NCBI RefSeq assembly: GCF_031081985.1
Contig: NZ_JARWSK010000001.1
Span: 124,001 to 188,000, forward strand
Reading direction: 5' to 3'
From: Komagataeibacter xylinus
GTDB taxonomy: Bacteria > Pseudomonadota > Alphaproteobacteria > Acetobacterales > Acetobacteraceae
DNA length: 64,000 nt
Of this stretch, positions 1 to 64,000 are shown piece after piece. A model generated the notes under the pieces. It was not told the DNA's origin. It saw only the letters and a program-made list of their open reading frames with translations, and did not search any database. Position 1 is the stretch's first letter; each line of letters starts with the position of its first letter. The translations under genes were made by a program, and so were the position numbers.

Positions 1-1
1 G

Positions 2-547
2 GAAACCCTGTGCGCGTGGGTTGGCACGTTGTTGCGCCATGGCAGTCTTGGCAATGATCTCATCATTTTGCATGCGGCATGGCAGGCTGGGGAGGATGAT
101 GGCCGCCTGCGCGAGATTGCCCGCTTTGCCTGCGCCTCTGCCGCCTCGCGCGAGCGCTATGAGGAGACGGTGTATCAGGGCGAGGCCTTTTTGCGCGCAG
201 CAGCGGTGTGGCATGTCGTGCCACCCAAGGCAGCGCTGGCGGGCACGCGCTGGCCGCTGCCGGTCGTGCAGGGGCTGGTGTTTCGGCGTGGCGGCGTGGC
301 TGCCCCGCAGGCCGTGCTGTCGGGCGGGTATGCGGCGGTGGCGGCCCTGGTGTCGGCTGCCGTGCGGCTGGTGCCGCTGGGCCAGACGGACGGGCTGCAC
401 GCGCTGGCCCGGCTTGAATCCGTGCTGGCGCAGGCCGCAGCGCAGGCTGCGCGCCAGACGCTGGATGATGTGGGCGGAGCCTGTTTTGCCGCCGACATCG
501 CCGCCATGCATCACGAAACCCAGGAAACGAGGTTGTTCAGAACATGA
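2..547 (+). CDS. ureF: Urease accessory protein UreF (5' end missing)
   Basis: C-terminal part of UreF, the chaperone that works with UreD and UreG to load nickel into apo-urease in the cytoplasm. The reading frame is open from base 2, before any start codon, so the gene begins upstream of the window; about 181 residues are visible against a usual length near 220. The family-like stretch [10 protein letters not shown] lies near the left edge and the rest is alanine-rich helix as expected for UreF. Its stop overlaps the ureG start by four bases, so the two are translationally coupled. The structural genes ureABC and ureE are presumably upstream, outside the window. Confidence 0.85.
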
Positions 548-1158
548 CAAAGCCAAAGCACGGCCCGCTGCGCGTGGGCATTGGCGGCCCGGTGGGCACG
601 GGCAAGACAGCACTGATGGATGCGCTGTGCCGCCGCTTTCGCAATGATTACAATATCGCCGCCATCACCAACGATATCTATACGCGTGAGGATGCCGAGT
701 TCCTGACCCGCGCGGGTTCGCTCCCGCCCGAGCGCATCATGGGCATCGAGACCGGTGGCTGCCCGCACACGGCCATACGCGAGGATGCCAGCATCAACCT
801 TGCCGGCATTGCGGAACTGACGGAGCGCTTTGCCGGGCTGGACCTCGTGCTGGTGGAAAGCGGGGGCGACAACCTTGCCGCGACCTTCAGCCCCGAACTG
901 GCTGACCTGACCATCTATGTCATTGATGTCTCGGCAGGCGACAAGATCCCGCGCAAGGGCGGCCCCGGCATTACGCGCAGCGACCTGCTGGTCATCAACA
1001 AGATCGACCTTGCCCCGCATGTGGGCGCAGACCTTGGGGTGATGGACCGTGACAGCAGGCGCATGCGCGGGCAGCGGCCCTTTGTGTTCGCCAATATCCG
1101 CGCGGGCGAGGGGGTGGAGGATATCGCCCGTTTCATTATCGAACAGGGTGGCCTGTAA
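544..1158 (+). CDS. ureG: Urease accessory GTPase UreG
   Basis: SIMIBI-class GTPase of 204 residues that couples GTP hydrolysis to nickel insertion into urease. The P-loop GGPVGTGKT is at residues 14-22, the nickel-binding Cys-Pro-His motif at C73/H75 inside [13 protein letters not shown], the switch region [17 protein letters not shown] follows, and the guanine-specificity motif NKID is near residue 150. Full length for the family. It starts in a four-base overlap with ureF and is followed about 35 bases later by a strong intrinsic terminator, so it closes the urease operon. Confidence 0.97.
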
Positions 1159-1193
1159 GAGCCATTGCTTTAAAATAATAAAATTTTTCGGGT

Positions 1194-1223
1194 GCCGCCT
1201 TTTTTAAAAAGGCGGCTTTTTTT
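1194..1223 (+). terminator. Intrinsic terminator after ureG
   Basis: The arms GCCGCC and GGCGGC are extended by a T/A-rich stem and followed by seven T residues. This gives a textbook rho-independent terminator 35 bases past the ureG stop. The hairpin and the preceding AATAAAATTTTTCGGGT match the left half of the dispersed palindromic element seen best at 16868-16955, so the terminator looks derived from a copy of that repeat. Confidence 0.85.
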
Positions 1224-1395
1224 ATGTCTGTGCATCTGTGGCCACCATCGGGTGTATGTGCCGGAGCCTGCCATGGCGCCATGAATAAGCTCATAAATGG
1301 CCATTATAAGTAATTTCACGCATCCCGTCCTGATGGTGCAATTTCGTAATGTTTCCCTGTCGCCGGTCGGTGACCGCAGCCACAAGGGGATGTTC

Positions 1396-2592
1396 ATGAT
1401 TGCGCTTGTGTCCCGGTTCAGGATGAGCCGGAAGAAAAAGCTGCTGCGTTGCGGCAGTATCCTGTCGGCCTGCGTGGCGCTTGGCGCCAGCATGCCCCAT
1501 GCCCGCGCGGCCACCACGGTCAATTTTGGCAAGGATCAGTTCTTTACGCTGGGTCTGGGCGTGCGCGCGCAGTATCTGAGCCATGACACCACCATGCCCG
1601 GCAACAAGGATGCGGCAAGTGCCAGTGACCTGCGTATCTACATGGGCGCGCAGTTCCATAAATACGTCAAGTCAACGCTCAACCTCGAGCGCCTGCGCGA
1701 TGGCAACTGGAACGTGCTTGACGGCGTGCTGCAGGTCGAGCGGTGGAAGGCGTTCAATATCTGGGGCGGGCGCATGCTCACGCCAAGTGACCGTTCAAAC
1801 CTTGATGGGCCGTACTTCCTCAGCACCTATGCCTTTCCGATGGTGTCACAGTATCCGGGTGCATGGTCGGGCCGTGATGATGGCATCTCGGTATGGGGCA
1901 AGCTGCTCAAGGACCGTTTCCGTTATGTAGCGGGGGTCTATCGTGGGCATAACTGGGTGCACGGTGGCTCCAATTATGGCGAGCACCCGCTCTTTGCCGC
2001 GCGCATGGAATACAACTTCCTCGATCCCGAGCCGTCGCCCGCCTACTACACGGCCAGCACCTATTACGGCAAGGCTGACATCCTGGCCATTGGTCTTGCG
2101 GGCCAGTACGAGACCGATGGCGTGGGCACGGCGCAGGACAAGGGCGACTACAAGGCGTGGAATGTTGATGGCCTGTTTGAAAAGCGCATTGGCGAGGGCG
2201 CGAAATACGGCGTCTATACGCTCGAGGGAGCGTATTACCAGTATTATACCGGCGGCGTGAAGGACATCGCGGTAGGTTACGGCCAGCGCTCGACCGATTA
2301 CGGTAATGTGGGTGGCGTGAATGATGGCACGGCCTTCCTGGCCAGCACGGCGTATCTCATTCCCTACCGGGTGGGCTGGGGGCGCCTGCAGCCGCTGGTG
2401 CGTTACCAGCAGTTCCGCTTCAAAAAGGACATGTACGGCCCCGGCCACCCCAAGACCACCCAGCTTGATCTGGGGGGCAATTATGTCATGGATGGCCACA
2501 ACCTGCGCTTTACGTTCGATTACGTGCGCTACAAGCCCATGGGCACGCGCGCGGTGGGGGCTTTTTTGCTGGGCATGCAGTTCCAGTACTGA
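1396..2592 (+). CDS. Outer-membrane porin, possibly for urea/short amides
   Basis: Predicted beta-barrel porin of 398 residues. I chose ATG 1396 because AAGGGG lies six bases upstream; the frame is open back to 1297. The N-terminus has a basic stretch (MSRKKK), a hydrophobic core and a likely cleavage after ARA. The mature part has alternating aromatic/polar strands and ends in an aromatic residue (QFQY), the usual barrel-assembly signal. It lies between the urease operon and the urea transporter genes. This recalls FmdC, a porin found beside the amide/urea transporter genes fmdDEF of Methylophilus, so urea entry across the outer membrane is a reasonable inference. A general or phosphate-selective-type porin is the alternative. 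Confidence 0.75.
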   Translation: MIALVSRFRMSRKKKLLRCGSILSACVALGASMPHARAATTVNFGKDQFFTLGLGVRAQYLSHDTTMPGNKDAASASDLRIYMGAQFHKYVKSTLNLERLRDGNWNVLDGVLQVERWKAFNIWGGRMLTPSDRSNLDGPYFLSTYAFPMVSQYPGAWSGRDDGISVWGKLLKDRFRYVAGVYRGHNWVHGGSNYGEHPLFAARMEYNFLDPEPSPAYYTASTYYGKADILAIGLAGQYETDGVGTAQDKGDYKAWNVDGLFEKRIGEGAKYGVYTLEGAYYQYYTGGVKDIAVGYGQRSTDYGNVGGVNDGTAFLASTAYLIPYRVGWGRLQPLVRYQQFRFKKDMYGPGHPKTTQLDLGGNYVMDGHNLRFTFDYVRYKPMGTRAVGAFLLGMQFQY

Positions 2593-2659
2593 AAACGGCT
2601 GGCCTGTTCATGTCATTTTATCAGGCGGTCGGGCTGACCCACCGCCAGGAGAGATCGGA

Positions 2660-3106
2660 ATGCTGACCCTCAAGCAAAACGCCACGTATGGCTTCGTCCT
2701 GCTGGCAGGGATCATAGGCGCGGGCCTGGCACAGGCCGCGCCCGCGCCCGCCCCTGAAAAAATGGATTGCCGCCACCTGCTGGCCGAGGATGTGCGCCTG
2801 TCTGACCGGCTCGCCGCCCTCAGCCATAGCGAAGCCCAGGCCGAGGCGCAGGACAAGGCCCCGGCGGAGAAGGGCTTTTTCGTCAAATTTGATCCCGTGC
2901 CGGGTTTTGGCATCATGAAAGGGGCGACGCTGACGCCAGCGGGCCACCCGGTCAAGGAGGATGCCACCGAGCGCAGCCTTGACCAGGTCCGCCAGAAACT
3001 GGCCGTCATCCGTGGCCATGAGCAGCGCAGGATGTGCCCGGAAATCGGCGCGCCGGACATGCAGCAGGACCGCCTTTCGGATGATGCGGCAAGGGCCGTG
3101 CCCTAA
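2660..3106 (+). CDS. Small secreted protein of unknown function
   Basis: A 148-residue protein with an N-terminal signal peptide (hydrophobic core GFVLLAGIIGAG, likely cut after AQA), then a proline/alanine linker and a charged, mostly helical mature part. Exactly two cysteines are visible (in KMDCRHLL and RRMCPEIG), which could form one periplasmic disulfide. ATG 2660 is preceded by CAGGAGAG at good spacing; the frame is open further upstream but that part lies inside the porin gene. It begins 67 bases after the porin stop on the same strand, so the two may be cotranscribed. I recognise no family. Confidence 0.6.
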   Translation: MLTLKQNATYGFVLLAGIIGAGLAQAAPAPAPEKMDCRHLLAEDVRLSDRLAALSHSEAQAEAQDKAPAEKGFFVKFDPVPGFGIMKGATLTPAGHPVKEDATERSLDQVRQKLAVIRGHEQRRMCPEIGAPDMQQDRLSDDAARAVP

Positions 3107-3163
3107 ATCATAAAAGCTACAGAAAAACATTGCCTTTTTGAAAGAAGGCCACACCTTTCGCGC

Positions 3164-4057
3164 CTAGCGCTCCTGCAGCAGGCGCGATGCGGTGGCAGCG
3201 GCGGCGGCCCGCGTGCTCAGTCCGGTCTTGTTGTAGATCTGCTCGATATGCTTGTCGATCGTGCGCGGGCTAACTTGCAGAATATCGGCAATATCGCGGC
3301 TGGTCTTGCCGCGTGATATCCATAGCAGCACCTCCGCCTCGCGCGCGCTCAGGCCCAGCCTGTCTTGCAATATGCGCTGGGGGAAAAGCGGCTGGCGGCT
3401 GATGCGCAGCAGCAGTTCATCCGGGCCGCTCACGCCCACAAGGGTCAGCACAAGTTCGTTTTCACCTACATTATGGCGCATGAGCACGCCGCCGGGCGCA
3501 GGCAGGGGCGCGGGCAGGCGCAGGGTCGCGTCCGTGTCATTCGCACCTGAAAGCTCGCGCAGCACAAGTCCTGCCTGCGGCGTGGCCCACAGCACATCGC
3601 CCGCATGGCTGGTGGCCAGCAGGAAGCGGCCCGCATGGTCAAGCGCGCCATGTGCCGCGCGGATGCGCGCGGCGGATTCCATGCGCACGCCAATGCGGGC
3701 CATGACTTCCTCCAGCCGCAGGGGCTTGGTCACGTAATCGGCAGCACCTGCCTCAAAGGCGCGGATCACGTGCTCGGTCTCGGTCAGGCCGGTCATGAAG
3801 ATGATGGGCACAAGGCTCAGGCGCGGGTCATCATGAAGGGCCGCGCACACCTCCCACCCGTTCATGCCGGGCATGAGGGCATCGACCATGATCAGGTCGG
3901 GCAAGGTGCGCGCCACGACGGCAAGCGCTGCCATGCCGGACTGCGCCAGCAGCACCGTATAGCCGCCATCGGTCAGTTTCTCGTCCATCAGGCCCAGAAC
4001 GGCCGGGTCATCATCAATGACCAGAACGGATTTGCGGGATGGATCGGGCACGGTCAT
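3164..4057 (-). CDS. LuxR-type response regulator
   Basis: A 297-residue response regulator. The N-terminal receiver domain (about 10-130) has the acidic pair IDDD, the phospho-acceptor aspartate in MVDALMPGMNG and the conserved lysine in VTKPL. A variable middle follows, then a C-terminal LuxR/FixJ-type helix-turn-helix (LSAREAEVLLWISRGKTSRDIA, about 232-290). It overlaps the stop of the upstream permease-kinase gene by four bases, making that kinase its probable partner. By position it is the best candidate to control urtABCDE and perhaps the porin; a palindrome at 7430-7449 is a possible binding site. Confidence 0.92.
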   Translation of the reverse strand: MTVPDPSRKSVLVIDDDPAVLGLMDEKLTDGGYTVLLAQSGMAALAVVARTLPDLIMVDALMPGMNGWEVCAALHDDPRLSLVPIIFMTGLTETEHVIRAFEAGAADYVTKPLRLEEVMARIGVRMESAARIRAAHGALDHAGRFLLATSHAGDVLWATPQAGLVLRELSGANDTDATLRLPAPLPAPGGVLMRHNVGENELVLTLVGVSGPDELLLRISRQPLFPQRILQDRLGLSAREAEVLLWISRGKTSRDIADILQVSPRTIDKHIEQIYNKTGLSTRAAAAATASRLLQER

Positions 4058-7000
4058 GGCGTGGGTCGCTCCAAATGGTGACGCAGGGCTTCAAGCTGGT
4101 AGGACGCGGCAAGGGCCAGCAGCGGTTCGATTGCACCGCCAAGGGCCGGATGCTGGTCGCGCAGGGTGGTCAGGTGGGCGCGCAGGTTGCGCAGGTTGCC
4201 GCCATCAAGCAGGGCAAGCAGGGCCACGCGTTCCGCCTCGGGCAGGGTGGCGGGTGTGTCGGGCGGGGCAGGCTGCGTGCTGTCGTCCCCCTCGGCGGGA
4301 AAGATCCATTCAAGGTCAAGCATCTGGCCCATTTTGGTGACCAGGACCGACAGGTTCACCGGCTTGCCCAGCACGGGGCAGTCCTCAAGAGAGGGGACAT
4401 GGCGGTTAGCACTCTCCACGAGGTTGCCGGTCAGGAACATGATCGGCACGCGGGCATAAGGGGACTGGCGGATGCGCAGGGCAAGGTCACGCCCGTCCAT
4501 GCCCGGCATGGACAGGTCGAGCAGCAGCAGGTCAGGCTGCACCAGCGGCAGGCGGTCAAGGCATTCCGCCCCGCTTTCCGCGCCTTCAAAGGCAAAGCCG
4601 CAGCGTTCAAGGATTTCGCGCATGATCAGGCGGTGCTCGGCATTGTCATCCACCACCAGCACCGTGCGGCGTGGCCCTTCATACCCGGTGGGGAAGGCGG
4701 GCAGGCGCGGGGGCAGTTCCACCTGCCGGTCAGACAGTAACAGCCGCACCCTGAAGCGCGATCCCTTGCCCGGTGTGCTGGTGAAGGTCAGTTCGCCGCC
4801 CAGAATCTCGGTCAGCAGCCGGGTGATGGTCAGCCCCAGCCCGGTGCCGGGCACGCCCGCGCTAGCGCTCCCGCGCTCAAAGGGCTCGAAAATGCGGGCA
4901 TGATCTTCCGCCGCAATGCCGGGGCCGGTGTCTTCTATGATGAACTCCGCAATCTGCCCCTGCCACCTGGCCCCGAACGTGACCGTGCCCTGCCGGGTGA
5001 ACTTGACCGCGTTTGACAGCAGGTTGAGCAGGATCTGGCGCAGGCGGTGCTCATCGCACGTGACCACGGCGGGCAGGTAGCCCGGCCGCCATACCAGCTC
5101 CAGCCCGCGCGCCTGCGCCTGCGGGCGGATCATCTGGGCTACGGATTCCACAAAGGCGGGCAGGGCGATGGTATCGGCATGCAGTTCGATCCGCCCGGCC
5201 TCGATACGCGAGATGTCAAGCAGGCCGGAGAGGATGCTGGTGATGTGCTCGCCACTTTCGCGCATGATGCCCAGCGCCTGGTGGCGCTCGGGCGGCAGAC
5301 GCGTATCGTGCTGCAGCAACTGGATATAGCCCATGATGGCGTTGAGCGGAGAGCGGATCTCGTGGCTGATGCCGCTGATGTAGCGGGTCTTGGCCAGGCT
5401 TGCCGCCTCCGCCTTTTCACGGGCCAGCTTGAGAGCGTGGTCGGTGCGGCGGCGGGCGCGGATCTCGTTCATGAGCAGGCGGGTCTGGTGCAGGGTCTCG
5501 CGCGTGGCGGTGCGCCGCCCCTGCTGCGCCATGACCAGCAGCCACGCCCCCACCGTGCCCGCCAGGAAGACTGGCACCATGATGCCACTCCACGCATGGC
5601 CCGTTGTCCATGCCAGCAGCCCCATGCCCAGAATCATGCCCGCCAGCATGAGCGCAAAGCGCCCCGCAGGCGCTATGAGCCAGCGGCGCAGGCGCGGCGG
5701 CAGGGCGCGCAGCGGGGTGGCAAGCTGGCTGCCCATGCGGGTCGAGACCGGCTTGCAGCGGTCGCGGCAGCGCCCGTCGAGCGAGCAGCACAGCGAGCAG
5801 ATCGTGCCGCCATAGGCAGGGCAGGGCGCCATGTCCCGCGCCTCGAAGGTGTGTTCACAGATCACGCATGTCATGGCGGGCCGGTCGTTCCAGCCTGCGG
5901 GCTGGGGGCGGGCGAGATAGGTGCGCCCCCCGGTCAGCCACGCCAGAACAGGGGCCGCGGCAAAGGCTACCCCCAGCGTCAGGAAAGGCGCATAGGCCGC
6001 GGCCATCGGGCCGAGATAGCCCGCAAAGGCCGTAACGCCCGTGGCGGCGGCAATGCCCCACGCTCCCAGTCCCACGATGTTGAAGTCCGGCAGCAGCGCG
6101 CGCTTGAACTCGACCAGGGCCGGGCTGAGGCCAAGCGGCTTGCACAGCGCCACATCCCCCAGTATCGCGCCGATCCACGCACAGGCCAGAACGCCATATA
6201 GCGTGATGCCGGTCTGGATGGTGCTGACCAGTCCGGCCTCCATCAGCAGGAGTGCGATCATGACATTGAAGATGACATAGAACACCCGGCCCGGATGAGT
6301 GTGGGTCAGGCGCGAGAAGAAGTTCGACCACGCCAGTGATCCGGCATAGGCGTTGGTGATGTTGACCTTGACCTGCGCCAGCGCCACCAGCGCCATCGTC
6401 AGCACGGTCGCGACCGGTGCGGGGGTGAAACTGCCCCACGCAAAACGGTACATTACGCCGGGCTGCACCGCCTGCAGCGGCGAAAAGCCTGCCCGCAGCA
6501 CCACCCATGCCAGAAACGAGCCCGCCAGCAGCTTGAAGGCATCAAGCACGATCCAGCCCGGGCCGCCCAGCACCAGAGCTGCCCACCATTGCCGCCGGTT
6601 GCAACGCGTGGGGTCAGGCAGGAAGCGCAGGAAGTCGATCTGCTCCGCACTCTGGCACACCAGCACGATCATGAGCGATGCGCCGGTGCCTACGGCAAGG
6701 GGGTCGATATGCCCCGGTGGCCCGTAGGGCGCGCTGAAATGGGTCCACTGCCCCAGCAGTTCGGGGTGCAGGCCCGCCATTACCACGAGGGGGACGAGAT
6801 TGAGCGCCAGCCAGACCGGCTGTGTCGCGATCTGGAAACGGGCGATGAACGTGATGCCCCATGTCACCAGCGGAATGATGATGACCGCGCACAGCAGGTA
6901 CGCCAGCCACAGCTTCATGCCCAGCAGCCCATGTAGCGTGCCCGCCAGGATCGCCGCCTCGAGCCCGAAGAAGATGAAGGTGAAAATGGCATAGAGCAGC

Positions 7001-7371
7001 GAGGTGATGGTCGAGCCGATATAGCCAAAGCCGGTGCCGCGCGTGAGCAGGTCGATATCCAGCCCCGCGCGGGCAGCCGTGGCGCATAGCGGCAGGGTAA
7101 TGGCGAAGATGACCGCCGTGACAAGGGCTATGGCGGCTGCCGTGTTGGCAAAGCCGAAGGCCAGCGTGAGCGTGCCGCCCATGGCCTCGAGCGCCAGGAA
7201 CGAGATGGAGCCCAGCGCCGTGCGTGCTGCCCGCATGGGCGTGGCCATACGCGCGCTGCGCGCGGTAAAGCGCAGGGCGTAGTCCTCGAATGTCTGGTCG
7301 GCGGCCCAGCGGCTGTAGGCCCGGCGGGGGCGCACGATGCGCAGGCGGCTGGTCGGGTGTGGCAAGATCAC
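4054..7371 (-). CDS. NCS1 permease-hybrid histidine kinase fusion
   Basis: A 1105-residue transporter-sensor. Residues about 30-485 resemble the purine/cytosine permease (NCS1) family, with about twelve membrane segments and hallmarks such as RGTGFGYIGSTITSLLYA and VKVNITNAYAGSLAWSNFFS. Residues 502-539 hold eight cysteines (502, 505, 517, 525, 528, 529, 535, 539), probably a metal or iron-sulfur site. Two further membrane segments lie at about 571-613. HisKA has H670 (SHEIRSP), the ATPase domain has NLLSNAVKF, DTGPGIA and GTGLGL, and the receiver at 903-1010 has D952 and K1003. A helical tail follows. The start at 7371 is GTG. It is divergent from urtA and coupled to the response-regulator gene. 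Sensing urea or a related nitrogen compound is an inference. Confidence 0.9.
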   Translation of the reverse strand: MILPHPTSRLRIVRPRRAYSRWAADQTFEDYALRFTARSARMATPMRAARTALGSISFLALEAMGGTLTLAFGFANTAAAIALVTAVIFAITLPLCATAARAGLDIDLLTRGTGFGYIGSTITSLLYAIFTFIFFGLEAAILAGTLHGLLGMKLWLAYLLCAVIIIPLVTWGITFIARFQIATQPVWLALNLVPLVVMAGLHPELLGQWTHFSAPYGPPGHIDPLAVGTGASLMIVLVCQSAEQIDFLRFLPDPTRCNRRQWWAALVLGGPGWIVLDAFKLLAGSFLAWVVLRAGFSPLQAVQPGVMYRFAWGSFTPAPVATVLTMALVALAQVKVNITNAYAGSLAWSNFFSRLTHTHPGRVFYVIFNVMIALLLMEAGLVSTIQTGITLYGVLACAWIGAILGDVALCKPLGLSPALVEFKRALLPDFNIVGLGAWGIAAATGVTAFAGYLGPMAAAYAPFLTLGVAFAAAPVLAWLTGGRTYLARPQPAGWNDRPAMTCVICEHTFEARDMAPCPAYGGTICSLCCSLDGRCRDRCKPVSTRMGSQLATPLRALPPRLRRWLIAPAGRFALMLAGMILGMGLLAWTTGHAWSGIMVPVFLAGTVGAWLLVMAQQGRRTATRETLHQTRLLMNEIRARRRTDHALKLAREKAEAASLAKTRYISGISHEIRSPLNAIMGYIQLLQHDTRLPPERHQALGIMRESGEHITSILSGLLDISRIEAGRIELHADTIALPAFVESVAQMIRPQAQARGLELVWRPGYLPAVVTCDEHRLRQILLNLLSNAVKFTRQGTVTFGARWQGQIAEFIIEDTGPGIAAEDHARIFEPFERGSASAGVPGTGLGLTITRLLTEILGGELTFTSTPGKGSRFRVRLLLSDRQVELPPRLPAFPTGYEGPRRTVLVVDDNAEHRLIMREILERCGFAFEGAESGAECLDRLPLVQPDLLLLDLSMPGMDGRDLALRIRQSPYARVPIMFLTGNLVESANRHVPSLEDCPVLGKPVNLSVLVTKMGQMLDLEWIFPAEGDDSTQPAPPDTPATLPEAERVALLALLDGGNLRNLRAHLTTLRDQHPALGGAIEPLLALAASYQLEALRHHLERPTP

Positions 7372-7429
7372 GGCTTTCGGGCGTTACGGGTGGCAGCGTG
7401 CATGATCGTAACGGAATGCCCGTGGGGGA

Positions 7430-7449
7430 CATACGCAGGAATGCGTATG
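7430..7449. promoter_or_regulatory. Perfect palindrome between sensor gene and urtA
   Basis: CATACGCA-GGAA-TGCGTATG, an 8-bp perfect inverted repeat with a 4-bp spacer, sits 55 bases before the urtA start in the 133-bp divergent region. The symmetry suits a dimeric activator. The LuxR-type regulator encoded next to the permease-kinase is the obvious candidate. No second copy was seen upstream of the porin. Confidence 0.5.
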
Positions 7450-7504
7450 GGAAGCGCTTTTATGTGCGCCGACAATGCAGGCAGCAGCAAAAGGACCATT
7501 CATC

Positions 7505-8845
7505 ATGCCCGTCACACTGCCTCACCTTTCCCGTCGCGCGTTCGGACGTCTCGCCCTTGCCTCATCGGCGGCTGCTGTGGGGGGCATGTGGCGCGCGGCG
7601 CCAGCGCGGGCGGCAGCGCCGAGCGGCGAGCCGATCAGGGTTGGCATCCTGCATTCGCTGTCCGGCACGATGGCCATCAGCGAGACCACGCTCAAGGATG
7701 CCATGCTGATGCTCATTGCCGAGCAGAACCGTAAGGGCGGGCTGCTTGGCCGCCCGCTTGAAGCCGTGGTGGTGGACCCTGCCTCGAACTGGCCGCTCTT
7801 TGCCGAGAAGGCGCGCCAGCTCCTGTCGGTGGACAAGGCATCGGCCGTGTTTGGCTGCTGGACCAGCGTTTCACGCAAATCGGTGCTGCCGGTATTCGAG
7901 GAACTCAACGGCATCCTGTTCTATCCCGTGCAGTATGAAGGCCAGGAGTGCAGCCGCAACATCTTCTACACTGGTGCGGCCCCCAACCAGCAGGCCATAC
8001 CGGCGGTGGACTACCTGCTGAGCGAGGATGGCGGCGGGGCGAAGCGTTTCGCGCTGGTGGGCACGGATTACGTCTATCCGCGCACGACCAACCAGATCCT
8101 GGTCAATTACCTCAAGGCCAAGGGCATTGCGGAAGCCGACATCATGGTCAACTACACGCCGTTCGGGCAGTCGGACTGGCAGACCATCGTCTCGCAGATC
8201 AAGACCTTCGGCTCGGCGGGCAGGAAAACCGCCGTGGTCTCGACCATCAATGGCGATGCCAACGTGCCGTTCTACAAGGAACTGGGCAATCAGGGCATCT
8301 CCGCCACCGACATCCCGGTCATGGCCTTCAGCGTGGGGGAAGAGGAACTGGCCGGCATGGATACCGCCCCGCTGGTGGGCCAGCTTGCCGCGTGGAACTA
8401 TTTCGAGAGCATCGACACCCCGGCCAATACCGCCTTCATCAAGCAGTGGCACGAATTCACAAAAAACCCCAAGCGCACCACCAATGACCCGATGGAGGCG
8501 CATTACATCGGCTTCAACATGTGGGTGCAGGCAGTGACCAAGGCAGGTACCACCGATCATGACAGGGTGATTGACGCCATGATCGGCATCCGCCAGCCCA
8601 ACCTGACCGGTGGCGTGGCCGAGATGCTGCCCGACCACCATCTGACCAAGCCGGTCTATATTGGCGAGATACAGGATGACGGGCAGTTCTCGGTGGTGTG
8701 GAAAACCCCGGCCCTCGTGCCCGGGCAGGCCTGGTCGCCGTGGGTGCCGGAAACGAAAAACCTGATTGGCGACTGGAGCAAGCCCATTGCCTGCGGCAAT
8801 TACAACACCGCCACCAAGACCTGCCTCGGGCACAGGCATGCGTAG
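7505..8845 (+). CDS. urtA: Urea ABC transporter substrate-binding protein UrtA
   Basis: A 446-residue periplasmic binding protein of the branched-chain amino acid/amide/urea type. ATG 7505 is preceded by AAAGGA at nine bases. The N-terminus carries a Tat-like signal (SRRAFGRLALASSAAA) with probable cleavage after ARA. The mature start EPIRVGILHSLSGTMAISE and the later motif FGCWTSVSRKSVLPVFEE are typical of UrtA. It is the first gene of urtABCDE and overlaps urtB by eight bases. Together these import urea at low concentration for urease. Confidence 0.95.
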   Translation: MPVTLPHLSRRAFGRLALASSAAAVGGMWRAAPARAAAPSGEPIRVGILHSLSGTMAISETTLKDAMLMLIAEQNRKGGLLGRPLEAVVVDPASNWPLFAEKARQLLSVDKASAVFGCWTSVSRKSVLPVFEELNGILFYPVQYEGQECSRNIFYTGAAPNQQAIPAVDYLLSEDGGGAKRFALVGTDYVYPRTTNQILVNYLKAKGIAEADIMVNYTPFGQSDWQTIVSQIKTFGSAGRKTAVVSTINGDANVPFYKELGNQGISATDIPVMAFSVGEEELAGMDTAPLVGQLAAWNYFESIDTPANTAFIKQWHEFTKNPKRTTNDPMEAHYIGFNMWVQAVTKAGTTDHDRVIDAMIGIRQPNLTGGVAEMLPDHHLTKPVYIGEIQDDGQFSVVWKTPALVPGQAWSPWVPETKNLIGDWSKPIACGNYNTATKTCLGHRHA

Positions 8846-10442
8846 GGTCAGCACCACCTGCCTGCTGGCGGCGCTATGGCTTGGGGTCATGCTGCTGCCG
8901 GGCCACGGCGCGCGGGCGGATGCCTTCGCTGATCTGGCCAGCCCGCAACTCGGGGCGGTGACGGCAGCGATTTCAACCCTTGCGGCATCGCCTGACCCGC
9001 AGGCAGGGGTGGCGTTGCAGGCGCTGGGCGAGCGGAACCTGTTCGCCGCCCCCGATGGCAGCGTGTATATCCGCCACGGCGAAAGTTACGTGGAGGCCCG
9101 CACGGGCCAGCCCCAGGCTTCCGTGCCGGAGGGGCTGAAGCCGATCCGTCTGAACAACCGCATCCGCACGGCACTTGCGGGCGTGCAGGCGGGCAGGGAC
9201 CTGCTCGCCCCCCAGCCCGCAACCCGGCTCAGGGCCGCCGATGCGCTTTACGCCCGCCACGACCCGGCCATGCTGCCGCTGGTGGAGCATGCCCTTGCGG
9301 TGGAAAAGGATGCCGCCGTGCGCACCCGGCTGACCGAGGTGCGGGCCGCGACCATTCTCGGCCAGCCTCCAGCCCCCGATGCGCTTGCCTCCCGGCTTGA
9401 GGCCGTGCGCGCGCTTGGTGCGGTTGGTGGCGCGCAGGCGCGTGGCATCCTTGCCGGTGTTGCCGGGTCGGATGCGGAAGCGCCAGCGCTGCGCCATGAG
9501 GCGCAGGCCGCCGTGTCGCGCATCGACTGGCACCTGCGCGCCTGGGGTGTGGCGCAGAATGCCTTTTATGGCCTGAGCTACGGCTCCGTGCTGCTGCTGG
9601 CCGCCACGGGGCTGGCCATCACCTTTGGCGTGATGGGCGTGATCAACATGGCCCATGGCGAGATGATGATGATCGGCGCCTACGTGACGTGGATGGTGCA
9701 GCAGGCCATCCGCGCCACCGTGCCCGCGCTGGAGCCGGTGGCGATCCTTGTGGCCATTCCGGTGGCGTTCGTGGTGTGCGGGGCGCTTGGCATCGTGATC
9801 GAGCGCGGGCTGATCCGCTTCCTGTATGGCCGCCCGCTTGAAACGCTTCTGGCCACATGGGGGCTGTCGCTCATCTTGCAGCAGGCGGTGCGTTCCATTT
9901 TCGGGCCGACCAACATCGCGGTGCAGACGCCGGGCTGGCTTTCCGGCTCGGTTGCAGTGGGCGGCATGGACATTACGCTCAACCGGCTGGCCATTCTGGT
10001 CTTTGCGGGGCTGGTGCTGGGCGGGCTGATGCTGGTGCTGCGCCACACGCCGTTGGGGCTGCAGATGCGTGCCGTAACCCAGAACCGCCGCATGGCGGCG
10101 CTGATGGGTATCCGCACGCCGCGGGTGGATGCGCTGGCCTTCGGGCTGGGTGCTGGCCTTGCGGGGCTTGCGGGCGTTGCGGTCAGCCAGATTGACAATG
10201 TCAGCCCCAATCTCGGGCAGTCCTACATCATCGACAGCTTCATGGTGGTGGTGTTTGGCGGGGTCGGCAATCTGTGGGGCACGCTGGCGGCCGCCCTTGC
10301 GCTGGGCATGGGCGGCAAGGTGCTGGAGCCTGCCATAGGCGCGGTCTCGGCCAAGATCGCCGTTCTCGTGCTGGTCATCCTTTACATCCAGCGCCATCCG
10401 CGCGGCATGTTTCCCGTGCGCGGGCGGGGAGTTGAATCATGA
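8838..10442 (+). CDS. urtB: Urea ABC transporter permease UrtB
   Basis: A 535-residue inner-membrane permease. It begins with a signal-like segment and about 210 residues of predicted periplasmic helical sequence, then a LivH-type permease domain from about residue 237 (INMAHGEMMMIGAY). The long N-terminal extension is normal for UrtB. ATG 8838 lies inside the last codons of urtA; the frame is open further upstream but that part is within urtA. It ends in a four-base overlap with urtC. Confidence 0.95.
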   Translation: MRRVSTTCLLAALWLGVMLLPGHGARADAFADLASPQLGAVTAAISTLAASPDPQAGVALQALGERNLFAAPDGSVYIRHGESYVEARTGQPQASVPEGLKPIRLNNRIRTALAGVQAGRDLLAPQPATRLRAADALYARHDPAMLPLVEHALAVEKDAAVRTRLTEVRAATILGQPPAPDALASRLEAVRALGAVGGAQARGILAGVAGSDAEAPALRHEAQAAVSRIDWHLRAWGVAQNAFYGLSYGSVLLLAATGLAITFGVMGVINMAHGEMMMIGAYVTWMVQQAIRATVPALEPVAILVAIPVAFVVCGALGIVIERGLIRFLYGRPLETLLATWGLSLILQQAVRSIFGPTNIAVQTPGWLSGSVAVGGMDITLNRLAILVFAGLVLGGLMLVLRHTPLGLQMRAVTQNRRMAALMGIRTPRVDALAFGLGAGLAGLAGVAVSQIDNVSPNLGQSYIIDSFMVVVFGGVGNLWGTLAAALALGMGGKVLEPAIGAVSAKIAVLVLVILYIQRHPRGMFPVRGRGVES

Positions 10443-11578
10443 ACCCGTTTTCAACCCATGCCCCGCGTTCCCTGCGTGGCGTGATCTGGATGGCAGCGGC
10501 CGTGGTGGCGGCGGCAGGCGGGCTGGCCGTGGCCAGCCTGCTGCCCGAGGGCAATCCGCTGCATGCCTCCGCCTTCGTGGTGTCGCTGGCGGGGAAATAC
10601 CTGTCCTATGCCATGCTGGCGCTGGCGGTGGATCTGGTATGGGGGTTTGCGGGCATCCTTACGCTGGGGCATGCTGCGTTCTTCGCGCTGGGGGGATATG
10701 CCATGGGCATGTACCTCATGCGCGAGATCGGAGCGCGGGGTGTTTATGGCAATGCCGACCTGCCGGATTTCATGATCTTCCTCTCATGGAAGAACCTGCC
10801 GTGGTACTGGTGGGGTTCGGAACATTTCGCTTGGGCCGCCGTGCTGGTGGTGGCGGTGCCGGGGCTGCTGGCTGGCGTGTTTGGCTGGCTTGCCTTCCGC
10901 TCGCGCGTGTCGGGGGTGTATCTGTCCATCATCACCCAGGCGCTGACCTACGCGCTCATGCTGGCGTTTTTCCAGAACGGGTTGGGCTTTGGCGGCAATA
11001 ACGGCCTGACCGACTTCAAGGACATCCTCGGCGCCGACCTGCATGCGCCGCTGACCCGCGCCGTGCTGCTGCTGGTGACCGGCCTGCTGCTGGCCGCAAG
11101 CCTGCTCGCCGCGCGTTTTGTGGTGGGCAGCCGCTTTGGCAGCCTGCTCGTGGCCGTGCGCGATGCCGAAAGCCGCACCCGCTTTCTGGGCTACCGCCCC
11201 GAGCAGGCCAAGTTGCTGGTGTGGGTGTTCTCGGCCATGATCGCGGGGGTGGGGGGCGCGCTGTATGTAACGCAGGTTGGCATCATCAACCCCGGTGAGT
11301 TCGCGCCCGCCAATTCCATCGAGTCCGTCATCTGGGTGGCGGTGGGTGGGCGTGGCACGCTGTGCGGCGCCGTGCTGGGGGCCATACTGGTCAATATGGG
11401 CAAGACGCTGTTCACCGCCTGGTTGCCGGAGTTCTGGCTGTACGGGCTGGGGCTGCTGTTCATCTGCACCACTTTGTTCCTGCCCAACGGGCTCATGGGG
11501 CTGTGGCGGCATGCCCGTAAGGCACCGCCGGAGGAAGTCACCCCCGAAGTGGCGGATACGCAGGGAGAAGAGGCATGA
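10439..11578 (+). CDS. urtC: Urea ABC transporter permease UrtC
   Basis: A 379-residue LivM-type permease, the second membrane subunit of the urea importer. It shows about ten hydrophobic segments and the family motifs YAMLALAVDLVWGFAGILTLGHAAFFALGGY and, near the C-terminus, a loop of the GGRGTLCGAVLGA type. It overlaps urtB at its start and urtD at its end by four bases each, so translation of the whole operon is tightly coupled. Confidence 0.95.
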   Translation: MNPFSTHAPRSLRGVIWMAAAVVAAAGGLAVASLLPEGNPLHASAFVVSLAGKYLSYAMLALAVDLVWGFAGILTLGHAAFFALGGYAMGMYLMREIGARGVYGNADLPDFMIFLSWKNLPWYWWGSEHFAWAAVLVVAVPGLLAGVFGWLAFRSRVSGVYLSIITQALTYALMLAFFQNGLGFGGNNGLTDFKDILGADLHAPLTRAVLLLVTGLLLAASLLAARFVVGSRFGSLLVAVRDAESRTRFLGYRPEQAKLLVWVFSAMIAGVGGALYVTQVGIINPGEFAPANSIESVIWVAVGGRGTLCGAVLGAILVNMGKTLFTAWLPEFWLYGLGLLFICTTLFLPNGLMGLWRHARKAPPEEVTPEVADTQGEEA

Positions 11579-12315
11579 CCGGTGACCTCGTGCTCGACAT
11601 GCGCGATGTGAGCGTGACGTTTGACGGCTTTCGCGCCATCAACAACCTCAGCCTTGCCCTGCGCCCGGGCGAGATGCGCGCCATCGTGGGCCCCAACGGC
11701 GCGGGCAAGACGACGATGATGGACATCATCACCGGCAAGACCCGGCCTGATACCGGCACCGTGCGCTTTCAGAACCATGACCTGACCCGGCTGGATGAAC
11801 CGGCCATTGCCCGGCTGGGCATTGGCCGCAAGTTCCAGAAGCCCACCGTGTTCGAGGCGCTGAGCGTGACAGAGAACCTGCTGCTGTCGCTCAAGGGCGT
11901 GCGCTCGCCCTTTGCCGTGCTCATGGCGCGCATGAACGCGCAGGAGCGCGAACGCATCGAGCACCTCCTGCGCCTGACCCGGCTGGAAGCTGTGGCCAAC
12001 CAGCCCGCAGGCGGCATGAGCCACGGCCAGAAGCAGTGGCTCGAGATCGGCATGCTCATGGGCCAGGAGCCTGAACTGCTTTTGGTGGATGAACCCGTGG
12101 CGGGCATGACCGATGCCGAGACCATGGCCACCGCCGACCTGCTGCGCGAGATCAACCGCACCCGCAGCGTGGTGGTGGTGGAGCATGACATGGATTTCGT
12201 GCGCGCCCTCGGCGTGGACGTGACGGTGCTGCACGAAGGCAGCGTGCTGGCTGAAGGCACACTGGATGCGGTCAGCGCCGACCCGCGCGTGATCGAGGTC
12301 TATCTTGGGCGCTGA
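11575..12315 (+). CDS. urtD: Urea ABC transporter ATPase UrtD
   Basis: A 246-residue LivG-type ATPase. Walker A is GPNGAGKTT, the signature region is GGMSHGQKQWLEIGML, which is characteristic of UrtD rather than a standard LSGGQ, and Walker B is LLLVDEP. The switch histidine is in VVVVEHDMDF. It forms the cytoplasmic ATPase pair with UrtE and starts in an overlap with urtC. Confidence 0.95.
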   Translation: MTGDLVLDMRDVSVTFDGFRAINNLSLALRPGEMRAIVGPNGAGKTTMMDIITGKTRPDTGTVRFQNHDLTRLDEPAIARLGIGRKFQKPTVFEALSVTENLLLSLKGVRSPFAVLMARMNAQERERIEHLLRLTRLEAVANQPAGGMSHGQKQWLEIGMLMGQEPELLLVDEPVAGMTDAETMATADLLREINRTRSVVVVEHDMDFVRALGVDVTVLHEGSVLAEGTLDAVSADPRVIEVYLGR

Positions 12316-12350
12316 GGGGCGCCGCACAGGGGTGAAGGGAGGCTACGCGC

Positions 12351-13046
12351 ATGCTCGAGGTTAACGACGTGCACCTGCATTATGGCGCGGCGATTGCCCT
12401 GCGTGGGGTCTCGCTTGCCGCAAGGGCAGGGGCCGTGACATGCGTGCTCGGCCGCAATGGCGTGGGCAAGACCAGCCTGATCCGCGCCATAACCGGCATG
12501 CATGCCACAAGCGCTGGCACGATCATGTGGGAGGGCGAAGATATTACCCGGCTTGCAGCCTATGACCGCGCCCGGCGCGGCATTGCCACCGTGCCGCAGG
12601 GGCGCGACATCTTTCCGCTGCTCAGCGTGCGCGAAAATCTTGAAACCGGCTTCGGCCTGCTGCCGCGCGGGCAGCGCCGGGTGCCGGACGAGATATTCGA
12701 CCTGTTTCCCGTGCTGGCAAAAATGCGCGACCGGCGCGGCGGCGACCTGTCGGGCGGCCAGCAGCAGCAGCTTGCCATTGCGCGCGCGCTGGTCATCCGC
12801 CCGCGCCTGCTGGTGCTTGATGAACCGACCGAGGGCATCCAGCCCAGCATCATCAAGGATATCGGCACCATCATCGGCATGCTGCGCGACCGGGGCGACA
12901 TGGCCATCGTGCTGGTGGAGCAGTATTTCGATTTTGCCTATGAACTGGCGGACACAATTGCCGTGCTCGACCGGGGCAAGGTGGTGCTGGCAGGCCAGGC
13001 CCGCGACCTCGTGGCGGAGGATGTGCGCGCCTACATCACCATCTGA
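12351..13046 (+). CDS. urtE: Urea ABC transporter ATPase UrtE
   Basis: A 231-residue LivF-type ATPase, the second ATP-hydrolysing subunit of the urea importer. Walker A is GRNGVGKTS, the signature LSGGQQQQ, Walker B LLVLDEP with the catalytic glutamate, and the switch histidine position is replaced by glutamine (LVEQYFDFA), as is usual in UrtE/LivF. A strong ribosome-binding site (GAAGGGAGG) precedes ATG 12351, the only urt gene not overlapping its predecessor. Confidence 0.95.
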   Translation: MLEVNDVHLHYGAAIALRGVSLAARAGAVTCVLGRNGVGKTSLIRAITGMHATSAGTIMWEGEDITRLAAYDRARRGIATVPQGRDIFPLLSVRENLETGFGLLPRGQRRVPDEIFDLFPVLAKMRDRRGGDLSGGQQQQLAIARALVIRPRLLVLDEPTEGIQPSIIKDIGTIIGMLRDRGDMAIVLVEQYFDFAYELADTIAVLDRGKVVLAGQARDLVAEDVRAYITI

Positions 13047-13069
13047 CCGGCAGGCGGAACGCGATCGAT

Positions 13070-14044
13070 ATGTTTACGGCTACCCGGCATGGAACATACG
13101 CCATTGCATGCGCCCTGCTGCTGGCCAACCTTATGGCATGGGCGTGGGCCATGACCACGCTGGGCAGCGCGCCCGTTCTGCTGGGCGCAGCCGGGCTGGC
13201 ATGGGCATCCGGCCTGCGGCACGGGCTTGATGCCGATCATATCGTGGCGATCGACGTGGTGACGCGCCGGCTCATGCAGGCGGGGCGCGCGCCTGCGCTG
13301 GTGGGGGTGTTCTTCTCGCTCGGGCATTCCACCGTGGTCATGCTCGCCACCCTTGCGCTGGTTGCACTGCCCGTACAGGGCTGGCTGGAGCGATGGCATC
13401 TGGTGGGCGGTGGCTTCGGTACGCTGGTCTCGGCGGTGTTCATGCTTGCAGCCGTCACGGCCAATGCCCGCATGGCCCTTGGCCAGTGGCGGGCGCTGCG
13501 CCAGCCTGCCCGGTTGCCTTCCGTGCCGCCCGCGGGTCTTGTGTCCGGGCGGGCAGGGCGGTGGATTGGCCGGAGCTGGCAGATGTACCCGCTCGGTTTC
13601 CTGTTCGGGCTGGGTTTTGATACCGCAAGTGAAATCGGCCTGCTGGGCATGGCGGCGGTTCAGGCCCATCATGGGCTGGGGGTTGCGGGGGTCATGACGT
13701 TTCCGCTGCTTTTTATGGCGGGCATGGCGCTGGTTGATACGCTGGATACCCTGCTCATGTGCCGGGCCTATGGCTGGGGCATGCGCTCGGGCCGCAGGCG
13801 CGTGGCTTATGATCTGGGCATCAGCCTTGTCTCCCTTGCCGCAGCGGCAGGTATTGGCGCGATCGAACTGGGGCAGAATTTGCCGGGCAATGCGGCGGGG
13901 GGCAACCTGCTCATGCGGGGGCTGATGGCGGCTGGTGATCATCTGGCCGGGCTGGGCGCGGGCATCGTGCTGGTTTTTCTGGCCCTGTGGGGTGGTGCCG
14001 TTCTGATCAGCCGCAGGCAGGCCAATCGTATCTCCCCGACCTGA
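13070..14044 (+). CDS. Nickel/cobalt permease of the NiCoT family
   Basis: A 324-residue membrane protein with about eight hydrophobic segments. The NiCoT signature RHGLDADHIVAID is near residue 50 (histidine and aspartate metal ligands), followed by FFSLGHSTVV and the second family motif LGFDTASEIGLL. The family (HoxN, HupN, NixA) takes up Ni2+ or Co2+ with high affinity. It lies 23 bases after urtE, apparently in the same operon, and fits supply of nickel to urease. Confidence 0.92.
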   Translation: MFTATRHGTYAIACALLLANLMAWAWAMTTLGSAPVLLGAAGLAWASGLRHGLDADHIVAIDVVTRRLMQAGRAPALVGVFFSLGHSTVVMLATLALVALPVQGWLERWHLVGGGFGTLVSAVFMLAAVTANARMALGQWRALRQPARLPSVPPAGLVSGRAGRWIGRSWQMYPLGFLFGLGFDTASEIGLLGMAAVQAHHGLGVAGVMTFPLLFMAGMALVDTLDTLLMCRAYGWGMRSGRRRVAYDLGISLVSLAAAAGIGAIELGQNLPGNAAGGNLLMRGLMAAGDHLAGLGAGIVLVFLALWGGAVLISRRQANRISPT

Positions 14045-14311
14045 CCCAAGGCTGGATCAGGATGCGTGTTTCCACAAAGGTGGCGGTTCCTGATGTGCCC
14101 GAACGCCTTGAGGACCACCGGTGACACCGGGCTATCCCGTTCGTACCTATGATGCACTTTTTGCAATGAAGGCGTCTTTAAACGCAAAAAAAGCATAATT
14201 TGTCTTGATCTGTATGGAAGGAATTTTTAGGTTTGCCATCAGTATAATCGGCTCTCTCCGCCATGGCCTGATGCCCGGGCCAGCAAGCGTAGTGTTTAGG
14301 AATCACGATCA

Positions 14312-15787
14312 ATGACGTTTTCTCAGCCACCCGAAATTCCCGGCGGTCTTGCAGCGCTGGAAAGCCGCGTGCGGCAGGATGTGGCCTGGCTGGACCTGCC
14401 CACCCGCTCGTGGGTGCCCGAACGCAGCGTGGACGGGCGGCATGTGCTCGACGTGGTCGTGGTCGGTGGCGGCATGGCGGGGCTTACGGCATCGGGTTAT
14501 CTCAGGCGCTACGGGCTGCTCAACCATGTCGTGCTTGACCAGGCACCCGCAGGGCAGGAGGGGCCGTGGGTTACCTATGCCCGCATGACTACGCTGCGCT
14601 CGCCCAAGACGCTGTCCGGCCCGTGCATGGGGCTGCCGGGCCTGACCTTTCGCGCGTGGTATGAAGCGCGTTTTGGCACGGTCGCGTGGGATGGGCTGGA
14701 CAAGATCCCCCGCCAGACATGGATGGCCTATCTGGAGTGGCTGCGCCATGTGCTCGACCTGCCGGTGCGCAATGGCGTTACCCTGACCAATGTGGCCCGC
14801 GCGGCTGATGGCGTGCTGGCGCTGACGGTGGTGCAGGATGGCGTAACCGAAACCCTTCTGTGCCGCCATCTGGTTCTGGCCACGGGGCGTGACGGGCTGG
14901 GCGGCAGCTACGTGCCGCCGGTCATTGCCGGCCTGCCGCGTGATTACTGGCGCCATTCAGCCGATCCGATTGATTTTGAAGCCCTGAAGAACCGCCGGGT
15001 GGTGGTGGTGGGTGCGGGTGCTTCCGCCATGGATAACGCCGCCACGGCGCTCGAGGCGGGGGCTGCGCGGGTGGATATGGTCATACGGCGCGCAACCCTG
15101 CCTGCCGTCAACAAATTCACCGGCATTGGCAGCATGGGCGTGGTGCAGGGTTTTGTCGGCCTGCCTGACGGGTGGAAATGGCGCTTCATGGATACGGTGC
15201 TCGATGCCCAGACCCCGCCGCCACGGCCAAGCGTGCTGCGGGTATCAAGCCACCCTAATGCATTCTTCCATCTGTCGTGTCCCATCGACCGGATTGAGGT
15301 GGCGGGCAATGCCGTGCGCCTGCATACCCCGCGCGGCGTGATGGAAACCGATTTCATCATCGCCGCCACCGGCTTCTGCGCCGATCTGTCCCGCCGGCCT
15401 GAACTTGCAGCCATGGCGCCGCATATCCGGTTGTGGAAAGACCGCTTTACGCCTGCCGCGCAGGACATGCCCTCGGGCCATGTCAGCGCGGAACTGGCAA
15501 CCTCGCCCGATCTCGGGCCGGGGTTCGAGTTTTTGGAGAAAGTACCCGGTTCGTGCCCGTGGCTGAAATACGTGCACTGCTTCTGCTTCCCCGCCACGCT
15601 GTCACACGGCAAAGTCAGTGGCGATATTCCCGCCATCAGCGACGGGGCCGAGCGCCTTGCGCGCCACATCACCCGCGCCCTGTTCGTTGAGGACCGCGAA
15701 ACCCATTATGCCAACCTCGTGGCGTTCGACACGCCCGAACTCAGGGGCGATGAATGGCATGACAGTCCGCTCCCTGCGATAGGGTGA
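14312..15787 (+). CDS. FAD/NAD(P)H-dependent monooxygenase-like oxidoreductase
   Basis: A 491-residue two-dinucleotide-binding flavoprotein. The FAD-binding Rossmann motif VVVVGGGMAGL is near residue 50 and an NAD(P)H motif VVVVGAGASAMDNA near residue 231, the arrangement of flavin-containing and Baeyer-Villiger monooxygenases. A late ATGF-like element (IAATGFCADL) is also typical. A weak Shine-Dalgarno (TTTAGGA) precedes ATG 14312. It lies 41-50 bases before a LysR gene on the same strand. The substrate is unknown; an S- or N-oxygenation role would fit the neighbouring importer but is only inferred. Confidence 0.75.
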   Translation: MTFSQPPEIPGGLAALESRVRQDVAWLDLPTRSWVPERSVDGRHVLDVVVVGGGMAGLTASGYLRRYGLLNHVVLDQAPAGQEGPWVTYARMTTLRSPKTLSGPCMGLPGLTFRAWYEARFGTVAWDGLDKIPRQTWMAYLEWLRHVLDLPVRNGVTLTNVARAADGVLALTVVQDGVTETLLCRHLVLATGRDGLGGSYVPPVIAGLPRDYWRHSADPIDFEALKNRRVVVVGAGASAMDNAATALEAGAARVDMVIRRATLPAVNKFTGIGSMGVVQGFVGLPDGWKWRFMDTVLDAQTPPPRPSVLRVSSHPNAFFHLSCPIDRIEVAGNAVRLHTPRGVMETDFIIAATGFCADLSRRPELAAMAPHIRLWKDRFTPAAQDMPSGHVSAELATSPDLGPGFEFLEKVPGSCPWLKYVHCFCFPATLSHGKVSGDIPAISDGAERLARHITRALFVEDRETHYANLVAFDTPELRGDEWHDSPLPAIG

Positions 15788-15837
15788 GGGGAGCCCTGCC
15801 GCGTTTGCGTTTGCTGGCATGATCGTGGGTGGGTAGC

Positions 15838-16830
15838 ATGATGGACATGGATGCAGCCCTTCCCGATCTGAGACAGCTTGAGGCCTTCTGCGCCGTTATG
15901 GCCACGGGCAGCATGACGGGGGGCGCGCGCCTGGTGGGCCGGTCGCAATCCATGGTCACGCGCATGATCCAGGACCTTGAGGCCGGGCTGGGGTTTACGC
16001 TGTTTCACCGCAACGGGCCGCGCATTACCCCCACCGAGCAGGCGCTGCGGTTCCAGCCCGAGGCGCTGGCCCTGCTCGGCGGCGTGCAGCGCCTGCGCGA
16101 GAATGTGCATGCCATTGCCCATGATGTGGAAAATTCCCTGCATATCTGCGCCATTCCGGCACTTGCGGCGGGCCTGCTGCCGCGCGCGCTCGGCTGCCTG
16201 AAACAGGGCACCCTGCCGCGTGAGGTGCATGTGCGCAGCATTCCGGCGGATGAAGTGGTGCGTGCCGTGGGCCGCCGGGATGCGACATTCGGGCTGGTCA
16301 GTTTTCCGTTCAACCACCCCGGCGTAACCCTGCAATGGATCGGCATGGCGCCCTGTGTCGCGGTCATGCGGGCGGATGACCCGCTGGCTGCCAATGCGCG
16401 TGTCAGCCTGCATGACCTGGCCGAAAGCAGGCTGCTCACGCTGGCCAACCCGTTCAGGATACGCAACACGATCGAACGCGCCTTTGCGCAGATGGGCTGG
16501 ACGCCTGCCACCATCATGGATTCCAACATGGCCATGGTCTTGATGGGGCTGGCACGGGCCGGGCTTGGTGTTGGCATTGTCGATCCCGTTACGGCGGCTG
16601 CGTTCGACCAGCCTGACCTGGCCATACGCCCGCTGGATGTAAACCTGCCATTCTTTTTTGGCGTGGTCACACCGACGGGCCTGACCCCATCACCCGCGCT
16701 CGAGGCCCTGTCGCGCGCAGTGGAGGACGCCGCCCGCAGCCTCATGCCCGACCTGAGGCGCTACACGCACGAAAGTGCGGACCTGATTGAAAGCGCGCTT
16801 TACGGCACGGAGCCTGTTGAGGACGCCTGA
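15838..16830 (+). CDS. LysR-family transcriptional regulator
   Basis: About 330 residues. An N-terminal helix-turn-helix (LRQLEAFCAVMATGSMTGGARLVGRSQS, about residues 10-38) is followed by an effector-binding domain with two periplasmic-binding-like lobes. Starts at GTG 15829 or ATG 15838 or 15841 are possible; GTGGGTGGG just upstream favours 15838. It follows the flavoprotein gene on the same strand and probably regulates it or the convergent import operon. Confidence 0.85.
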   Translation: MMDMDAALPDLRQLEAFCAVMATGSMTGGARLVGRSQSMVTRMIQDLEAGLGFTLFHRNGPRITPTEQALRFQPEALALLGGVQRLRENVHAIAHDVENSLHICAIPALAAGLLPRALGCLKQGTLPREVHVRSIPADEVVRAVGRRDATFGLVSFPFNHPGVTLQWIGMAPCVAVMRADDPLAANARVSLHDLAESRLLTLANPFRIRNTIERAFAQMGWTPATIMDSNMAMVLMGLARAGLGVGIVDPVTAAAFDQPDLAIRPLDVNLPFFFGVVTPTGLTPSPALEALSRAVEDAARSLMPDLRRYTHESADLIESALYGTEPVEDA

Positions 16831-16867
16831 TAAAGCACTGTTTGAAACCAATGCATTGATGAAAAAT

Positions 16868-16955
16868 GATAAAAGTTTTTTGGGTGCTGCCTTTTTTTCA
16901 AAAAGGTGGCGTTCTTCAAAGCTTTTTGAAAAAAGCTTCACCAAAAACTTTTATC
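16868..16955. repeat. Dispersed palindromic element, best copy
   Basis: An 88-bp structured repeat. The outer arms GATAAAAGTTTTTTGG (16868-16883) and CCAAAAACTTTTATC (16941-16955) are complementary and enclose two inner hairpins, GCTGCCTTTTT/AAAAAGGTGGC (16886-16910) and AAGCTTTTT/AAAAAGCTT (16919-16938). It sits between two convergent genes, where either strand of the hairpins followed by T-rich sequence could terminate transcription. Related copies are at 1179, 27855 and 29308. Confidence 0.8.
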
Positions 16956-16965
16956 GGGTCTTCTT

Positions 16966-18594
16966 TCACGCCAGCACGGCCGGGCGTATCAGGTCGCGGC
17001 CCGGTATCGCTGCAAGCAGGCGCTTGGTGTAGTCATCATGCGGGGTGGAGAAGACGGTCTCGGTCGGGCCATGTTCGACCTGCTCGCCCGCGCGGATGAT
17101 CGAGACGGTGTCGGCAATGCGCCGCACCACGGCCAGATCGTGCGATACGAACACATAGGTCAGGTCAAGCTGGCGTTGCAGTGTTTCGAGCAGGGTCAGG
17201 ATTTCGGCCTGCACCGATACGTCTAGTGCCGAGACTACTTCATCCAGAATCAGGATCTTCGGGTCGCACAACAGCGCGCGCGCAATGGCCAGGCGCTGGC
17301 TCTGTCCGCCAGACATATTGGCTGCCCTGCGCTCCAGCACGGCAGGCGGTAGCTGCACCCGCTCCAGCATGGCCCGGACCCGTTCTGCGCGCACGCTGCG
17401 GTCGCGCAGGCCCGCATTGATAAGGGGTTCGGCCAGAATGTCAGCGGCCCGGTTGCGGGGGTCGAACGAGACATGTGGGTTCTGGTAGACAAACTGCACC
17501 GCGCGGCGCAGCGCGCGCCGGGTGGCGCCTTCAACCCGTGCCGGGTTCTCGCCCAGAATATGCACTGACCCACTATCAGGCGTAATCAGCCCCAGCAGGC
17601 AGCGCAGCAGCGTGGTCTTGCCCGAGCCGGACTCGCCTACGATGCCATGCGTCTGCCCGGCCACTACGTTAAAGGAAATATCGCGCACCGCCTTGTGCCC
17701 CGGCCTGCCGCCAGCACCCTTGTAGGCATAGGTCAGGTGCGAGACGACAATCGCATCCTCACGCGGGCCTTCCGCGCGGCGGGGCGCGCGGGCTTCATGG
17801 AACAGGGGCAGGTCGGCCAGCAGGCGGCGGGTGTAGGGCGTGCGCGGGTTGGCGAACAGGGCTTTCGTCTCGCCGGTTTCGCACAGCGTGCCATGTTGCA
17901 GCACGGCCACGCGGTCGGCCTGCTCGCTGGCCAGGCCCAGATCGTGGGTGATGAACAGCATGGCCGTGCCCATTTCGTGGCGCAGTTCGGCCAGCAGCGC
18001 CATGATTTGCACCTGCACCGATACATCGAGCGCGCTGGTGGGCTCATCGGCCACGATCAGGGCGGGACGCTGGGCAATGGCGGCGGCAATCAGCACGCGC
18101 TGGCGCATGCCGCCCGAGAGTTCATGCGGGTACTGGTGCAGCCGCCGCTCCGGCTCCTTTATGCCCACGCGCTCAAGCAGGCCCACCAGCATGCGCCGCG
18201 TTGTGGCGATATTGCTGCGGGGTTCATGCAGGTGCACCGCCTCGACAAGCTGGGCGCCGATGGTGCGCACAGGGTCGAGCGAATGGGCCGGGTCCTGCGG
18301 AATGAGCGCCACCCGCGCCCCACGGATGCGGCGCAGCGCGCGCTCGGGCAGGCCCACGATTTCGGTATCGCCTACCTTGATCGAGCCGCGCTGGATGTGG
18401 GCACTTTCAGGCAGCAGGCCCAGTATGGCGCGGCCCAGCGTTGACTTGCCCGAGCCGGATTCACCCACCAATGCCAGCATCTCGCCCGCGCGGACCTCCA
18501 GCGAGACCCCCTTGAGCGCGTGGTGCGCGCTGCCCCGGCTTTCATACACCACATCAAGGTCACGGATGCTGAGCTGGGGGAGAGCAGCGTTCAT
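16966..18594 (-). CDS. Dipeptide/nickel-type ABC transporter, fused double ATPase
   Basis: A 542-residue protein with two ABC ATPase domains in tandem (DppD-DppF or YejF type). The first has Walker A GESGSGKSTLG, signature LSGGMRQR and Walker B LIVADEPTSALD; the second has GESGSGKTTLL, MSGGQSQR and ILILDEVVSALD, where valine replaces the usual proline. The start at 18594 overlaps the stop of the upstream permease by four bases; the frame is open further but that lies in the permease. It powers the importer encoded by the two genes before it. Confidence 0.92.
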   Translation of the reverse strand: MNAALPQLSIRDLDVVYESRGSAHHALKGVSLEVRAGEMLALVGESGSGKSTLGRAILGLLPESAHIQRGSIKVGDTEIVGLPERALRRIRGARVALIPQDPAHSLDPVRTIGAQLVEAVHLHEPRSNIATTRRMLVGLLERVGIKEPERRLHQYPHELSGGMRQRVLIAAAIAQRPALIVADEPTSALDVSVQVQIMALLAELRHEMGTAMLFITHDLGLASEQADRVAVLQHGTLCETGETKALFANPRTPYTRRLLADLPLFHEARAPRRAEGPREDAIVVSHLTYAYKGAGGRPGHKAVRDISFNVVAGQTHGIVGESGSGKTTLLRCLLGLITPDSGSVHILGENPARVEGATRRALRRAVQFVYQNPHVSFDPRNRAADILAEPLINAGLRDRSVRAERVRAMLERVQLPPAVLERRAANMSGGQSQRLAIARALLCDPKILILDEVVSALDVSVQAEILTLLETLQRQLDLTYVFVSHDLAVVRRIADTVSIIRAGEQVEHGPTETVFSTPHDDYTKRLLAAIPGRDLIRPAVLA

Positions 18595-19415
18595 GGGTCC
18601 ATCCTTATGGCGCGTGACAGCAGCGTTGCCGCCCATGCGGAGAAGATGATGGCAAGGCCGGGGAAGGTGGTCAGCCACCAGGCGGTTGCAAGGTAGTTGC
18701 GGCCTTCGGTAATCATCAGCCCCCATTCCGGCGTAGGCGGCGATGGCCCGTAGCCCAGAAAGCAGATGGTCGATATGGCAAGGATGGCCGTGCCCAGCCG
18801 CAGCGTGGCAAGCGACAGCGCGGGCGCAAGGCTGTTGGGCACGATATGGCGCCACACCACCTGCCAGAAGGTGGAGCCGATGCCGAAGGCTGCCTCCACA
18901 TATTCGGTCGCGCGCACGCGCACCACCTCGGTGCGGATCATGCGCGTAAAGCCTGCCACCTGGCTTATGCCCACGGCAAAGGCCACATGCGTAGCCCCCG
19001 GCCCGATCAGGGTGATGATGCTGAGCGAGAGGAAAAGCTCGGGGATGGCCAGCACCATGTCCGCCCCCGCAAGGATGGCGCCCGACAGCCTGCGCCCGCC
19101 CAGCCCCGCCGCAAGCCCCAGTGGAATGGCCACCAGCAGGCTGATCGCCACGGCCAGCATGGCGGCGGAAAGGGTGGAGAAACTGCCATGCATGATGCGC
19201 GAGAACACATCGCGCCCGAACTGGTCCGTGCCAAACCAGTGCGTGGCTGACGGTGCCATGAGCCGCTCATCCGTCTGGCCGGCCAGCGGGTCAAGCGGGG
19301 TGAACAGGCCGGGGCAGAGTGCCACGAGCACCAGCATAAGCACGGGCAGCACGCCAAGCAGGCGCGGCAGTGTCACGTCATGGCGCTGGCGCCACCGGGC
19401 AAGGGCCGTGTTCAT
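18591..19415 (-). CDS. ABC transporter permease, DppC type
   Basis: A 274-residue inner-membrane permease. It has an N-terminal membrane segment, the DppC-family motif HWFGTDQFGRDVFSR before the main domain, and an EAA-type loop (EYVEAAFGIGSTFWQVVWRHI) that docks on the ATPase. It overlaps its neighbours on both sides by four bases, so it is translated as part of a coupled series with the DppB-type permease and the double ATPase. Confidence 0.93.
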   Translation of the reverse strand: MNTALARWRQRHDVTLPRLLGVLPVLMLVLVALCPGLFTPLDPLAGQTDERLMAPSATHWFGTDQFGRDVFSRIMHGSFSTLSAAMLAVAISLLVAIPLGLAAGLGGRRLSGAILAGADMVLAIPELFLSLSIITLIGPGATHVAFAVGISQVAGFTRMIRTEVVRVRATEYVEAAFGIGSTFWQVVWRHIVPNSLAPALSLATLRLGTAILAISTICFLGYGPSPPTPEWGLMITEGRNYLATAWWLTTFPGLAIIFSAWAATLLSRAIRMDP

Positions 19416-20359
19416 GCAGCCCCTCCTGCCTGCGTGCGGCGGATGCGCGGGTCGATCAGCGGATGGAGCGCATCAACGGTGAAGTTGATGACCACGAACC
19501 CCGCCACCGAAATGAGGATGATAGCCTGCAGCACCGCCACGTCCTGATTGGCCACGGCCTGCTGGGCCAGTTGCCCCAGCCCGTCCAGGCCGAATACGGT
19601 CTCGGTCACCACGGCGCCGGCCAAGATCTCGCCAAACACCAGTCCGCTTATGGTGAGCGTGGGTGGCAGTGCGTTGGGCAGCACGTGGGCATAAAGAATG
19701 CGCAGCGGCGAGGCGCCACGCGCGCGCAGCACGTCAATGAAGGGCTGGGCCATGACCCGCTCTGCCGCGCTCAGGAACACCTGCGTCAGTGGCGCCGAAA
19801 TGGGAATGGCCAGCGCCAGCCCCGGCAGCACCGCCGCTGCCCAGCCAGAAACGCCCACCACCGGCACCAGCTTCCAGTGAAACGAGACAAGCTGGATTGC
19901 CACGATCTCGAGCCAGAAGACGGGAATGCCGCTCGCCAGCCCCGGCACCAGCCGCAGGGCCGCGCGCAGGGGGCGCAGGGGCGCAAGCAGGGCGGCGGTG
20001 GCAAAAGCGGCTGCCAGCATGATCGCGCCGCCAAAGCTCACCACCGCAAGGCGCAGCGTGGTGGGGTAGGCGGCATGCAGCATGCGGCTGACCGGCACCC
20101 CGGTCTCGATGGAATAGCCAAGCTGGCCTGCCAGCGTGCGGCCCAGCACATGGGCATATTGCACGAAGGCGGATTCATCAGCGCCATAGCTTGCGCGTAT
20201 ATCGCTGATCTGCTGCGGGCTCAGGCCGAGTTCGGGGTCCTGGAACTTGATCAGCACGGCATCGCCCGGCATGACCTGCAACAGCACGAACGAGAGCGTG
20301 AACGCCCCCCACAGCACCAGCAGCGCCTGGGCCGCGCGGGAGAGAATGTAACGTATCAT
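19412..20359 (-). CDS. ABC transporter permease, DppB type
   Basis: A 315-residue permease starting with the typical MIRYILSRAAQALLVLWGAFTL segment, followed by a periplasmic loop and five further membrane helices with the EAA-type loop (PFIDVLRARGASPLRILYAHV). It pairs with the DppC-type subunit. It begins 15 bases after the solute-binding protein stop. Confidence 0.93.
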   Translation of the reverse strand: MIRYILSRAAQALLVLWGAFTLSFVLLQVMPGDAVLIKFQDPELGLSPQQISDIRASYGADESAFVQYAHVLGRTLAGQLGYSIETGVPVSRMLHAAYPTTLRLAVVSFGGAIMLAAAFATAALLAPLRPLRAALRLVPGLASGIPVFWLEIVAIQLVSFHWKLVPVVGVSGWAAAVLPGLALAIPISAPLTQVFLSAAERVMAQPFIDVLRARGASPLRILYAHVLPNALPPTLTISGLVFGEILAGAVVTETVFGLDGLGQLAQQAVANQDVAVLQAIILISVAGFVVINFTVDALHPLIDPRIRRTQAGGAA

Positions 20360-20374
20360 GGGTGGCGCCTCATC

Positions 20375-22024
20375 CTACGGCCTTGCCAGCCAGGTGCGGT
20401 AGAAAACAGGCCGCCCCACGGCCTCGAAACGCATGTCATGCACGCGGGCCGACCCCGCATAGACCTGTGGCTCCTCGAATATGGGAATACTGTAGCCTTT
20501 GGCCAGAATATCGGCCTGCACGCGGGCGAGGTCGGCAAGGCGCGTGGCGGGATCAGTGTCGGAGGCGACTTCGTCGAGCAGCCCGTTGAGTTCGGGGTCG
20601 ACAAAGTGTTCCACATGGCGGCTCTGGCCGCCTTTTTGCAGAAGCACGTTGCGGTTGGTGGGGTAGAACGCGCTCTTGATCACATCGGGGTCGGCGCGGC
20701 CCACCTCGGCATGGAACAGGGGGGTTACGGCAGGGTTGAGGTTGTCGAGCACCGTCATGGCCGGGCTGCCTGACAGGATGGTCAGCCGCACGCCTGCCTT
20801 GCGCCATTGCTGGGCCAGCAGCACCAGCATGCTCCGGCTCTGCGGCTGGGGCAGGGCCTCATGCACGGCCAGCGCAAGGGCCACCCCATTGCGCCGCCGC
20901 CAGCCATCGCCATCAAGCGTCCATCCGGCCTCATCGAGCAGGCGGGCGGCAAGGGCGGGGTCATAGGTCAGGTCGGCAGCATGGTCGACAAAACCCTGCG
21001 CGTCAGCAGCAATGACCGAGCGCGCCAGCGGGTAATGGGGGGAATAGAGCGTGCGCAGGATGTCGGGCCGGTCGGTGGCGTGCAGCAGGGCAAGGCGCAC
21101 GCGCGGGTCGGCCACCAGCGGGTTGTCGGGGCGGAAGACCACGCTGTTGTTCACCCCACGGGTGGAGGCGGCGTAGATCGTATCGCCATGCCGGGTGATC
21201 TGCTCTTCATCATAGGCTTCGACCGCGCGGGCGAAGTCGGCCTGGCCTGCAATGAAGGCGCCGATGCGGATGCTGTCTTCAGGCACCACGATGATGCGCA
21301 CGCCCGCCAGCCGGCTTGGCCCCTGCGGGGCAAGCTGGTCAGGCCCCCATGCATAATCGGCGCGCGTGACCAGGTCGACCGACTTGCCCGGCACCTCGTC
21401 GCGCACCACGAACGGCCCGGAGCCGATCACATGCCGCGCGTCGCCCCATTCATCAAGCGGGCGGCGCAGGCTTGCGGGCGAGACCAGACCCGAACCAATG
21501 ACCGACGTGCCCTGCAGAAAGCCGGGCGAAGGTTTGCTGAAGTAAAAGCGTACCGTCAGCGGGTCGATGACCTCGCTGCGTTCGTAATTGTTGATGACCT
21601 CGGAAGGCGGCAGGTGCAGCGTGCGGTTGCCCTTGCCAAATGTATCGTAATTGAGGGCTACGGCCGCCGCATCAACCGGCGTGCCGTCAGAGAAGGTGAC
21701 GCCGGGGCGCAGCGTGAAGGTAAAGATAGTGCTGTTTTCATTCACGCTCCACGCGGTTGCGATCCATGGCTCGATTTTAAGCGTGTCGGTGTTCTGCCAT
21801 GTCAGCCGGTCCGTGATCTGGGCCAGGATGCCGCCATTGGGGTAGAAGCCGCCAGCGGGAGGGTAGAGGTTTTTATGGGGCTGTTTTTCCAGGTAGAGCA
21901 GCGTGCCGCCGGGAGTGGCGGCATCGGTTGCCCGCGCGGGGGCAGGGGCCTGAAAAGCCAGGCACGCGGCCAGCGCAAGTACTGGCCGCGACAGGGGTAT
22001 GACAGCACGAAACGGATGAGGCAT
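20375..22024 (-). CDS. Family 5 extracellular solute-binding protein
   Basis: A 549-residue periplasmic binding protein of the SBP_bac_5 family (peptides, nickel, opines, metallophores). A signal peptide with probable cleavage near ARA (residues 30-32) precedes mature sequence with the family motif TFTLRPGVTFSDGTPVDAAAVALNYD. It is encoded between a TonB receptor and the cognate permeases, so the ligand probably crosses the outer membrane through that receptor. The ligand class cannot be fixed from sequence alone. Confidence 0.92.
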   Translation of the reverse strand: MPHPFRAVIPLSRPVLALAACLAFQAPAPARATDAATPGGTLLYLEKQPHKNLYPPAGGFYPNGGILAQITDRLTWQNTDTLKIEPWIATAWSVNENSTIFTFTLRPGVTFSDGTPVDAAAVALNYDTFGKGNRTLHLPPSEVINNYERSEVIDPLTVRFYFSKPSPGFLQGTSVIGSGLVSPASLRRPLDEWGDARHVIGSGPFVVRDEVPGKSVDLVTRADYAWGPDQLAPQGPSRLAGVRIIVVPEDSIRIGAFIAGQADFARAVEAYDEEQITRHGDTIYAASTRGVNNSVVFRPDNPLVADPRVRLALLHATDRPDILRTLYSPHYPLARSVIAADAQGFVDHAADLTYDPALAARLLDEAGWTLDGDGWRRRNGVALALAVHEALPQPQSRSMLVLLAQQWRKAGVRLTILSGSPAMTVLDNLNPAVTPLFHAEVGRADPDVIKSAFYPTNRNVLLQKGGQSRHVEHFVDPELNGLLDEVASDTDPATRLADLARVQADILAKGYSIPIFEEPQVYAGSARVHDMRFEAVGRPVFYRTWLARP

Positions 22025-22038
22025 GCGGTGCGGGCCAG

Positions 22039-24441
22039 TCAGAACGTGTATCCAAGGCGGGCGTAGTAATAACCACCCTCATACCCGCCAGGCGCGGTCA
22101 TGGGGTAGGCAAACACGCCACTGCTTTCCTTCAGCGCCTGTTTGTTGGTGCGGGTTGGGTATTTGTTGAACAGGTTGTTGGCCCCCAGCGTGATGACAAA
22201 ACCATGGCCCACCCGCGCCGAGGCTTCAAGGTTTGTTATCACCTGCGGGCGCACATGGGTCCAGTAGGCGCCCGGATCGCTCTGGTAAACCAGCCACGCC
22301 ACCCCGGCGTAGCGCTGCTCCTGCACAAACACGCTGTAGCGTCCCTTGCTCCAGTTGAGCGAGAAGGATTCCTTGTTCTTGGGCGAGGAACGCAGCAGTT
22401 CCGTCTCGGCCGCCTTGGAGAAGTAGGTCTGCCCCAGCGTGGTCAGGATGGCGGGCGTGGAGGCGTAATGGGTCATTTCCGTATCGGCCGCATTGGCCTG
22501 CACGGAGCCGATCAGCACACCGTAAGAGGGCTTGATGGGGAATTTGTAGCTGATCTTGGCCGTAAAGCCGTTGGTGGTGGTGTTGCCCACATTGGTCATG
22601 TAGCTGGCATAGGTAATGTTGTCGCCCACGCCATGGGCCGAGAGGTAGTTGGCCATGACCGTGCCGGAAAAGGCGCTGGTGCTCTCGATACGGTCATTGA
22701 TGTCGATGCGGTAGCCATCAACCGAAAGCTGAAGGTCGCGCACCGGCTTCCAGTCCAGCCCGATGCTGTAGCTGCGCGAGTATTCGCCCTTGGGGTTGTG
22801 CGAGCCGAGCAGGCGCGCGACATCGTTGGTCTGTGACAGGTTGACGGTGGTATAGCCCGGCCCCGAACTCGTGGCGTCGTAATGGATCGCGCCCAGCGTG
22901 GGCGGCCGGTAGCCGGTATTGACGTTGGCATGGATCGAGAAGTTCTTGGTAAAGTTGTAGCGCGTGCCGATCGAGCCGGTGGGGGCGGTGGTGGTGTCGG
23001 AATAGTTCACCACATGGCCGCCGATCGTCCATTCCCATTTGCGGGTGACGAAAATGTCCAGCCCCACATGGCCATCGAAAATGTCACGCGACCAGTTGCC
23101 TGCATTGCTGGGCTGAAAGCCGTTATAGCCGGTCGCACCCGGCGAGTTGCTGCCGTTATAATCTGGCCCCGTGGCCCATGACTGGTAGTCGCCCGCGCCG
23201 ATCTGGTAGGTATCGTGCCGGTATTCCAGCCCCCAGTCGAGCACGGCGGGCTTGGGCAGCGCGCGGCTTGAAAAGCGCTTGGAGAACTTGGCGCCGCCAA
23301 TCAGCTCCGCATTGACGATCTTGCCCTGGTTGAAGCTGGTCTGGCTCAGCGCGCCAAAGGTGGGGTTGTTGTCGTCATACACGCCCTCATTGACCTGTTC
23401 GCGCCCGAACGAGGCATAGGTGTTCCACGCAACGCCCGCGGGCATGGTGCCGCGCAGGCCGCCATTGACTTGAAAATCCATTTCATCGAACGTTTCGATC
23501 GGCTCGAACCCGTTGGGGTGGAGCGATGGCACGTTGTTGATGTTGGTTGCCCCGCGAATGAAGCCGATGCGGTCGGTGCTGCGATGGGCGAGGGTGGCGG
23601 TGCCATAGGCCTCGACCGAGCGGCTGATGGGCATGTGCGCGTTGAAGCTGAACAGTTCGGCCAGCGAGCGGCTCAGGCCCTCGATGCGGTTGACATCGCC
23701 GAGCGTGGGGTTGATGCCATCGCGGTGGGTGGGGAGCTGGTTCTGCACCTGCCAGGCCAGGTCCATGCCGCCACCCTTGTTGCCAAGCTGGCGCTCAAGG
23801 TCGCCATAGGCGGTAACGCCCTGGCCATCACCCCTGTAATAGCCGCTGTTCTGGATGTTGGCGGTGCCGCCATTGCGGTTGCCCGCCTTGAGTACGATGT
23901 TGATCGCGCCGCCAATGGCGTCCTGCCCGTACAGCGCGGTGGCGCCCTCGGTCACGATTTCCACATGGTCGATCGCGCTGAGCGGGATCAGGCTCAGGTC
24001 AGCCGGTTCCGTGCCCTGGGCGGGGCCATAGTTCCAGTTGCCAATCGCGCTGGCATGGCGGCGCACGCCATTGACGAGCACGAGCGTTTCATCCGCGTTG
24101 AGGTTGCGCAGGATGACGGTCTGGGTAGGGGTGGTGGAATAACCGCCGCCACCACCACCCGGAGGGGCATTGATCTCGGGCGAGGACTGCTGGAGTGCCG
24201 CGATCACGTTTGTCTGCCCGGTCTTGAGCAGGTCGGCCCCCGTCACAATCGCCACCCGCGTGGTGCTGTGGCGCGGGGTGGAAGTGCGGAAGGCGGGCGA
24301 GACATCGCCTACATCCTTGGTGGTGGTGATGCGTTCGACCGCCGGATCGGCCCAGGCGCAGACAGGGGAGCAGGACACGGAGACCACACCGGTCAGAAGG
24401 ACAATTTTCGAGAGCCGTACCGGCCTTGTGTGCGTGTTCAT
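22039..24441 (-). CDS. TonB-dependent outer-membrane receptor
   Basis: An 800-residue receptor. The signal peptide ends near CAWA (residue 31). The plug domain contains QTVILRNLNADETLVLVNG and the conserved GATALYGQDAIGGAINIVLK, followed by a 22-strand-type barrel ending in YARLGYTF with the terminal phenylalanine. A glycine tract (GGGGGG) lies in the plug near residue 95. It is the first gene of the minus-strand importer operon, 14 bases before the solute-binding protein, and is preceded by an AT-rich promoter region around 24500-24600. Confidence 0.95.
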   Translation of the reverse strand: MNTHTRPVRLSKIVLLTGVVSVSCSPVCAWADPAVERITTTKDVGDVSPAFRTSTPRHSTTRVAIVTGADLLKTGQTNVIAALQQSSPEINAPPGGGGGGYSTTPTQTVILRNLNADETLVLVNGVRRHASAIGNWNYGPAQGTEPADLSLIPLSAIDHVEIVTEGATALYGQDAIGGAINIVLKAGNRNGGTANIQNSGYYRGDGQGVTAYGDLERQLGNKGGGMDLAWQVQNQLPTHRDGINPTLGDVNRIEGLSRSLAELFSFNAHMPISRSVEAYGTATLAHRSTDRIGFIRGATNINNVPSLHPNGFEPIETFDEMDFQVNGGLRGTMPAGVAWNTYASFGREQVNEGVYDDNNPTFGALSQTSFNQGKIVNAELIGGAKFSKRFSSRALPKPAVLDWGLEYRHDTYQIGAGDYQSWATGPDYNGSNSPGATGYNGFQPSNAGNWSRDIFDGHVGLDIFVTRKWEWTIGGHVVNYSDTTTAPTGSIGTRYNFTKNFSIHANVNTGYRPPTLGAIHYDATSSGPGYTTVNLSQTNDVARLLGSHNPKGEYSRSYSIGLDWKPVRDLQLSVDGYRIDINDRIESTSAFSGTVMANYLSAHGVGDNITYASYMTNVGNTTTNGFTAKISYKFPIKPSYGVLIGSVQANAADTEMTHYASTPAILTTLGQTYFSKAAETELLRSSPKNKESFSLNWSKGRYSVFVQEQRYAGVAWLVYQSDPGAYWTHVRPQVITNLEASARVGHGFVITLGANNLFNKYPTRTNKQALKESSGVFAYPMTAPGGYEGGYYYARLGYTF

Positions 24442-25182
24442 CCTGCGTCTTTCCTAGACTGAAGCCCGACTGCGGGCCTGGTGCAGAGTCCTGTTCGCTG
24501 TCGTGCTATATTAATTCCACAACATTAATTTGTGTATAATTCACGAAAAATAACCCGGTCAACGCGCAAATATGTTTTTACCGTGTAATTACGTTATTTA
24601 TGATGCCCGGTGTGCATAATAGACACACCCACCCCGGCAACCATGCCACCCTGCGCCCGCGCCACATTGCTGAAATAAAAAAGCCCGGCAGCCAGAAAGC
24701 CGGGCGGGATGACCCGGCGGCCCGGACCATCACCAGCCTTGAATGGTATTGTAAAGGTGCATGATGGCTGTGTAGCCATCATGGCGCCGTTTACCGATTC
24801 AGCCTGTATCCTTCTTAACGGGCAAGGGGTGATTGCGTTCGCTTGTTTCGTTTTGAATCAGATTTTCATGGTCGCCATGGGCATGGATCAGCAGGTGGAA
24901 CAATTTTACTATTGGAATCGTTAATTATATCGCAAGGCCGTAAACGGGAGGGGCGTCTACCGGGTGGGGCCAATGGAAAAATTCGGCTTCCGGCCTGCCT
25001 TTGTGTTCAGGGGGGAGTGTGCGAGGGTAAGCGTGGCGGATGGTCGTGCGGCGTAACGCGGCGGGTCATGCAGGTGCGGCATGCCTGCACCCGGCCTTTG
25101 GCGGAGTACTGATACAGGACTGTGACAATCCGCCATTGTTTTGTCGTGTCGGGCCAGCACGATGGCAACATAAGGAGTAAGG
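24442..25182. other. Long intergenic region with hairpins
   Basis: 741 bases without a convincing protein gene. The left part (24500-24600) is AT-rich and probably carries the receptor promoter. It contains a minus-strand terminator at 24677-24705 and a perfect hairpin ATGATGGCT-GTGT-AGCCATCAT at 24761-24782. The right part (24930-25182) is GC-rich and ends with the ribosome-binding site AAGGAGTAAGG of the glycine-rich gene. Open frames here show no family signal. Confidence 0.5.
24677..24705 (-). terminator. Orphan minus-strand intrinsic terminator
   Basis: Read on the minus strand, GCCCGGC-TTTCTGGCT-GCCGGGC is followed by TTTTTT. This is a clear rho-independent terminator, but no minus-strand coding gene lies immediately upstream of it, so it may end a small RNA transcribed from about 24800-24940. 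Confidence 0.6.
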
Positions 25183-25620
25183 ATGATGACTCGTACAAAA
25201 TCATGGACCGTGGCCTTTGTTGCGATGGCCCTCGCGCTGGCACCCGTAGCGGGTTCATCCATGGCGCATGCCCAGCACGGCCCCGGTGGTGGTGGCCCCG
25301 GTGGAGGGCCCGGCGGGGGCCATGGCGGCGGATTTGGCGGTGGACCGGGCGGCCACGGCGGTGGCCCGGGTTTTGGTGGTCCCGGTGGCGGCGGTTTCCA
25401 CGGCGGCCCGCATGGTGGTCCGGGTGGTGGCCCGCGCGGTGGTGGCTGGGATCGTGGGGGCTGGGATCGCGGCGGTTGGGGCGGCGGCTGGGATCGTGGC
25501 CCCGGCTGGTACGGACCGCCGCCCTATCCGTATGAAGGATACGGGTATGGATATGGCTATCCCGGCTATTACTACCCGTATGGTGGTTATGTCGGTGGCT
25601 GGGGGTGGGGCGGCTGGTAA
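25183..25620 (+). CDS. Secreted glycine-rich protein
   Basis: A 145-residue protein with a strong ribosome-binding site (AAGGAGTAAGG) and a signal peptide probably cut after AHA. The mature part is low complexity: GGGP/GGPGG repeats with histidines, then three WDRGG-type units, then a tyrosine/glycine/proline tail ending in GGWGWGGW. Such sequences resemble secreted structural or stress-induced envelope proteins. No enzyme motif is visible, and the function is unknown. Confidence 0.7.
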   Translation: MMTRTKSWTVAFVAMALALAPVAGSSMAHAQHGPGGGGPGGGPGGGHGGGFGGGPGGHGGGPGFGGPGGGGFHGGPHGGPGGGPRGGGWDRGGWDRGGWGGGWDRGPGWYGPPPYPYEGYGYGYGYPGYYYPYGGYVGGWGWGGW

Positions 25621-25681
25621 GTCCGGCTGAGGCTTCCTGAAAAAAAGCCTTCGCGCGTAAACATCGTCTGTTTCTCGTCTC

Positions 25682-25957
25682 TTACGGGCGGTTGGCCATC
25701 CTGCCTCTCAGGGCAAGGAGGCTGGCCGCCAGAAGCCCGGCAAATGACAGGGCGGCAAACCATGAAAGCAGCCCCGTAACTGGCCCCTGAACGCCCACGG
25801 CCAGCCCCAGCGCCCCGGTGGGCAGCCCCAGCCGCAGCATGCGGGCAAGGCGCTGGCCTGTGGGGCCGGGAGCCGGCAGGCCATAGCGTGCGGGCCACAG
25901 GGCAGCATGATTCATGAAAGCTCCCAGCCACAGCGCGAGAAGAAGCACGAAGGTCAT
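25682..25957 (-). CDS. DUF3325-like small membrane protein
   Basis: A 91-residue protein with three predicted membrane helices, starting MTFVLLLALWLGAFMNHAAL. I chose ATG 25957 because it overlaps the stop of the PepSY gene by four bases. Size and topology fit the DUF3325 family, which usually follows PepSY-domain proteins in iron/siderophore uptake loci. The exact role of the family is not known. Confidence 0.65.
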   Translation of the reverse strand: MTFVLLLALWLGAFMNHAALWPARYGLPAPGPTGQRLARMLRLGLPTGALGLAVGVQGPVTGLLSWFAALSFAGLLAASLLALRGRMANRP

Positions 25958-27411
25958 GCGCCCTGCCGCCCCAGCCGGTGCCGGGCGTAAAGCGCCACGA
26001 TTGCGGCAACTGATCCCATGCCATCCACCGCCATGTGCAGCCCCGGCAGCGCATGGAACGCGGCGGGGCTGCAAAGCAGGTCAAGTACCGGCAGGCTTGT
26101 GCCGAGCAGCCCGACAAGGCCAAGCTGCACCCGCCATGCGTGGTGTGCCTGTACCCGCAGGGCATTAAAAAGGGCATGCGACGCACATAGCGCCCATACC
26201 GTAAAGAAAATTCCCGTTTCCCAGTCTTCACGCCCGGTCAGGCTGGCGGGTAAAAGCCGGTTGCCTTCCAGAAAAGCCAGCATGGAGGCGGGCAGCCCGG
26301 CAATAACCGTTACGTTCAGCCCATCAGCCAGCCGGTGCGCCCATCTGTGGCCTGCATGGCAGCGGCGCTTCATCACGAACAGCACAAGCCCGCTAGCCAT
26401 GACGGCAGTGCCACACAGGCCGGACAGGAAATACAGCCACCGCAAACCCGGCGGGGCAAAACGGGCATAATGCAGCCCGTGCATCAACTGCATGGTGCGG
26501 GCAATGGAGGTGGCGGTTGCATCAACCGGGAGGGGACGGCCTTCGGGCAGGCTGAAATCGGCATGGTCACGGGTCAGGAACGCGCTGCTGGCATCACCTG
26601 CAAAGATGGATACGCGCTGTGGGGCAAAAAGGATGAAACCCGGTTCCTGCCCCGCCAGGCTCGCGCGCGCCTGGGCCAGCAGGGGGGCCAGTTGCACCCG
26701 CGTCATGTCCGGTATCGGGGCAGGGGGGAGTGCGGGCACCTGCACAGACCGCGCGGCGGGGCGTGGCGCCACAGGCACGATCATGTCCGCCTTAACCAGC
26801 ACGCCCGTATAGGCCATCATGACCATGAAGGGCAGGAACAGCACGCCCATCAGCAGATGCGCATCAAGCCATGCCCGCAGCCGGGCCGCGGACAGGCGCA
26901 GCAGGATAATATCAGGCACCAGCGCGTGAAGATGAATGACAACGCCGGATATAATGGCAACCAGAAGGATCATTCCGGCAATATTGACAATAATCGTGCC
27001 CGCCTGCGGGCCAAGGAACAGGGTGTGGTGGAAATTATAGAACAGCCCGCCCCCTGCCGTAACCCGTGCCGGTATGACCGTGCCCGTGGCCGGGTCGAGC
27101 CGCGTGCCAACAAATTCATGGCCGTTATAATGCAGCACGTCCAGCGTGGGCGAGCGGGCCGAGGGCAGGGCGATAAAGGCCGATACGCCACGGGCCTGCC
27201 CGGCCGCGACCAGATGTGCCGCCGCATCCAGCGCCGGGGGGCTGGGTGGCACAGGAGCGCTCAGGCGCACTTCCGGCTGCATCCAGCGCGTGATTTCCAT
27301 ATTGAACACCGCCACGCTGCCAGTGGCGAAGATGCAGGTCAGCACCAGCCCGGCCCCATAGCCAAACCAGCCGTGCAGCCAGCCAAGGCGGGTGCGCAGG
27401 GTCTCGCGCAT
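25954..27411 (-). CDS. PepSY-domain membrane protein (PiuB/FoxB type)
   Basis: About 485 residues. It starts MRETLRTRLGWLHGWFGYGAGLVLTC, with a first helix typical of PepSY_TM proteins, a periplasmic PepSY-like part, and at least three further helices with spaced histidines (YNFHHTLF, LMHGLHYA, HALVPD). The family includes siderophore-associated membrane reductases such as FoxB/PiuB. The start at 27411 shares one base with the upstream stop (TGATG), arguing for translational coupling with the DUF3649 gene. Confidence 0.82.
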   Translation of the reverse strand: MRETLRTRLGWLHGWFGYGAGLVLTCIFATGSVAVFNMEITRWMQPEVRLSAPVPPSPPALDAAAHLVAAGQARGVSAFIALPSARSPTLDVLHYNGHEFVGTRLDPATGTVIPARVTAGGGLFYNFHHTLFLGPQAGTIIVNIAGMILLVAIISGVVIHLHALVPDIILLRLSAARLRAWLDAHLLMGVLFLPFMVMMAYTGVLVKADMIVPVAPRPAARSVQVPALPPAPIPDMTRVQLAPLLAQARASLAGQEPGFILFAPQRVSIFAGDASSAFLTRDHADFSLPEGRPLPVDATATSIARTMQLMHGLHYARFAPPGLRWLYFLSGLCGTAVMASGLVLFVMKRRCHAGHRWAHRLADGLNVTVIAGLPASMLAFLEGNRLLPASLTGREDWETGIFFTVWALCASHALFNALRVQAHHAWRVQLGLVGLLGTSLPVLDLLCSPAAFHALPGLHMAVDGMGSVAAIVALYARHRLGRQGA

Positions 27412-27734
27412 CAGGCTGCAAACAGGATCAGGCTCGCGGCAAGGCCGCCACAGGTCCCCACCATCAGCAACCCCGCATGCCGTTTCCATGCGCCAAAGCC
27501 GAACACCACCATGACCGGCAGGCCAAAAAGCGCGATCATCTGGCCCAGATGGACGCGGTCTGTCGTGGTAGAACCTGCGGCAATACCGGCCACCAGCAGG
27601 CGGGCAACGCCATAGGCCAGCAGGCAGGCCACCACGGCGCAGGCCACCCTGTTGCGGTTGAGGCGTGTGGTGTGCGCAAGCCGGTCAGAGGGCCTTGTGC
27701 GAGGAACAGGTTCATTAATGCGACGCATTTGCAT
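27411..27734 (-). CDS. DUF3649-like small membrane protein
   Basis: About 107 residues with three hydrophobic segments (RVACAVVACLLAYGVARLL, MIALFGLPVMVVFGFGAW, LLMVGTCGGLAASLIL). Size, topology and its position just before PepSY and DUF3325 genes match DUF3649 proteins. The start is uncertain: 27752, 27734 and 27728 are all possible, and a short AGG lies suitably before 27734. Confidence 0.6.
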   Translation of the reverse strand: MQMRRINEPVPRTRPSDRLAHTTRLNRNRVACAVVACLLAYGVARLLVAGIAAGSTTTDRVHLGQMIALFGLPVMVVFGFGAWKRHAGLLMVGTCGGLAASLILFAA

Positions 27735-27854
27735 ATTATGCCTATGCCACACAATGTCCCGCCCTGCGAAGCCCCCGGAAGCGATATTTTCCCGCTCCCG
27801 CTCTGTTCAGCATGCAGGTGCCCAAGGCCGTGAAGTTGCCCTGATCGAATTAAA

Positions 27855-27930
27855 GATAAAAGTTTTTGGGTGCCGCCTTTTTTCAAAAAGGCGGCGTCTG
27901 GCGAAGCGTTATAGAACAAATTTTCTCATA
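27855..27930 (+). repeat. Dispersed palindromic element, partial copy
   Basis: GATAAAAGTTTTTGGGTGCC opens the copy and the first inner hairpin GCCGCCTTTTTT/AAAAAGGCGGC is perfect. The second half (GGCGAAGCGTTATAGAAC...) is degenerate and the outer right arm is lost. It lies between the PepSY set and the next minus-strand gene. Confidence 0.65.
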
Positions 27931-27951
27931 AGTCCGGGGCCTAGCTGTAAT

Positions 27952-28722
27952 TTACGCCGGCTGCCCTGCAGGGGGCGTGAGGCGACCGGGATTGGCTTTC
28001 CAGTCGCGCAGGGCTTCCTCGCAATAGGGCAGCACTTCAAACACGGCCATGGCCCCGAGTGCGCCCAGGGCGTAGCGCAGGCCCAGTGGCATGCGCTTGA
28101 GGCGGATGGGGTGGGAGCGGATCACCTTGCGCCCCAGCAGCGCCTGCAGCTGCGGCCAGTGCAGCACGGCTATCAGCGCAACGGCCAGCAGTGGCACCAT
28201 TTCGAGGAAGCTGTGTACATGCTGCTCCACCGGCTGCACCTCGCGCCGGGTTACGGCGTAGCTTACATCCCACATCGCCGTCGCTTCATGCACGAAAAAC
28301 GAGGCGATCATCAGCGACAGCACGGGCGCGTCAATTTCCAGGAACAGGCCCGCCAGCACGGGGAAGGCGGCCTCGCCGAGCATAAGCAGATGGATGCCGG
28401 TTTCCTTCAGTCCGGTCGTGTGCTCGATATCCGTGCGGCGGTGGCACCACCAGTCGGTCAGACCCGCTGTCAGCCACAGCGGAATCACAAAATACTGGAT
28501 CATCTTGCGTGCGACCTGCCGTGTCGTGTCGGTCTCGGCGGGAGCTTGCTCATGCGGTTCGGGGTGGGAGGCTGGCGGGGATGCATGCGCCGTGGCCATG
28601 GGCGCATCGGCTGCAACCTTGCGCCCGCGCCACCAGGCAACAAAACCGGCCCCCAGCGTGGCAGCGCCCGCGCAGAGCATGGTGGTGGCGTAATAGCGCA
28701 GAAAAGTCAGGTTCTTCATCAT
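27952..28722 (-). CDS. Membrane protein with His/Glu-rich helices, unknown function
   Basis: A 256-residue polytopic protein with a good ribosome-binding site (AAGGAAGG) before ATG 28722. After an N-terminal helix and a proline-rich linker there are about four helices. Histidines and acids cluster at H94, E100, H101, E107, H111, E117, then H145, E146, D152, E163, E166, H168, H170, E174. Such repeated E/H positions in helices recall metal-dependent (for example diiron) membrane enzymes, but I cannot name a family. It follows the PfpI gene by 15 bases, so both are probably one operon. Confidence 0.6.
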   Translation of the reverse strand: MMKNLTFLRYYATTMLCAGAATLGAGFVAWWRGRKVAADAPMATAHASPPASHPEPHEQAPAETDTTRQVARKMIQYFVIPLWLTAGLTDWWCHRRTDIEHTTGLKETGIHLLMLGEAAFPVLAGLFLEIDAPVLSLMIASFFVHEATAMWDVSYAVTRREVQPVEQHVHSFLEMVPLLAVALIAVLHWPQLQALLGRKVIRSHPIRLKRMPLGLRYALGALGAMAVFEVLPYCEEALRDWKANPGRLTPPAGQPA

Positions 28723-28737
28723 CGGGCTGCCCTTCCT

Positions 28738-29280
28738 TTACGGCGCCGCGCGGTGAGGGGCTTTGGCAAACAGGGCGATGATGGCCGGACAGAAAGCCTT
28801 GAGGTCATGCGGATTGCGCGACGTGACCAGCATGCCATCGCGCACCACGTCGCGGTCTACCCAGTGCGCGCCTGCATTGGTCAGGTCCACGCGCAGCGAG
28901 GGCCATGAGGTGAGCGTATGCCCGCGCACGCCCTCGGCGTTGATCAGCGTCCACGCGCCGTGGCAGATGGCGGCAATCGGTTTGTCCGCCTGCACGAAGG
29001 CCCGCACGAAGCTGACCGGCATGTCCACATGCAGCCGCCGGGTGGGGTTTACATCTGCCTTCATGGCCTGGATTTCACCCGCTTCGGGTGCAACAAGCAC
29101 CGTGTGGGCGCCTGCCGCGCGCAGGGCCGCCGCCGGTTCGCTCAGTTCCACCTCTTCCACGCCATTGGTGGCCAGGAAGGCAATGCGGCGTCCGGCCAGC
29201 GTGCCATGGGCAGCAGGGGCCTGCGGGCTCGAATTGTGGGTGGATGAGGCTGACATCGCGCCGGATGCATGGATGGCCAT
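28738..29280 (-). CDS. DJ-1/PfpI-family protein
   Basis: A 180-residue class I glutamine amidotransferase-like protein. The nucleophilic cysteine is in the elbow AAICHGAW, and the conserved acidic residue is in NGVEEVELSEP. PfpI/YhbO/YajL relatives protect against protein damage or act as proteases/deglycases. ATG 29280 follows GGAGAACAGCC. It is upstream of, and close to, the unknown membrane protein gene. Confidence 0.88.
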   Translation of the reverse strand: MAIHASGAMSASSTHNSSPQAPAAHGTLAGRRIAFLATNGVEEVELSEPAAALRAAGAHTVLVAPEAGEIQAMKADVNPTRRLHVDMPVSFVRAFVQADKPIAAICHGAWTLINAEGVRGHTLTSWPSLRVDLTNAGAHWVDRDVVRDGMLVTSRNPHDLKAFCPAIIALFAKAPHRAAP

Positions 29281-29307
29281 GGCTGTTCTCCGTGTGCTGT
29301 AAAACAG

Positions 29308-29387
29308 GGTCTTGGTGAAGCCCTTTTCAAAAAGCTTCAAAAGAACGCCGCCTTTTTGGAAAAAGGCGGCACCCGAAAACTTTTATC
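29308..29387 (-). repeat. Dispersed palindromic element, inverted copy
   Basis: An inverted copy relative to 16868-16955. It has CTTGGTGAAGC, an AAGCTT-type inner hairpin, then GCCGCCTTTTTGG/AAAAAGGCGGC and the arm AAAACTTTTATC ending at 29387. The left outer arm is eroded. It sits just upstream of the PfpI gene. Confidence 0.7.
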
Positions 29388-29458
29388 ATTTGCTATGAAT
29401 GATTTTACTTTCAGGCACCCTTTTGATGGGTGTTATCATTCCAGATAAGGGTGATGGG

Positions 29459-29623
29459 TCACTTCGTATCATGCGGCTGCGAGCGTGGCCCGGTGGTGCG
29501 CCCCTGCGATGGCGGATCGCTGGCCGGAAAGCTCTCGTCAAGCGCTTCGTCGCGGCCCTCGTCTTCATGTTCCTCGGCGGGGGTGGGCTTTTTTTCTTCC
29601 TTGGGGTCGGGGTTGCTGGACAT
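29459..29623 (-). CDS. 54-residue protein with DESFPASDPPS motif
   Basis: A short, very hydrophilic protein starting MSSNPDPKEEKKPTPAEEHE and containing LDESFPASDPPS. This motif recurs in short uncharacterised proteins of many alphaproteobacteria. AAGGA lies nine bases before ATG 29623. It is acidic and probably disordered. It follows directly after a proline-rich small frame (29626-29772), with which it could be translationally coupled. Confidence 0.6.
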   Translation of the reverse strand: MSSNPDPKEEKKPTPAEEHEDEGRDEALDESFPASDPPSQGRTTGPRSQPHDTK

Positions 29624-29625
29624 GA

Positions 29626-29772
29626 TCATGCATCCTTGCGCTGAAGTGGCGGTGATGGGGGCGGCGGATCATCAAACGGGTCCGGACCGTCTGGCCCTGC
29701 TGGCGGCGGGTCACGCAATGGCGGGGGTGGACCTGGTGGGGGCATGGGGGGCTGGCCACAGGGGATATACAT
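29626..29772 (-). CDS. Proline-rich small open frame (48 residues)
   Basis: The frame starts MYIPCGQPPMPPPGPPPPLR and continues with PPP/DPP clusters to QRKDA. Its stop ends three bases before the start of the 54-residue gene. Codons are GC-rich like the surroundings and no strong ribosome-binding site is visible, so this may be a leader or a spurious frame. No family recognised. Confidence 0.35.
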   Translation of the reverse strand: MYIPCGQPPMPPPGPPPPLRDPPPAGPDGPDPFDDPPPPSPPLQRKDA

Positions 29773-29789
29773 GCCTGTTCTCACATAAG

Positions 29790-29826
29790 GCACGGAACCG
29801 CGCGGTATCGGGCGCAGGTTCCGTGC
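29790..29826. promoter_or_regulatory. 10-bp perfect inverted repeat
   Basis: GCACGGAACC (29790-29799) and GGTTCCGTGC (29817-29826) are perfect complements around a 17-base loop, just after the stop of the 122-residue gene. There is no T-run, so it is a weak terminator candidate. On the minus strand the right arm contains GGAAC, the -35 core of alphaproteobacterial general-stress (EcfG) promoters. Confidence 0.4.
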
Positions 29827-29837
29827 GGCTGCATGGT

Positions 29838-30206
29838 TTACTGTTCGCTGCTATCGGCGGGTGAGGGGGTCTTGTTGCCACCGCGGCTGCTGCGCCCCTC
29901 CGATCCGGGGTGAGTATGGCTGTGGCCATGCGGGGTGGCGCTGCCAGAGGAATCATTATTGTCCGGTGGCTGCGTGCCGGGCTGTTCGCCCACGGTGCGC
30001 GGGTTGTTCCACAGCTTGTCCGACGGTTCGACGCGCTGGCCGTTTGTGGAGGTGGCCGAGGGCGGATTGCGCCCCACCTGCGAGGCCGCTGAATTGGCTG
30101 TGGGCGCCGGCTGCTCGCTGGGCATGGCAGATGACTGGGCTACGGCAAGGGCAGGTACACTTGCCACGACGCCTGCAAGCAAGGTGAACTGCAGAATCTT
30201 TTTCAT
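29838..30206 (-). CDS. Small secreted hydrophilic protein
   Basis: A 122-residue protein starting MKKILQFTLLAGVVASVPALAVAQ, a clear signal peptide probably cut after AVA or VAQ. The mature part is Pro/Ser/Asn/Gly-rich with a short His run (PHGHSHTHPG) and no hydrophobic core, so it is likely disordered in the periplasm. ATG 30206 is chosen because it starts the signal peptide; the frame is open to 30281. Function unknown. Confidence 0.6.
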   Translation of the reverse strand: MKKILQFTLLAGVVASVPALAVAQSSAMPSEQPAPTANSAASQVGRNPPSATSTNGQRVEPSDKLWNNPRTVGEQPGTQPPDNNDSSGSATPHGHSHTHPGSEGRSSRGGNKTPSPADSSEQ

Positions 30207-30353
30207 GGTTGTGTCTTCTTTCATTGAGGGGATGCACCACGCATTGAAGGCATGACACGAGGCAAGGGTTGCAGCATGCACCCGTCTGCCGTGTGAATAC
30301 TTATGCGTGGCCTGAATGTGGGCGTGAATACTGTAAGGGTTGCCCGGTTGCCG

Positions 30354-30611
30354 TCAGGGTTTCCTGGCGGGTGTCGCGTCGGGCTGGCCTTCGGGGCGGG
30401 CGTGTTCATCGCAGCCTTCGGCGCAGTGCTGCTGCGTGCCCTTGTGGCTGGTGGCTTCGACCCGCTCGTCGTTGTCGAGGCTGGATTCCGGCTCGTCCTC
30501 GCCCTTGCGGGGCTTGCCGTGCCCTTCAGCTTTCGGGGCGGCGCGGCCTTCATCCACGGGGGTTGAAGGCGCAGCGCCACCACGCGCGTGCTGGTGCGTA
30601 AGGTAAGACAT
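30354..30611 (-). CDS. Small hydrophilic protein of unknown function
   Basis: An 85-residue, strongly charged protein (MSYLTHQHARGG...ERVEATSHKGTQQHCAEGCDEHARPEG). AAAGGACAGGG precedes ATG 30611 at good spacing, supporting a real gene. Two closely spaced cysteines lie in HCAEGCDEH. It has no membrane segment or signal peptide. A stress-type promoter candidate is 65-89 bases upstream. Confidence 0.5.
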   Translation of the reverse strand: MSYLTHQHARGGAAPSTPVDEGRAAPKAEGHGKPRKGEDEPESSLDNDERVEATSHKGTQQHCAEGCDEHARPEGQPDATPARKP

Positions 30612-30675
30612 GATCCCTGTCCTTTATGGAAAAGGCAACAGTCACAACTGCATCGTGTCCTGCTGTCAGTCAGTC

Positions 30676-30700
30676 AACGGCACACGGGCGGGATGGTTCG
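30676..30700 (-). promoter_or_regulatory. Candidate general-stress (EcfG-type) promoter
   Basis: On the minus strand CGAAC is followed after 16 bases by CGTT, one mismatch from the alphaproteobacterial EcfG consensus GGAAC-N16/17-CGTT. It lies 65-89 bases before the 85-residue gene. Short motifs like this occur by chance, so the call is tentative. Confidence 0.35.
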
Positions 30701-30765
30701 GGCCTTTTGCGCGGGTGGTGGTAAATTAATAAGTGATGCCGCTGCGCCTGCAACCAGCCCCTGCA

Positions 30766-33700
30766 TCATGTCGCGGCCTGCGGTGGTGGCCCGAGGGTCA
30801 CGGCCACGATATGGGTCACGCCATCATCCACCATCCCGATCGGGTCGGTGGCGGGCAGGTCCGCGCCATCAAGCACGACATGGCGCACGCCCGTGCTGAC
30901 ATGCGCGGGGTTGCTGACCGTTATGGCATAGGTTGCGGTGCGCCAGCGCAGCCGCGCCGTGAATTCGGGCCATCCGGGCGGAATGCATGGGTTAACGACC
31001 AGCGTCGTGCCCAGCACGCGCAGGCCAAGCAGGCTTTCCACGCCCACGCGCTGCATCCACCCGGCTGAGCCGGTGTACCACGACCAGCCACCGCGCCCCA
31101 CATGCGGCGGGCGGGAATAGACGTCGGCTGCGACAACATAGGGTTCCAGCCGGTAGCGTCCGGCGGCCTCGGGGGTCAGGCTGTGGTTGATGGGGTTGAT
31201 GATGTGCAGCAGGGCATGCGCCTGCGCCCCGTCGCCCAGGGCTGCGAAGGCCATGACAGTCCACAGGGCGGCATGGGTGTACTGGCCGCCATTTTCGCGT
31301 ATGCCCGGCGGGTAGCCACGAATATAGCCCGGATCCGGGCCGATGGTGTCAAAAGGCGGGGCAAGCACCAGCACCAGTCCTTCATCGGCGCGTACCAGCA
31401 ACTTACGCACCGAGCGCATGGCGTGGGCCACCCGGTCAGGCGCACCGACGCCAGACAGCACCGACCATGACTGTGATATGGCATCAATCTGGCATTCCGC
31501 GCTGGTATGTGACCCTAGTGGCGTGCCGTCATCAAAATAGGCGCGCAGGTACCAGTCGCCATCCCAAGTGGCCTCGAGTGCGGTGGCGAGGGCCTGCCTG
31601 TGCGCCTCCCACGCCTGCGCGCGGGCGTGCTCGCCCCGGCTGCGCGCCAGCGGAATGAAGCTGCCTAGGGCTGCGTGCAGGAACCAGCCCAGCCACACGC
31701 TCTCACCCCGGCCATGCTCGCCCACGCGGTTCATGCCGTCGTTCCAGTCACCCGTGCCCATCAGCGGCAGGCCGTGCGCGCCCGTGGCCAGCGCCTGATC
31801 GAGCGCGCGGGCACAGTGCTCGAACAGCGTGCCCGTTTGCGATGAGACCGCCGGGACCATGAAGCGGTCATGTTCTTCCAGCGGCAGGGGCGGCGCTTCG
31901 AGGAAGGGGATGATCTCGTCAAGCACCCCGCCGTCGCCCGTCGTGCTGACATAATGCGCCACCGTATGGGCCAGCCAGGCCCGGTCATCGGAGATATGGG
32001 TGCGCACGCCCGCGCCGGTCAGCGGCAGCCACCAGTGCTGCACGTCGCCCTCCACGAACTGGCGGCTGGCCGCGCGCAAAAGGTGGGCGCGCACGGCTGC
32101 GGGGCGGCACAGCGCCAGCGCCATGCCATCTTGCAACTGGTCGCGAAAGCCGTAGGCCCCGCTGGCCTGATAGAAGCCCGCCCGCGCCCACACCCGGCTG
32201 GCTAGGGTCTGGTACAGCAGCCAGCCATTGAGCATGATGTCGAGCGCGCGGTCGGGCGTACTGACCTGTATGGAGCCGGTCACCTGCTCCCACGCGCTGG
32301 TTGCGGCTTCAAGCACGGCATCAAGGTTGGCCGTGCGGTAGTGGGTGATGAGGCGGCGGGCGTCGGCCTCGTTTTCCCCTTCACCGAGCAAAAAGACGAT
32401 CTCCACACGGCCTCCCGGTGGCACGGTGGCCATGGTCTGCACCACGCCACACGGGTCCAGCCCCGCGCCTGTGCGGCCCTGCACGCCGTTGGGGCGGGTG
32501 AAGGCGGCTGGGTTTTCCACGCTGCCGTTGCGTCCGATGAAGGCCGTGCGATCGCCTGAACTGGCACTGAGGTAGCCGCCCATATCAACAAACGCGACCC
32601 GGCCTGCATATTCCGCCTGCCAGCGATTGCGCGCGAACAGCGCACCCGTCTCGCCATCGCGTTCGGTCAGGATGAAGGGTGCGGCCTTGCTGCGCGCGGG
32701 GCCAAGCACCCATTCCACATAGGCCGTAACCGACAGGGTGCGCGGCTGGGCGGAGAGGTTGCGCAACTGTATGCGCGTGATCTTGACCGGGTCCGTGGGT
32801 GGCACGTACTGCAACAGCGTGCTGGCAATGCCGTGGGCCACACGGTCCTGGCATGTGTAGCCACGTCCGTGGCGGGTGACGTAGGTTGCCGCCGCGTCGC
32901 GCCGTGTCGCGGCACTCGGGCACCACAGCGTGCCGCTGTTCTCGTCGCGCAGGTAGATGATCTCGCCGCAATGGTCGCTGACCGGGTCGTTCGACCACGG
33001 CGTAAGCTGGTGCTCGCGGCTGTTGCCCCACCAGGTATGGCCGCTGCCTTCCGCCGTGACCTGAAAGCCGAATGTCTCGTTGGTGATGATGTTGACCCAC
33101 GGCGCGGGCGTGGTCTGGCCGGGGGCAAGCACGATCACGTATTCGCGCCCGTCCTGTGCAAATCCGCCATGCCCGTTGAAGAATTCAAGCGCGGGCACGG
33201 GCGGCACGGCAAAGGCGGTGGCGGGCTGGCGCGGCATGGCGCGCGCGGGAAGGCCGGGGCGTGCCTGCGCACCATCGGCGCGGTCAAGCTGTTCGGCCAG
33301 CCCCTGGCCTGCCACCAGCACCACGCGCGCGACCGACAGGATCAGGTCCAGCACCACGGGCGCGACGAGATCGGCACGCAGCACGCGCACCGAACCCGCC
33401 GTGCTGGCCGTGCGCAGTGTGGCATGCACCATCTGGTCGAGTGCTACCTGCAGGTCCTGCATGTAGGAGGATGGATGTTCGTTGAGAATGACAAGATCCA
33501 CCGCCACCTGCTTGAGGCGCAGATATTCCTGCGCCACGAGCAGGTGACGCACCACAGCCGTGTCATCGGCGGCCCTGATGCGCAGCACGAGCAGCGGCAG
33601 GTCGCCTGAAATGCCCTGCCCCCACAGCAGTGGCTGCGGCCCGGCGCCGCGGGCAATGGTCGTGGCATCGGCCCGCAGGGCGGGGCCTGCGTAAAGGATG

Positions 33701-36700
33701 TGGGCGGCAAGGCGCTGGAACAGGTCCGCCGTGGCGGGGCTGATGTCGAGATGGCGCAACTGCACCTGTGCCTGCGTCCAGGCCAGCGTGCGCACGCGCG
33801 TGAAGGCCGTGGCATCCTGATGGGTGTCGATCATGTCCAGCAGGGCGGCGCGGGTGGGGGCGGCCATGGTCCACACCGTGAGGCGGGCCACCGCGCCGGG
33901 GCGGATGGAGAGCGTGGTGCGGATGGCAAAGGCCGGGTCGAGCACCGTGCCGGTCGCACCCGACAGGCGCGCATGCGCATTCAAGGCGGCAGGGTCATGC
34001 ACATCGTGGCGGCGGCCGATAAAGCGGGCGCGGTCGGTTTCCACCTCGACCGCGCTGTCGCACACTACCATCTGCGCCACCCATATCCCGGCTTCCTCGG
34101 GCGCGCGCCTGCGGCGGGTGGCGATCAGCGCGCGGGCTTCAGGCAGGTATTCGGTCTGCACGAACAGTTTGGTGAAGGCCGGGTGCGCCAGGTCCGCGTT
34201 CTGCCCCAGCAGGGCCAGTTCGCTGTAGCTGGTGACCTCGATCTCCATCGTCTCGCTGCCTGCGTTGTAGAGTGAAAGCTGGCGGGTCTCGGCGTCATCC
34301 TCGGCGGAGACCAGTATTTCCAGCGTCGTGGTCAGGTTGGCGTCGCGGCGGGCGAACTCGGCGCGATCTTCATGAAAGGCCACGCCATATTCATCCGGCT
34401 GTGCTGCACAGGGCTGTGCCGTGGCCGACCATACCCGGCCCGTGCCCCGGTCGCGCAGGTAGATGTACTGGCCGTATTCATCGCATGTCACGTCCTCGCG
34501 CCAGCGCGTGACGGCATGGTCGAGCCAGCGGCTGTAGCCTGAGCCTGCCGCCGTGAGCATGACCGTGTACCGTCCGTTGGAAAGCAGGTGGGTGACCGGC
34601 TGCACCGTGTCGGCCCGGTCAAGGTAACGGCCCGCGGGCGTTGTAACGGGTGGGGCGGGAGCCTTGCTGTCATCTTCGAGTGGCAGGGGGCGGGCTACGG
34701 CGCCCCTGCGCGGTGCACGTTCCTGCAGCAGCAGTTCGGCCGAGGCCATGAGCGGATCATCATGAAAGCGCGTGCGCATGATGCCGCCCATGAGTGTATC
34801 GGCCACTGCAAGGATCGACATGCCCTGATGGTGCGCCATATAGGCCCGGATGATGGCGACAGGGCTGCGGTCCGGCACGCGGCCGGGCGTGTAGTCGAGG
34901 GATTCATAAAACCCGTACCGGCCCAGCGCGCCGGTTTTTTCCAGCACGTACAGGTTGGCCACCGCCTTTTGCGGGTCGACCATGGCGGCAAGCGCCGTGG
35001 CGTAGGGGGCCACGACCCGGTCAAGCCCCAGCCCGCGCTTGAGCCCCAGCCCCGGCACGCCAAAGTTGGAATACTGGTAGGTATATTCCAGATCACGCAC
35101 GTTATAGGCGGATTCCGATATGCCCCATGGCAGGCCGCGCGCCTGCCCGTAGGCGATCTGGCGCTGCACGATCAGCGTATTGGTCTGCTCGAGCAGGCTG
35201 CCCATGGGCGCGCGCATGACCAGCGAGGGCATGAGATATTCAAACATCGACCCCGACCACAACACCAGCGCCGCCCCGTTGCCCACCGGCGTGATGGAGC
35301 GGCCAAGGCGGAACCAGTCCTGGGCGGGCATGTCGCCCTTGGCGATGGCGAAAAACACCGCCAGCCGCGCCTCCGAGGCCAGCAGGTCGTAGCAGTTTGT
35401 ATCCTGCGTGTCCTCCGCCACGAGGTAGCCGATCGAGAGCAGCTTGCGCGCCGGGTCGCACAGGAACCTGAAATCCATCTCCTGCGCCATGTGCCGCGCC
35501 GCCTGCGCGAGGGCGACAAGGCGCGGGGCAAGGGTTGCGTGCAGGCCTTGGTCAAGGTCGCGCGCGTGGCTCTCCAGCGTGCGCAGGGGCGCCGCGATCC
35601 AGAACAGCGGGTCGGCTGCACTGTCAGGCGCGGTGTCGGGCAGGTTGCTGTACAGCACGGCAGCATGATCGACCGTGGCCTGCGCCTGGCGGCGCAGGCG
35701 GGTGAGTTCGGCGGTCGATCGGGCTGCTGTGTCGGACAGGATGGCGTTTTTCAGCCCCGTGAGCAGGCGCAGCAACTGCCGTTCGGGGGCGCTATGGTTG
35801 CGGCGCGCGCCATTGCTGAAGGTGAGATCGGCCATGGCGATGTTGAGCGCATCGGTCATGCCCGCGCGCCACGGGTCGGTTTCCGGCCCGCGTTCAGCCC
35901 AGCGCTGGCACGCGCTGGCCAGCGCGATGAGGTGACCGGCCATGTTGCCGCTATCCACGCTCGACACATAGGCAGGGTCAAGCGGGCGCAGGTCATCGGT
36001 TGCATACCAGTTGTAAAAATGCCCCCGGTAGCGCGGCATGCGCGCCAGGGTGGCGAAGGTCGCCTCCAGCCGGGCTACGGTATCGGCCAGTCCGGTCCAG
36101 CCAAAGTCACGCGCGCTGATGGTGCATAGCAGGTAGAGGCCGATATTGGTGGGCGAGGTGCGGCGCGCCAGGAGAGGGGCAGGGTCTTCCTGAAAATTGT
36201 CAGGGGGCAGCATGTTGTCGGCGGGGGTGACATAGGTCTCGAAAAAGCGCCATGTGCGCCGCGCGGTCATGCGCAGGGCGCGGATATCGGTGCGCGAGGG
36301 GCGCGAGCGCGCGGCAATGACCGGCGTGCGGCTGGCCCACATGGCAATGGCGGGCGAAAGCCCCCACAGCACCGCCACCGGCACGCACATGAACAGGCTC
36401 CACGGCGCCCACAGGCATGTGGCAAGCGTGATGCCACCTGCCAGAACCGGCCCGGACAGCATATGCCCGTAATACCCCGCAAGGCCGGGGCGCATGCGGT
36501 CGGTCAACTGGTCGGCCGGCACCCATTGCAGCATGTGCCGCCTCGTTATGAACACGCGCACCATCGTGCGCCCGATCGCATCGGCCATGAACCATGCCTG
36601 GTGGGCAAGGAAGGTGATGTTGAGGAAGGTCATCACCCCCGCCTCGGCGCTGGCAGCGCCGAGCACGCTGAAATAGCTGCGCAGCGTGATCCATTCCCGC

Positions 36701-39321
36701 CGGGGCACGAAATCGGCCAGCACGGGCAGGAAGGCGGGCAGGGCGATGGCCAGCAGCATGAAGGCGGTCCAGGCAAGGGCCACATGAAAAGGCAGGAACC
36801 ATGCCCCCACCAGTGCGGCAGTTGCCAGCGGCATGCTGAGCGTGCGGCGCAGGTTGTCGAGCATCTTCCACCGTGCGATGCCTGATACATGGCTGCGTGG
36901 CGTGCGGCCCGCGCCCGACATGACCCATGGCAGAAGCTGCCAGTCGCCGCGTGTCCAGCGATGCAGGCGCTGGGCGGCGACAAGGTAGTCGGTGGGAAAA
37001 TCCTCCACCACCTCGATGTCGGATGCCAGTCCTGCGCGGGCGAATATGCCCTCGAACAGGTCATGGCTGAGCAGTGTTGAGTCCGGCACGCGCCGTGCAA
37101 GGGCCGCCTCGAAGGCATCGATGTCGTATATGCCCTTGCCTGCGTATGACCCTTCGCCAAACATGTCCTGGTACAGGTCGGACACGGCGGCGGAATAGGC
37201 GTCTATGCCGCTCGCACTGGCATAGATGCGCTGGAACAGCGTGCTGTGGTGGCCGACCGGCAGGGCAGGCGTTACCCGTGGCTGGAGGATGGCATAGCCT
37301 TCATGCACCCGGCCCGATACGGGGTCGAAGCGCGGGGCATTGAGCGGGTGGGCGATCTTGCCGATCAGCCGGCGCACGGTGTCAAGCGGCAGGCGCGTGT
37401 CGGCATCAAGCGTGATGACGTATTGTATGGCCTGTGGCAGGGGGTGTGCTGCTGGCATGAAGGTGGTGTCGGTCGCGCCGCGCAGCAGGCAGTTGAGTTC
37501 GTGCAGCTTGCCGCGCTTGCGCTCCCAGCCCATCCAGACCTGTTCGCTCTCCACCCAGACCCGCCTGCGGTGCAGCACGAAAAAGCGCGTGCCACCCGGG
37601 GCAGGGCCATATTTGTGGTTGAGTTTCGCCACGCCCGCCAGTGCTGCCGCCAGCAGGGGCTGGTCATCGGGCGCGTTCGGGGTAGGGGTGTCGGGCCAGT
37701 CGGACAGGAGGGCGAAATGCACTTCGTCATCACGCGTGGCAAGGTAATGCACCTCAAGGCGGGCCAGCAGGGCGGCTACGGTGGCGGGCGTGGTGAGCAG
37801 GGCGGGCACGACCACCATGCTGCGTTGCGTGGACGGAATCCCCTCCCTGAACTCAAGCCCCGGCAGGGCGGTGGCCTGTATGACCTCGAGCGCCAGGCGG
37901 TTCACGCACGCGACCGCCGCCTCGGATGCGGGCACGAAGGCAAGGGCCGCCAGCAGCCATGAAGCGCCCCCCATGGCGGCATCGCACAACCACAGTGGCA
38001 GGGCGAGGAACAGGAGCGTCAGCGTGGTGACGACTGCGCTGTAGGCCATGATGCCCCGTGCGCAGAACGCCCGCACCAGGGTGAGCCTTGCGGTGGGGCG
38101 AAAGCCGATGGCGTGCTCAAGCTGCGCCCTTCCGGCCATGAGCAGGTAATAGCCGGGGTCGGCGCGGCGGGGGTCATCGGGTGTTGCTTCCCCGGCCTGC
38201 CGGGCCAGGGCTACCGCGCGTTCGGCTATGGCGATTTCGCCCAGTTCGCTGCCGTGGGCTAGTTCCTCGATGGCCTTGCGGTACAGGTCGCGACTGGCAA
38301 AATCAGCCCTGCTGAAGCTGTCATAGGCCCCCAAAACCCGGTTGACGAGGCAGACCCGCTCGAAGGCGTCGGTCCAGTCAAATCCCGCGATCAGGCGCAG
38401 GCTGGTAATGATGTTGCGGATGGTGGCGTTGAACGAGCCCTGCTCCAGCAGGTCGTCATGCACCGCGTTGTCCATTGTGGTGCCCCGGTCGGCCAGGCGC
38501 TGCGCCAGCCAGATCAGGGCAGGATCCTTTTCCGGGTCCAGCCCGCGTGAGCGGTGGACAAGCTGGGCGGTAAAGGCATGGGTGAGCGTGTGTGGCGCCA
38601 CCGAGGCAAGCAGTGCGGACAGGGTGGCGGGCGTATCCTTGCGGCAGGCGGCAAGCTGGTCGGCAAGGGCGTCGGCTTCGCGCCTGCTGGCATTGTTGGC
38701 CATGATCGCGCCCGTGACCCGGCGCAGGTTCTCGATCAGTACGATGCGCAGCGTGATGGATACGGCCCACAGTTCGCCAATGTTCAGTGGCGTGACACTC
38801 TGGTAGGCCAGCAGGTAGGCATAGAGCATGGCGGGCTGGATATTGCTGTCAGTGTGCGCCACGAGCGCCCATGTCACGCCAAACACGCGTGGCAGGCCCG
38901 CAAACGGGCCGCCCGCCAGCTTGGGCAGGCGCGCGTAGTAGCCCGGCGGCAGGTCAAGGTCCGTCTCGCGGATCTGCATGTCGATCAGCGCGTAGTTATC
39001 GGCCAGCCACTGGGCGGCGGGGGTCAGTTGCCTGCCCGCCTGCATGGCCTCGGCAATGCGGGCATCCGCCGCGCGCAGGAAGGCGCCGTTCTGCGCCAGC
39101 CTGCGTGCCAGGGGCTGCCCGTACCCGCGTGGGTCAGGGGTTATGGTCTGGGCGACGGCCAGGCTTCTGGCATGGGCTTCGAGCCGTTCGGGGCCAAAAA
39201 TCTCGCTTCTGATGGGTGTGGCATCCTCCTGCCATGCTGGCCGGGCGGTCCATCGGGGCAGGCGCGCCAGCCAGGAGCGCAACGCACCACCGGGTCGAGA
39301 GGGGCGTGTGGTGGCGTTCAT
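30766..39321 (-). CDS. ndvB: Cyclic beta-1,2-glucan synthase (NdvB/Cgs type)
   Basis: A giant inner-membrane enzyme of 2851 residues that polymerises glucose from UDP-glucose and cyclises it into periplasmic cyclic beta-1,2-glucan. Membrane segments flank a GT84 glycosyltransferase domain with ITLDADTRLP near residue 640 and HRWTRGDWQ near 792. A glucoamylase-like region around 1480 (AHHQGMS) and a C-terminal GH94 phosphorylase-like domain with GTGDWNDGMN near 2524 control chain length. Length matches Brucella and rhizobial Cgs (about 2800-2870). ATG 39321 is preferred because the upstream extension lacks support. Cyclic glucans serve in osmoadaptation and host interaction in relatives. Confidence 0.93.
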   Translation of the reverse strand: MNATTRPSRPGGALRSWLARLPRWTARPAWQEDATPIRSEIFGPERLEAHARSLAVAQTITPDPRGYGQPLARRLAQNGAFLRAADARIAEAMQAGRQLTPAAQWLADNYALIDMQIRETDLDLPPGYYARLPKLAGGPFAGLPRVFGVTWALVAHTDSNIQPAMLYAYLLAYQSVTPLNIGELWAVSITLRIVLIENLRRVTGAIMANNASRREADALADQLAACRKDTPATLSALLASVAPHTLTHAFTAQLVHRSRGLDPEKDPALIWLAQRLADRGTTMDNAVHDDLLEQGSFNATIRNIITSLRLIAGFDWTDAFERVCLVNRVLGAYDSFSRADFASRDLYRKAIEELAHGSELGEIAIAERAVALARQAGEATPDDPRRADPGYYLLMAGRAQLEHAIGFRPTARLTLVRAFCARGIMAYSAVVTTLTLLFLALPLWLCDAAMGGASWLLAALAFVPASEAAVACVNRLALEVIQATALPGLEFREGIPSTQRSMVVVPALLTTPATVAALLARLEVHYLATRDDEVHFALLSDWPDTPTPNAPDDQPLLAAALAGVAKLNHKYGPAPGGTRFFVLHRRRVWVESEQVWMGWERKRGKLHELNCLLRGATDTTFMPAAHPLPQAIQYVITLDADTRLPLDTVRRLIGKIAHPLNAPRFDPVSGRVHEGYAILQPRVTPALPVGHHSTLFQRIYASASGIDAYSAAVSDLYQDMFGEGSYAGKGIYDIDAFEAALARRVPDSTLLSHDLFEGIFARAGLASDIEVVEDFPTDYLVAAQRLHRWTRGDWQLLPWVMSGAGRTPRSHVSGIARWKMLDNLRRTLSMPLATAALVGAWFLPFHVALAWTAFMLLAIALPAFLPVLADFVPRREWITLRSYFSVLGAASAEAGVMTFLNITFLAHQAWFMADAIGRTMVRVFITRRHMLQWVPADQLTDRMRPGLAGYYGHMLSGPVLAGGITLATCLWAPWSLFMCVPVAVLWGLSPAIAMWASRTPVIAARSRPSRTDIRALRMTARRTWRFFETYVTPADNMLPPDNFQEDPAPLLARRTSPTNIGLYLLCTISARDFGWTGLADTVARLEATFATLARMPRYRGHFYNWYATDDLRPLDPAYVSSVDSGNMAGHLIALASACQRWAERGPETDPWRAGMTDALNIAMADLTFSNGARRNHSAPERQLLRLLTGLKNAILSDTAARSTAELTRLRRQAQATVDHAAVLYSNLPDTAPDSAADPLFWIAAPLRTLESHARDLDQGLHATLAPRLVALAQAARHMAQEMDFRFLCDPARKLLSIGYLVAEDTQDTNCYDLLASEARLAVFFAIAKGDMPAQDWFRLGRSITPVGNGAALVLWSGSMFEYLMPSLVMRAPMGSLLEQTNTLIVQRQIAYGQARGLPWGISESAYNVRDLEYTYQYSNFGVPGLGLKRGLGLDRVVAPYATALAAMVDPQKAVANLYVLEKTGALGRYGFYESLDYTPGRVPDRSPVAIIRAYMAHHQGMSILAVADTLMGGIMRTRFHDDPLMASAELLLQERAPRRGAVARPLPLEDDSKAPAPPVTTPAGRYLDRADTVQPVTHLLSNGRYTVMLTAAGSGYSRWLDHAVTRWREDVTCDEYGQYIYLRDRGTGRVWSATAQPCAAQPDEYGVAFHEDRAEFARRDANLTTTLEILVSAEDDAETRQLSLYNAGSETMEIEVTSYSELALLGQNADLAHPAFTKLFVQTEYLPEARALIATRRRRAPEEAGIWVAQMVVCDSAVEVETDRARFIGRRHDVHDPAALNAHARLSGATGTVLDPAFAIRTTLSIRPGAVARLTVWTMAAPTRAALLDMIDTHQDATAFTRVRTLAWTQAQVQLRHLDISPATADLFQRLAAHILYAGPALRADATTIARGAGPQPLLWGQGISGDLPLLVLRIRAADDTAVVRHLLVAQEYLRLKQVAVDLVILNEHPSSYMQDLQVALDQMVHATLRTASTAGSVRVLRADLVAPVVLDLILSVARVVLVAGQGLAEQLDRADGAQARPGLPARAMPRQPATAFAVPPVPALEFFNGHGGFAQDGREYVIVLAPGQTTPAPWVNIITNETFGFQVTAEGSGHTWWGNSREHQLTPWSNDPVSDHCGEIIYLRDENSGTLWCPSAATRRDAAATYVTRHGRGYTCQDRVAHGIASTLLQYVPPTDPVKITRIQLRNLSAQPRTLSVTAYVEWVLGPARSKAAPFILTERDGETGALFARNRWQAEYAGRVAFVDMGGYLSASSGDRTAFIGRNGSVENPAAFTRPNGVQGRTGAGLDPCGVVQTMATVPPGGRVEIVFLLGEGENEADARRLITHYRTANLDAVLEAATSAWEQVTGSIQVSTPDRALDIMLNGWLLYQTLASRVWARAGFYQASGAYGFRDQLQDGMALALCRPAAVRAHLLRAASRQFVEGDVQHWWLPLTGAGVRTHISDDRAWLAHTVAHYVSTTGDGGVLDEIIPFLEAPPLPLEEHDRFMVPAVSSQTGTLFEHCARALDQALATGAHGLPLMGTGDWNDGMNRVGEHGRGESVWLGWFLHAALGSFIPLARSRGEHARAQAWEAHRQALATALEATWDGDWYLRAYFDDGTPLGSHTSAECQIDAISQSWSVLSGVGAPDRVAHAMRSVRKLLVRADEGLVLVLAPPFDTIGPDPGYIRGYPPGIRENGGQYTHAALWTVMAFAALGDGAQAHALLHIINPINHSLTPEAAGRYRLEPYVVAADVYSRPPHVGRGGWSWYTGSAGWMQRVGVESLLGLRVLGTTLVVNPCIPPGWPEFTARLRWRTATYAITVSNPAHVSTGVRHVVLDGADLPATDPIGMVDDGVTHIVAVTLGPPPQAAT

Positions 39322-39374
39322 GTCATGCTCCAGCCGGAGCGCGTGGCAGGCAACCGCCACGCGCTCGCGTGTTT

Positions 39375-39566
39375 TTATTTACGGAAAAGGCTTTTCCTTG
39401 GTTGTTGCACCGGGGGCTGTTGCGCCGGGTTGGCAAGACGGTGCCACAGGCCGGACCGGGCCTGCGCTGGTGGCGTACCGGGCCGTGTGGGCGCCAGTGT
39501 GACGGATGGGGGCTGGACCACGGGCTTGTCCGGGCCTTGTGCCGGGCGGGTGCGGGATGCATCCAT
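39375..39566 (-). CDS. 63-residue basic proline-rich protein before ndvB
   Basis: Starts MDASRTRPAQGPDKPVVQPP and ends PRKSLFRK. An excellent ribosome-binding site (AAAGGAG, eight bases before ATG 39566) indicates a translated gene. It is basic, proline-rich, and without signal peptide or membrane segment. It ends 53 bases before the glucan synthase start on the same strand, so it may be cotranscribed. No family recognised. Confidence 0.55.
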   Translation of the reverse strand: MDASRTRPAQGPDKPVVQPPSVTLAPTRPGTPPAQARSGLWHRLANPAQQPPVQQPRKSLFRK

Positions 39567-39842
39567 CGGCTGTTCTCCTTTGTCTGGAGCGGGTGGCTAC
39601 ATGTAAAGGGTGGTGCAGGGGTGCCGCGCACAAGGGCGGCCTGCATGGCATGAACGGGCACCGTGCGGCACCGTTTCATGGCGGTGTCGGTATTTTATTT
39701 CATTCATGCGGTCATGACTGATTGAGGGGCGCGACACGACACCAAAAAGACATGAATTATTGTCGTTCATGGGCATGAATATTTTGTCAGATACCGATGG
39801 CCCGGCCTGTGCGTTAAAGGGGCAGGCCCGGCTGAGACAGGT

Positions 39843-41441
39843 ATGGCATTCATGTCCAATGTAGCGCGCTTTGAGTATATCCTCATGCTGATCGTGCTCA
39901 TCGTCGGGCTGGAACTTGCCGCGCGCAAGATGCGCCTGCCGCCGGCCGCAGCCCTTGTGCTGGGTGGTATTGCCATAGCACTCGCCCCCGGCCTGCCGGT
40001 GCTTGAAATCGACCCTGACCTCGTGCTGATCGTGTTCCTGCCGCCGCTTTTGCTGGCGGGGGCGTATTTTTCGGTCTGGCATGCGTTTCGTGTGCATCTG
40101 TTTGGCATCCTGCAACTTGCGGTGGGGGGCGTTGCGTTCACCACGTTTGCCGTGGGGCTGGCCGCGCACTGGCTCATTCCCTCCTTGCCGTGGGCGGGGT
40201 GTTTCGTGCTGGGCGCCATTGTCGCCCCGCCCGATGCGGTAGCGGCCAAGGCCGTGCTCAAGCACGTGGTCCTGCCGGAGCGGATCACGACGCTGCTGGA
40301 AGGCGAAAGCCTGCTCGATGATGCGGCGAGCCTCGTCATCTACCGCTTTGCCACCGTTGCGGTGCTGACCGGCTCGTTCAGCCTTGTGCATGCCACCGTC
40401 ACCTTTGCGTGGCTGGCCATGGGCGGGCTGGTGCTCGGCGGCGGGCTGGGGTGGTTGTGGATCAGGCTTTTGCGCCGGGTGCGCGACCGGATCCTGAGCA
40501 TTACCATGACGCTGCTGCTGCCTTGGGTGGCCTATATCGGGGGGGAATGGCTCGGGGCGTCGGGGGTCATCACCACGGTTGTGGCGGGGCTGGTGCTGGG
40601 GTGGCGGCAGCATGACGTGTTCAGCGCCGATGAGCGCCTGCGCTGGGCGGCGGTGTGGGAAGTGCTGGTGTTCCTGTTCGAATCCCTTGTCTTTGTGCTG
40701 ATCGGCATGGCGCTGCATGCCATCGTGCTGCGCCACAGGGGCACGGGCTGGGTGGCGCAGGATGTGTTTGGTCCCGTCATGGGCATTGTGCTGGCGGTCA
40801 TGATCTCGCGCTTTGTGTGGATGGCCCTGACCGAGGGGCTGCGCATCGCCTGCGTGCCGCCATCACGGCGGCCGGGCATGCGGGGGTATCTGACCTATGT
40901 TGCGGTCATGGGGTGGTGTGGCATGCGTGGCGTGGTCAGCCTGGCCATCGTGCTGGCGCTGCCCGAGGGCATGCCCGAGCGTGACATCATGCAGATCGCG
41001 ACCTTCGTGGTCATTCTGGCCACCGTGCTGGGGCAGGGCACCACCATTGGCTGGCTGATCCGCATGACGGAGGGCGCGCGCGGGCAGGTGGCAGGGCAGC
41101 GGCAGTACCTGTCGGTATCGCAGGCGCGCGCGCTGATCGCCCGCGTGCAGGAGCGTGTCATGCAGCATCTGGCCTATGACGCGGATGGGCAACTGGTGCA
41201 TGACCGCCTGCTTGAGCAATATGCCTACCGCGCGGAGCTGGCCGAGCGTTTCAGCCATGAACAGGAGGCCCTGCAGGGGCGGCAGGATGCCCATTACCGT
41301 GCCCTGCTGGCCACCATAAAGGCGGGCCGCGCCGAATTGCTGCGCCTGCACCGCAGTGGCGAGATCCATGATGCCGTGCTGCACCAGCTTGAGCATGAAC
41401 TCGATTTGCAGCAGATGACGGCGGAAGGGGCTCTGATCTGA
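39843..41441 (+). CDS. Na+/H+ antiporter, CPA1 family
   Basis: A 532-residue membrane protein with about twelve helices and a C-terminal cytoplasmic helical tail (from about residue 410). The CPA1 signature is visible as APPDAVAAKAVLKHVVLP and LLEGESLLDDAASLVIYRFA, where DD replaces the common ND. Family members exchange Na+ or K+ for H+. ATG 39852 is an alternative start. A second antiporter of another family follows 107 bases downstream. Confidence 0.9.
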   Translation: MAFMSNVARFEYILMLIVLIVGLELAARKMRLPPAAALVLGGIAIALAPGLPVLEIDPDLVLIVFLPPLLLAGAYFSVWHAFRVHLFGILQLAVGGVAFTTFAVGLAAHWLIPSLPWAGCFVLGAIVAPPDAVAAKAVLKHVVLPERITTLLEGESLLDDAASLVIYRFATVAVLTGSFSLVHATVTFAWLAMGGLVLGGGLGWLWIRLLRRVRDRILSITMTLLLPWVAYIGGEWLGASGVITTVVAGLVLGWRQHDVFSADERLRWAAVWEVLVFLFESLVFVLIGMALHAIVLRHRGTGWVAQDVFGPVMGIVLAVMISRFVWMALTEGLRIACVPPSRRPGMRGYLTYVAVMGWCGMRGVVSLAIVLALPEGMPERDIMQIATFVVILATVLGQGTTIGWLIRMTEGARGQVAGQRQYLSVSQARALIARVQERVMQHLAYDADGQLVHDRLLEQYAYRAELAERFSHEQEALQGRQDAHYRALLATIKAGRAELLRLHRSGEIHDAVLHQLEHELDLQQMTAEGALI

Positions 41442-41548
41442 GTAGGTTTCAATCAGCTTCGCCAAAAAATTCTGAATGGTTTGCGCCAGTAGGTGCGCGG
41501 CGGGCAGCTTATTGCAATCCGGCAGCATTCGGGTGCAATGACAGCCAG

Positions 41549-42700
41549 ATGACCGTTCCGACCACTCTCCTGCCACAGCGCCTGCGGGCTTTCTTATGTT
41601 CCCCCGCAGGGGGTGCGTGCGCGTTGCTGCTGGCCTCCGTTCTGGGCTTCGGGCTGGCCAATTCGCCCTGGGCCGGGGCTTACGGGGCGGTAGCGCATTG
41701 CCCGTTCAGCGTTGCCATGCTGGGCGCGCAGGGGCCACGCACCTTGAGTGCTTGGGTGTCCGAGGGATTGATGGCGCTGTTTTTCCTGACCATCATCCTC
41801 GAAATCCGGCACGAAATCAGCGATGGCCATCTTTCCTCACCCCGCAAGGTCGCCCTGCCGCTGATTGGCGCGCTAGGCGGCATGGTGGTTTCGGCACTCA
41901 TTTACGCTGTTGTAACCCGTGGCACGGCGGAGGCGGCGCGCGGATGGGCCGTACCGATTGCGACCGATGCCGCCTTTACCCTGCCCATCATCCTGCTGCT
42001 GGGCGCGCGCGTGGCCCCTGCGGCACGGGTGTGGCTCATGGCGCTGGCCGTGTTTGATGACCTGCTGGGCATCGGGGTGATTGCGATCTTTTACGGTTCC
42101 GCGCCCTGCTGGCCCGCGCTCGCAGGTGCAGGCATGGTGCTGGCGGGGTTGGTTGTGGCCCGTTGTTGCGGGGTGGTCAACGCTGGCGTTTATGGGCTGG
42201 GTGGCGTGCTGTTATGGGGCCTGTGCGTGCGCGCGGGCGTGCAGCCAACGCTGGCGGGTGTGGCGATTGGCGCGTGCCTGCCTGCCGCGCTGGCGCGACC
42301 GGGGCTGAATGCGGTTGTGACATGGGGGGTGCTGCCGCTGTTTGGCTTCCTCAATGCAGGCGTGTCGCTTGCGGGGGCGCATATGGGCATGTTGCTGGCG
42401 CCCGTGCCGCTTGGGGTCACGCTGGGGCTGGTGGTGGGCAAGCCCGTGGGCGTTTTTGGCGCGAGCATGCTGGCGGTCAGGCTGGGGGTGGCAAGCGTGC
42501 CGGAGGCAACCCCGCGGCACATGCTGTTCGGGCTTTCGCTCTTGTGTGGCATTGGCTTTACCATCAGCCTGTTCATTGCAAGCCTTGCCTTTATGGACCC
42601 TGCTGTGGTGGGGACTGCGAAGCTGGGCATCTACGCGGGCTCCCTTGTTGCGGCGCTGTCGGGTTGGGTGTGGCTGCGGTTCGGGGGCAGGCCATCATAA
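41549..42700 (+). CDS. nhaA: Na+/H+ antiporter NhaA
   Basis: A 383-residue NhaA-family antiporter. It has the family motifs ATDAAFTLPIILLLGARV and ALAVFDDLLGIGVIAIFY, which contain the paired aspartates that bind Na+ or H+. About twelve helices; full length. NhaA exports Na+ at alkaline pH. It follows the CPA1 antiporter on the same strand, possibly with its own promoter, and converges with a LysR gene ten bases away. Confidence 0.93.
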   Translation: MTVPTTLLPQRLRAFLCSPAGGACALLLASVLGFGLANSPWAGAYGAVAHCPFSVAMLGAQGPRTLSAWVSEGLMALFFLTIILEIRHEISDGHLSSPRKVALPLIGALGGMVVSALIYAVVTRGTAEAARGWAVPIATDAAFTLPIILLLGARVAPAARVWLMALAVFDDLLGIGVIAIFYGSAPCWPALAGAGMVLAGLVVARCCGVVNAGVYGLGGVLLWGLCVRAGVQPTLAGVAIGACLPAALARPGLNAVVTWGVLPLFGFLNAGVSLAGAHMGMLLAPVPLGVTLGLVVGKPVGVFGASMLAVRLGVASVPEATPRHMLFGLSLLCGIGFTISLFIASLAFMDPAVVGTAKLGIYAGSLVAALSGWVWLRFGGRPS

Positions 42701-42710
42701 AACGTTTACT

Positions 42711-43652
42711 TTATCCATTCGCCTCGCTGGCGTGTCCCTGCATTGCTGCCGCAAGCAGCGTTGCAAGCCAGTCGGCAAATACCTGCACCCGGCGCGACAG
42801 ATGGCGGCGGTGTGGGTAGAGCAACGCCATGGGCATGGGTTCGGGCCGCCAGTCGGGCATGACATCAATGAGTTCGCCCGCGGCAACATGGTGGCGCACG
42901 TCATAGGCGGGCACCTGTATCAGCCCCAGCCCGGCCAGGGCGCAGGCCACGAGGGCTTCGGCGCTGTTGACCGTAACCCGGCCCGGCATCTGCAAACTCT
43001 GTACCGTGCCGCCCGCCATCCATTCCCATGCCTCGACCCGGCCGGTGGCGGGGGAGGCATAGCGCACGGCCTCGTGCAGCGGCAGGTCGGCAGGCGTGCG
43101 GGGCGTGCCCTTGCGGGCCAGATAGGCGGGGCTGGCCACGTTGACGAGCGGCAACTCGCCCAACTGCCGTGCAATCAGCGCTGAGTCCGCCAGCGGGCCG
43201 ACACGCAGCACGCAGTCAATCCCGTCCTCGATCAGGTTTACGGTGCGGTCGCTGACGCCAAGTTCGATGTCGATATCAGGGTAGTCGCGCAAAAAGGCGG
43301 GCAGGGCAGGGGCCACGATCAGCCGCCCGATGCGCCCGGGCAGGTTCACGCGCAGCAGGCCACGCGGTGCGGTGCGGTCCTTGCGGAACAGGGTTTCGGC
43401 TTCCTCCACATCCGTGACCAGCCGCACGCAGTGCTCATAGAAGGCGGTGCCATCAGGCGTGGGGGTGACGGAGCGGGTGGTGCGGGCAAGCAGCCTCGTG
43501 CCCAGCCGGTTCTCGAGTTCCTGTATGGCGGCCGAGACCGAGGAGCGCGGCATGCTGAGCGTATCGGCAGCACGGGTAAAGCTGGCGGTTTCCACCACGC
43601 GGGTGAAGATACGGAACAGGTCGATACGGTCCACGGCAACCCCGGCATGCAT
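42711..43652 (-). CDS. LysR-family regulator (divergent from SDR)
   Basis: About 313 residues. The N-terminal helix-turn-helix (FTRVVETASFTRAADTLSMPRSSVSAAIQELE) and the substrate-binding domain match the CrgA/PA2758-like LysR branch. ATG 43652 is preferred over a TTG at 43670, which would put the start against the operator-like palindrome at 43672-43690. It is divergent from a short-chain dehydrogenase gene, the classical LysR target arrangement. Confidence 0.9.
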   Translation of the reverse strand: MHAGVAVDRIDLFRIFTRVVETASFTRAADTLSMPRSSVSAAIQELENRLGTRLLARTTRSVTPTPDGTAFYEHCVRLVTDVEEAETLFRKDRTAPRGLLRVNLPGRIGRLIVAPALPAFLRDYPDIDIELGVSDRTVNLIEDGIDCVLRVGPLADSALIARQLGELPLVNVASPAYLARKGTPRTPADLPLHEAVRYASPATGRVEAWEWMAGGTVQSLQMPGRVTVNSAEALVACALAGLGLIQVPAYDVRHHVAAGELIDVMPDWRPEPMPMALLYPHRRHLSRRVQVFADWLATLLAAAMQGHASEANG

Positions 43653-43671
43653 TGGGTGTTTGTTCGTCAAT

Positions 43672-43690
43672 CCTGACAGGTGTTGTCAGG
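43672..43690. promoter_or_regulatory. LysR operator candidate, LysR/SDR region
   Basis: CCTGACA-GGTGT-TGTCAGG, a perfect 7-bp inverted repeat with a 5-bp spacer in the 127-bp divergent region. It lies about 20 bases before the LysR ATG and 90 before the dehydrogenase, the expected place for an autoregulatory LysR site. Confidence 0.55.
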
Positions 43691-43779
43691 AGTGGGAACT
43701 TTATAGCCTGATCCTAGCTGATACTGTGCAGGGAGCAAAAGCGCCACCCGCGCTTGCCACGCATGAACGGAGGCTCGAC

Positions 43780-44553
43780 ATGGTAGATCACACGATCAAG
43801 GGTAAGACGGTTCTAATAACAGGTGGGGCCAAGAACCTTGGCGCGCTCGTGGCCCGTGACCTTGCGGCCCATGGCGCAAAGGCCATTGCCATTCACTACC
43901 ACAGCGCCGCCGCAAAGCCCGAGGCCGAGAAAACACTGGCGGCGCTGAAGGCTGCTGGCGTGCATGCCGTGGCCTTTCAGGCCGACCTGACCGAAAATGG
44001 CGCAGTGGCCAAGCTGTTTGCCGATACGGTGGCCGCTATCGGCCGTCCCGACATTGCCATCAATACCGTGGGCCAGGTGCTCAAGAAGCCGATTGCCGAG
44101 ACGACCGAGGCCGAGTTCGATGCCATGTTCGCGATCAATACAAGGGTTGCGTATTTCTTCATCAAGGAAGCGGGCATTCACCTCAACGATAACGGCAAGC
44201 TGCTCACCCTCGTGACCTCGCTGCTCGGGGCGTACACGCCGTTCTATTCCACCTATGCGGGCTCGAAAGCAGCGGTTGAGCACTTTACCCGCGCGGCATC
44301 GAAGGAATATGGCGCGCGTGGCATTTCGGTCAACGCGATCGGGCCGGGCCCGATGGATACGCCTTTCTTCTACGGGCAGGAAGCGCCCGAGGCCGTGGCC
44401 TACCACAAGTCTGCCGCAGCGCTTTCCCCCTTCAGCCGGACCGGCCTGACCGAGATCGAGGATATAGCCCCCTATATCCGTTTCATCGTATCGGAAGGGT
44501 GGTGGATGACCGGCCAGACCATTCTGGTCAATGGCGGTTACACCACCAAGTAG
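43780..44553 (+). CDS. Short-chain dehydrogenase/reductase
   Basis: A 257-residue classical SDR. The nucleotide-binding motif TGGAKNLG is near residues 14-21, and the catalytic serine and YxxxK are in VTSLLGAYTPFYSTYAGSK. The end VNGGYTTK is typical. ATG 43780 follows CGGAGG. NAD(P)-dependent; the substrate is unknown. Expression is probably controlled by the divergent LysR protein. Confidence 0.92.
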   Translation: MVDHTIKGKTVLITGGAKNLGALVARDLAAHGAKAIAIHYHSAAAKPEAEKTLAALKAAGVHAVAFQADLTENGAVAKLFADTVAAIGRPDIAINTVGQVLKKPIAETTEAEFDAMFAINTRVAYFFIKEAGIHLNDNGKLLTLVTSLLGAYTPFYSTYAGSKAAVEHFTRAASKEYGARGISVNAIGPGPMDTPFFYGQEAPEAVAYHKSAAALSPFSRTGLTEIEDIAPYIRFIVSEGWWMTGQTILVNGGYTTK

Positions 44554-44570
44554 GCCGCGGGCGGCGGGGG

Positions 44571-46460
44571 CTACTGATACCCCGCCGCCTGTAATTCAAA
44601 CAGTTCCGCATAACGCCCGCCATGGGCCAGAAGCTGTTCATGCGTGCCTGCCTCCAGCACGCGCCCGTGTTCGAGCACCACGATGCGGTCTGCCGTGCGC
44701 ACGGTGGAGAAACGGTGCGAGATGACCAGCGCCGCCTTGCCGCAGCGCAGGGCGCGCAGGCGCTCGAACACATCGGTCTCGGCCCGGGCATCAAGGGCTG
44801 AGGTCGGCTCATCAAGGATCAGCAGGTCGGCATCGCGCATGTAGGCGCGTGATATGGCGATTTTCTGCCACTCGCCACCTGACAGTTCGCGCCCCTTCGC
44901 CACACGCTTGCCCAGAGGCTGGTCAAGGCCCATGGGCAGCTTGGCCAGCACATCATCGGCCAGCCCCTCATGGGCGGCAGCGGTAATGCGCGCGGTGTCA
45001 TCAAGCGCTTCGATGCGGCCCACGGCAATGTTTTCCGATGCGGTGAGGCTGTAGCGGATGAAATCCTGAAAGATCACGCCGATATGGGCGCGCAGGTCGG
45101 CAAGGTCCATGTCGCGCAGGTCAACACCATCAACCGTAATCCGCCCCTCATCGGGTTCGTAAAGCCGGGTGAGCAGCTTGACGATGGTGGTCTTGCCCGC
45201 ACCGTTCTCGCCCACCAGCGCCACCGTCTCGCCCGCGCCGATATGCAGGTCGAGGCCGCGCAGGGCCCACCTGTCCGTGCCGGGGTAGCGGAAGCCCACG
45301 TTTTCGAAGCGGACGGCGTGGCGGATGGGCGAGGGGAAGGGTACTGTCACGGGCGGGGAGAGAATGGCCGGGCGCAGGTCGAGAAAAGTGAAGAAATCAT
45401 CGAGATACTGCGCCTGGCTGGCGGTCTGCGTTACGCCCAGCAGCAGGCTCGACAGCAGCCCGTGCAGCCGCAGGAACGAGCCTGACAGAAAGGTCAGGTC
45501 ACCCACCGAAAAGTGCCCGCGCACCGTATCCCACACAATCACGATATAGACGCCGTAATACGCCACCGAGCCGATGGCGGCGAACGCCCCGCTCCATGCA
45601 AACCGGCGCAGCGCCAGTTTGCGGTTCTGTTCCAGCACGGTTGCCGCAGCCGCGCTGAAGCGCCCGACCAGAAAGCCGCCAAGGCCAAACAGCTTGAGTT
45701 CTTTGGCATGTTCCGCGCTGGAGCCGACGTGGCGCAGATATTCCATCTCGCGGCGTTCGGCGGTCTTGGCGCGGATCAGGCGGTAGCCCTCGGCATTGAA
45801 ATGCGCTTCCCCCGCGGCGGCGGGTGGCAGGGCGATGAGCAGCACCACCACCAGCCACGGTGCAAACGCCATGACACCCGCCGCCAGCACCAGCGCCGTG
45901 ACCGTGGTCTGGGCAATGTTGAACAGTTGCACCAGCAGGTTGTTGCGCCCCGAGGCCTGGCGGCGCGCGCGCTCGAGCAGGTCCTGCAATGCGCTTGATT
46001 CGAACTGCTGCAGGTCGAGTGTTGCGGAATGTTCCATCAGCGCCAGGCTGACCGAATTGATGTAGCGCTCATTGAGCAGCCCATCGACCAGCGAGATGGC
46101 GCGTGATGTCAGGTCGGACAGGATGATGAGCGCGAATTCCAGCGCGATCCAGAGTTCCAGCCGCATTGCCGGGCCATGCAGCGCCCAGTCGGCCAGTGAG
46201 CCTGTGGGCATGGCATGGCCGCCAAGGTGAATGACCTCATCAACAATAAGCTTGCCCAGATACAGCGCCAGCGGCGGCTGTATGGCCTGCACCAGCCGCA
46301 GGCAGATGCTGGCCACCGTCAGCGCCGGGCTGCACCGCCATATCTGGCGGAACATGCGTGGCACATGGGCATACACACCAAAGCGCCGCCTGAGCCGCAT
46401 GGACCACGGCCTGTGCAGCCGGGGCGAAGACGGGCGTGAGGGTTCGGTTTCAGCGTTCAA
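44571..46460 (-). CDS. ABC exporter, fused permease-ATPase
   Basis: A 629-residue half-transporter. The membrane domain with about six helices covers about residues 45-340. The ATPase domain follows with Walker A GENGAGKTT, signature LSGGEWQK, Walker B LLILDEPTSALD and the switch histidine in VISHRF. The architecture is of the peptide, lipid or drug exporter type, and it probably works as a homodimer. It is alone in its operon; AAAAAGCTTTTTG just upstream resembles the dispersed repeat. Substrate unknown. Confidence 0.9.
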   Translation of the reverse strand: MNAETEPSRPSSPRLHRPWSMRLRRRFGVYAHVPRMFRQIWRCSPALTVASICLRLVQAIQPPLALYLGKLIVDEVIHLGGHAMPTGSLADWALHGPAMRLELWIALEFALIILSDLTSRAISLVDGLLNERYINSVSLALMEHSATLDLQQFESSALQDLLERARRQASGRNNLLVQLFNIAQTTVTALVLAAGVMAFAPWLVVVLLIALPPAAAGEAHFNAEGYRLIRAKTAERREMEYLRHVGSSAEHAKELKLFGLGGFLVGRFSAAAATVLEQNRKLALRRFAWSGAFAAIGSVAYYGVYIVIVWDTVRGHFSVGDLTFLSGSFLRLHGLLSSLLLGVTQTASQAQYLDDFFTFLDLRPAILSPPVTVPFPSPIRHAVRFENVGFRYPGTDRWALRGLDLHIGAGETVALVGENGAGKTTIVKLLTRLYEPDEGRITVDGVDLRDMDLADLRAHIGVIFQDFIRYSLTASENIAVGRIEALDDTARITAAAHEGLADDVLAKLPMGLDQPLGKRVAKGRELSGGEWQKIAISRAYMRDADLLILDEPTSALDARAETDVFERLRALRCGKAALVISHRFSTVRTADRIVVLEHGRVLEAGTHEQLLAHGGRYAELFELQAAGYQ

Positions 46461-46474
46461 TCAGTCTGTGCTCC

Positions 46475-46550
46475 CGATAAAAAGCTTTTTGAAAATAACT
46501 TGTTGTATAAAAAGGTTTTCGCACATCGTCTGTTTTTTTCAAAGCCGCGC
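46475..46550 (+). repeat. Degenerate copy of the dispersed repeat
   Basis: GATAAAAAGCTTTTTGAAAA resembles parts of the element at 16868-16955, and ACATCGTCTGTTT further on recurs at 25662-25674 after the glycine-rich gene. The outer arms are not intact. It lies between the exporter start and the AT-rich orphan gene. Confidence 0.35.
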
Positions 46551-46618
46551 GCCTTGCAAGACACCAGTCCGGTGAACGCCATGCAATTTACGCGCAGAGG
46601 CTCAATGGTGTTTATTTT

Positions 46619-47197
46619 TTATCCACGTATCCTGTTTAGGATTTGACCAATAATATTCCAGGAGACGTCAATATCTTCTACGTATAAATTATCGATCTCA
46701 TCCTTTCCGCTCAGGAATGGGGGTATTTTATAGGAAACGCATTCATTGTATTTCAATGATAAACCAGTTGCTGTCTGCCATTCTGCGAAGAAACCTTCTG
46801 CCAGTGTAGCATCGCCATATCTTACCAGTTCGTCATTGTGGAATGAAATAATATCACCTTCAATATTGAATACATCGCCTGTTTCTGGTTCAAGCAGCAA
46901 TATATGATCGCCTTTTTCTGGGTTTTCGGTTGCAAATGCCCTGCCGAGCCAATCATATCCAAAGCATATCATTGTTTTTTCGAAAGCGGGGAATGCCTCG
47001 CAAATGCGTTCTGACCATGTCTTTATGTCTTCCGGTTTTGCAATTCTGTACAAACCACCGTTAAACGAGTCTCCACCATATTTTTTAAACAGACGGCATA
47101 GACTTTCTGAAATATCTATAAGGAATGTATCGGTATTATTTTCTTTTTTGCATGAATTTTGATCTTTTTTGAACTTTTCATCAAAATGTTTGAACAT
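46619..47197 (-). CDS. Orphan Tdi1-like (DUF1851) immunity-type protein
   Basis: A 192-residue soluble protein coded in AT-rich DNA that stands out from its neighbours. The pattern YGGDSFNGGLYRI...W...FPAFEKTMICFGYDWLGRAFATE...LLLEPETGDVF...FHNDELVRYGDATLAEGFFAEW resembles the GAD-like/DUF1851 domain of type VI secretion immunity proteins such as Tdi1. CAGGAGAG supports ATG 47197. No toxin, VgrG or PAAR gene is nearby, so it looks like an acquired orphan immunity gene. The family call is from pattern memory and should be confirmed. Confidence 0.6.
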   Translation of the reverse strand: MFKHFDEKFKKDQNSCKKENNTDTFLIDISESLCRLFKKYGGDSFNGGLYRIAKPEDIKTWSERICEAFPAFEKTMICFGYDWLGRAFATENPEKGDHILLLEPETGDVFNIEGDIISFHNDELVRYGDATLAEGFFAEWQTATGLSLKYNECVSYKIPPFLSGKDEIDNLYVEDIDVSWNIIGQILNRIRG

Positions 47198-47467
47198 AAT
47201 CTCTCTCCTGTATGTTATATTCATCTAATTTGGTGCTGACATAAAGTCAGGAAAAGATTTTTTTTAACGAGCGACAAATTCTAACTGTAATATCCATTTA
47301 ATGTTTTAGAGACGGTCTGAAAGGGCAGGTTTAAAGAAATTTTAAACTAACCTATTGATAAAAATGTGGATTCCCGGCTGCCGCCTGTTTCAAGGTGCGG
47401 CTTTGGGCACGGTTGCGTGGCCGAGCCAGCAGGAATCGGGCGGCAGGCTGCCCCGGAGCGGAAGAGT

Positions 47468-48448
47468 TCAGGGCTGCGTTTTCACGCAGGCAGCCTGCGC
47501 GTTATCTTCTTCATATTGATATGATAATATCTTGTTGAGGACAAAAAGCGATTGCGCGCTGAGTTGCGCATCATTGGACCACACGACGCCAATTTCCATG
47601 ACAATGGTGTTGAGCAGGGTGCTGTCCTTTGGCGTGCCAGCTATTTTGGGCAGGTGTGCGGGTTGCAGCGATTGTGGCACGAGAGCCACCGCGCCACAGG
47701 CGGCCTGCATCTCGTTAAGGAGCACGGGGGTGCTTATTTCAATCAGCCGTTCAGGTGCGCGCAGCCCCCGGGCAACGAGAATGGAATCGAATTTGTCGCG
47801 CATGGCCATGCCCTGGTAGGGCACGATCCAGACTTCATCCACATACTGGTCCCAGTTGGCAAGAACATCGCTGAATTCCATGATGCCATCAGGGGTTACG
47901 ATAATGGAGCGGTCATAGCCCAGCGGGTGGGTATTGAGCCGGAAGCGCGATTCAACGCCAAGCAGGTCAATGAAAATGAAATCGATGCGTTTGGTTTCAA
48001 GGTCCGTGATCAGGCGCGCGCGCATGCCATATTCGATTGTCAGCGTGAGGAATGGCTGCTCGCGTTTTATCTCTGCAAACAGGCGGGGGAGGATGGCCTC
48101 CATGATCGGGGCCTGGAACCCGATCCGCACGCTGCCGTAAAGCGTGCCCTTTATTTTTGAAAGATCATTGCTCAGAAGGCGCAGTTCCGTATCCATGCGC
48201 CGTGCGGTGGTGACGATGCGTTTCAGCACCGGTGTGGGCACGAGGCAGCCGCCATCGCGTTTGAACAGTTTCTCACCAAGGATTGATTCGATTTCGAGGC
48301 AGCTTTTCGAGACAGCCGCCGTGCTGATCCCGAGTTGTTCAGCCGCGCGGCGCATGCTGCGGGTGGTATCGAGCATTTCAAGCAAGCGAAAATGGCGGAA
48401 TTTCAGGAGTCGCCCAAGTTGTACACTGCTGAGTGGTGGTTGTGACAT
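47468..48448 (-). CDS. LysR-family regulator of the amidohydrolase island
   Basis: A 326-residue LysR protein. The helix-turn-helix RRAAEQLGISTAAVSKSCLEIE is near residues 33-54, and the rest is the effector domain. It is divergent from the AbgB-like gene, mirroring the abgR-abgAB arrangement of enterobacteria. A perfect 18-bp palindrome lies 21 bases before its start and is a likely operator. Confidence 0.9.
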   Translation of the reverse strand: MSQPPLSSVQLGRLLKFRHFRLLEMLDTTRSMRRAAEQLGISTAAVSKSCLEIESILGEKLFKRDGGCLVPTPVLKRIVTTARRMDTELRLLSNDLSKIKGTLYGSVRIGFQAPIMEAILPRLFAEIKREQPFLTLTIEYGMRARLITDLETKRIDFIFIDLLGVESRFRLNTHPLGYDRSIIVTPDGIMEFSDVLANWDQYVDEVWIVPYQGMAMRDKFDSILVARGLRAPERLIEISTPVLLNEMQAACGAVALVPQSLQPAHLPKIAGTPKDSTLLNTIVMEIGVVWSNDAQLSAQSLFVLNKILSYQYEEDNAQAACVKTQP

Positions 48449-48468
48449 AAAGACCAGGCCTCTTTTGC

Positions 48469-48486
48469 GTCAACCATGTGGTTGAC
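48469..48486. promoter_or_regulatory. Perfect 18-bp palindrome, LysR operator candidate
   Basis: GTCAACCA-TG-TGGTTGAC reads identically on both strands. It lies in the 208-bp region between the LysR gene and the AbgB-like amidohydrolase, close to the LysR start, as expected for an autoregulatory site. Confidence 0.6.
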
Positions 48487-48656
48487 AGCCTATAACATCA
48501 TTTCGCTTTCCCAACACCTTTATCTCGTGAAACTTATATATCGGACATGAAACGATTTGTGGAGATGAAGGCCCTGTCTGCCTGAGGTGCCGGTTGCGCC
48601 CGAGTTTGCCACATGCCTGCACGATGTCTGTAACGCCTGCGAGGTAAAATCATATC

Positions 48657-50078
48657 ATGAAAAATGCCGATGCCATCTGGAGCTTCGTTGATCGCCATGC
48701 CGCGCCGCTGATCCGGCTCAGTGATTCCGTATGGGAGGTGCCTGAACTGAATTATGGGGAGTTCAAGTCCTGCGCCCTGCACACGAAAGCGCTGGAAGAT
48801 GAAGGATTTCGCGTAACGCGCAACGTGGGTGGCCTGCCCACCGCCGTCATGGGCGAAGCGGGGGAGGGGGGGCCTGTCATTGCGTTTCTGGGCGAATATG
48901 ATGCCCTGCCAAACCTGAGCAATGCAGCGGGCGTGATGGAGCACGAGCCCCTGCCCGGTAACGGCAATGGCCATGCCTGCGGGCATAACCTGCTCGGCTC
49001 GGCCGCGCTGCTTGCGGCTACGGCTGTCAAGAACTGGCTGGCCGAAACCGGACAGCCCGGCCGCGTGCGGTATTATGGCTGCCCGGCGGAAGAAGGCGGC
49101 GCGGGCAAGAGCTTCATGGTGCGCGCGGGCGTGTTTGATGATGTGGATGCCGCCGTGTCATGGCACCCAACATGCTTTGCCGGCGTGTTTCCGCCCACCT
49201 CGCTGGCCAATATCCGCATGGATTTCACTTTCCACGGCAAGGCGGCGCATGCGGCGGCGGCGCCGTTTCTGGGGCGCTCGGCCCTTGATGCAGCGGAATT
49301 GCTGAATGTGGGCGTCAACTACCTGCGCGAACACATGCTGCCTACATCGCGCATTCACTATGCCTATCTTGATGCGGGAGGCACGGCGCCCAATGTCGTG
49401 CAGTCGAAGACGGTGATCCGCTATACGGTGCGCGCGCTGGAACTGGGCGACATGCTCGAACTCGCCGAGCGGGTGCGCAAGGTTGCCCGTGGCGCGGCCA
49501 TGATGACCGAGACGACGGTTGAAGAGCAGATTGTCAGCAGCATGGCCAACCTGCTGACCTGTCCCCCGCTCGAGCAGGCCATGCAGGCCAATCTCGAACG
49601 CCTCGGCCCCCCGATTTTTGATAATGCGGATCGTGCCTTCGCCCGCGAAATGCAAAAAACCTTTCCGCCAGGCGACATCATTTCCGCTTTCCGCCATGTG
49701 GGCCTGCAACCCAGGCCTGACACGCCGTTGTGTGATTTCATCCTGCCGTTTTCCGACACGCGTGCCTCGATCGGGTCAACCGATGTGGGCGATGTCAGTT
49801 GGACCGTGCCAACCGTGCAGGCATTTGGCGCGACCTGCGCCATCGGCACGCAACTGCATTCGTGGCAGATGACCGCGCAGGGCAAGTCGTCGGTGGCGCA
49901 TAAGGGCATGGTGCATGTGGCCAAGGTCATGGCCGCCACGGCGGTTGACCTGCTGAGCGATGAGGCGCTGCTGCTGCGGGCCAAGAAGGATCATGCCGAC
50001 CGCCTGGCGGTTACGCCTTATGTCAGTTCCATTCCGCCTGAGGTCGGGCCTGCCCTGCAAGAGCCTGAAGCGGCCTGA
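48657..50078 (+). CDS. M20D amidohydrolase, AbgB-like
   Basis: A 473-residue zinc-type amidohydrolase. The metal-ligand motif GHACGHN is near residue 105, the acidic motif PAEEGGAGK follows, and a dimerisation domain contains HGKAAHAAAAPFLGRSALDA. Closest in pattern to AbgB, a subunit of p-aminobenzoyl-glutamate hydrolase, and related amide hydrolases. First gene of the plus-strand series after the LysR regulator. It probably cleaves an amide between an acyl or aryl group and an amino acid. Cytoplasmic, with no signal peptide. Confidence 0.88.
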   Translation: MKNADAIWSFVDRHAAPLIRLSDSVWEVPELNYGEFKSCALHTKALEDEGFRVTRNVGGLPTAVMGEAGEGGPVIAFLGEYDALPNLSNAAGVMEHEPLPGNGNGHACGHNLLGSAALLAATAVKNWLAETGQPGRVRYYGCPAEEGGAGKSFMVRAGVFDDVDAAVSWHPTCFAGVFPPTSLANIRMDFTFHGKAAHAAAAPFLGRSALDAAELLNVGVNYLREHMLPTSRIHYAYLDAGGTAPNVVQSKTVIRYTVRALELGDMLELAERVRKVARGAAMMTETTVEEQIVSSMANLLTCPPLEQAMQANLERLGPPIFDNADRAFAREMQKTFPPGDIISAFRHVGLQPRPDTPLCDFILPFSDTRASIGSTDVGDVSWTVPTVQAFGATCAIGTQLHSWQMTAQGKSSVAHKGMVHVAKVMAATAVDLLSDEALLLRAKKDHADRLAVTPYVSSIPPEVGPALQEPEAA

Positions 50079-50109
50079 TGTGCCACTGCGGCACCCGTAG
50101 CGAAAGGAA

Positions 50110-50687
50110 ATGATGATGACAGTGCTGGGCGAAATTACACACGATAGATCGTTTCTTGAAGCATTCCGCCGCAATATTCACGCGCACTCCGAACTCGGGC
50201 TTGAGGAGCATCGTACATCCGAGGCGGTTGCCAGCGCGCTTGAGTCTCTTGGAATCGAGGTGCATCGCGGCATTGGCCGCACCGGGGTGGTGGGCGTGCT
50301 TCGCGCGGGCAATGGCGCGGGCACGATCGGCCTGCGTGCCGAGCCGCCACCATTGCCGAAGCCTTTGGCGCCACGGCGGTCATGCAGCCTAGGATATATT
50401 TCGCGCCTTTATACAATAACCCTGAAAAATCGATCTTTGCGGCGGATGCGGCCGAAATGGTCATGGGGGCGGGAAAGGTGGCGCGCATAACCACCCCGGT
50501 CATGGGGTCTGAAGATTTCAGCTTCATGCTCGAACGCGTGCCGGGCGCGTACCTGCGGGTGGGGAATGGAGAGAGCGCGCCCCTGCATAACCCGTCCTAT
50601 GACTTCAATGATGCTTCCATTCCCTATGGAGCGGCCATTCTGGCCAGCCTTGTGGAGCGGACACTACCGGTGGGATATGGGGGCTGA
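50110..50687 (+). pseudogene. Amidohydrolase (M20D) with internal deletion and frameshift
   Basis: The N-terminal part (HAHSELGLEEHRTSEAVASALE...GIGRTGVVGVLRAGNGAGTIGLRA) matches the start of M20D amidohydrolases and the same region of the gene at 53568. At about 50340 it jumps to C-terminal sequence in another frame (ATIAEAFGATAVMQP...GSEDFSFMLERVPGAYLRVGN...YDFNDASIPYGAAIL). Roughly the middle half of a usual 1.15-kb gene, including the metal ligands, is missing. AAAGGAA precedes the start, so a truncated peptide could still be made, but no active enzyme. Confidence 0.85.
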
Positions 50688-51021
50688 ACGTAATAAATAT
50701 CATGCAAGGCGTACAGGGCTGGATTTGCCTGTTGTGCTTTTTTTGCCATAAGACCCTAAAATATAAAATCAGGCTTAAAACTTTATTGATTTCGATTTAA
50801 GAATATTTTTATACTGAATTACTGTATATTACTTCTATTATCTCTGTATACCGAATTTGTTCAAAGTAATTTTTCATGTATATTTATGGTTCCATAGAAA
50901 CTGGTAATTTCCATCAGAAACAAAATGAAAGGGAATATATTCAGTCGATAATTGTAAAATACAGTTACGAGAAGCAACGCTGAATTGATGGGTATTCAAA
51001 CATCTCATTAAGGAAATGGTG
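50688..51021. other. AT-rich intergenic region before TonB receptor
   Basis: 334 bases, strongly AT-rich from about 50750 to 50960, in contrast to the GC-rich flanks. No gene was recognised. It presumably carries the promoter of the TonB receptor; several T/A-rich stretches could serve as -10 elements but no single one stands out. AAGGA before 51022 is the receptor's ribosome-binding site. Confidence 0.5.
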
Positions 51022-53436
51022 ATGAAAACTGGTATACCGTACAAAGAAACTGGGGGCAGGGGTATATTCCGTTCCCGGTATAGGATGCGTGTGGTTTCCG
51101 CTTTGTTGCTGGGCACTTCCTTGTGGTCAACATCTCATGCCCAGACAGTCACCGCAGGCAAAATGCAAAAACGCGGGCCTGTGCATCATGGCGCGCCAAT
51201 ATCGACACAGAATACGCCCGCCACGCCACAAAAACCGCCGCCTCCGCCCAAACCGGAAGCGATATCGGTTGTCCAGGCGCGTTCACCCTTCAAATTCGTC
51301 ACTGCACAGCATCAGGCTGATTCAGCCACGCATCTCACTCCCGACCTGATCCGCCAGAAAGGCGTGGTCGGCATTACCGACCTGCAGAACCTCGCCCCCA
51401 ACGTCACGATCCAGAGTGAAAATGGCGGCGCGACCACGAACTTCTACATTCGTGGCGTCGGCATGCAGGATCTGACACAGAATAACACCCAGTCCGTCAT
51501 GACCTATGTCGATGATGTGGTCTATCCACTTTCGACAATGGCATCGGGCATGATGTTTGATCTCGCGGGTGTCGATATCAATCCCGGTCCGGTCGGCACC
51601 GAGCATGGCCAGGCGGATACGGGCGGCGAGGTCATGATCCGCACGGCTGACCCGACCAGTACGTGGCATGGCGGCGTGATGGAAGATATTGCCAGCTACG
51701 CGCGCAGCCGGACCGACATGTTCATTTCCGGCCCCATTACCAAAAACCTCTCCTTCCGCCTTGCAGCGCAGACCATGCATGGCGGCGGATGGCAGACAAA
51801 CCCCTATACTAACCAGCGCCTGGGCGATGCCGATGAAGGCGCGATCAGGGGCAAGATCAAATGGACGCCAGACGACAAGACTACCGTCATGATCACGGGC
51901 CACTGGATGCAGGATGACTCGGAGGTGGTAACGGGGCGCCCGGCCATTGACAGCCTTTATGGCCACGCAGACCGGGACCTGCTGGGCAATGGCATGCCTT
52001 ACAAAGAGGCGGAATGGGACATACGCCCCCAGTTTGCGAAGATGATCGGGCGCAGTGCCAGCCTACAGCCCAGCGAACATAATACCATGTGGGGGGCGGA
52101 TGTTAAATTCACGCGCAATCTCGGTTTTGCGGAATTCAAGAGCATCAGCGCCTATGAAACCGAGCGCGAGGGTGAATACACCGATGCCGACGCCACGGCG
52201 CTTGGCTCAGGCGACACGTATCGCAACATCACGGCCAATTCCTTCTCGCAGGAAGTGCAACTGCGCAACATCAAGCGTGACTCCCGTTTCCAGTGGCTGG
52301 TGGGCATGCATTACAACCGGGTCCGCTCCGAGCAGCAGATGTGGTTTGACTTTACCGATTACGTGCCCAAGCGCGGTTACATATCACTGACAAGTTTTGG
52401 GCAGAACCAACAGACATTTGATCAGTTTGCCCATCTTTCCTACCGTTTTCCCCATCATGTCACGCTGTTTGGCGGGATCAACCACGAGGCCGATGACCGG
52501 CAACTCGTGCATCTTGCCACTACGCATTTTGCAAGCGGTACCATCTACCAGCCCACCACGCAGAAAGAAATTTTCCAGAATTCGGGTTCGGCCACCAACC
52601 AGTTTTCAGGCGTGATTGGTGTGCAGTGGCAGGCCACAAAAGACTTCATGGCGTATTTCAAGATCAGCAAGGGCTTCAAGCCCGGTGGCTTTACGGCCAA
52701 CAATACGGTTGTCCAGGCCCAGCTCGAACCCATGAAGCCTGAAACGGTTCTGGATTATGAAGTCGGTTTCAAGGCGGATCTGATTCCCAACCGTTTTCGC
52801 CTCAATGCATCGGCTTTTTATTACGATTATCATGACCAGCAGATTCTCGGTTATTACGTGGTGCCAAGCTACGGCCCGCTTGGCCGCTACATCAACGTGC
52901 CCAAATCCCAGATCTGGGGCATTGAATTCACGGCGCAGATCCATCCGTTCAAAAATGTGTATGTTACGCAGAACCTAGGTTACGAACGGGGTGAATACCA
53001 GAAGTTCCAGAGCGTCAACCTGAGCGCAACCAATGCCCAATATGCCTCGACGGGGGCATGGTCGCCAGTTTACATGAGCTATAACAACACGGATTCAGGT
53101 ATTCCGAAACTTACGCTCAATGGCACGGCAGATTACCGCCGCAAGGCGTTTGGAAACCGTTATACCTGGGAAGTGGGTGTTGACTGGATGTATCGTGGGC
53201 AGCAGGCCATGATTCCTGGTGGCCTGAATACTTATGGTTATCATCTGCCAGCCTATTTCCTGCTGGGGGCGCATGCGACCTTCAAGCCCACCAAGGGGCC
53301 GTGGACGGTGTCTGTCTATGCGACCAATCTGCTCAATCGCGATTACTACACAACGGGCGGCATGGCGACGACCACCTATTTCTGGATTCCGGGCACGCCG
53401 CGTTTTGTCGGTGGCCGCTTTGGCTTCCAGTACTGA
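51022..53436 (+). CDS. TonB-dependent receptor of the amidohydrolase island
   Basis: An 804-residue outer-membrane receptor. ATG 51022 is chosen because AAGGA lies seven bases upstream; ATG 51016 is too close. The signal peptide is probably cut after SHAQ. The plug has LQNLAPNVTIQSENGGATTNFYIRG and the barrel ends in RFVGGRFGFQY. The NFYIRGVGMQD and ATNLLNRDYY motifs resemble receptors for organic catabolites rather than classical siderophore receptors. Set among amidohydrolases, it probably imports their conjugate substrate. Confidence 0.92.
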   Translation: MKTGIPYKETGGRGIFRSRYRMRVVSALLLGTSLWSTSHAQTVTAGKMQKRGPVHHGAPISTQNTPATPQKPPPPPKPEAISVVQARSPFKFVTAQHQADSATHLTPDLIRQKGVVGITDLQNLAPNVTIQSENGGATTNFYIRGVGMQDLTQNNTQSVMTYVDDVVYPLSTMASGMMFDLAGVDINPGPVGTEHGQADTGGEVMIRTADPTSTWHGGVMEDIASYARSRTDMFISGPITKNLSFRLAAQTMHGGGWQTNPYTNQRLGDADEGAIRGKIKWTPDDKTTVMITGHWMQDDSEVVTGRPAIDSLYGHADRDLLGNGMPYKEAEWDIRPQFAKMIGRSASLQPSEHNTMWGADVKFTRNLGFAEFKSISAYETEREGEYTDADATALGSGDTYRNITANSFSQEVQLRNIKRDSRFQWLVGMHYNRVRSEQQMWFDFTDYVPKRGYISLTSFGQNQQTFDQFAHLSYRFPHHVTLFGGINHEADDRQLVHLATTHFASGTIYQPTTQKEIFQNSGSATNQFSGVIGVQWQATKDFMAYFKISKGFKPGGFTANNTVVQAQLEPMKPETVLDYEVGFKADLIPNRFRLNASAFYYDYHDQQILGYYVVPSYGPLGRYINVPKSQIWGIEFTAQIHPFKNVYVTQNLGYERGEYQKFQSVNLSATNAQYASTGAWSPVYMSYNNTDSGIPKLTLNGTADYRRKAFGNRYTWEVGVDWMYRGQQAMIPGGLNTYGYHLPAYFLLGAHATFKPTKGPWTVSVYATNLLNRDYYTTGGMATTTYFWIPGTPRFVGGRFGFQY

Positions 53437-53504
53437 AAAACAGGTTTAACCACCATCAAGACAGGCCGCACGATATTTTATGAAACAATACACGCCGACT
53501 GAAG

Positions 53505-53553
53505 TAAAAAATAACAATGACCCTGCCTTGCACGTCGAACGGGCAAGGCAGGG
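53505..53553 (-). terminator. Intrinsic terminator of the minus-strand amidohydrolase
   Basis: CCCTGCCTTGC (53521-53531) and GCAAGGCAGGG (53543-53553) form an 11-bp perfect stem. On the minus strand it is followed by TCATTGTTATTTTTTAC. It ends the transcript from the gene at 53568 and may also block the convergent receptor transcript. Confidence 0.8.
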
Positions 53554-53567
53554 ATTACAGGATTGAG

Positions 53568-54728
53568 TTATCTGGCAGGCAGCCCCTGCTCGGTGATTTC
53601 AGCCAGAATGGAAGCGCCGTAAACCAGGGCTTCATCATTGAAGTTGTATTCCGGGTGATGCAGCATCTGGCTTGCGCCATTGCCAAGGCACATATAGGCC
53701 CCCGGCACCTTGTGCAGCATATAGCTGAAATCTTCTGATGCCATGACCGGTTCCATATCGCATTTCACGTTGCTGGCGCCGCAAATACTGCTTGCAGCCC
53801 GGATCATCATATCGGTGCTGGCAGGATCATTGACGGTAGGCAGGAACTCGACCGGATAAGAAATCTCGATCGTGGCGCCAAAAGCATTGGCAATGCCTGT
53901 TGCGATGTCCTTCATGCGCTCGCGGATCAGATGTAGCACCTCTGTGTCGAGGCAGCGCAACGTGCCGCTGATGGTAACGGAATCCGGTATAACGTTTGAG
54001 GCATGCCCTCCTTCAATGCGGGTTGCGCTGATGATGGCTTCCTTTGATGCGGGAATATTGCGTGAAACAACGGATTGCAGCGCGGTAATGATGTGGCAGG
54101 CCGTCAGCATCGGATCGATGGAACTTTCGGGGCGGGCGGCATGAGAGCCCTTGCCTTTGACCAGAATTTCAAAAAAACCGCCTCCCGCCATGACAGGCCC
54201 GGTATTGATGGCGCATTTTCCCACGTCCAGGCCGGGCCAGTTATGCATGCCAAAAATATGATCGCAGGGAAAATCCTCGAACAGGCCATCACGTATCATG
54301 GCGCTCGCGCCCCCGCGCCCTTCTTCCGCAGGTTGGAAAATGAAGTTGACAGTGCCATCAAACTGCCGGGTTTCCGCCAGGTAGCGCGCAGCGCCGAGCA
54401 GCATGGTCGTGTGCCCGTCATGCTCGCAGGCATGCATTCGGCCTGCGTTCTGGCTTTTGTAGGGAACAGCGCCCAGTTCATCCATCGCCAGGGCATCCAT
54501 GTCTGCCCGCAGGCCAATGGAGGCAGGCGAGGCGCCATTTTTCAGCACGCCCACAACGCCGGTGCCGCCAATGCCCCGATGCACGGCAATACCCCATTTT
54601 TGCAACAGGCCGGCAACAATATCGGACGTGCGGAATTCCTCCATGCCAATTTCAGGGTGGGCATGGAAATCATGACGGATATCCATTAGGTCTTTTCGGT
54701 AGGTACCGATTTTTTCGAGAGGGGTCAT
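53568..54728 (-). CDS. M20D amidohydrolase (hippurate/IAA-conjugate hydrolase type)
   Basis: A 386-residue metal-dependent amidohydrolase of the family that includes hippurate hydrolases, N-acyl-amino-acid amidohydrolases and plant ILR1-like auxin-conjugate hydrolases. Visible motifs: HAHPEIGMEEFRTS, GLRADMDAL, MHACEHDGHTTML, PAEEGRGGA, HNWPGL, GSHAARPESSIDP and ASEDFSYML. The usual CGHDGH reads CEHDGH, but the cysteine and histidines remain. AGGAACGA precedes ATG 54728. Convergent with the TonB receptor and divergent from the MFS gene. Confidence 0.93.
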   Translation of the reverse strand: MTPLEKIGTYRKDLMDIRHDFHAHPEIGMEEFRTSDIVAGLLQKWGIAVHRGIGGTGVVGVLKNGASPASIGLRADMDALAMDELGAVPYKSQNAGRMHACEHDGHTTMLLGAARYLAETRQFDGTVNFIFQPAEEGRGGASAMIRDGLFEDFPCDHIFGMHNWPGLDVGKCAINTGPVMAGGGFFEILVKGKGSHAARPESSIDPMLTACHIITALQSVVSRNIPASKEAIISATRIEGGHASNVIPDSVTISGTLRCLDTEVLHLIRERMKDIATGIANAFGATIEISYPVEFLPTVNDPASTDMMIRAASSICGASNVKCDMEPVMASEDFSYMLHKVPGAYMCLGNGASQMLHHPEYNFNDEALVYGASILAEITEQGLPAR

Positions 54729-55094
54729 TCGTTCCTGGCCTGTTTTATTTATACTGAAAGCAAGCATGAATCATTCGACATGATTGCACACGGAAAAGTA
54801 AAGTATTTCACATATGTTATAGGCAAGCAATGAGTTTGCCCTGCATGTCTGTGAAGGCAGCCATTGAAAAATTTAAATGCACTCTGTTTTAGGGCATTCA
54901 GTGCAGGCTTCCTGTTGTTTTCAGGCAACAGACACGGTCAGAGGATCAAAAAAACATTATGTGTCCGCCCGGATGATATTCATAACGATAAAAGAATGAG
55001 ATAAATAATCTATAAACAGGATAAATCATTATTTTCCGGAACAGACGTCGCGTGCCATCATATTGCGTGCGCAAGATCCAGGGGAGCCGCCGTT
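54729..55094. other. Divergent promoter region, amidohydrolase/MFS
   Basis: 366 bases between divergent genes, richer in A/T than the coding DNA. An inverted repeat CTGTTG-N8-CAACAG lies near 54912-54931 and TGCACT-N16-AGTGCA near 54884-54910; either could bind a regulator. The copy of the 18-bp palindrome at 48469 was not found here. No gene recognised. Confidence 0.45.
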
Positions 55095-56387
55095 TTGCAG
55101 GGTCAGTCGAGGAAAATTCATAATCTCGTTGCAGCAACAATCGGAAATACGCTGGAGTTCTATGATTTCACGGTTTATGCTGCGTTCTCTACCATCATAT
55201 CGCAGGTTTACTTCCCCGTAGGCAATCCCGGGCTGGCGCTGCTTCTGTCCACCATCATTTTTGGCATCGGCTTTCTCTCCCGTCCGATCGGGGCGGTCGT
55301 GATGGGCGCATTTGCCGACCAGTACGGGCGCAAGCGGGCCATGACGCTGACCATCTGGCTCATGGCGCTGGGCAGCCTCATGATTGGCGTGCTGCCGGGC
55401 TATGCCACCATTGGCCTGACCGCGCCAATCCTGCTGACGGTGGCGCGCCTCATACAGGGTTTTTCCACTGGCGGCGAAATGGGCAGCACCACGGCATTCC
55501 TTGTCGAATCCTCAGCGCAGGAACGCATTGGTCTTGCGGCAAGCTGGCAGATTGCCACCCAGCATGTCGGCACGATCATTTCCGGCGTCTGTGGCATTGC
55601 GCTGGGGCTGACCATGTCATCGGCGCAGATTGCGGGCTGGGGGTGGCGCCTGCCTTTCATCTTCGGGGCCATCATCGCGCCTGTCGGGTTCTGGATACGC
55701 CGCAACGTGGATGAAACGCTTCAGCCTGGCCAGACCTTGCGCAGCATGGGGGCCACCATCCGGCATATCTTCACACACATGCCCGGGCGGATCTGCCTTT
55801 GCGTCCTGCTTACGGCGGGGGCGACCATTTCACAGTATTTTTTCCTTTACGGCACTATTTTTGCCATCCACGATCTTCACTTTCCGGCCACTTTTGCAAT
55901 ATCGATCAATATCGCCCTTGGCCTGGTCGGTGTTCCGGCCGCGCTGCTGGGGGGGTATTTGAGTGATCATTACAATCCCTATGGCATCACGCTCTTGGCA
56001 CGATTGGTCCTGTGCATTCTGTTCTTTCCGGCCTTCATGTTCCTGCTGGCCTATCCGTCGCCTTTTGTGTTTACCGTTGTGCTGATGGCGCTCATGACGC
56101 TGCATGCCCTGGCAAGCGGGGCCAGCCTGCGCGTGTTGCCTGATCTGTTTCCCATGAGCGTGCGCACGCTTGGCACCGGCCTGTCCTATTCGCTCGGCGT
56201 CACCATTTTTGGCGGCACGGCGCAGCCCATATTCACGCTGCTGATCTCCAAAACCGGCAATAACCTGTCATGGATATACTTTGTCGTGGGCATGCTGCTC
56301 GTTTCCTCGCTGTCTCTCGTGTTCCTGTGGCGCATGCCTGCCACACAGGAAGATGGACATGAACGTGTGGGGCATGAAGTGTCATGA
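55095..56387 (+). CDS. MFS transporter, metabolite:H+ symporter (MHS) type
   Basis: A 430-residue inner-membrane transporter with twelve helices. It has the MHS hallmarks GNTLEFYDFTVYAAF in helix 1, GFLSRPIGAVVMGAFADQYGRKRAM between helices 2 and 3, and LIQGFSTGGEMGSTTAFLVE in helix 4. The start is TTG 55095, supported by AGGGGAG eight bases upstream; no in-frame ATG fits better. It probably carries the conjugate taken up by the TonB receptor, or its product, across the inner membrane. Confidence 0.92.
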   Translation: MQGQSRKIHNLVAATIGNTLEFYDFTVYAAFSTIISQVYFPVGNPGLALLLSTIIFGIGFLSRPIGAVVMGAFADQYGRKRAMTLTIWLMALGSLMIGVLPGYATIGLTAPILLTVARLIQGFSTGGEMGSTTAFLVESSAQERIGLAASWQIATQHVGTIISGVCGIALGLTMSSAQIAGWGWRLPFIFGAIIAPVGFWIRRNVDETLQPGQTLRSMGATIRHIFTHMPGRICLCVLLTAGATISQYFFLYGTIFAIHDLHFPATFAISINIALGLVGVPAALLGGYLSDHYNPYGITLLARLVLCILFFPAFMFLLAYPSPFVFTVVLMALMTLHALASGASLRVLPDLFPMSVRTLGTGLSYSLGVTIFGGTAQPIFTLLISKTGNNLSWIYFVVGMLLVSSLSLVFLWRMPATQEDGHERVGHEVS

Positions 56388-56473
56388 CCCGATGGGATGG
56401 CCTGTATTGGTCTCATCATGATTTTACGTAACAATTTGACGTTCTGCGCCAGTAAACCATACGGGATAAAATC

Positions 56474-57586
56474 ATGACATCCTTGCTCGACGAAATAAAA
56501 TCATGGGTTGAAATTGAAAGCCCGACCAGTAATCGTGCTGCCGTCAACCGCATGATGGACCTGGCGCAGGATACCGCGCGGCGGGCGGGATTGGGCCATG
56601 AGCGATTTGCCGGCACGCAGGGCTATGGGGACCACGTTCTTGTCTTTGCCCCCGATGATGATCGCACCCGGCCCGGCATCCTTCTGCTGAGCCATCTGGA
56701 TACGGTGCATCCCCTTGGCACCCTCAGCCATAAGCTGCCCTGCCGTGTTGAAGGCGACCAGGCTTTTGGTCCCGGTATTTATGACATGAAAAGCGGCGCG
56801 CTCATGGCGCTTGCGGCATGGCGCGAACTGATTGCCGAAGGAAGCACGCCCCCCTTGCCGATCCGGCAGCTTTTTGTGTCGGATGAGGAAATCGGCAGCA
56901 CGTCCTCACGCGGCCTTATCGAAACTCTTGGCCGCAAGGCACGCTATGTTCTGGTTACGGAACCCGCCCGCCCTGGTGGCGAGGTGGTGACAGGGCGCAA
57001 GGGCACGGCCCGTTTCAGCCTGCATGTGGCCGGTAGGCCAGCGCATTCGGGCACGCATCATGCCCAGGGCCGCAGTGCGGTCAAAGAGCTGGCGCGGCAG
57101 ATTCTCGATCTGGAAGCCGTGACCGATCCGGCACGTGGCATTACGGTTAATGTCGGCATCATTCATGGCGGAACGGGCGCCAACGTGGTGCCGGGAGAAG
57201 CCACGGCGGAGATTGACATGCGCATGCCCGACAATGCTACGGGCATGCCCGTTGTCGAGCGCATACTGGCGTGTCGGGCCTATGACCCCGATGTTACGGT
57301 TACGGTAACGGGGGGCATCAACCGGCCCGGCTACGGCAAGGATGCGGGTGTTTCGGCTCTGTTCAACCATGCAGCGCATCTTGCCGCGGAGCTGGGCATC
57401 GACCTGCGTGATGTGTCATCCGGTGGCGGCAGCGACGGCAATTTTACCGCAGCACTCGGTGTGCCAACGCTGGATGGATTGGGGCCGGTTGGCGCAGGGG
57501 CGCATACGTTGCATGAACATATACAGATTTCCTCAATCCAGCCCCGCAAGCAACTCCTGCGCCGACTGCTTGAAACGCTGCGCTAG
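56474..57586 (+). CDS. M20A peptidase, CPG2 (glutamate carboxypeptidase) type
   Basis: A 370-residue zinc peptidase. Metal and catalytic motifs are LLLSHLDTVHPLG, GPGIYDMKSG, SDEEIGS, TEPARPGG with GRKGTARFSLHVAGRPAHSG, and a late histidine in GAHTLHEH. The pattern is that of carboxypeptidase G2-like enzymes, which release C-terminal glutamate from folate-like compounds and related conjugates. It lacks the signal peptide of secreted CPG2 and is probably cytoplasmic. It lies 86 bases after the MFS gene on the same strand. Confidence 0.9.
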   Translation: MTSLLDEIKSWVEIESPTSNRAAVNRMMDLAQDTARRAGLGHERFAGTQGYGDHVLVFAPDDDRTRPGILLLSHLDTVHPLGTLSHKLPCRVEGDQAFGPGIYDMKSGALMALAAWRELIAEGSTPPLPIRQLFVSDEEIGSTSSRGLIETLGRKARYVLVTEPARPGGEVVTGRKGTARFSLHVAGRPAHSGTHHAQGRSAVKELARQILDLEAVTDPARGITVNVGIIHGGTGANVVPGEATAEIDMRMPDNATGMPVVERILACRAYDPDVTVTVTGGINRPGYGKDAGVSALFNHAAHLAAELGIDLRDVSSGGGSDGNFTAALGVPTLDGLGPVGAGAHTLHEHIQISSIQPRKQLLRRLLETLR

Positions 57587-57602
57587 AAGCGTCCGTAAAG
57601 CT

Positions 57603-58652
57603 TTACTCTGAAACCGGTTTTTCGTGCTGTACCGCAGGGCCTGATTCCGCCTGCCCATTCCCGTCAGCATCAGCGCTTGCGGGCAGGGGCAGGCCTATAT
57701 GGTGCGTGCCCCTGCTTCTGGCCAGCTTGATCTGGCGTTCGCGTTCGGCATAGCGCTGGCGCTGCGCCCCGGTGCGGTCCGTCGTGCAATGCGGGCAGCA
57801 CACGCCTTCCTCATAGTCGGGCGACTGGCGGTCCATAGCACTGAGCGGCGTGCGGCAGGCGTGGCATATGTCGAACGTGCCCGGTGCAAGCCCGTGGCCT
57901 ACGCTTACGCGCTGGTCAAACACAAAGCATTCGCCCTCCCACAGGCTCTGGGCCTCGGGCACGGTTTCAAGGTATTTCAGGATGCCGCCCTGCAGGTGAA
58001 ACACGTCCTCCACCCCTTCGGCGCGGACAAAGGCAGTGGCTTTCTCGCAGCGGATGCCGCCGGTGCAGAACATCGCGATTTTGGGTGTGCGGCCTTCATG
58101 CTCCAGCGCGGCCCTGCGTTCGCGGAACCATTGCGGAAATTCGCGGAAGGTTTTCGTGCCCGGATCAATCGCGCCGCGAAAGGTGCCAATCGCCACCTCG
58201 TAATCATTGCGGGTGTCGATCACGATGGTATCGGGATCGGCAATCAGGGCGTTCCACTCCTCGGGTGGCACGTAATGGCCCACGTCGCGTCGCGGGTCGA
58301 GGCCGTCAATGCCCATGGTCACGATCTCGCGCTTGATGCGCACCTTCATGCGGTGAAACGGCAGCGCAGGCGCACGCGAGAACTTGACCTCAAGCCCGGC
58401 GCAGCCGGGCAGGGCGCGGATGATGGCCAGTATGGCGTCAATCGCCGTATCCGTTCCGGCAATGGTGCCATTGATCCCTTCATGCGCCACCAGCAATATG
58501 CCGCGTATGCCCAGTTCGTGGCAGGCGGCAAGCAGTTGCTCGCGCACGGCGGCAACATCCGCAAACGGGGTGAAATGATAAAGCGCCGCGACACGGATGG
58601 GCAGATCCGCCTGCGGCGCGGAAGATGCGGAAGAAAGGGATGGATCTGTCAC
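57603..58652 (-). CDS. trhO: tRNA uridine 5-hydroxylase TrhO (rhodanese-like)
   Basis: A 349-residue YceA/TrhO-family protein that forms 5-hydroxyuridine at the wobble position of tRNA. An N-terminal acylphosphatase-like fold ([12 protein letters not shown]) is followed by a rhodanese domain with the catalytic cysteine in [11 protein letters not shown] and then a cysteine-rich tail ([14 protein letters not shown]). Convergent with the CPG2-like gene, 16 bases away. Confidence 0.93.
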
Positions 58653-58801
58653 ACTGGCAACCCTGTGTTAAAAACGGCCACATGCAGGCATGCGGATACA
58701 TGGCGCCATGATATAACCGAACCCCGGCCTGAATGCACCCTCCGCGCGATGGTGAGCGGGCGCATGGCAGGCGGCCCTGTGCCGGGTCAGGATGAGGAAG
58801 C

Positions 58802-59479
58802 ATGACGGACGATCTGACACGGAATATCTTCTACCGGCATGATGACTGGGAGCATTTCCTGCTGGAAATGGTCTCGGGGAGAGATTTTTCCGATATCAGC
58901 ACGTTTGTCGATCAGGTCTATCCGCCGGGCGCTGCCGGGGATTTTGACCTGCTCCTTTACAATGGCCGGAAGCTGGCCCTGCGGGGTGCAGCCCTCATTG
59001 CGTTCGAAAAGGATGGATGCATCGTCTTCCCGTCTTCCGGCATTGAGGTCCGGGCGCATGTCGCGCCGATGCGGACCCTGATTGTCCACCATATAACCTA
59101 CATGCAGGCCATCAGGGCAGCATGGATGGGCTTTACGCAGGAGATGGCGCATGTCCGCGCAGCCACCTGCAAGGCCGTGCGCGGCGTGGATGCCGGTCTG
59201 CACGTATGCTTTGACAGCCAGTATAATGCTTACGTGCTCAAGGGGCCGCATGTCATCGCAACGGCAAATATCATCAATGACAGGGAAATTCCGTTTGTGG
59301 CTGACATGGTCAGGGAGAACCTGAAAGCAGGCCTTGTCCTGCCCGTTGACGTGCCGGAAGATGACGCCTCCGTGCCGCCACCGCTGCGGCAGTTTCACTT
59401 CCCGCGTGATGCAGCCTTCATCGATGCCTACAGCATTGCACCGCAAACACAGGTTGGCCCGGATGAAATTCCCTTCTGA
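58802..59479 (+). CDS. Conserved-looking protein of unknown function
   Basis: A 225-residue soluble protein (MTDDLTRNIFYRHDDWEHFLLEM...). It has no signal peptide or membrane segment. A middle stretch around residues 90-150 (IVHHITYMQAIRAAWMGFTQEM) looks helical. I recognise no family. The GC content matches the neighbourhood, so a core gene is more likely than a recent acquisition. It is followed about 100 bases later by arsC on the same strand. Confidence 0.6.
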   Translation: MTDDLTRNIFYRHDDWEHFLLEMVSGRDFSDISTFVDQVYPPGAAGDFDLLLYNGRKLALRGAALIAFEKDGCIVFPSSGIEVRAHVAPMRTLIVHHITYMQAIRAAWMGFTQEMAHVRAATCKAVRGVDAGLHVCFDSQYNAYVLKGPHVIATANIINDREIPFVADMVRENLKAGLVLPVDVPEDDASVPPPLRQFHFPRDAAFIDAYSIAPQTQVGPDEIPF

Positions 59480-59575
59480 ACAGAAGGCCCTTTACGTCCG
59501 CGCGGAAATGGGGGACGACCGGAGCAGGCCGCAAGGCCCATCAGATTGTTCCTCTTGCGCCATGTGGGGCATGCC

Positions 59576-59947
59576 ATGACCGTAACCCTTTACCATAACC
59601 GTGCCTGTGGCACGTCACGCAACGTGCTTGCCCTGATCCGCGCCGCCGGGATCGAGCCGGTCGTGGTGGAATACCTCAGGACACCGCCCACGCGGGCCGA
59701 ACTCGATGTGCTGGCCAGCAGGCTGGTCGTGCCGGTGCGCGACCTGCTGCGCGAACGCGGTACGCCCTATGCCGAACTCGGGCTGGATAATCCCGCGCTG
59801 GACGATGGGCAGATCCTTGACGCCATCGCCGCCCATCCCATCCTGCTCAACCGCCCCGTGGTCATGACCGACACGCAGGCCCGACCGTGCCGCCCGAAGG
59901 AGACTTTGTTCGAGATCCTGCCACAGGCCCGCCCGGCTTCAGCCTGA
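59576..59947 (+). CDS. arsC: Arsenate reductase, glutaredoxin-dependent
   Basis: A 123-residue ArsC of the plasmid R773 type that reduces arsenate to arsenite with glutathione and glutaredoxin. The catalytic cysteine is in YHNRACGTSRNVL, with supporting arginines in VRDLLRERGTPYAELGL and LNRPVVMTDTQARPCRP. ATG 59576 is chosen because it starts the conserved domain; the frame is open to 59546. No arsR or arsB is adjacent. Confidence 0.93.
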   Translation: MTVTLYHNRACGTSRNVLALIRAAGIEPVVVEYLRTPPTRAELDVLASRLVVPVRDLLRERGTPYAELGLDNPALDDGQILDAIAAHPILLNRPVVMTDTQARPCRPKETLFEILPQARPASA

Positions 59948-59949
59948 AA

Positions 59950-61338
59950 TCACGCCTGGTTTTTGCGGCGCAGGGCGTGGACCAGCACGAAAAACACTGT
60001 CGTGCCCAGGCTGGCCAGCGCGGTCATGCGCTGCGACGGGTTGAGCAGCATCGCCCCGAAAATGACCAGCACGCCCCCCAGCGTTGCCATGTTGATGACG
60101 GGAAACAACGGCAGCCGGAAATATGCCTGCCGCATGGCGGGCGTGGCCGCGCGGCGGGTGACCACATAGGCCGTGACGATGAGTGAATAGACCAGCAGGA
60201 TCACGCCCCCGCTGCAACTGAGCAGGAAGGAGAACACCGTGTCCGGCGCGAGGATGGAGGAAAATGCCACCACGCCCCCGGCCAGTGAATTGGCCATGAT
60301 GGCATTGACCGGCGTGTTCTGGCTGTTGCGGCGTTGCAGCAGGGCAGGCGCATCGCCATGGCGGGAGAGTTCGGCCAGAATGCGCGAGGTGATGTAAAGG
60401 CTTGAGTTCATGCACGACAGCACCGCCGTCAGCACCACCACCCGCATGCACGCAGCCGCCCCCGGAATGCCCATGACCTGCATGGCCGCCACGAAGGGCG
60501 AATGGCCCGGCTCGATGGTCCACCACGGCACGATCATCAGGATCAGCGCGATGGACAGGCTGTAGAACAGCATGATGCGCGTGCCGAGGCTGCGGGTTAC
60601 ATACGCCACGTTCTTGGCCGGTTCAGCGGATTCACCGGCGGCTACGGTCGCGATTTCCGAGCCGATCATGGTGAACAGAAGGGTGGGGATGATGGCCAGC
60701 ACCCCCATCGCGCCATGGGGAAAAATCCCGCCATGACCCGTTACATTATGCACGACCGGCACGCCGGGACCAAAAACATGCGCCACGTACAGGCCACCCG
60801 CCACCACAAAGGCCACGATGCTGGCCACCTTGATGAGCGAGAGCCAGAACTCGCATTCGCCAAAAATATGCACCGCCATGCGGTTGACCAGATTCAGCGC
60901 CACGATCAGCGCCGTGGCCAGCACCCACACCGGCAGCCTGATCCAGTCATGCAGCAGGATCGCGCCTGCAATCGCCTCGCTGCCCAGCGCCACCAGCCAG
61001 AAGAACCAGTACAGCCACCCGGTGGTAAATGCAGCGCCATTGCCATGCGCCGCGCGGATATATTCCACGAACGATCCCTTGCCGGGGCTGGCAACAACCA
61101 TCTCCCCCAACATGCGCATGACGAGCATGACCAGCATGCCCACCGCGACAAAGCCAAGCAGCACCGCAGGCCCCACCGCCGCAATGGCAGCACTGCTGCC
61201 CACGAACAGCCCGGCCCCGATGGCGCCGCCCAGCGCAATCATGATGATGTGGCGCTGCCTGAGCACGGAGGCAGGCCGGGCGGGGCAGGGGGGCGTGACT
61301 TCAGTCATGGCGCCGGCCATCGTGCCCGTACCATGCAT
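59950..61338 (-). CDS. Amino-acid permease (APC superfamily)
   Basis: A 462-residue permease with twelve helices. Helix 1 carries the substrate-binding GGAIGAGLFVGS motif, and MLGEMVVASPGKGSFVEYIR and LFTMIGSEIATVAAGES are typical of the AAT/GabP-type group. It likely imports a neutral amino acid or GABA by proton symport. The start may be 61338, 61320 or 61308; no clear ribosome-binding site decides. Convergent with arsC, two bases apart. Confidence 0.9.
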   Translation of the reverse strand: MHGTGTMAGAMTEVTPPCPARPASVLRQRHIIMIALGGAIGAGLFVGSSAAIAAVGPAVLLGFVAVGMLVMLVMRMLGEMVVASPGKGSFVEYIRAAHGNGAAFTTGWLYWFFWLVALGSEAIAGAILLHDWIRLPVWVLATALIVALNLVNRMAVHIFGECEFWLSLIKVASIVAFVVAGGLYVAHVFGPGVPVVHNVTGHGGIFPHGAMGVLAIIPTLLFTMIGSEIATVAAGESAEPAKNVAYVTRSLGTRIMLFYSLSIALILMIVPWWTIEPGHSPFVAAMQVMGIPGAAACMRVVVLTAVLSCMNSSLYITSRILAELSRHGDAPALLQRRNSQNTPVNAIMANSLAGGVVAFSSILAPDTVFSFLLSCSGGVILLVYSLIVTAYVVTRRAATPAMRQAYFRLPLFPVINMATLGGVLVIFGAMLLNPSQRMTALASLGTTVFFVLVHALRRKNQA

Positions 61339-61621
61339 GCAACGGGCCGCTCGCCCACGGGGAAAAACCGGCCCCGGCCGGGCGGGCCCATGTCAATGCC
61401 GGACAGCCATGGTGCTGCCCGCGCCTCTGTAATCGTTTCACTTTCATCCCGACCATTAGGACAGGAAGCCACACCGTCTGTAAAGGGGAGCGGGGTCGGG
61501 GCATGAAGTCATAACACGCTGGTTTTGCAGCACAACGGCAGGGCGGCTGTGCCGTGCTACCCTGCGGCATGGTCCGCTGAACCAGCCCGGTAGCCAGTGT
61601 GCGCGGGGTGGTCTACACGCT

Positions 61622-62533
61622 ATGGTCATGAAGACGTCACGATCCGTTACCATGATCGTCAACCCCACCGCAGGGCGGCGGCGTTCAGGCCATGCCACCC
61701 GTCTTGCCGCAGCCCTGCGCCGCGCGGGTGTTGCGGTGCAGGTTGCCCATACGCGCGACCGGGGTCATGCCACCGAACTGGCACGCCACGCGGTGCGCCA
61801 CGGCGGGTGCAGCCATGTCGTGGCCATTGGCGGCGATGGTACCGTAGCCGAAGTGGCACGCGGGCTTGCGGGGTCGGATGTGGTGCTTGCGGTGCTGCCC
61901 GCTGGCACGGCCAACGTGCTGGCGCGTGAACTCGACCTGCCGTTTGATGAAGGCCTGCTGGCGCGCGGCATCATTGCGGGTACGAGCATGACCGTGTGGC
62001 CCGGCGTGCTGCATACGGCGCAGGGCGCATCGCTTTTCGTGCAGATGGCGGGGGTGGGGTTTGATGCCCATGTGGTCCAGACCGTCTCGCCACGGCTGAA
62101 AAAGGCGGTGGGCCGCGCGGCCTATGTGGTGTCCGTGCTGCGGGCGCTGTGGCGCTACCGCTACCCCGCGCTGCGCGTGGAGGTGGATGGCGTTGTGCAT
62201 GAAGCTTCATCGGCCATCATCTCCAAAGGTGCGCTGTATGCGGGCCAGCATGTGCTCGCACCCGTTTCCATGCAGGCGGAGAAGGCGTTCTCCGTCGTGC
62301 TGTTTGGCAGCGCCGGGCCGTGGGCGACCCTGCGCTACGGGCTGGCCCTGCTGCGCGGCACGCTGCCCCGCCAGAAGGATGTGACGGTGCTGCGGGCCAC
62401 CACCGTCGCCATCCCCGCCCCCACCGGGCTACCCGTGCAGAGCGATGGCGACGCGCATGGCCAGACCGCCATACGCGCGGAGATCAGTGACCAGCCCATC
62501 CGCGTCGCCATTTGTCCGCGCGCGGCAAGATAG
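61622..62533 (+). CDS. Diacylglycerol kinase-like lipid kinase
   Basis: A 303-residue protein of the DagK/YegS lipid-kinase family. The nucleotide motif AIGGDGTVAEVARGL is near residue 70, and LPAGTANVLARELDLP and a NPTAGRRR start motif are visible. Such enzymes phosphorylate diacylglycerol or related lipids at the inner membrane. ATG 61628 is an alternative start. Confidence 0.9.
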   Translation: MVMKTSRSVTMIVNPTAGRRRSGHATRLAAALRRAGVAVQVAHTRDRGHATELARHAVRHGGCSHVVAIGGDGTVAEVARGLAGSDVVLAVLPAGTANVLARELDLPFDEGLLARGIIAGTSMTVWPGVLHTAQGASLFVQMAGVGFDAHVVQTVSPRLKKAVGRAAYVVSVLRALWRYRYPALRVEVDGVVHEASSAIISKGALYAGQHVLAPVSMQAEKAFSVVLFGSAGPWATLRYGLALLRGTLPRQKDVTVLRATTVAIPAPTGLPVQSDGDAHGQTAIRAEISDQPIRVAICPRAAR

Positions 62534-62582
62534 GAAAATCCCTCCCCAAACCGGGCCATGGCGTGATAGGTTTCCGCCCGCC

Positions 62583-63485
62583 ATGACAACCCATATGATG
62601 ATCGAGCTGATCGCTGTCCTGACGGCCGTGCGGGGGGATGTTCCCCAGGTCATGACCATCGACCACGGGCGGCAGTTGCCTTCCGGCCCGCTGGAAAGCA
62701 CGCATCGCTCGCTGCAGGCGGGCGTCAGGGCATGGGTCGAGCGCCAGACCGGCCACCCCATCGGGCATGTCGAGCAACTCTACACCTTTGCCGATCATGA
62801 TCGCATCCTTGCCACCACGCAGGGGCGGATGATCGCCATCTCCTATCTCGCCCTCACGCGCAGCCACGCGGGCGAGACGGGGTGGCGCGACTGGTACGAC
62901 TACTTCCCGTGGGAGAACTGCAAGAGCGACGAGGGCCGCGCCAGCCTGGCCCTGATCGAGCGCCTGCTGTGCCATTGGGTTGCGGGCATGGGCCATGCGG
63001 CCGAGCGCGTGCGGCAGTGGCAGCGCTGTGTCAGCCTGTTCGCCATTGGCGACATGGTGGCCTGGAATGACGAACTGGTGCTCCAGCGCTATGAACTGCT
63101 GTATGAGGCGGGACTGGTGGCCGAGGCAGGCTGCCCGCCCGATCGCGCCGTGCCGGGGCAGTCCATGCACCATGACCACCGTCGCATTCTGGCAACGGCC
63201 ATGGCGCGGTTGCGTGCAAGAATACGTTATCGTCCGGTCGTGTTTGAACTGATGCCGGAGGCTTTCACCCTGCTTCAGCTCCAGCGCGTGATGGAAAGCC
63301 TGTCGGGCGTGCATGTGCACAAGCAGAATTTCCGCCGCCTGATCATGCAGCAGCAACTGGTTGAAGAAACGGGCGAAATCGAGGAACGTACCGGCGGCCG
63401 TCCGGCCCGCCTGTTCCGCTTCTGTGGCGAGGTGCGGCAGGCGCGGCAGTTCGTTGGCACCAAGATTCCGCTGGTGCAGCCCTGA
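62583..63485 (+). CDS. nadQ: NAD biosynthesis regulator NadQ (NrtR/Nudix-like)
   Basis: A 300-residue protein with an N-terminal Nudix-like domain lacking a canonical Nudix box and a C-terminal winged helix (LMPEAFTLLQLQRVMESLSG, then HKQNFRRLIMQQQLVE). This matches NadQ, the alphaproteobacterial repressor found before nadABC. ATG 62583 starts the conserved part; an upstream extension overlaps the lipid kinase gene. It lies 139 bases before nadA with an operator-like palindrome between. Confidence 0.85.
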   Translation: MTTHMMIELIAVLTAVRGDVPQVMTIDHGRQLPSGPLESTHRSLQAGVRAWVERQTGHPIGHVEQLYTFADHDRILATTQGRMIAISYLALTRSHAGETGWRDWYDYFPWENCKSDEGRASLALIERLLCHWVAGMGHAAERVRQWQRCVSLFAIGDMVAWNDELVLQRYELLYEAGLVAEAGCPPDRAVPGQSMHHDHRRILATAMARLRARIRYRPVVFELMPEAFTLLQLQRVMESLSGVHVHKQNFRRLIMQQQLVEETGEIEERTGGRPARLFRFCGEVRQARQFVGTKIPLVQP

Positions 63486-63571
63486 GCGGGCAAAGCACAC
63501 CTCACGAAAATCCTGATTGACAAGCGGGCTGTTTCCCTCTGGAAGTGTGGGGCCGGTCCCTGCGGCCTGAC

Positions 63572-63592
63572 TTATACTCAATATGAGCATAA
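63572..63592. promoter_or_regulatory. Candidate NadQ operator before nadA
   Basis: TTATACTCA-ATA-TGAGCATAA, an inverted repeat with eight of nine matching positions, lies 33 bases before the nadA start. Its place between nadQ and nadA and its AT-rich core fit a NadQ repressor site overlapping the promoter. Confidence 0.6.
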
Positions 63593-63624
63593 ATGGCATG
63601 CGGGAATGGGAAGGGAGAACAGGC

Positions 63625-64000
63625 ATGAACCAGATTGCGCCACGTGGCAAAACGGACGGGCTGTATGACCGGGTGCGTCATCTGGTCCCCGAAATGGAAT
63701 GGGAGACCTTTGTCGAGGATATCCGCGCGATCGAGACCCTCAAGCGCGAGCGCAACGCCGTCATTCTGGCGCATAACTACCAGACGCCGGAAATCTTCCA
63801 TTGCGTGTCCGACATCCGTGGCGACAGCCTCGCCCTTGCGCGTGAGGCGCAGAATACGGATGCCGACGTGATCGTGATGGCGGGCGTGCATTTCATGGCC
63901 GAGACCGCCAAGATGCTCAACCCGCACAGCACCGTGCTGATCCCTGACCTCAAGGCAGGCTGCTCGCTGGCCGATTCCATCACGGGGGCCGATGTGCGCC
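63625..64000 (+). CDS. nadA: Quinolinate synthase NadA (3' end outside window)
   Basis: The first 125 residues of NadA, the iron-sulfur enzyme that makes quinolinate from iminoaspartate and dihydroxyacetone phosphate for NAD synthesis. ATG 63625 follows AAGGGAG. Visible motifs: [45 protein letters not shown] and [12 protein letters not shown], the last containing a cluster-ligand cysteine. The frame runs off the right edge. nadB and nadC probably follow. Confidence 0.95.

Follow-up and report, generated by a model that had tools for sequence, protein, structure and literature searches.

A predicted NCS1-type transporter-kinase with an eight-cysteine module, linked to urea and amide genes, in Komagataeibacter xylinus

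The design in which a transporter domain and a histidine kinase are joined in a single chain is already known from CrbS, CbrA and Ks-Amt5. In the CrbS/CrbR system a transporter of the SLC5 fold is followed by a small STAC linker domain and a hybrid kinase, the partner regulator is of the LuxR type, the genes concerned are those for acetate, and an imperfect palindrome in the target promoters is reported to be required for activation (PMC5715377). CbrA, built as SLC5-STAC-PAS-histidine kinase with histidine as its ligand, is likewise reported as a one-chain transporter-kinase, or “transceptor” (PMC13022988), while in Ks-Amt5, an Amt-histidine kinase, the carrier domain for a nitrogen compound has been recruited as the kinase sensor, according to the abstract of PMC5764959. 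The protein described here has the same overall plan as CrbS but possesses an NCS1 fold and an eight-cysteine (Cys8) module in place of the SLC5 fold and STAC linker, and stands beside urea and amide genes. A LuxR-type partner and a predicted palindromic target site are both present, as with the SLC5/STAC kinases, which is a resemblance in working and not in membership. It differs from CbrA in its carrier family and in the STAC domain, PAS domain and ligand of the latter, and from Ks-Amt5 in the Amt fold and ammonium specificity of that protein, whose abstract mentions no cysteine module (PMC5764959). In the open papers found, the NCS1-Cys8 type is known only as genome annotation: the text available from PMC13296017 annotates such a locus and gives no description of a regulator of this kind, and a search of the open-licence literature returned no NCS1-kinase or similar urea-sensing two-component system beyond genome annotation, which is weak evidence of absence.

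The window, a stretch of 64,000 nucleotides from Komagataeibacter xylinus, carries on its minus strand an uninterrupted frame with a GTG start (4054–7371), encoding a product of 1105 residues. Hydropathy and AlphaFold2 give a polytopic membrane domain up to residue ~480, of which residues ~45–480 (5932–7239) form the NCS1-fold part. The Cys8 module follows at residues 502–539 (5755–5868), with cysteines at 502, 505, 517, 525, 528, 529, 535 and 539 in the pattern C-x2-C-x11-C-x7-C-x2-C-C-x5-C-x3-C, and then two extra transmembrane helices at residues ~568–620 (5512–5670; hydropathy and AlphaFold2). Pfam places HisKA at residues 660–726 (5194–5394), HATPase_c at 773–879 (4735–5055) and a receiver, Response_reg, at 904–1012 (4336–4662), all on the minus strand. 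The phospho-acceptor H670 is kept in 54 of 54 alignment rows, as are N783, N787, D814, G816, G842, G844 and G846 of HATPase_c, and the receiver acceptor D952 in 53, with one gap. With all three domains present and their catalytic residues conserved, the protein is predicted to be a hybrid histidine kinase. An earlier note had described an NCS1-like domain, two helices and HisKA, ATPase and receiver domains in one 1105-residue chain; this is borne out by the frame, Pfam, AlphaFold2, Foldseek and hhalign, and its eight cysteine positions are all exact.

The N-terminal domain was not identified by Pfam or PDB sequence search: the first 600 residues match no Pfam family at E ≤ 10, the NCS1 family PF02133 does not match the protein and is absent from the 25 families listed, of 27, for 49 relatives at that threshold, and a PDB sequence search gave no useful match. 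Structure and profile comparison were used instead. As Foldseek with the full-length model was swamped by kinases, the only matches among the 50 rows listed, the N-terminal part was modelled by itself, and its top matches were then Mhp1 (E 1.1e-9) and CodB (TM 0.80 on the target). In hhalign the family profile matched that of 28 NCS1 permeases from related genomes at 97.4% over 404 columns, against 2.5% for a reversed-profile control and 0.3% for an SLC5/SSF set, and a bridging protein (L136) matches both PF02133 and the family profile A4. The 0.3% score speaks against an SLC5 domain at the N-terminus, as does the lack of SSF among the Pfam matches listed for the protein and 49 relatives; these matches, the sole comparison made for STAC, include no STAC family either. 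The models and profiles thus place the domain as an NCS1 variant of the LeuT fold, in a relationship specific to NCS1.

Mhp1 and CodB have no kinase, and at ~20% identity the alignment to Mhp1 shows that its sodium-site and substrate-sandwich residues are not matched here. Positions aligned to Mhp1 Q121 and N318, which we take to be binding-pocket positions, are the invariant E138 and N340, and the presumed aromatic sandwich W117/W220 is replaced by F134/L237, suggesting a ligand smaller than a nucleobase or hydantoin. The place of S312/T313, presumably sodium-site residues, is taken by an invariant lysine (K335, 49/49; arginine in three more distant relatives), so that sodium coupling has probably been lost.

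Comparison was made with the closest 80 of at least 587 related loci, many of them from Bradyrhizobium, which span alpha-, beta- and gammaproteobacteria and one cyanobacterium and all match the kinase. The eight cysteines recur with the same 38-residue spacing in 79 of the 80, and the pattern cannot be put down to chance given this identity; the exception, L050, has an in-frame TGA ahead of the module. Conservation in homologues, on which the earlier note had made its case depend, therefore holds. DSSP of the models, read for secondary structure only, gives a knuckle, a hairpin and a helix with CxxC at both ends, and a treble-clef or RING-type zinc site is the predicted fold; weak matches are to the treble clef of Rhp7 (1.6e-4, in 2 of 37 rows), Prok-RING, RNF113A and C2H2 finger knuckles. 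One relative lacks exactly cysteines 3, 6, 7 and 8, which together with the predicted fold suggests two four-cysteine metal sites, C502/C505/C525/C528 and C517/C529/C535/C539. Among 249 genomes the module was found in no other type of protein, all 36 matches listed lying in frames of 894–1247 aa. It does occur on kinase-free permeases, which appear to be rare, since of the 26 genomes matched by P0002 among 385 from alphaproteobacteria, 25 have the match in frames of 1109–1243 aa and one in a 281-aa frame.

The gene for a LuxR/NarL-type response regulator (receiver plus GerE; 3164–4057, minus strand) overlaps the kinase stop by 4 bases. Divergent from the kinase, on the plus strand, run urtA (7475–8845, its start placed by reading the sequence), urtB (8766–10442, the true start probably internal to this frame), urtC (10439–11578), urtD (11575–12315) and urtE (12351–13046), predicted to encode the urea transporter UrtABCDE, as all five curated models (TIGR03407, TIGR03409, TIGR03408, TIGR03411 and TIGR03410, respectively) score over cut-off. 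A UreG-like GTPase gene (544–1158, plus strand; PF02492) is probably the right end of a urease cluster, and ureC lies ~2 kb left of the window (G000:C9:121656-122009).

This arrangement is widely kept. UrtA is matched in 73 of the 80 loci, with urtA divergent from the kinase and less than 1 kb away in 67; in L060 and L085 the best match is 7.5 and 8.6 kb off. A full-length regulator adjoins the kinase in 73 loci, a safer figure than the 79 of a looser count, where some match the receiver alone; none was found within 10 kb in L096. Of the seven loci without a UrtA match, in L050, L061 and L102 the upstream sequence present is short or missing, L088 has formamidase and the palindrome described below, and in L082, L096 and L104 no UrtA, formamidase (FmdA) or palindrome was found. 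UrtA-like proteins of ~38% identity were considered as a separate transporter class, which was rejected, both of those tested scoring over the UrtA cut-off. Urease is present in 49 of 52 carrier genomes and 96 of 346 others, in raw counts uncorrected for phylogeny or genome size. The linkage to urt and ure genes that the earlier note had proposed to look for is thus there, and sequence comparison gives good support to a connection between the kinase and urea uptake. FmdA occurs in 49 of the 80 loci, and formamidase (NF045496) and aliphatic amidase score over cut-off beside some such operons. The genes this system faces are those of UrtABCDE or FmdDEF-type amide–urea ABC transport and of FmdA. 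The fmd genes, FmdDEF and FmdA, are known from Methylophilus.

Upstream of the kinase, at 7431–7448, lies the palindrome ATACGCAGGAATGCGTAT (arranged as ATACGCA-GGAA-TGCGTAT), a predicted operator of the response regulator, whose general form is ATACGTCA-NN-TGACGTAT. With at most one mismatch, ATACG-N8-CGTAT occurs 68 times in 35,688 bases of sequence ahead of the kinase, in 61 of 80 loci, and is ~100-fold rarer elsewhere (29 sites in 1,548,588 bases), where 12 of the 29 stand ahead of formamidase, UrtA or UrtC. Upstream of the kinase, spacers of 5, 6, 7, 9, 10 and 11 gave no site, and five control palindromes gave 0, 0, 0, 0 and 2. The palindrome lies within 400 bp of UrtA in 63 of the 73 UrtA loci, and in three Rhizobium loci, counted among those 12 sites, where urtA is 2.2 kb away from the kinase, it stays with urtA. 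In 19 of the 80 loci the kinase is not preceded by such a site, eight of these having a two-mismatch copy; a second set of 30 kinase loci has the palindrome in 21 and lacks it in 9, and examination of 10 cyanobacterial loci, out of 11 collected, turned up none. Across whole genomes a backwards-read control was commoner at one mismatch in 9 of 10, which makes such counts uninformative and leaves exact matches to discriminate. Three relatives of the genus have 1, 2 and 1 exact copies, which in every case include the kinase/urtA site; the extra copy is in G014.

Our main reading, to which we give a probability of roughly 70%, is that this “transceptor” senses urea or a small amide and, through the LuxR-type regulator and the palindrome, turns on urtABCDE and elsewhere formamidase or amidase genes. 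The NCS1-fold domain would bind urea or a small amide, for instance formamide or acetamide, and binding, or the change of state of the carrier, would be relayed through a cytoplasmic double-metal module, most likely of zinc, and the two-helix hairpin to the kinase. H670 would then be phosphorylated and pass its phosphate to D952, to the partner regulator or to both, and the regulator would bind the palindrome to activate urtABCDE, and in other species the formamidase and amidase genes as well. The earlier proposal of a nitrogen-compound sensor controlling urea uptake stands in its tie between a transporter-like kinase and urt genes, with its scope widened to short-chain amides. An input of the purine, hydantoin or allantoin type is less likely, as the formamidase genes and occasional aliphatic amidase point to urea and small amides.

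The earlier note had also left the cysteine cluster as zinc or iron–sulfur, and had suggested that it may report nickel, iron or redox state as a second input. A carrier–kinase linker with eight invariant cysteines would suit such a sensor, as would the nickel permease gene that follows urtE in the window and the urease genes close by, but NicT is matched in only 3 of the 80 loci, which also led us to reject the permease as a member of the system; the secondary structure and the weak Rhp7, Prok-RING, RNF113A and C2H2 matches point to zinc, and the module is found on kinase-free permeases too. We consider this second input improbable, and zinc more likely than iron–sulfur. It is similarly unlikely that the protein responds to general nitrogen state or to product ammonium and not to urea or amides themselves. 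All the linked genes yield ammonia, and an ammonium transporter-kinase exists in Ks-Amt5 (abstract of PMC5764959); against this, exact palindromes are few in the genus relatives. Moreover, NCS1 carriers handle amide-type ring compounds, not ammonium.

Whether the N-terminal domain is a receptor past transporting or a working urea or amide carrier that also signals is a closer matter. In Acidiphilium and Methylovirgula, kinase-free relatives with the eight cysteines are encoded next to the kinase and formamidase, and CbrA is reported to have both transport and kinase activities (PMC7096432), but K335 at the Mhp1 sodium site argues the other way, and Ks-Amt5 is reported to bind its ligand and not to translocate it (PMC5764959). 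We regard a working carrier as possible, while leaning towards the receptor. To our knowledge the bacterial detection of external urea or formamide is poorly defined, and under the main reading this family offers a concrete candidate receptor, partner regulator and DNA site. It would also provide a second coupling of a LeuT-fold carrier to a kinase, structurally unrelated to, and comparable with, SLC5/STAC. More tentatively, the protein may stand for a third transporter-kinase class, serving in the membrane as a receptor of urea and short-chain amides, in which a sodium-independent NCS1 fold retains a double-zinc Cys8 module; if the module was present in the transporter before the kinase was joined, a carrier-gating element would have been re-used as signal coupler. 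About one in eight of the Pseudomonadota species sampled (52 of 398 genomes) carries the kinase. The Cys8 linker is compact and should be easy to purify. No relative was found in the viral contigs searched, and the family also occurs on plasmids (523 records).

The kinase gene of the window (4054-7371, minus strand) is an open, intact frame with a GTG start, and its 1105-residue product matches the HisKA, HATPase_c and receiver families of Pfam, with H670 kept in 54/54 aligned rows and D952 in 53 of the 54, the last having a gap. Among the matches listed, the nearest named relative is from Komagataeibacter melaceti (87% across the N-terminal part). Pfam gave no match in the N-terminal part of the kinase, PF02133 being absent for the window protein and among the families listed for 49 relatives, and a PDB sequence search with the membrane domain returned nothing useful. 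The NCS1-like membrane domain described in the earlier note is borne out by structure and by profile-profile alignment. An AlphaFold2 model of 600 residues (pLDDT 84, pTM 0.85) matches Mhp1 (4d1a, E 1.1e-9) and CodB (7qoa, TM 0.80 on the target), both ranking above SLC5, APC and Nramp carriers. The family profile aligned with 28 NCS1 permeases of related genomes at 97.4% over 404 colinear columns, with 2.5% for the reversed-profile control and 0.3% against 14 SLC5/SSF proteins. A bridge is provided by L136, a kinase-free protein from another genome that matches the family profile at 1.6e-50 and PF02133 above its cut-off. On this evidence, the membrane domain of the kinase is a distant NCS1-type domain.

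The ligand pocket was mapped by chaining the family-to-NCS1 alignment with an NCS1-to-Mhp1 alignment, at about 20% identity. Mhp1 Q121 and N318 fall on E138 and N340, both present in 49/49 rows. The sodium-site position of Mhp1, S312 (T313 if a one-residue gap is placed otherwise), corresponds to K335, a lysine in all 49 rows and an arginine in three remoter relatives (L018, L021 and L136). The two Mhp1 tryptophans between which hydantoin is sandwiched are replaced by F134 (41 F, 8 L) and L237 (47 L, 2 M). Read through this alignment, the NCS1 domain of the kinase is probably sodium-independent, with a pocket fitting a smaller ligand.

All eight cysteines of the earlier note were confirmed in the window protein (502, 505, 517, 525, 528, 529, 535 and 539), and the module is conserved in homologues. 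Of the 80 related loci compared, the best 80 of at least 587, 79 carry it with unchanged spacing, C-x2-C-x11-C-x7-C-x2-C-C-x5-C-x3-C; this set is biased to close relatives and Bradyrhizobium, and includes two identical copies within one Acetobacter genome. Several D, P, Y, I, S and L positions of the module are also invariant. The sole locus lacking it, L050, has an in-frame stop ahead of the module; this locus, which comes from a Rhodospirillales MAG and is the same one as L015, carries the TGA about 180 codons into the kinase gene, either a sequencing error or decay. A module profile run against 249 Pseudomonadota genomes found, among the 36 matches listed, only frames of 894-1247 aa. In the AlphaFold2 model the module forms a knuckle, a beta hairpin (514-517, 522-525) and a helix (526-531) from the second CxxC, a predicted layout that resembles a treble clef and agrees with weak matches to the Rhp7 treble clef (1.6e-4, 2/37 rows), Prok-RING (0.09, 3/37) and, in the PDB, zinc-finger knuckles and RNF113A. 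In genome G031, which belongs to the same family as the window's, a kinase-free permease (L019/L139) keeps cysteines 1, 2, 4 and 5 and lacks exactly 3, 6, 7 and 8, terminating just past the second CxxC, hence the loss of 7 and 8; this single case shows the pattern that a pair of separate four-ligand sites would predict. A double zinc module is likely. The nickel, iron or redox input once suggested for the cysteines is not supported, NicT being found by tblastn in only 3/80 loci.

The same tblastn search found the kinase in 80 loci, UrtA in 73, UrtB in 71 and a regulator match in 79, part of these receiver-only. UrtA is divergent in 73/80 loci and within 1 kb in 67, which supports the proposed link to urea uptake. 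A full-length regulator lies next to the kinase in 73/80; among the other seven, its frame ends early or late in L050, L065 and L067, it lies 2.6 kb off in L104, and no full-length match was found in L069, L070 and L096. FmdA formamidase is present in 49/80 loci, and representative formamidase (NF045496), aliphatic amidase and UrtA proteins score above cut-off. The annotated plasmid pBVIE02 of Burkholderia vietnamiensis G4 carries kinase, regulator, HAAT transporter, formamidase, FmdB and a nitrilase-type protein, and the Methylovirgula pHY1 annotation shows similar linkage. With these amide genes, the predicted urea link widens to short-chain amides. The family occurs in 52/398 Pseudomonadota genomes as 57 copies (59 rows, from which the cysteine-free match L136 and the second part of one divided match are excluded). 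Urease alpha is found in 49/52 carriers versus 96/346 others, an odds ratio of 42 uncorrected for phylogeny or genome size, and ureC lies within 20 kb of 19/57 copies. Klebsiella accounts for 342 of the 523 matching plasmid records; one conjugative IncFIB/IncFII plasmid of K. pneumoniae (L195, NZ_CP065173.1 64011-85609) carries a kinase relative, urtABCDE and formamidase, with a one-mismatch copy of the palindrome described below between kinase and urtA.

Within the window, the regulator (receiver and GerE, LuxR/NarL-type; 3164-4057, minus strand) overlaps the kinase stop by 4 bases. On the opposite side, urtABCDE is divergent from the kinase, every subunit scoring above its curated NCBIfam cut-off, and is followed by a NicO-type nickel permease above the Pfam and under the NCBIfam cut-offs. 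A UreG-like gene lies at 544-1158, and the ureC of this genome some 2 kb beyond the left edge of the window. The stretch 1297-2592 (plus strand), placed between the regulator and the UreG-like gene, encodes a porin-like protein, its NCBIfam ExtI porin match under cut-off, that is perhaps a urea/amide porin. Further away, 30766-39360 (minus strand) encodes a protein of 2864 aa that combines glucoamylase and GH94 domains and is of an ordinary cyclic beta-1,2-glucan synthase type.

Between kinase and urtA lies a perfect dyad (7431-7448, core ATACGCAGGAATGCGTAT), the only exact site for ATACG-N8-CGTAT in the window. With at most one mismatch, the 35,688 bases upstream of the kinase contain 68 copies of this pattern (61/80 loci) and 1,548,588 other bases contain 29, counts that are no blind test because the pattern was first noticed in some of those loci; exact matches number 40 upstream versus 4 elsewhere. 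Upstream of the kinase, spacers of 5, 6, 7, 9, 10 and 11 gave no match and five control palindromes gave 0, 0, 0, 0 and 2. The commonest letters by column across 43 distinct site sequences are ATACGTCA-AA-TGACGTAT. The site lies within 400 bp of UrtA in 63/73 UrtA loci, and ahead of FmdA itself in 8/49 FmdA loci; three Rhizobium loci have kinase and urtA 2.2 kb apart, and there it sits ahead of urtA. Of the 29 sites elsewhere, twelve are found ahead of formamidase, UrtA or UrtC, unlike the other 17. A second set of loci, possibly overlapping the first in species, has the site in 21/30 (20/27 with fewer starts recognised), and none was found in 10 cyanobacterial loci read. The one-mismatch pattern does not discriminate genome-wide; exact sites number 1, 2 and 1 in three relatives of the window's genus, the second copy in G014 (G014:C16:67453-67470) lying away from the kinase.

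We propose that the NCS1 domain binds urea or a small amide, and that the change on binding would reach the kinase by way of the metal module and the helix hairpin, leading to phosphorylation of H670 and then of D952 and/or the partner regulator. Through the palindrome the regulator would switch on urtABCDE and, elsewhere, formamidase and amidase as well. Activation as the direction of response is inferred from the parallel with CrbS/CrbR, whose LuxR-type partner requires an imperfect palindrome for activation (PMC5715377). The SLC5-STAC kinases CrbS/CrbR and CbrA, and Ks-Amt5, work in a similar way, but the present family lies outside their carrier classes and is a transporter-kinase variant not among the known ones. 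Public annotation calls its members 'ATP-binding protein', 'hybrid sensor histidine kinase', 'response regulator' or ArcB, and no study of the family was found in the open-licence literature. The portion of a genome paper available (PMC13296017) lists what is apparently such a locus, with hybrid kinase, LuxR-family regulator and a second urtABCDE, followed at the next locus-tag number by fmdA, and there passes over the sensor without comment.

Kinase-free permeases keeping all eight cysteines occur immediately downstream of the kinase/regulator pair in Acidiphilium rubrum (L088:14301-16016, 571 aa) and on Methylovirgula plasmid pHY1 (L193:14682-16331, 549 aa); these NCS1-type proteins are likely dedicated urea/amide carriers. 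A tree built from 51 chosen rows places both of them outside every kinase-fused form (kinase clade support 85/94), which suggests that the module may have been part of a carrier before it gained a kinase; the root, L136, is unsure because it is a long branch meeting L019. By sequence reading, the alphaproteobacterial L137 and L138 and the cyanobacterial L096 have the order NCS1, eight-cysteine module, two helices and kinase, with no receiver. Family matches occur in 10/194 sampled cyanobacterial genomes, and the cyanobacterial NCS1-module-kinase frames (L096, which lacks the receiver, and L153-L163) span 963-1072 aa.
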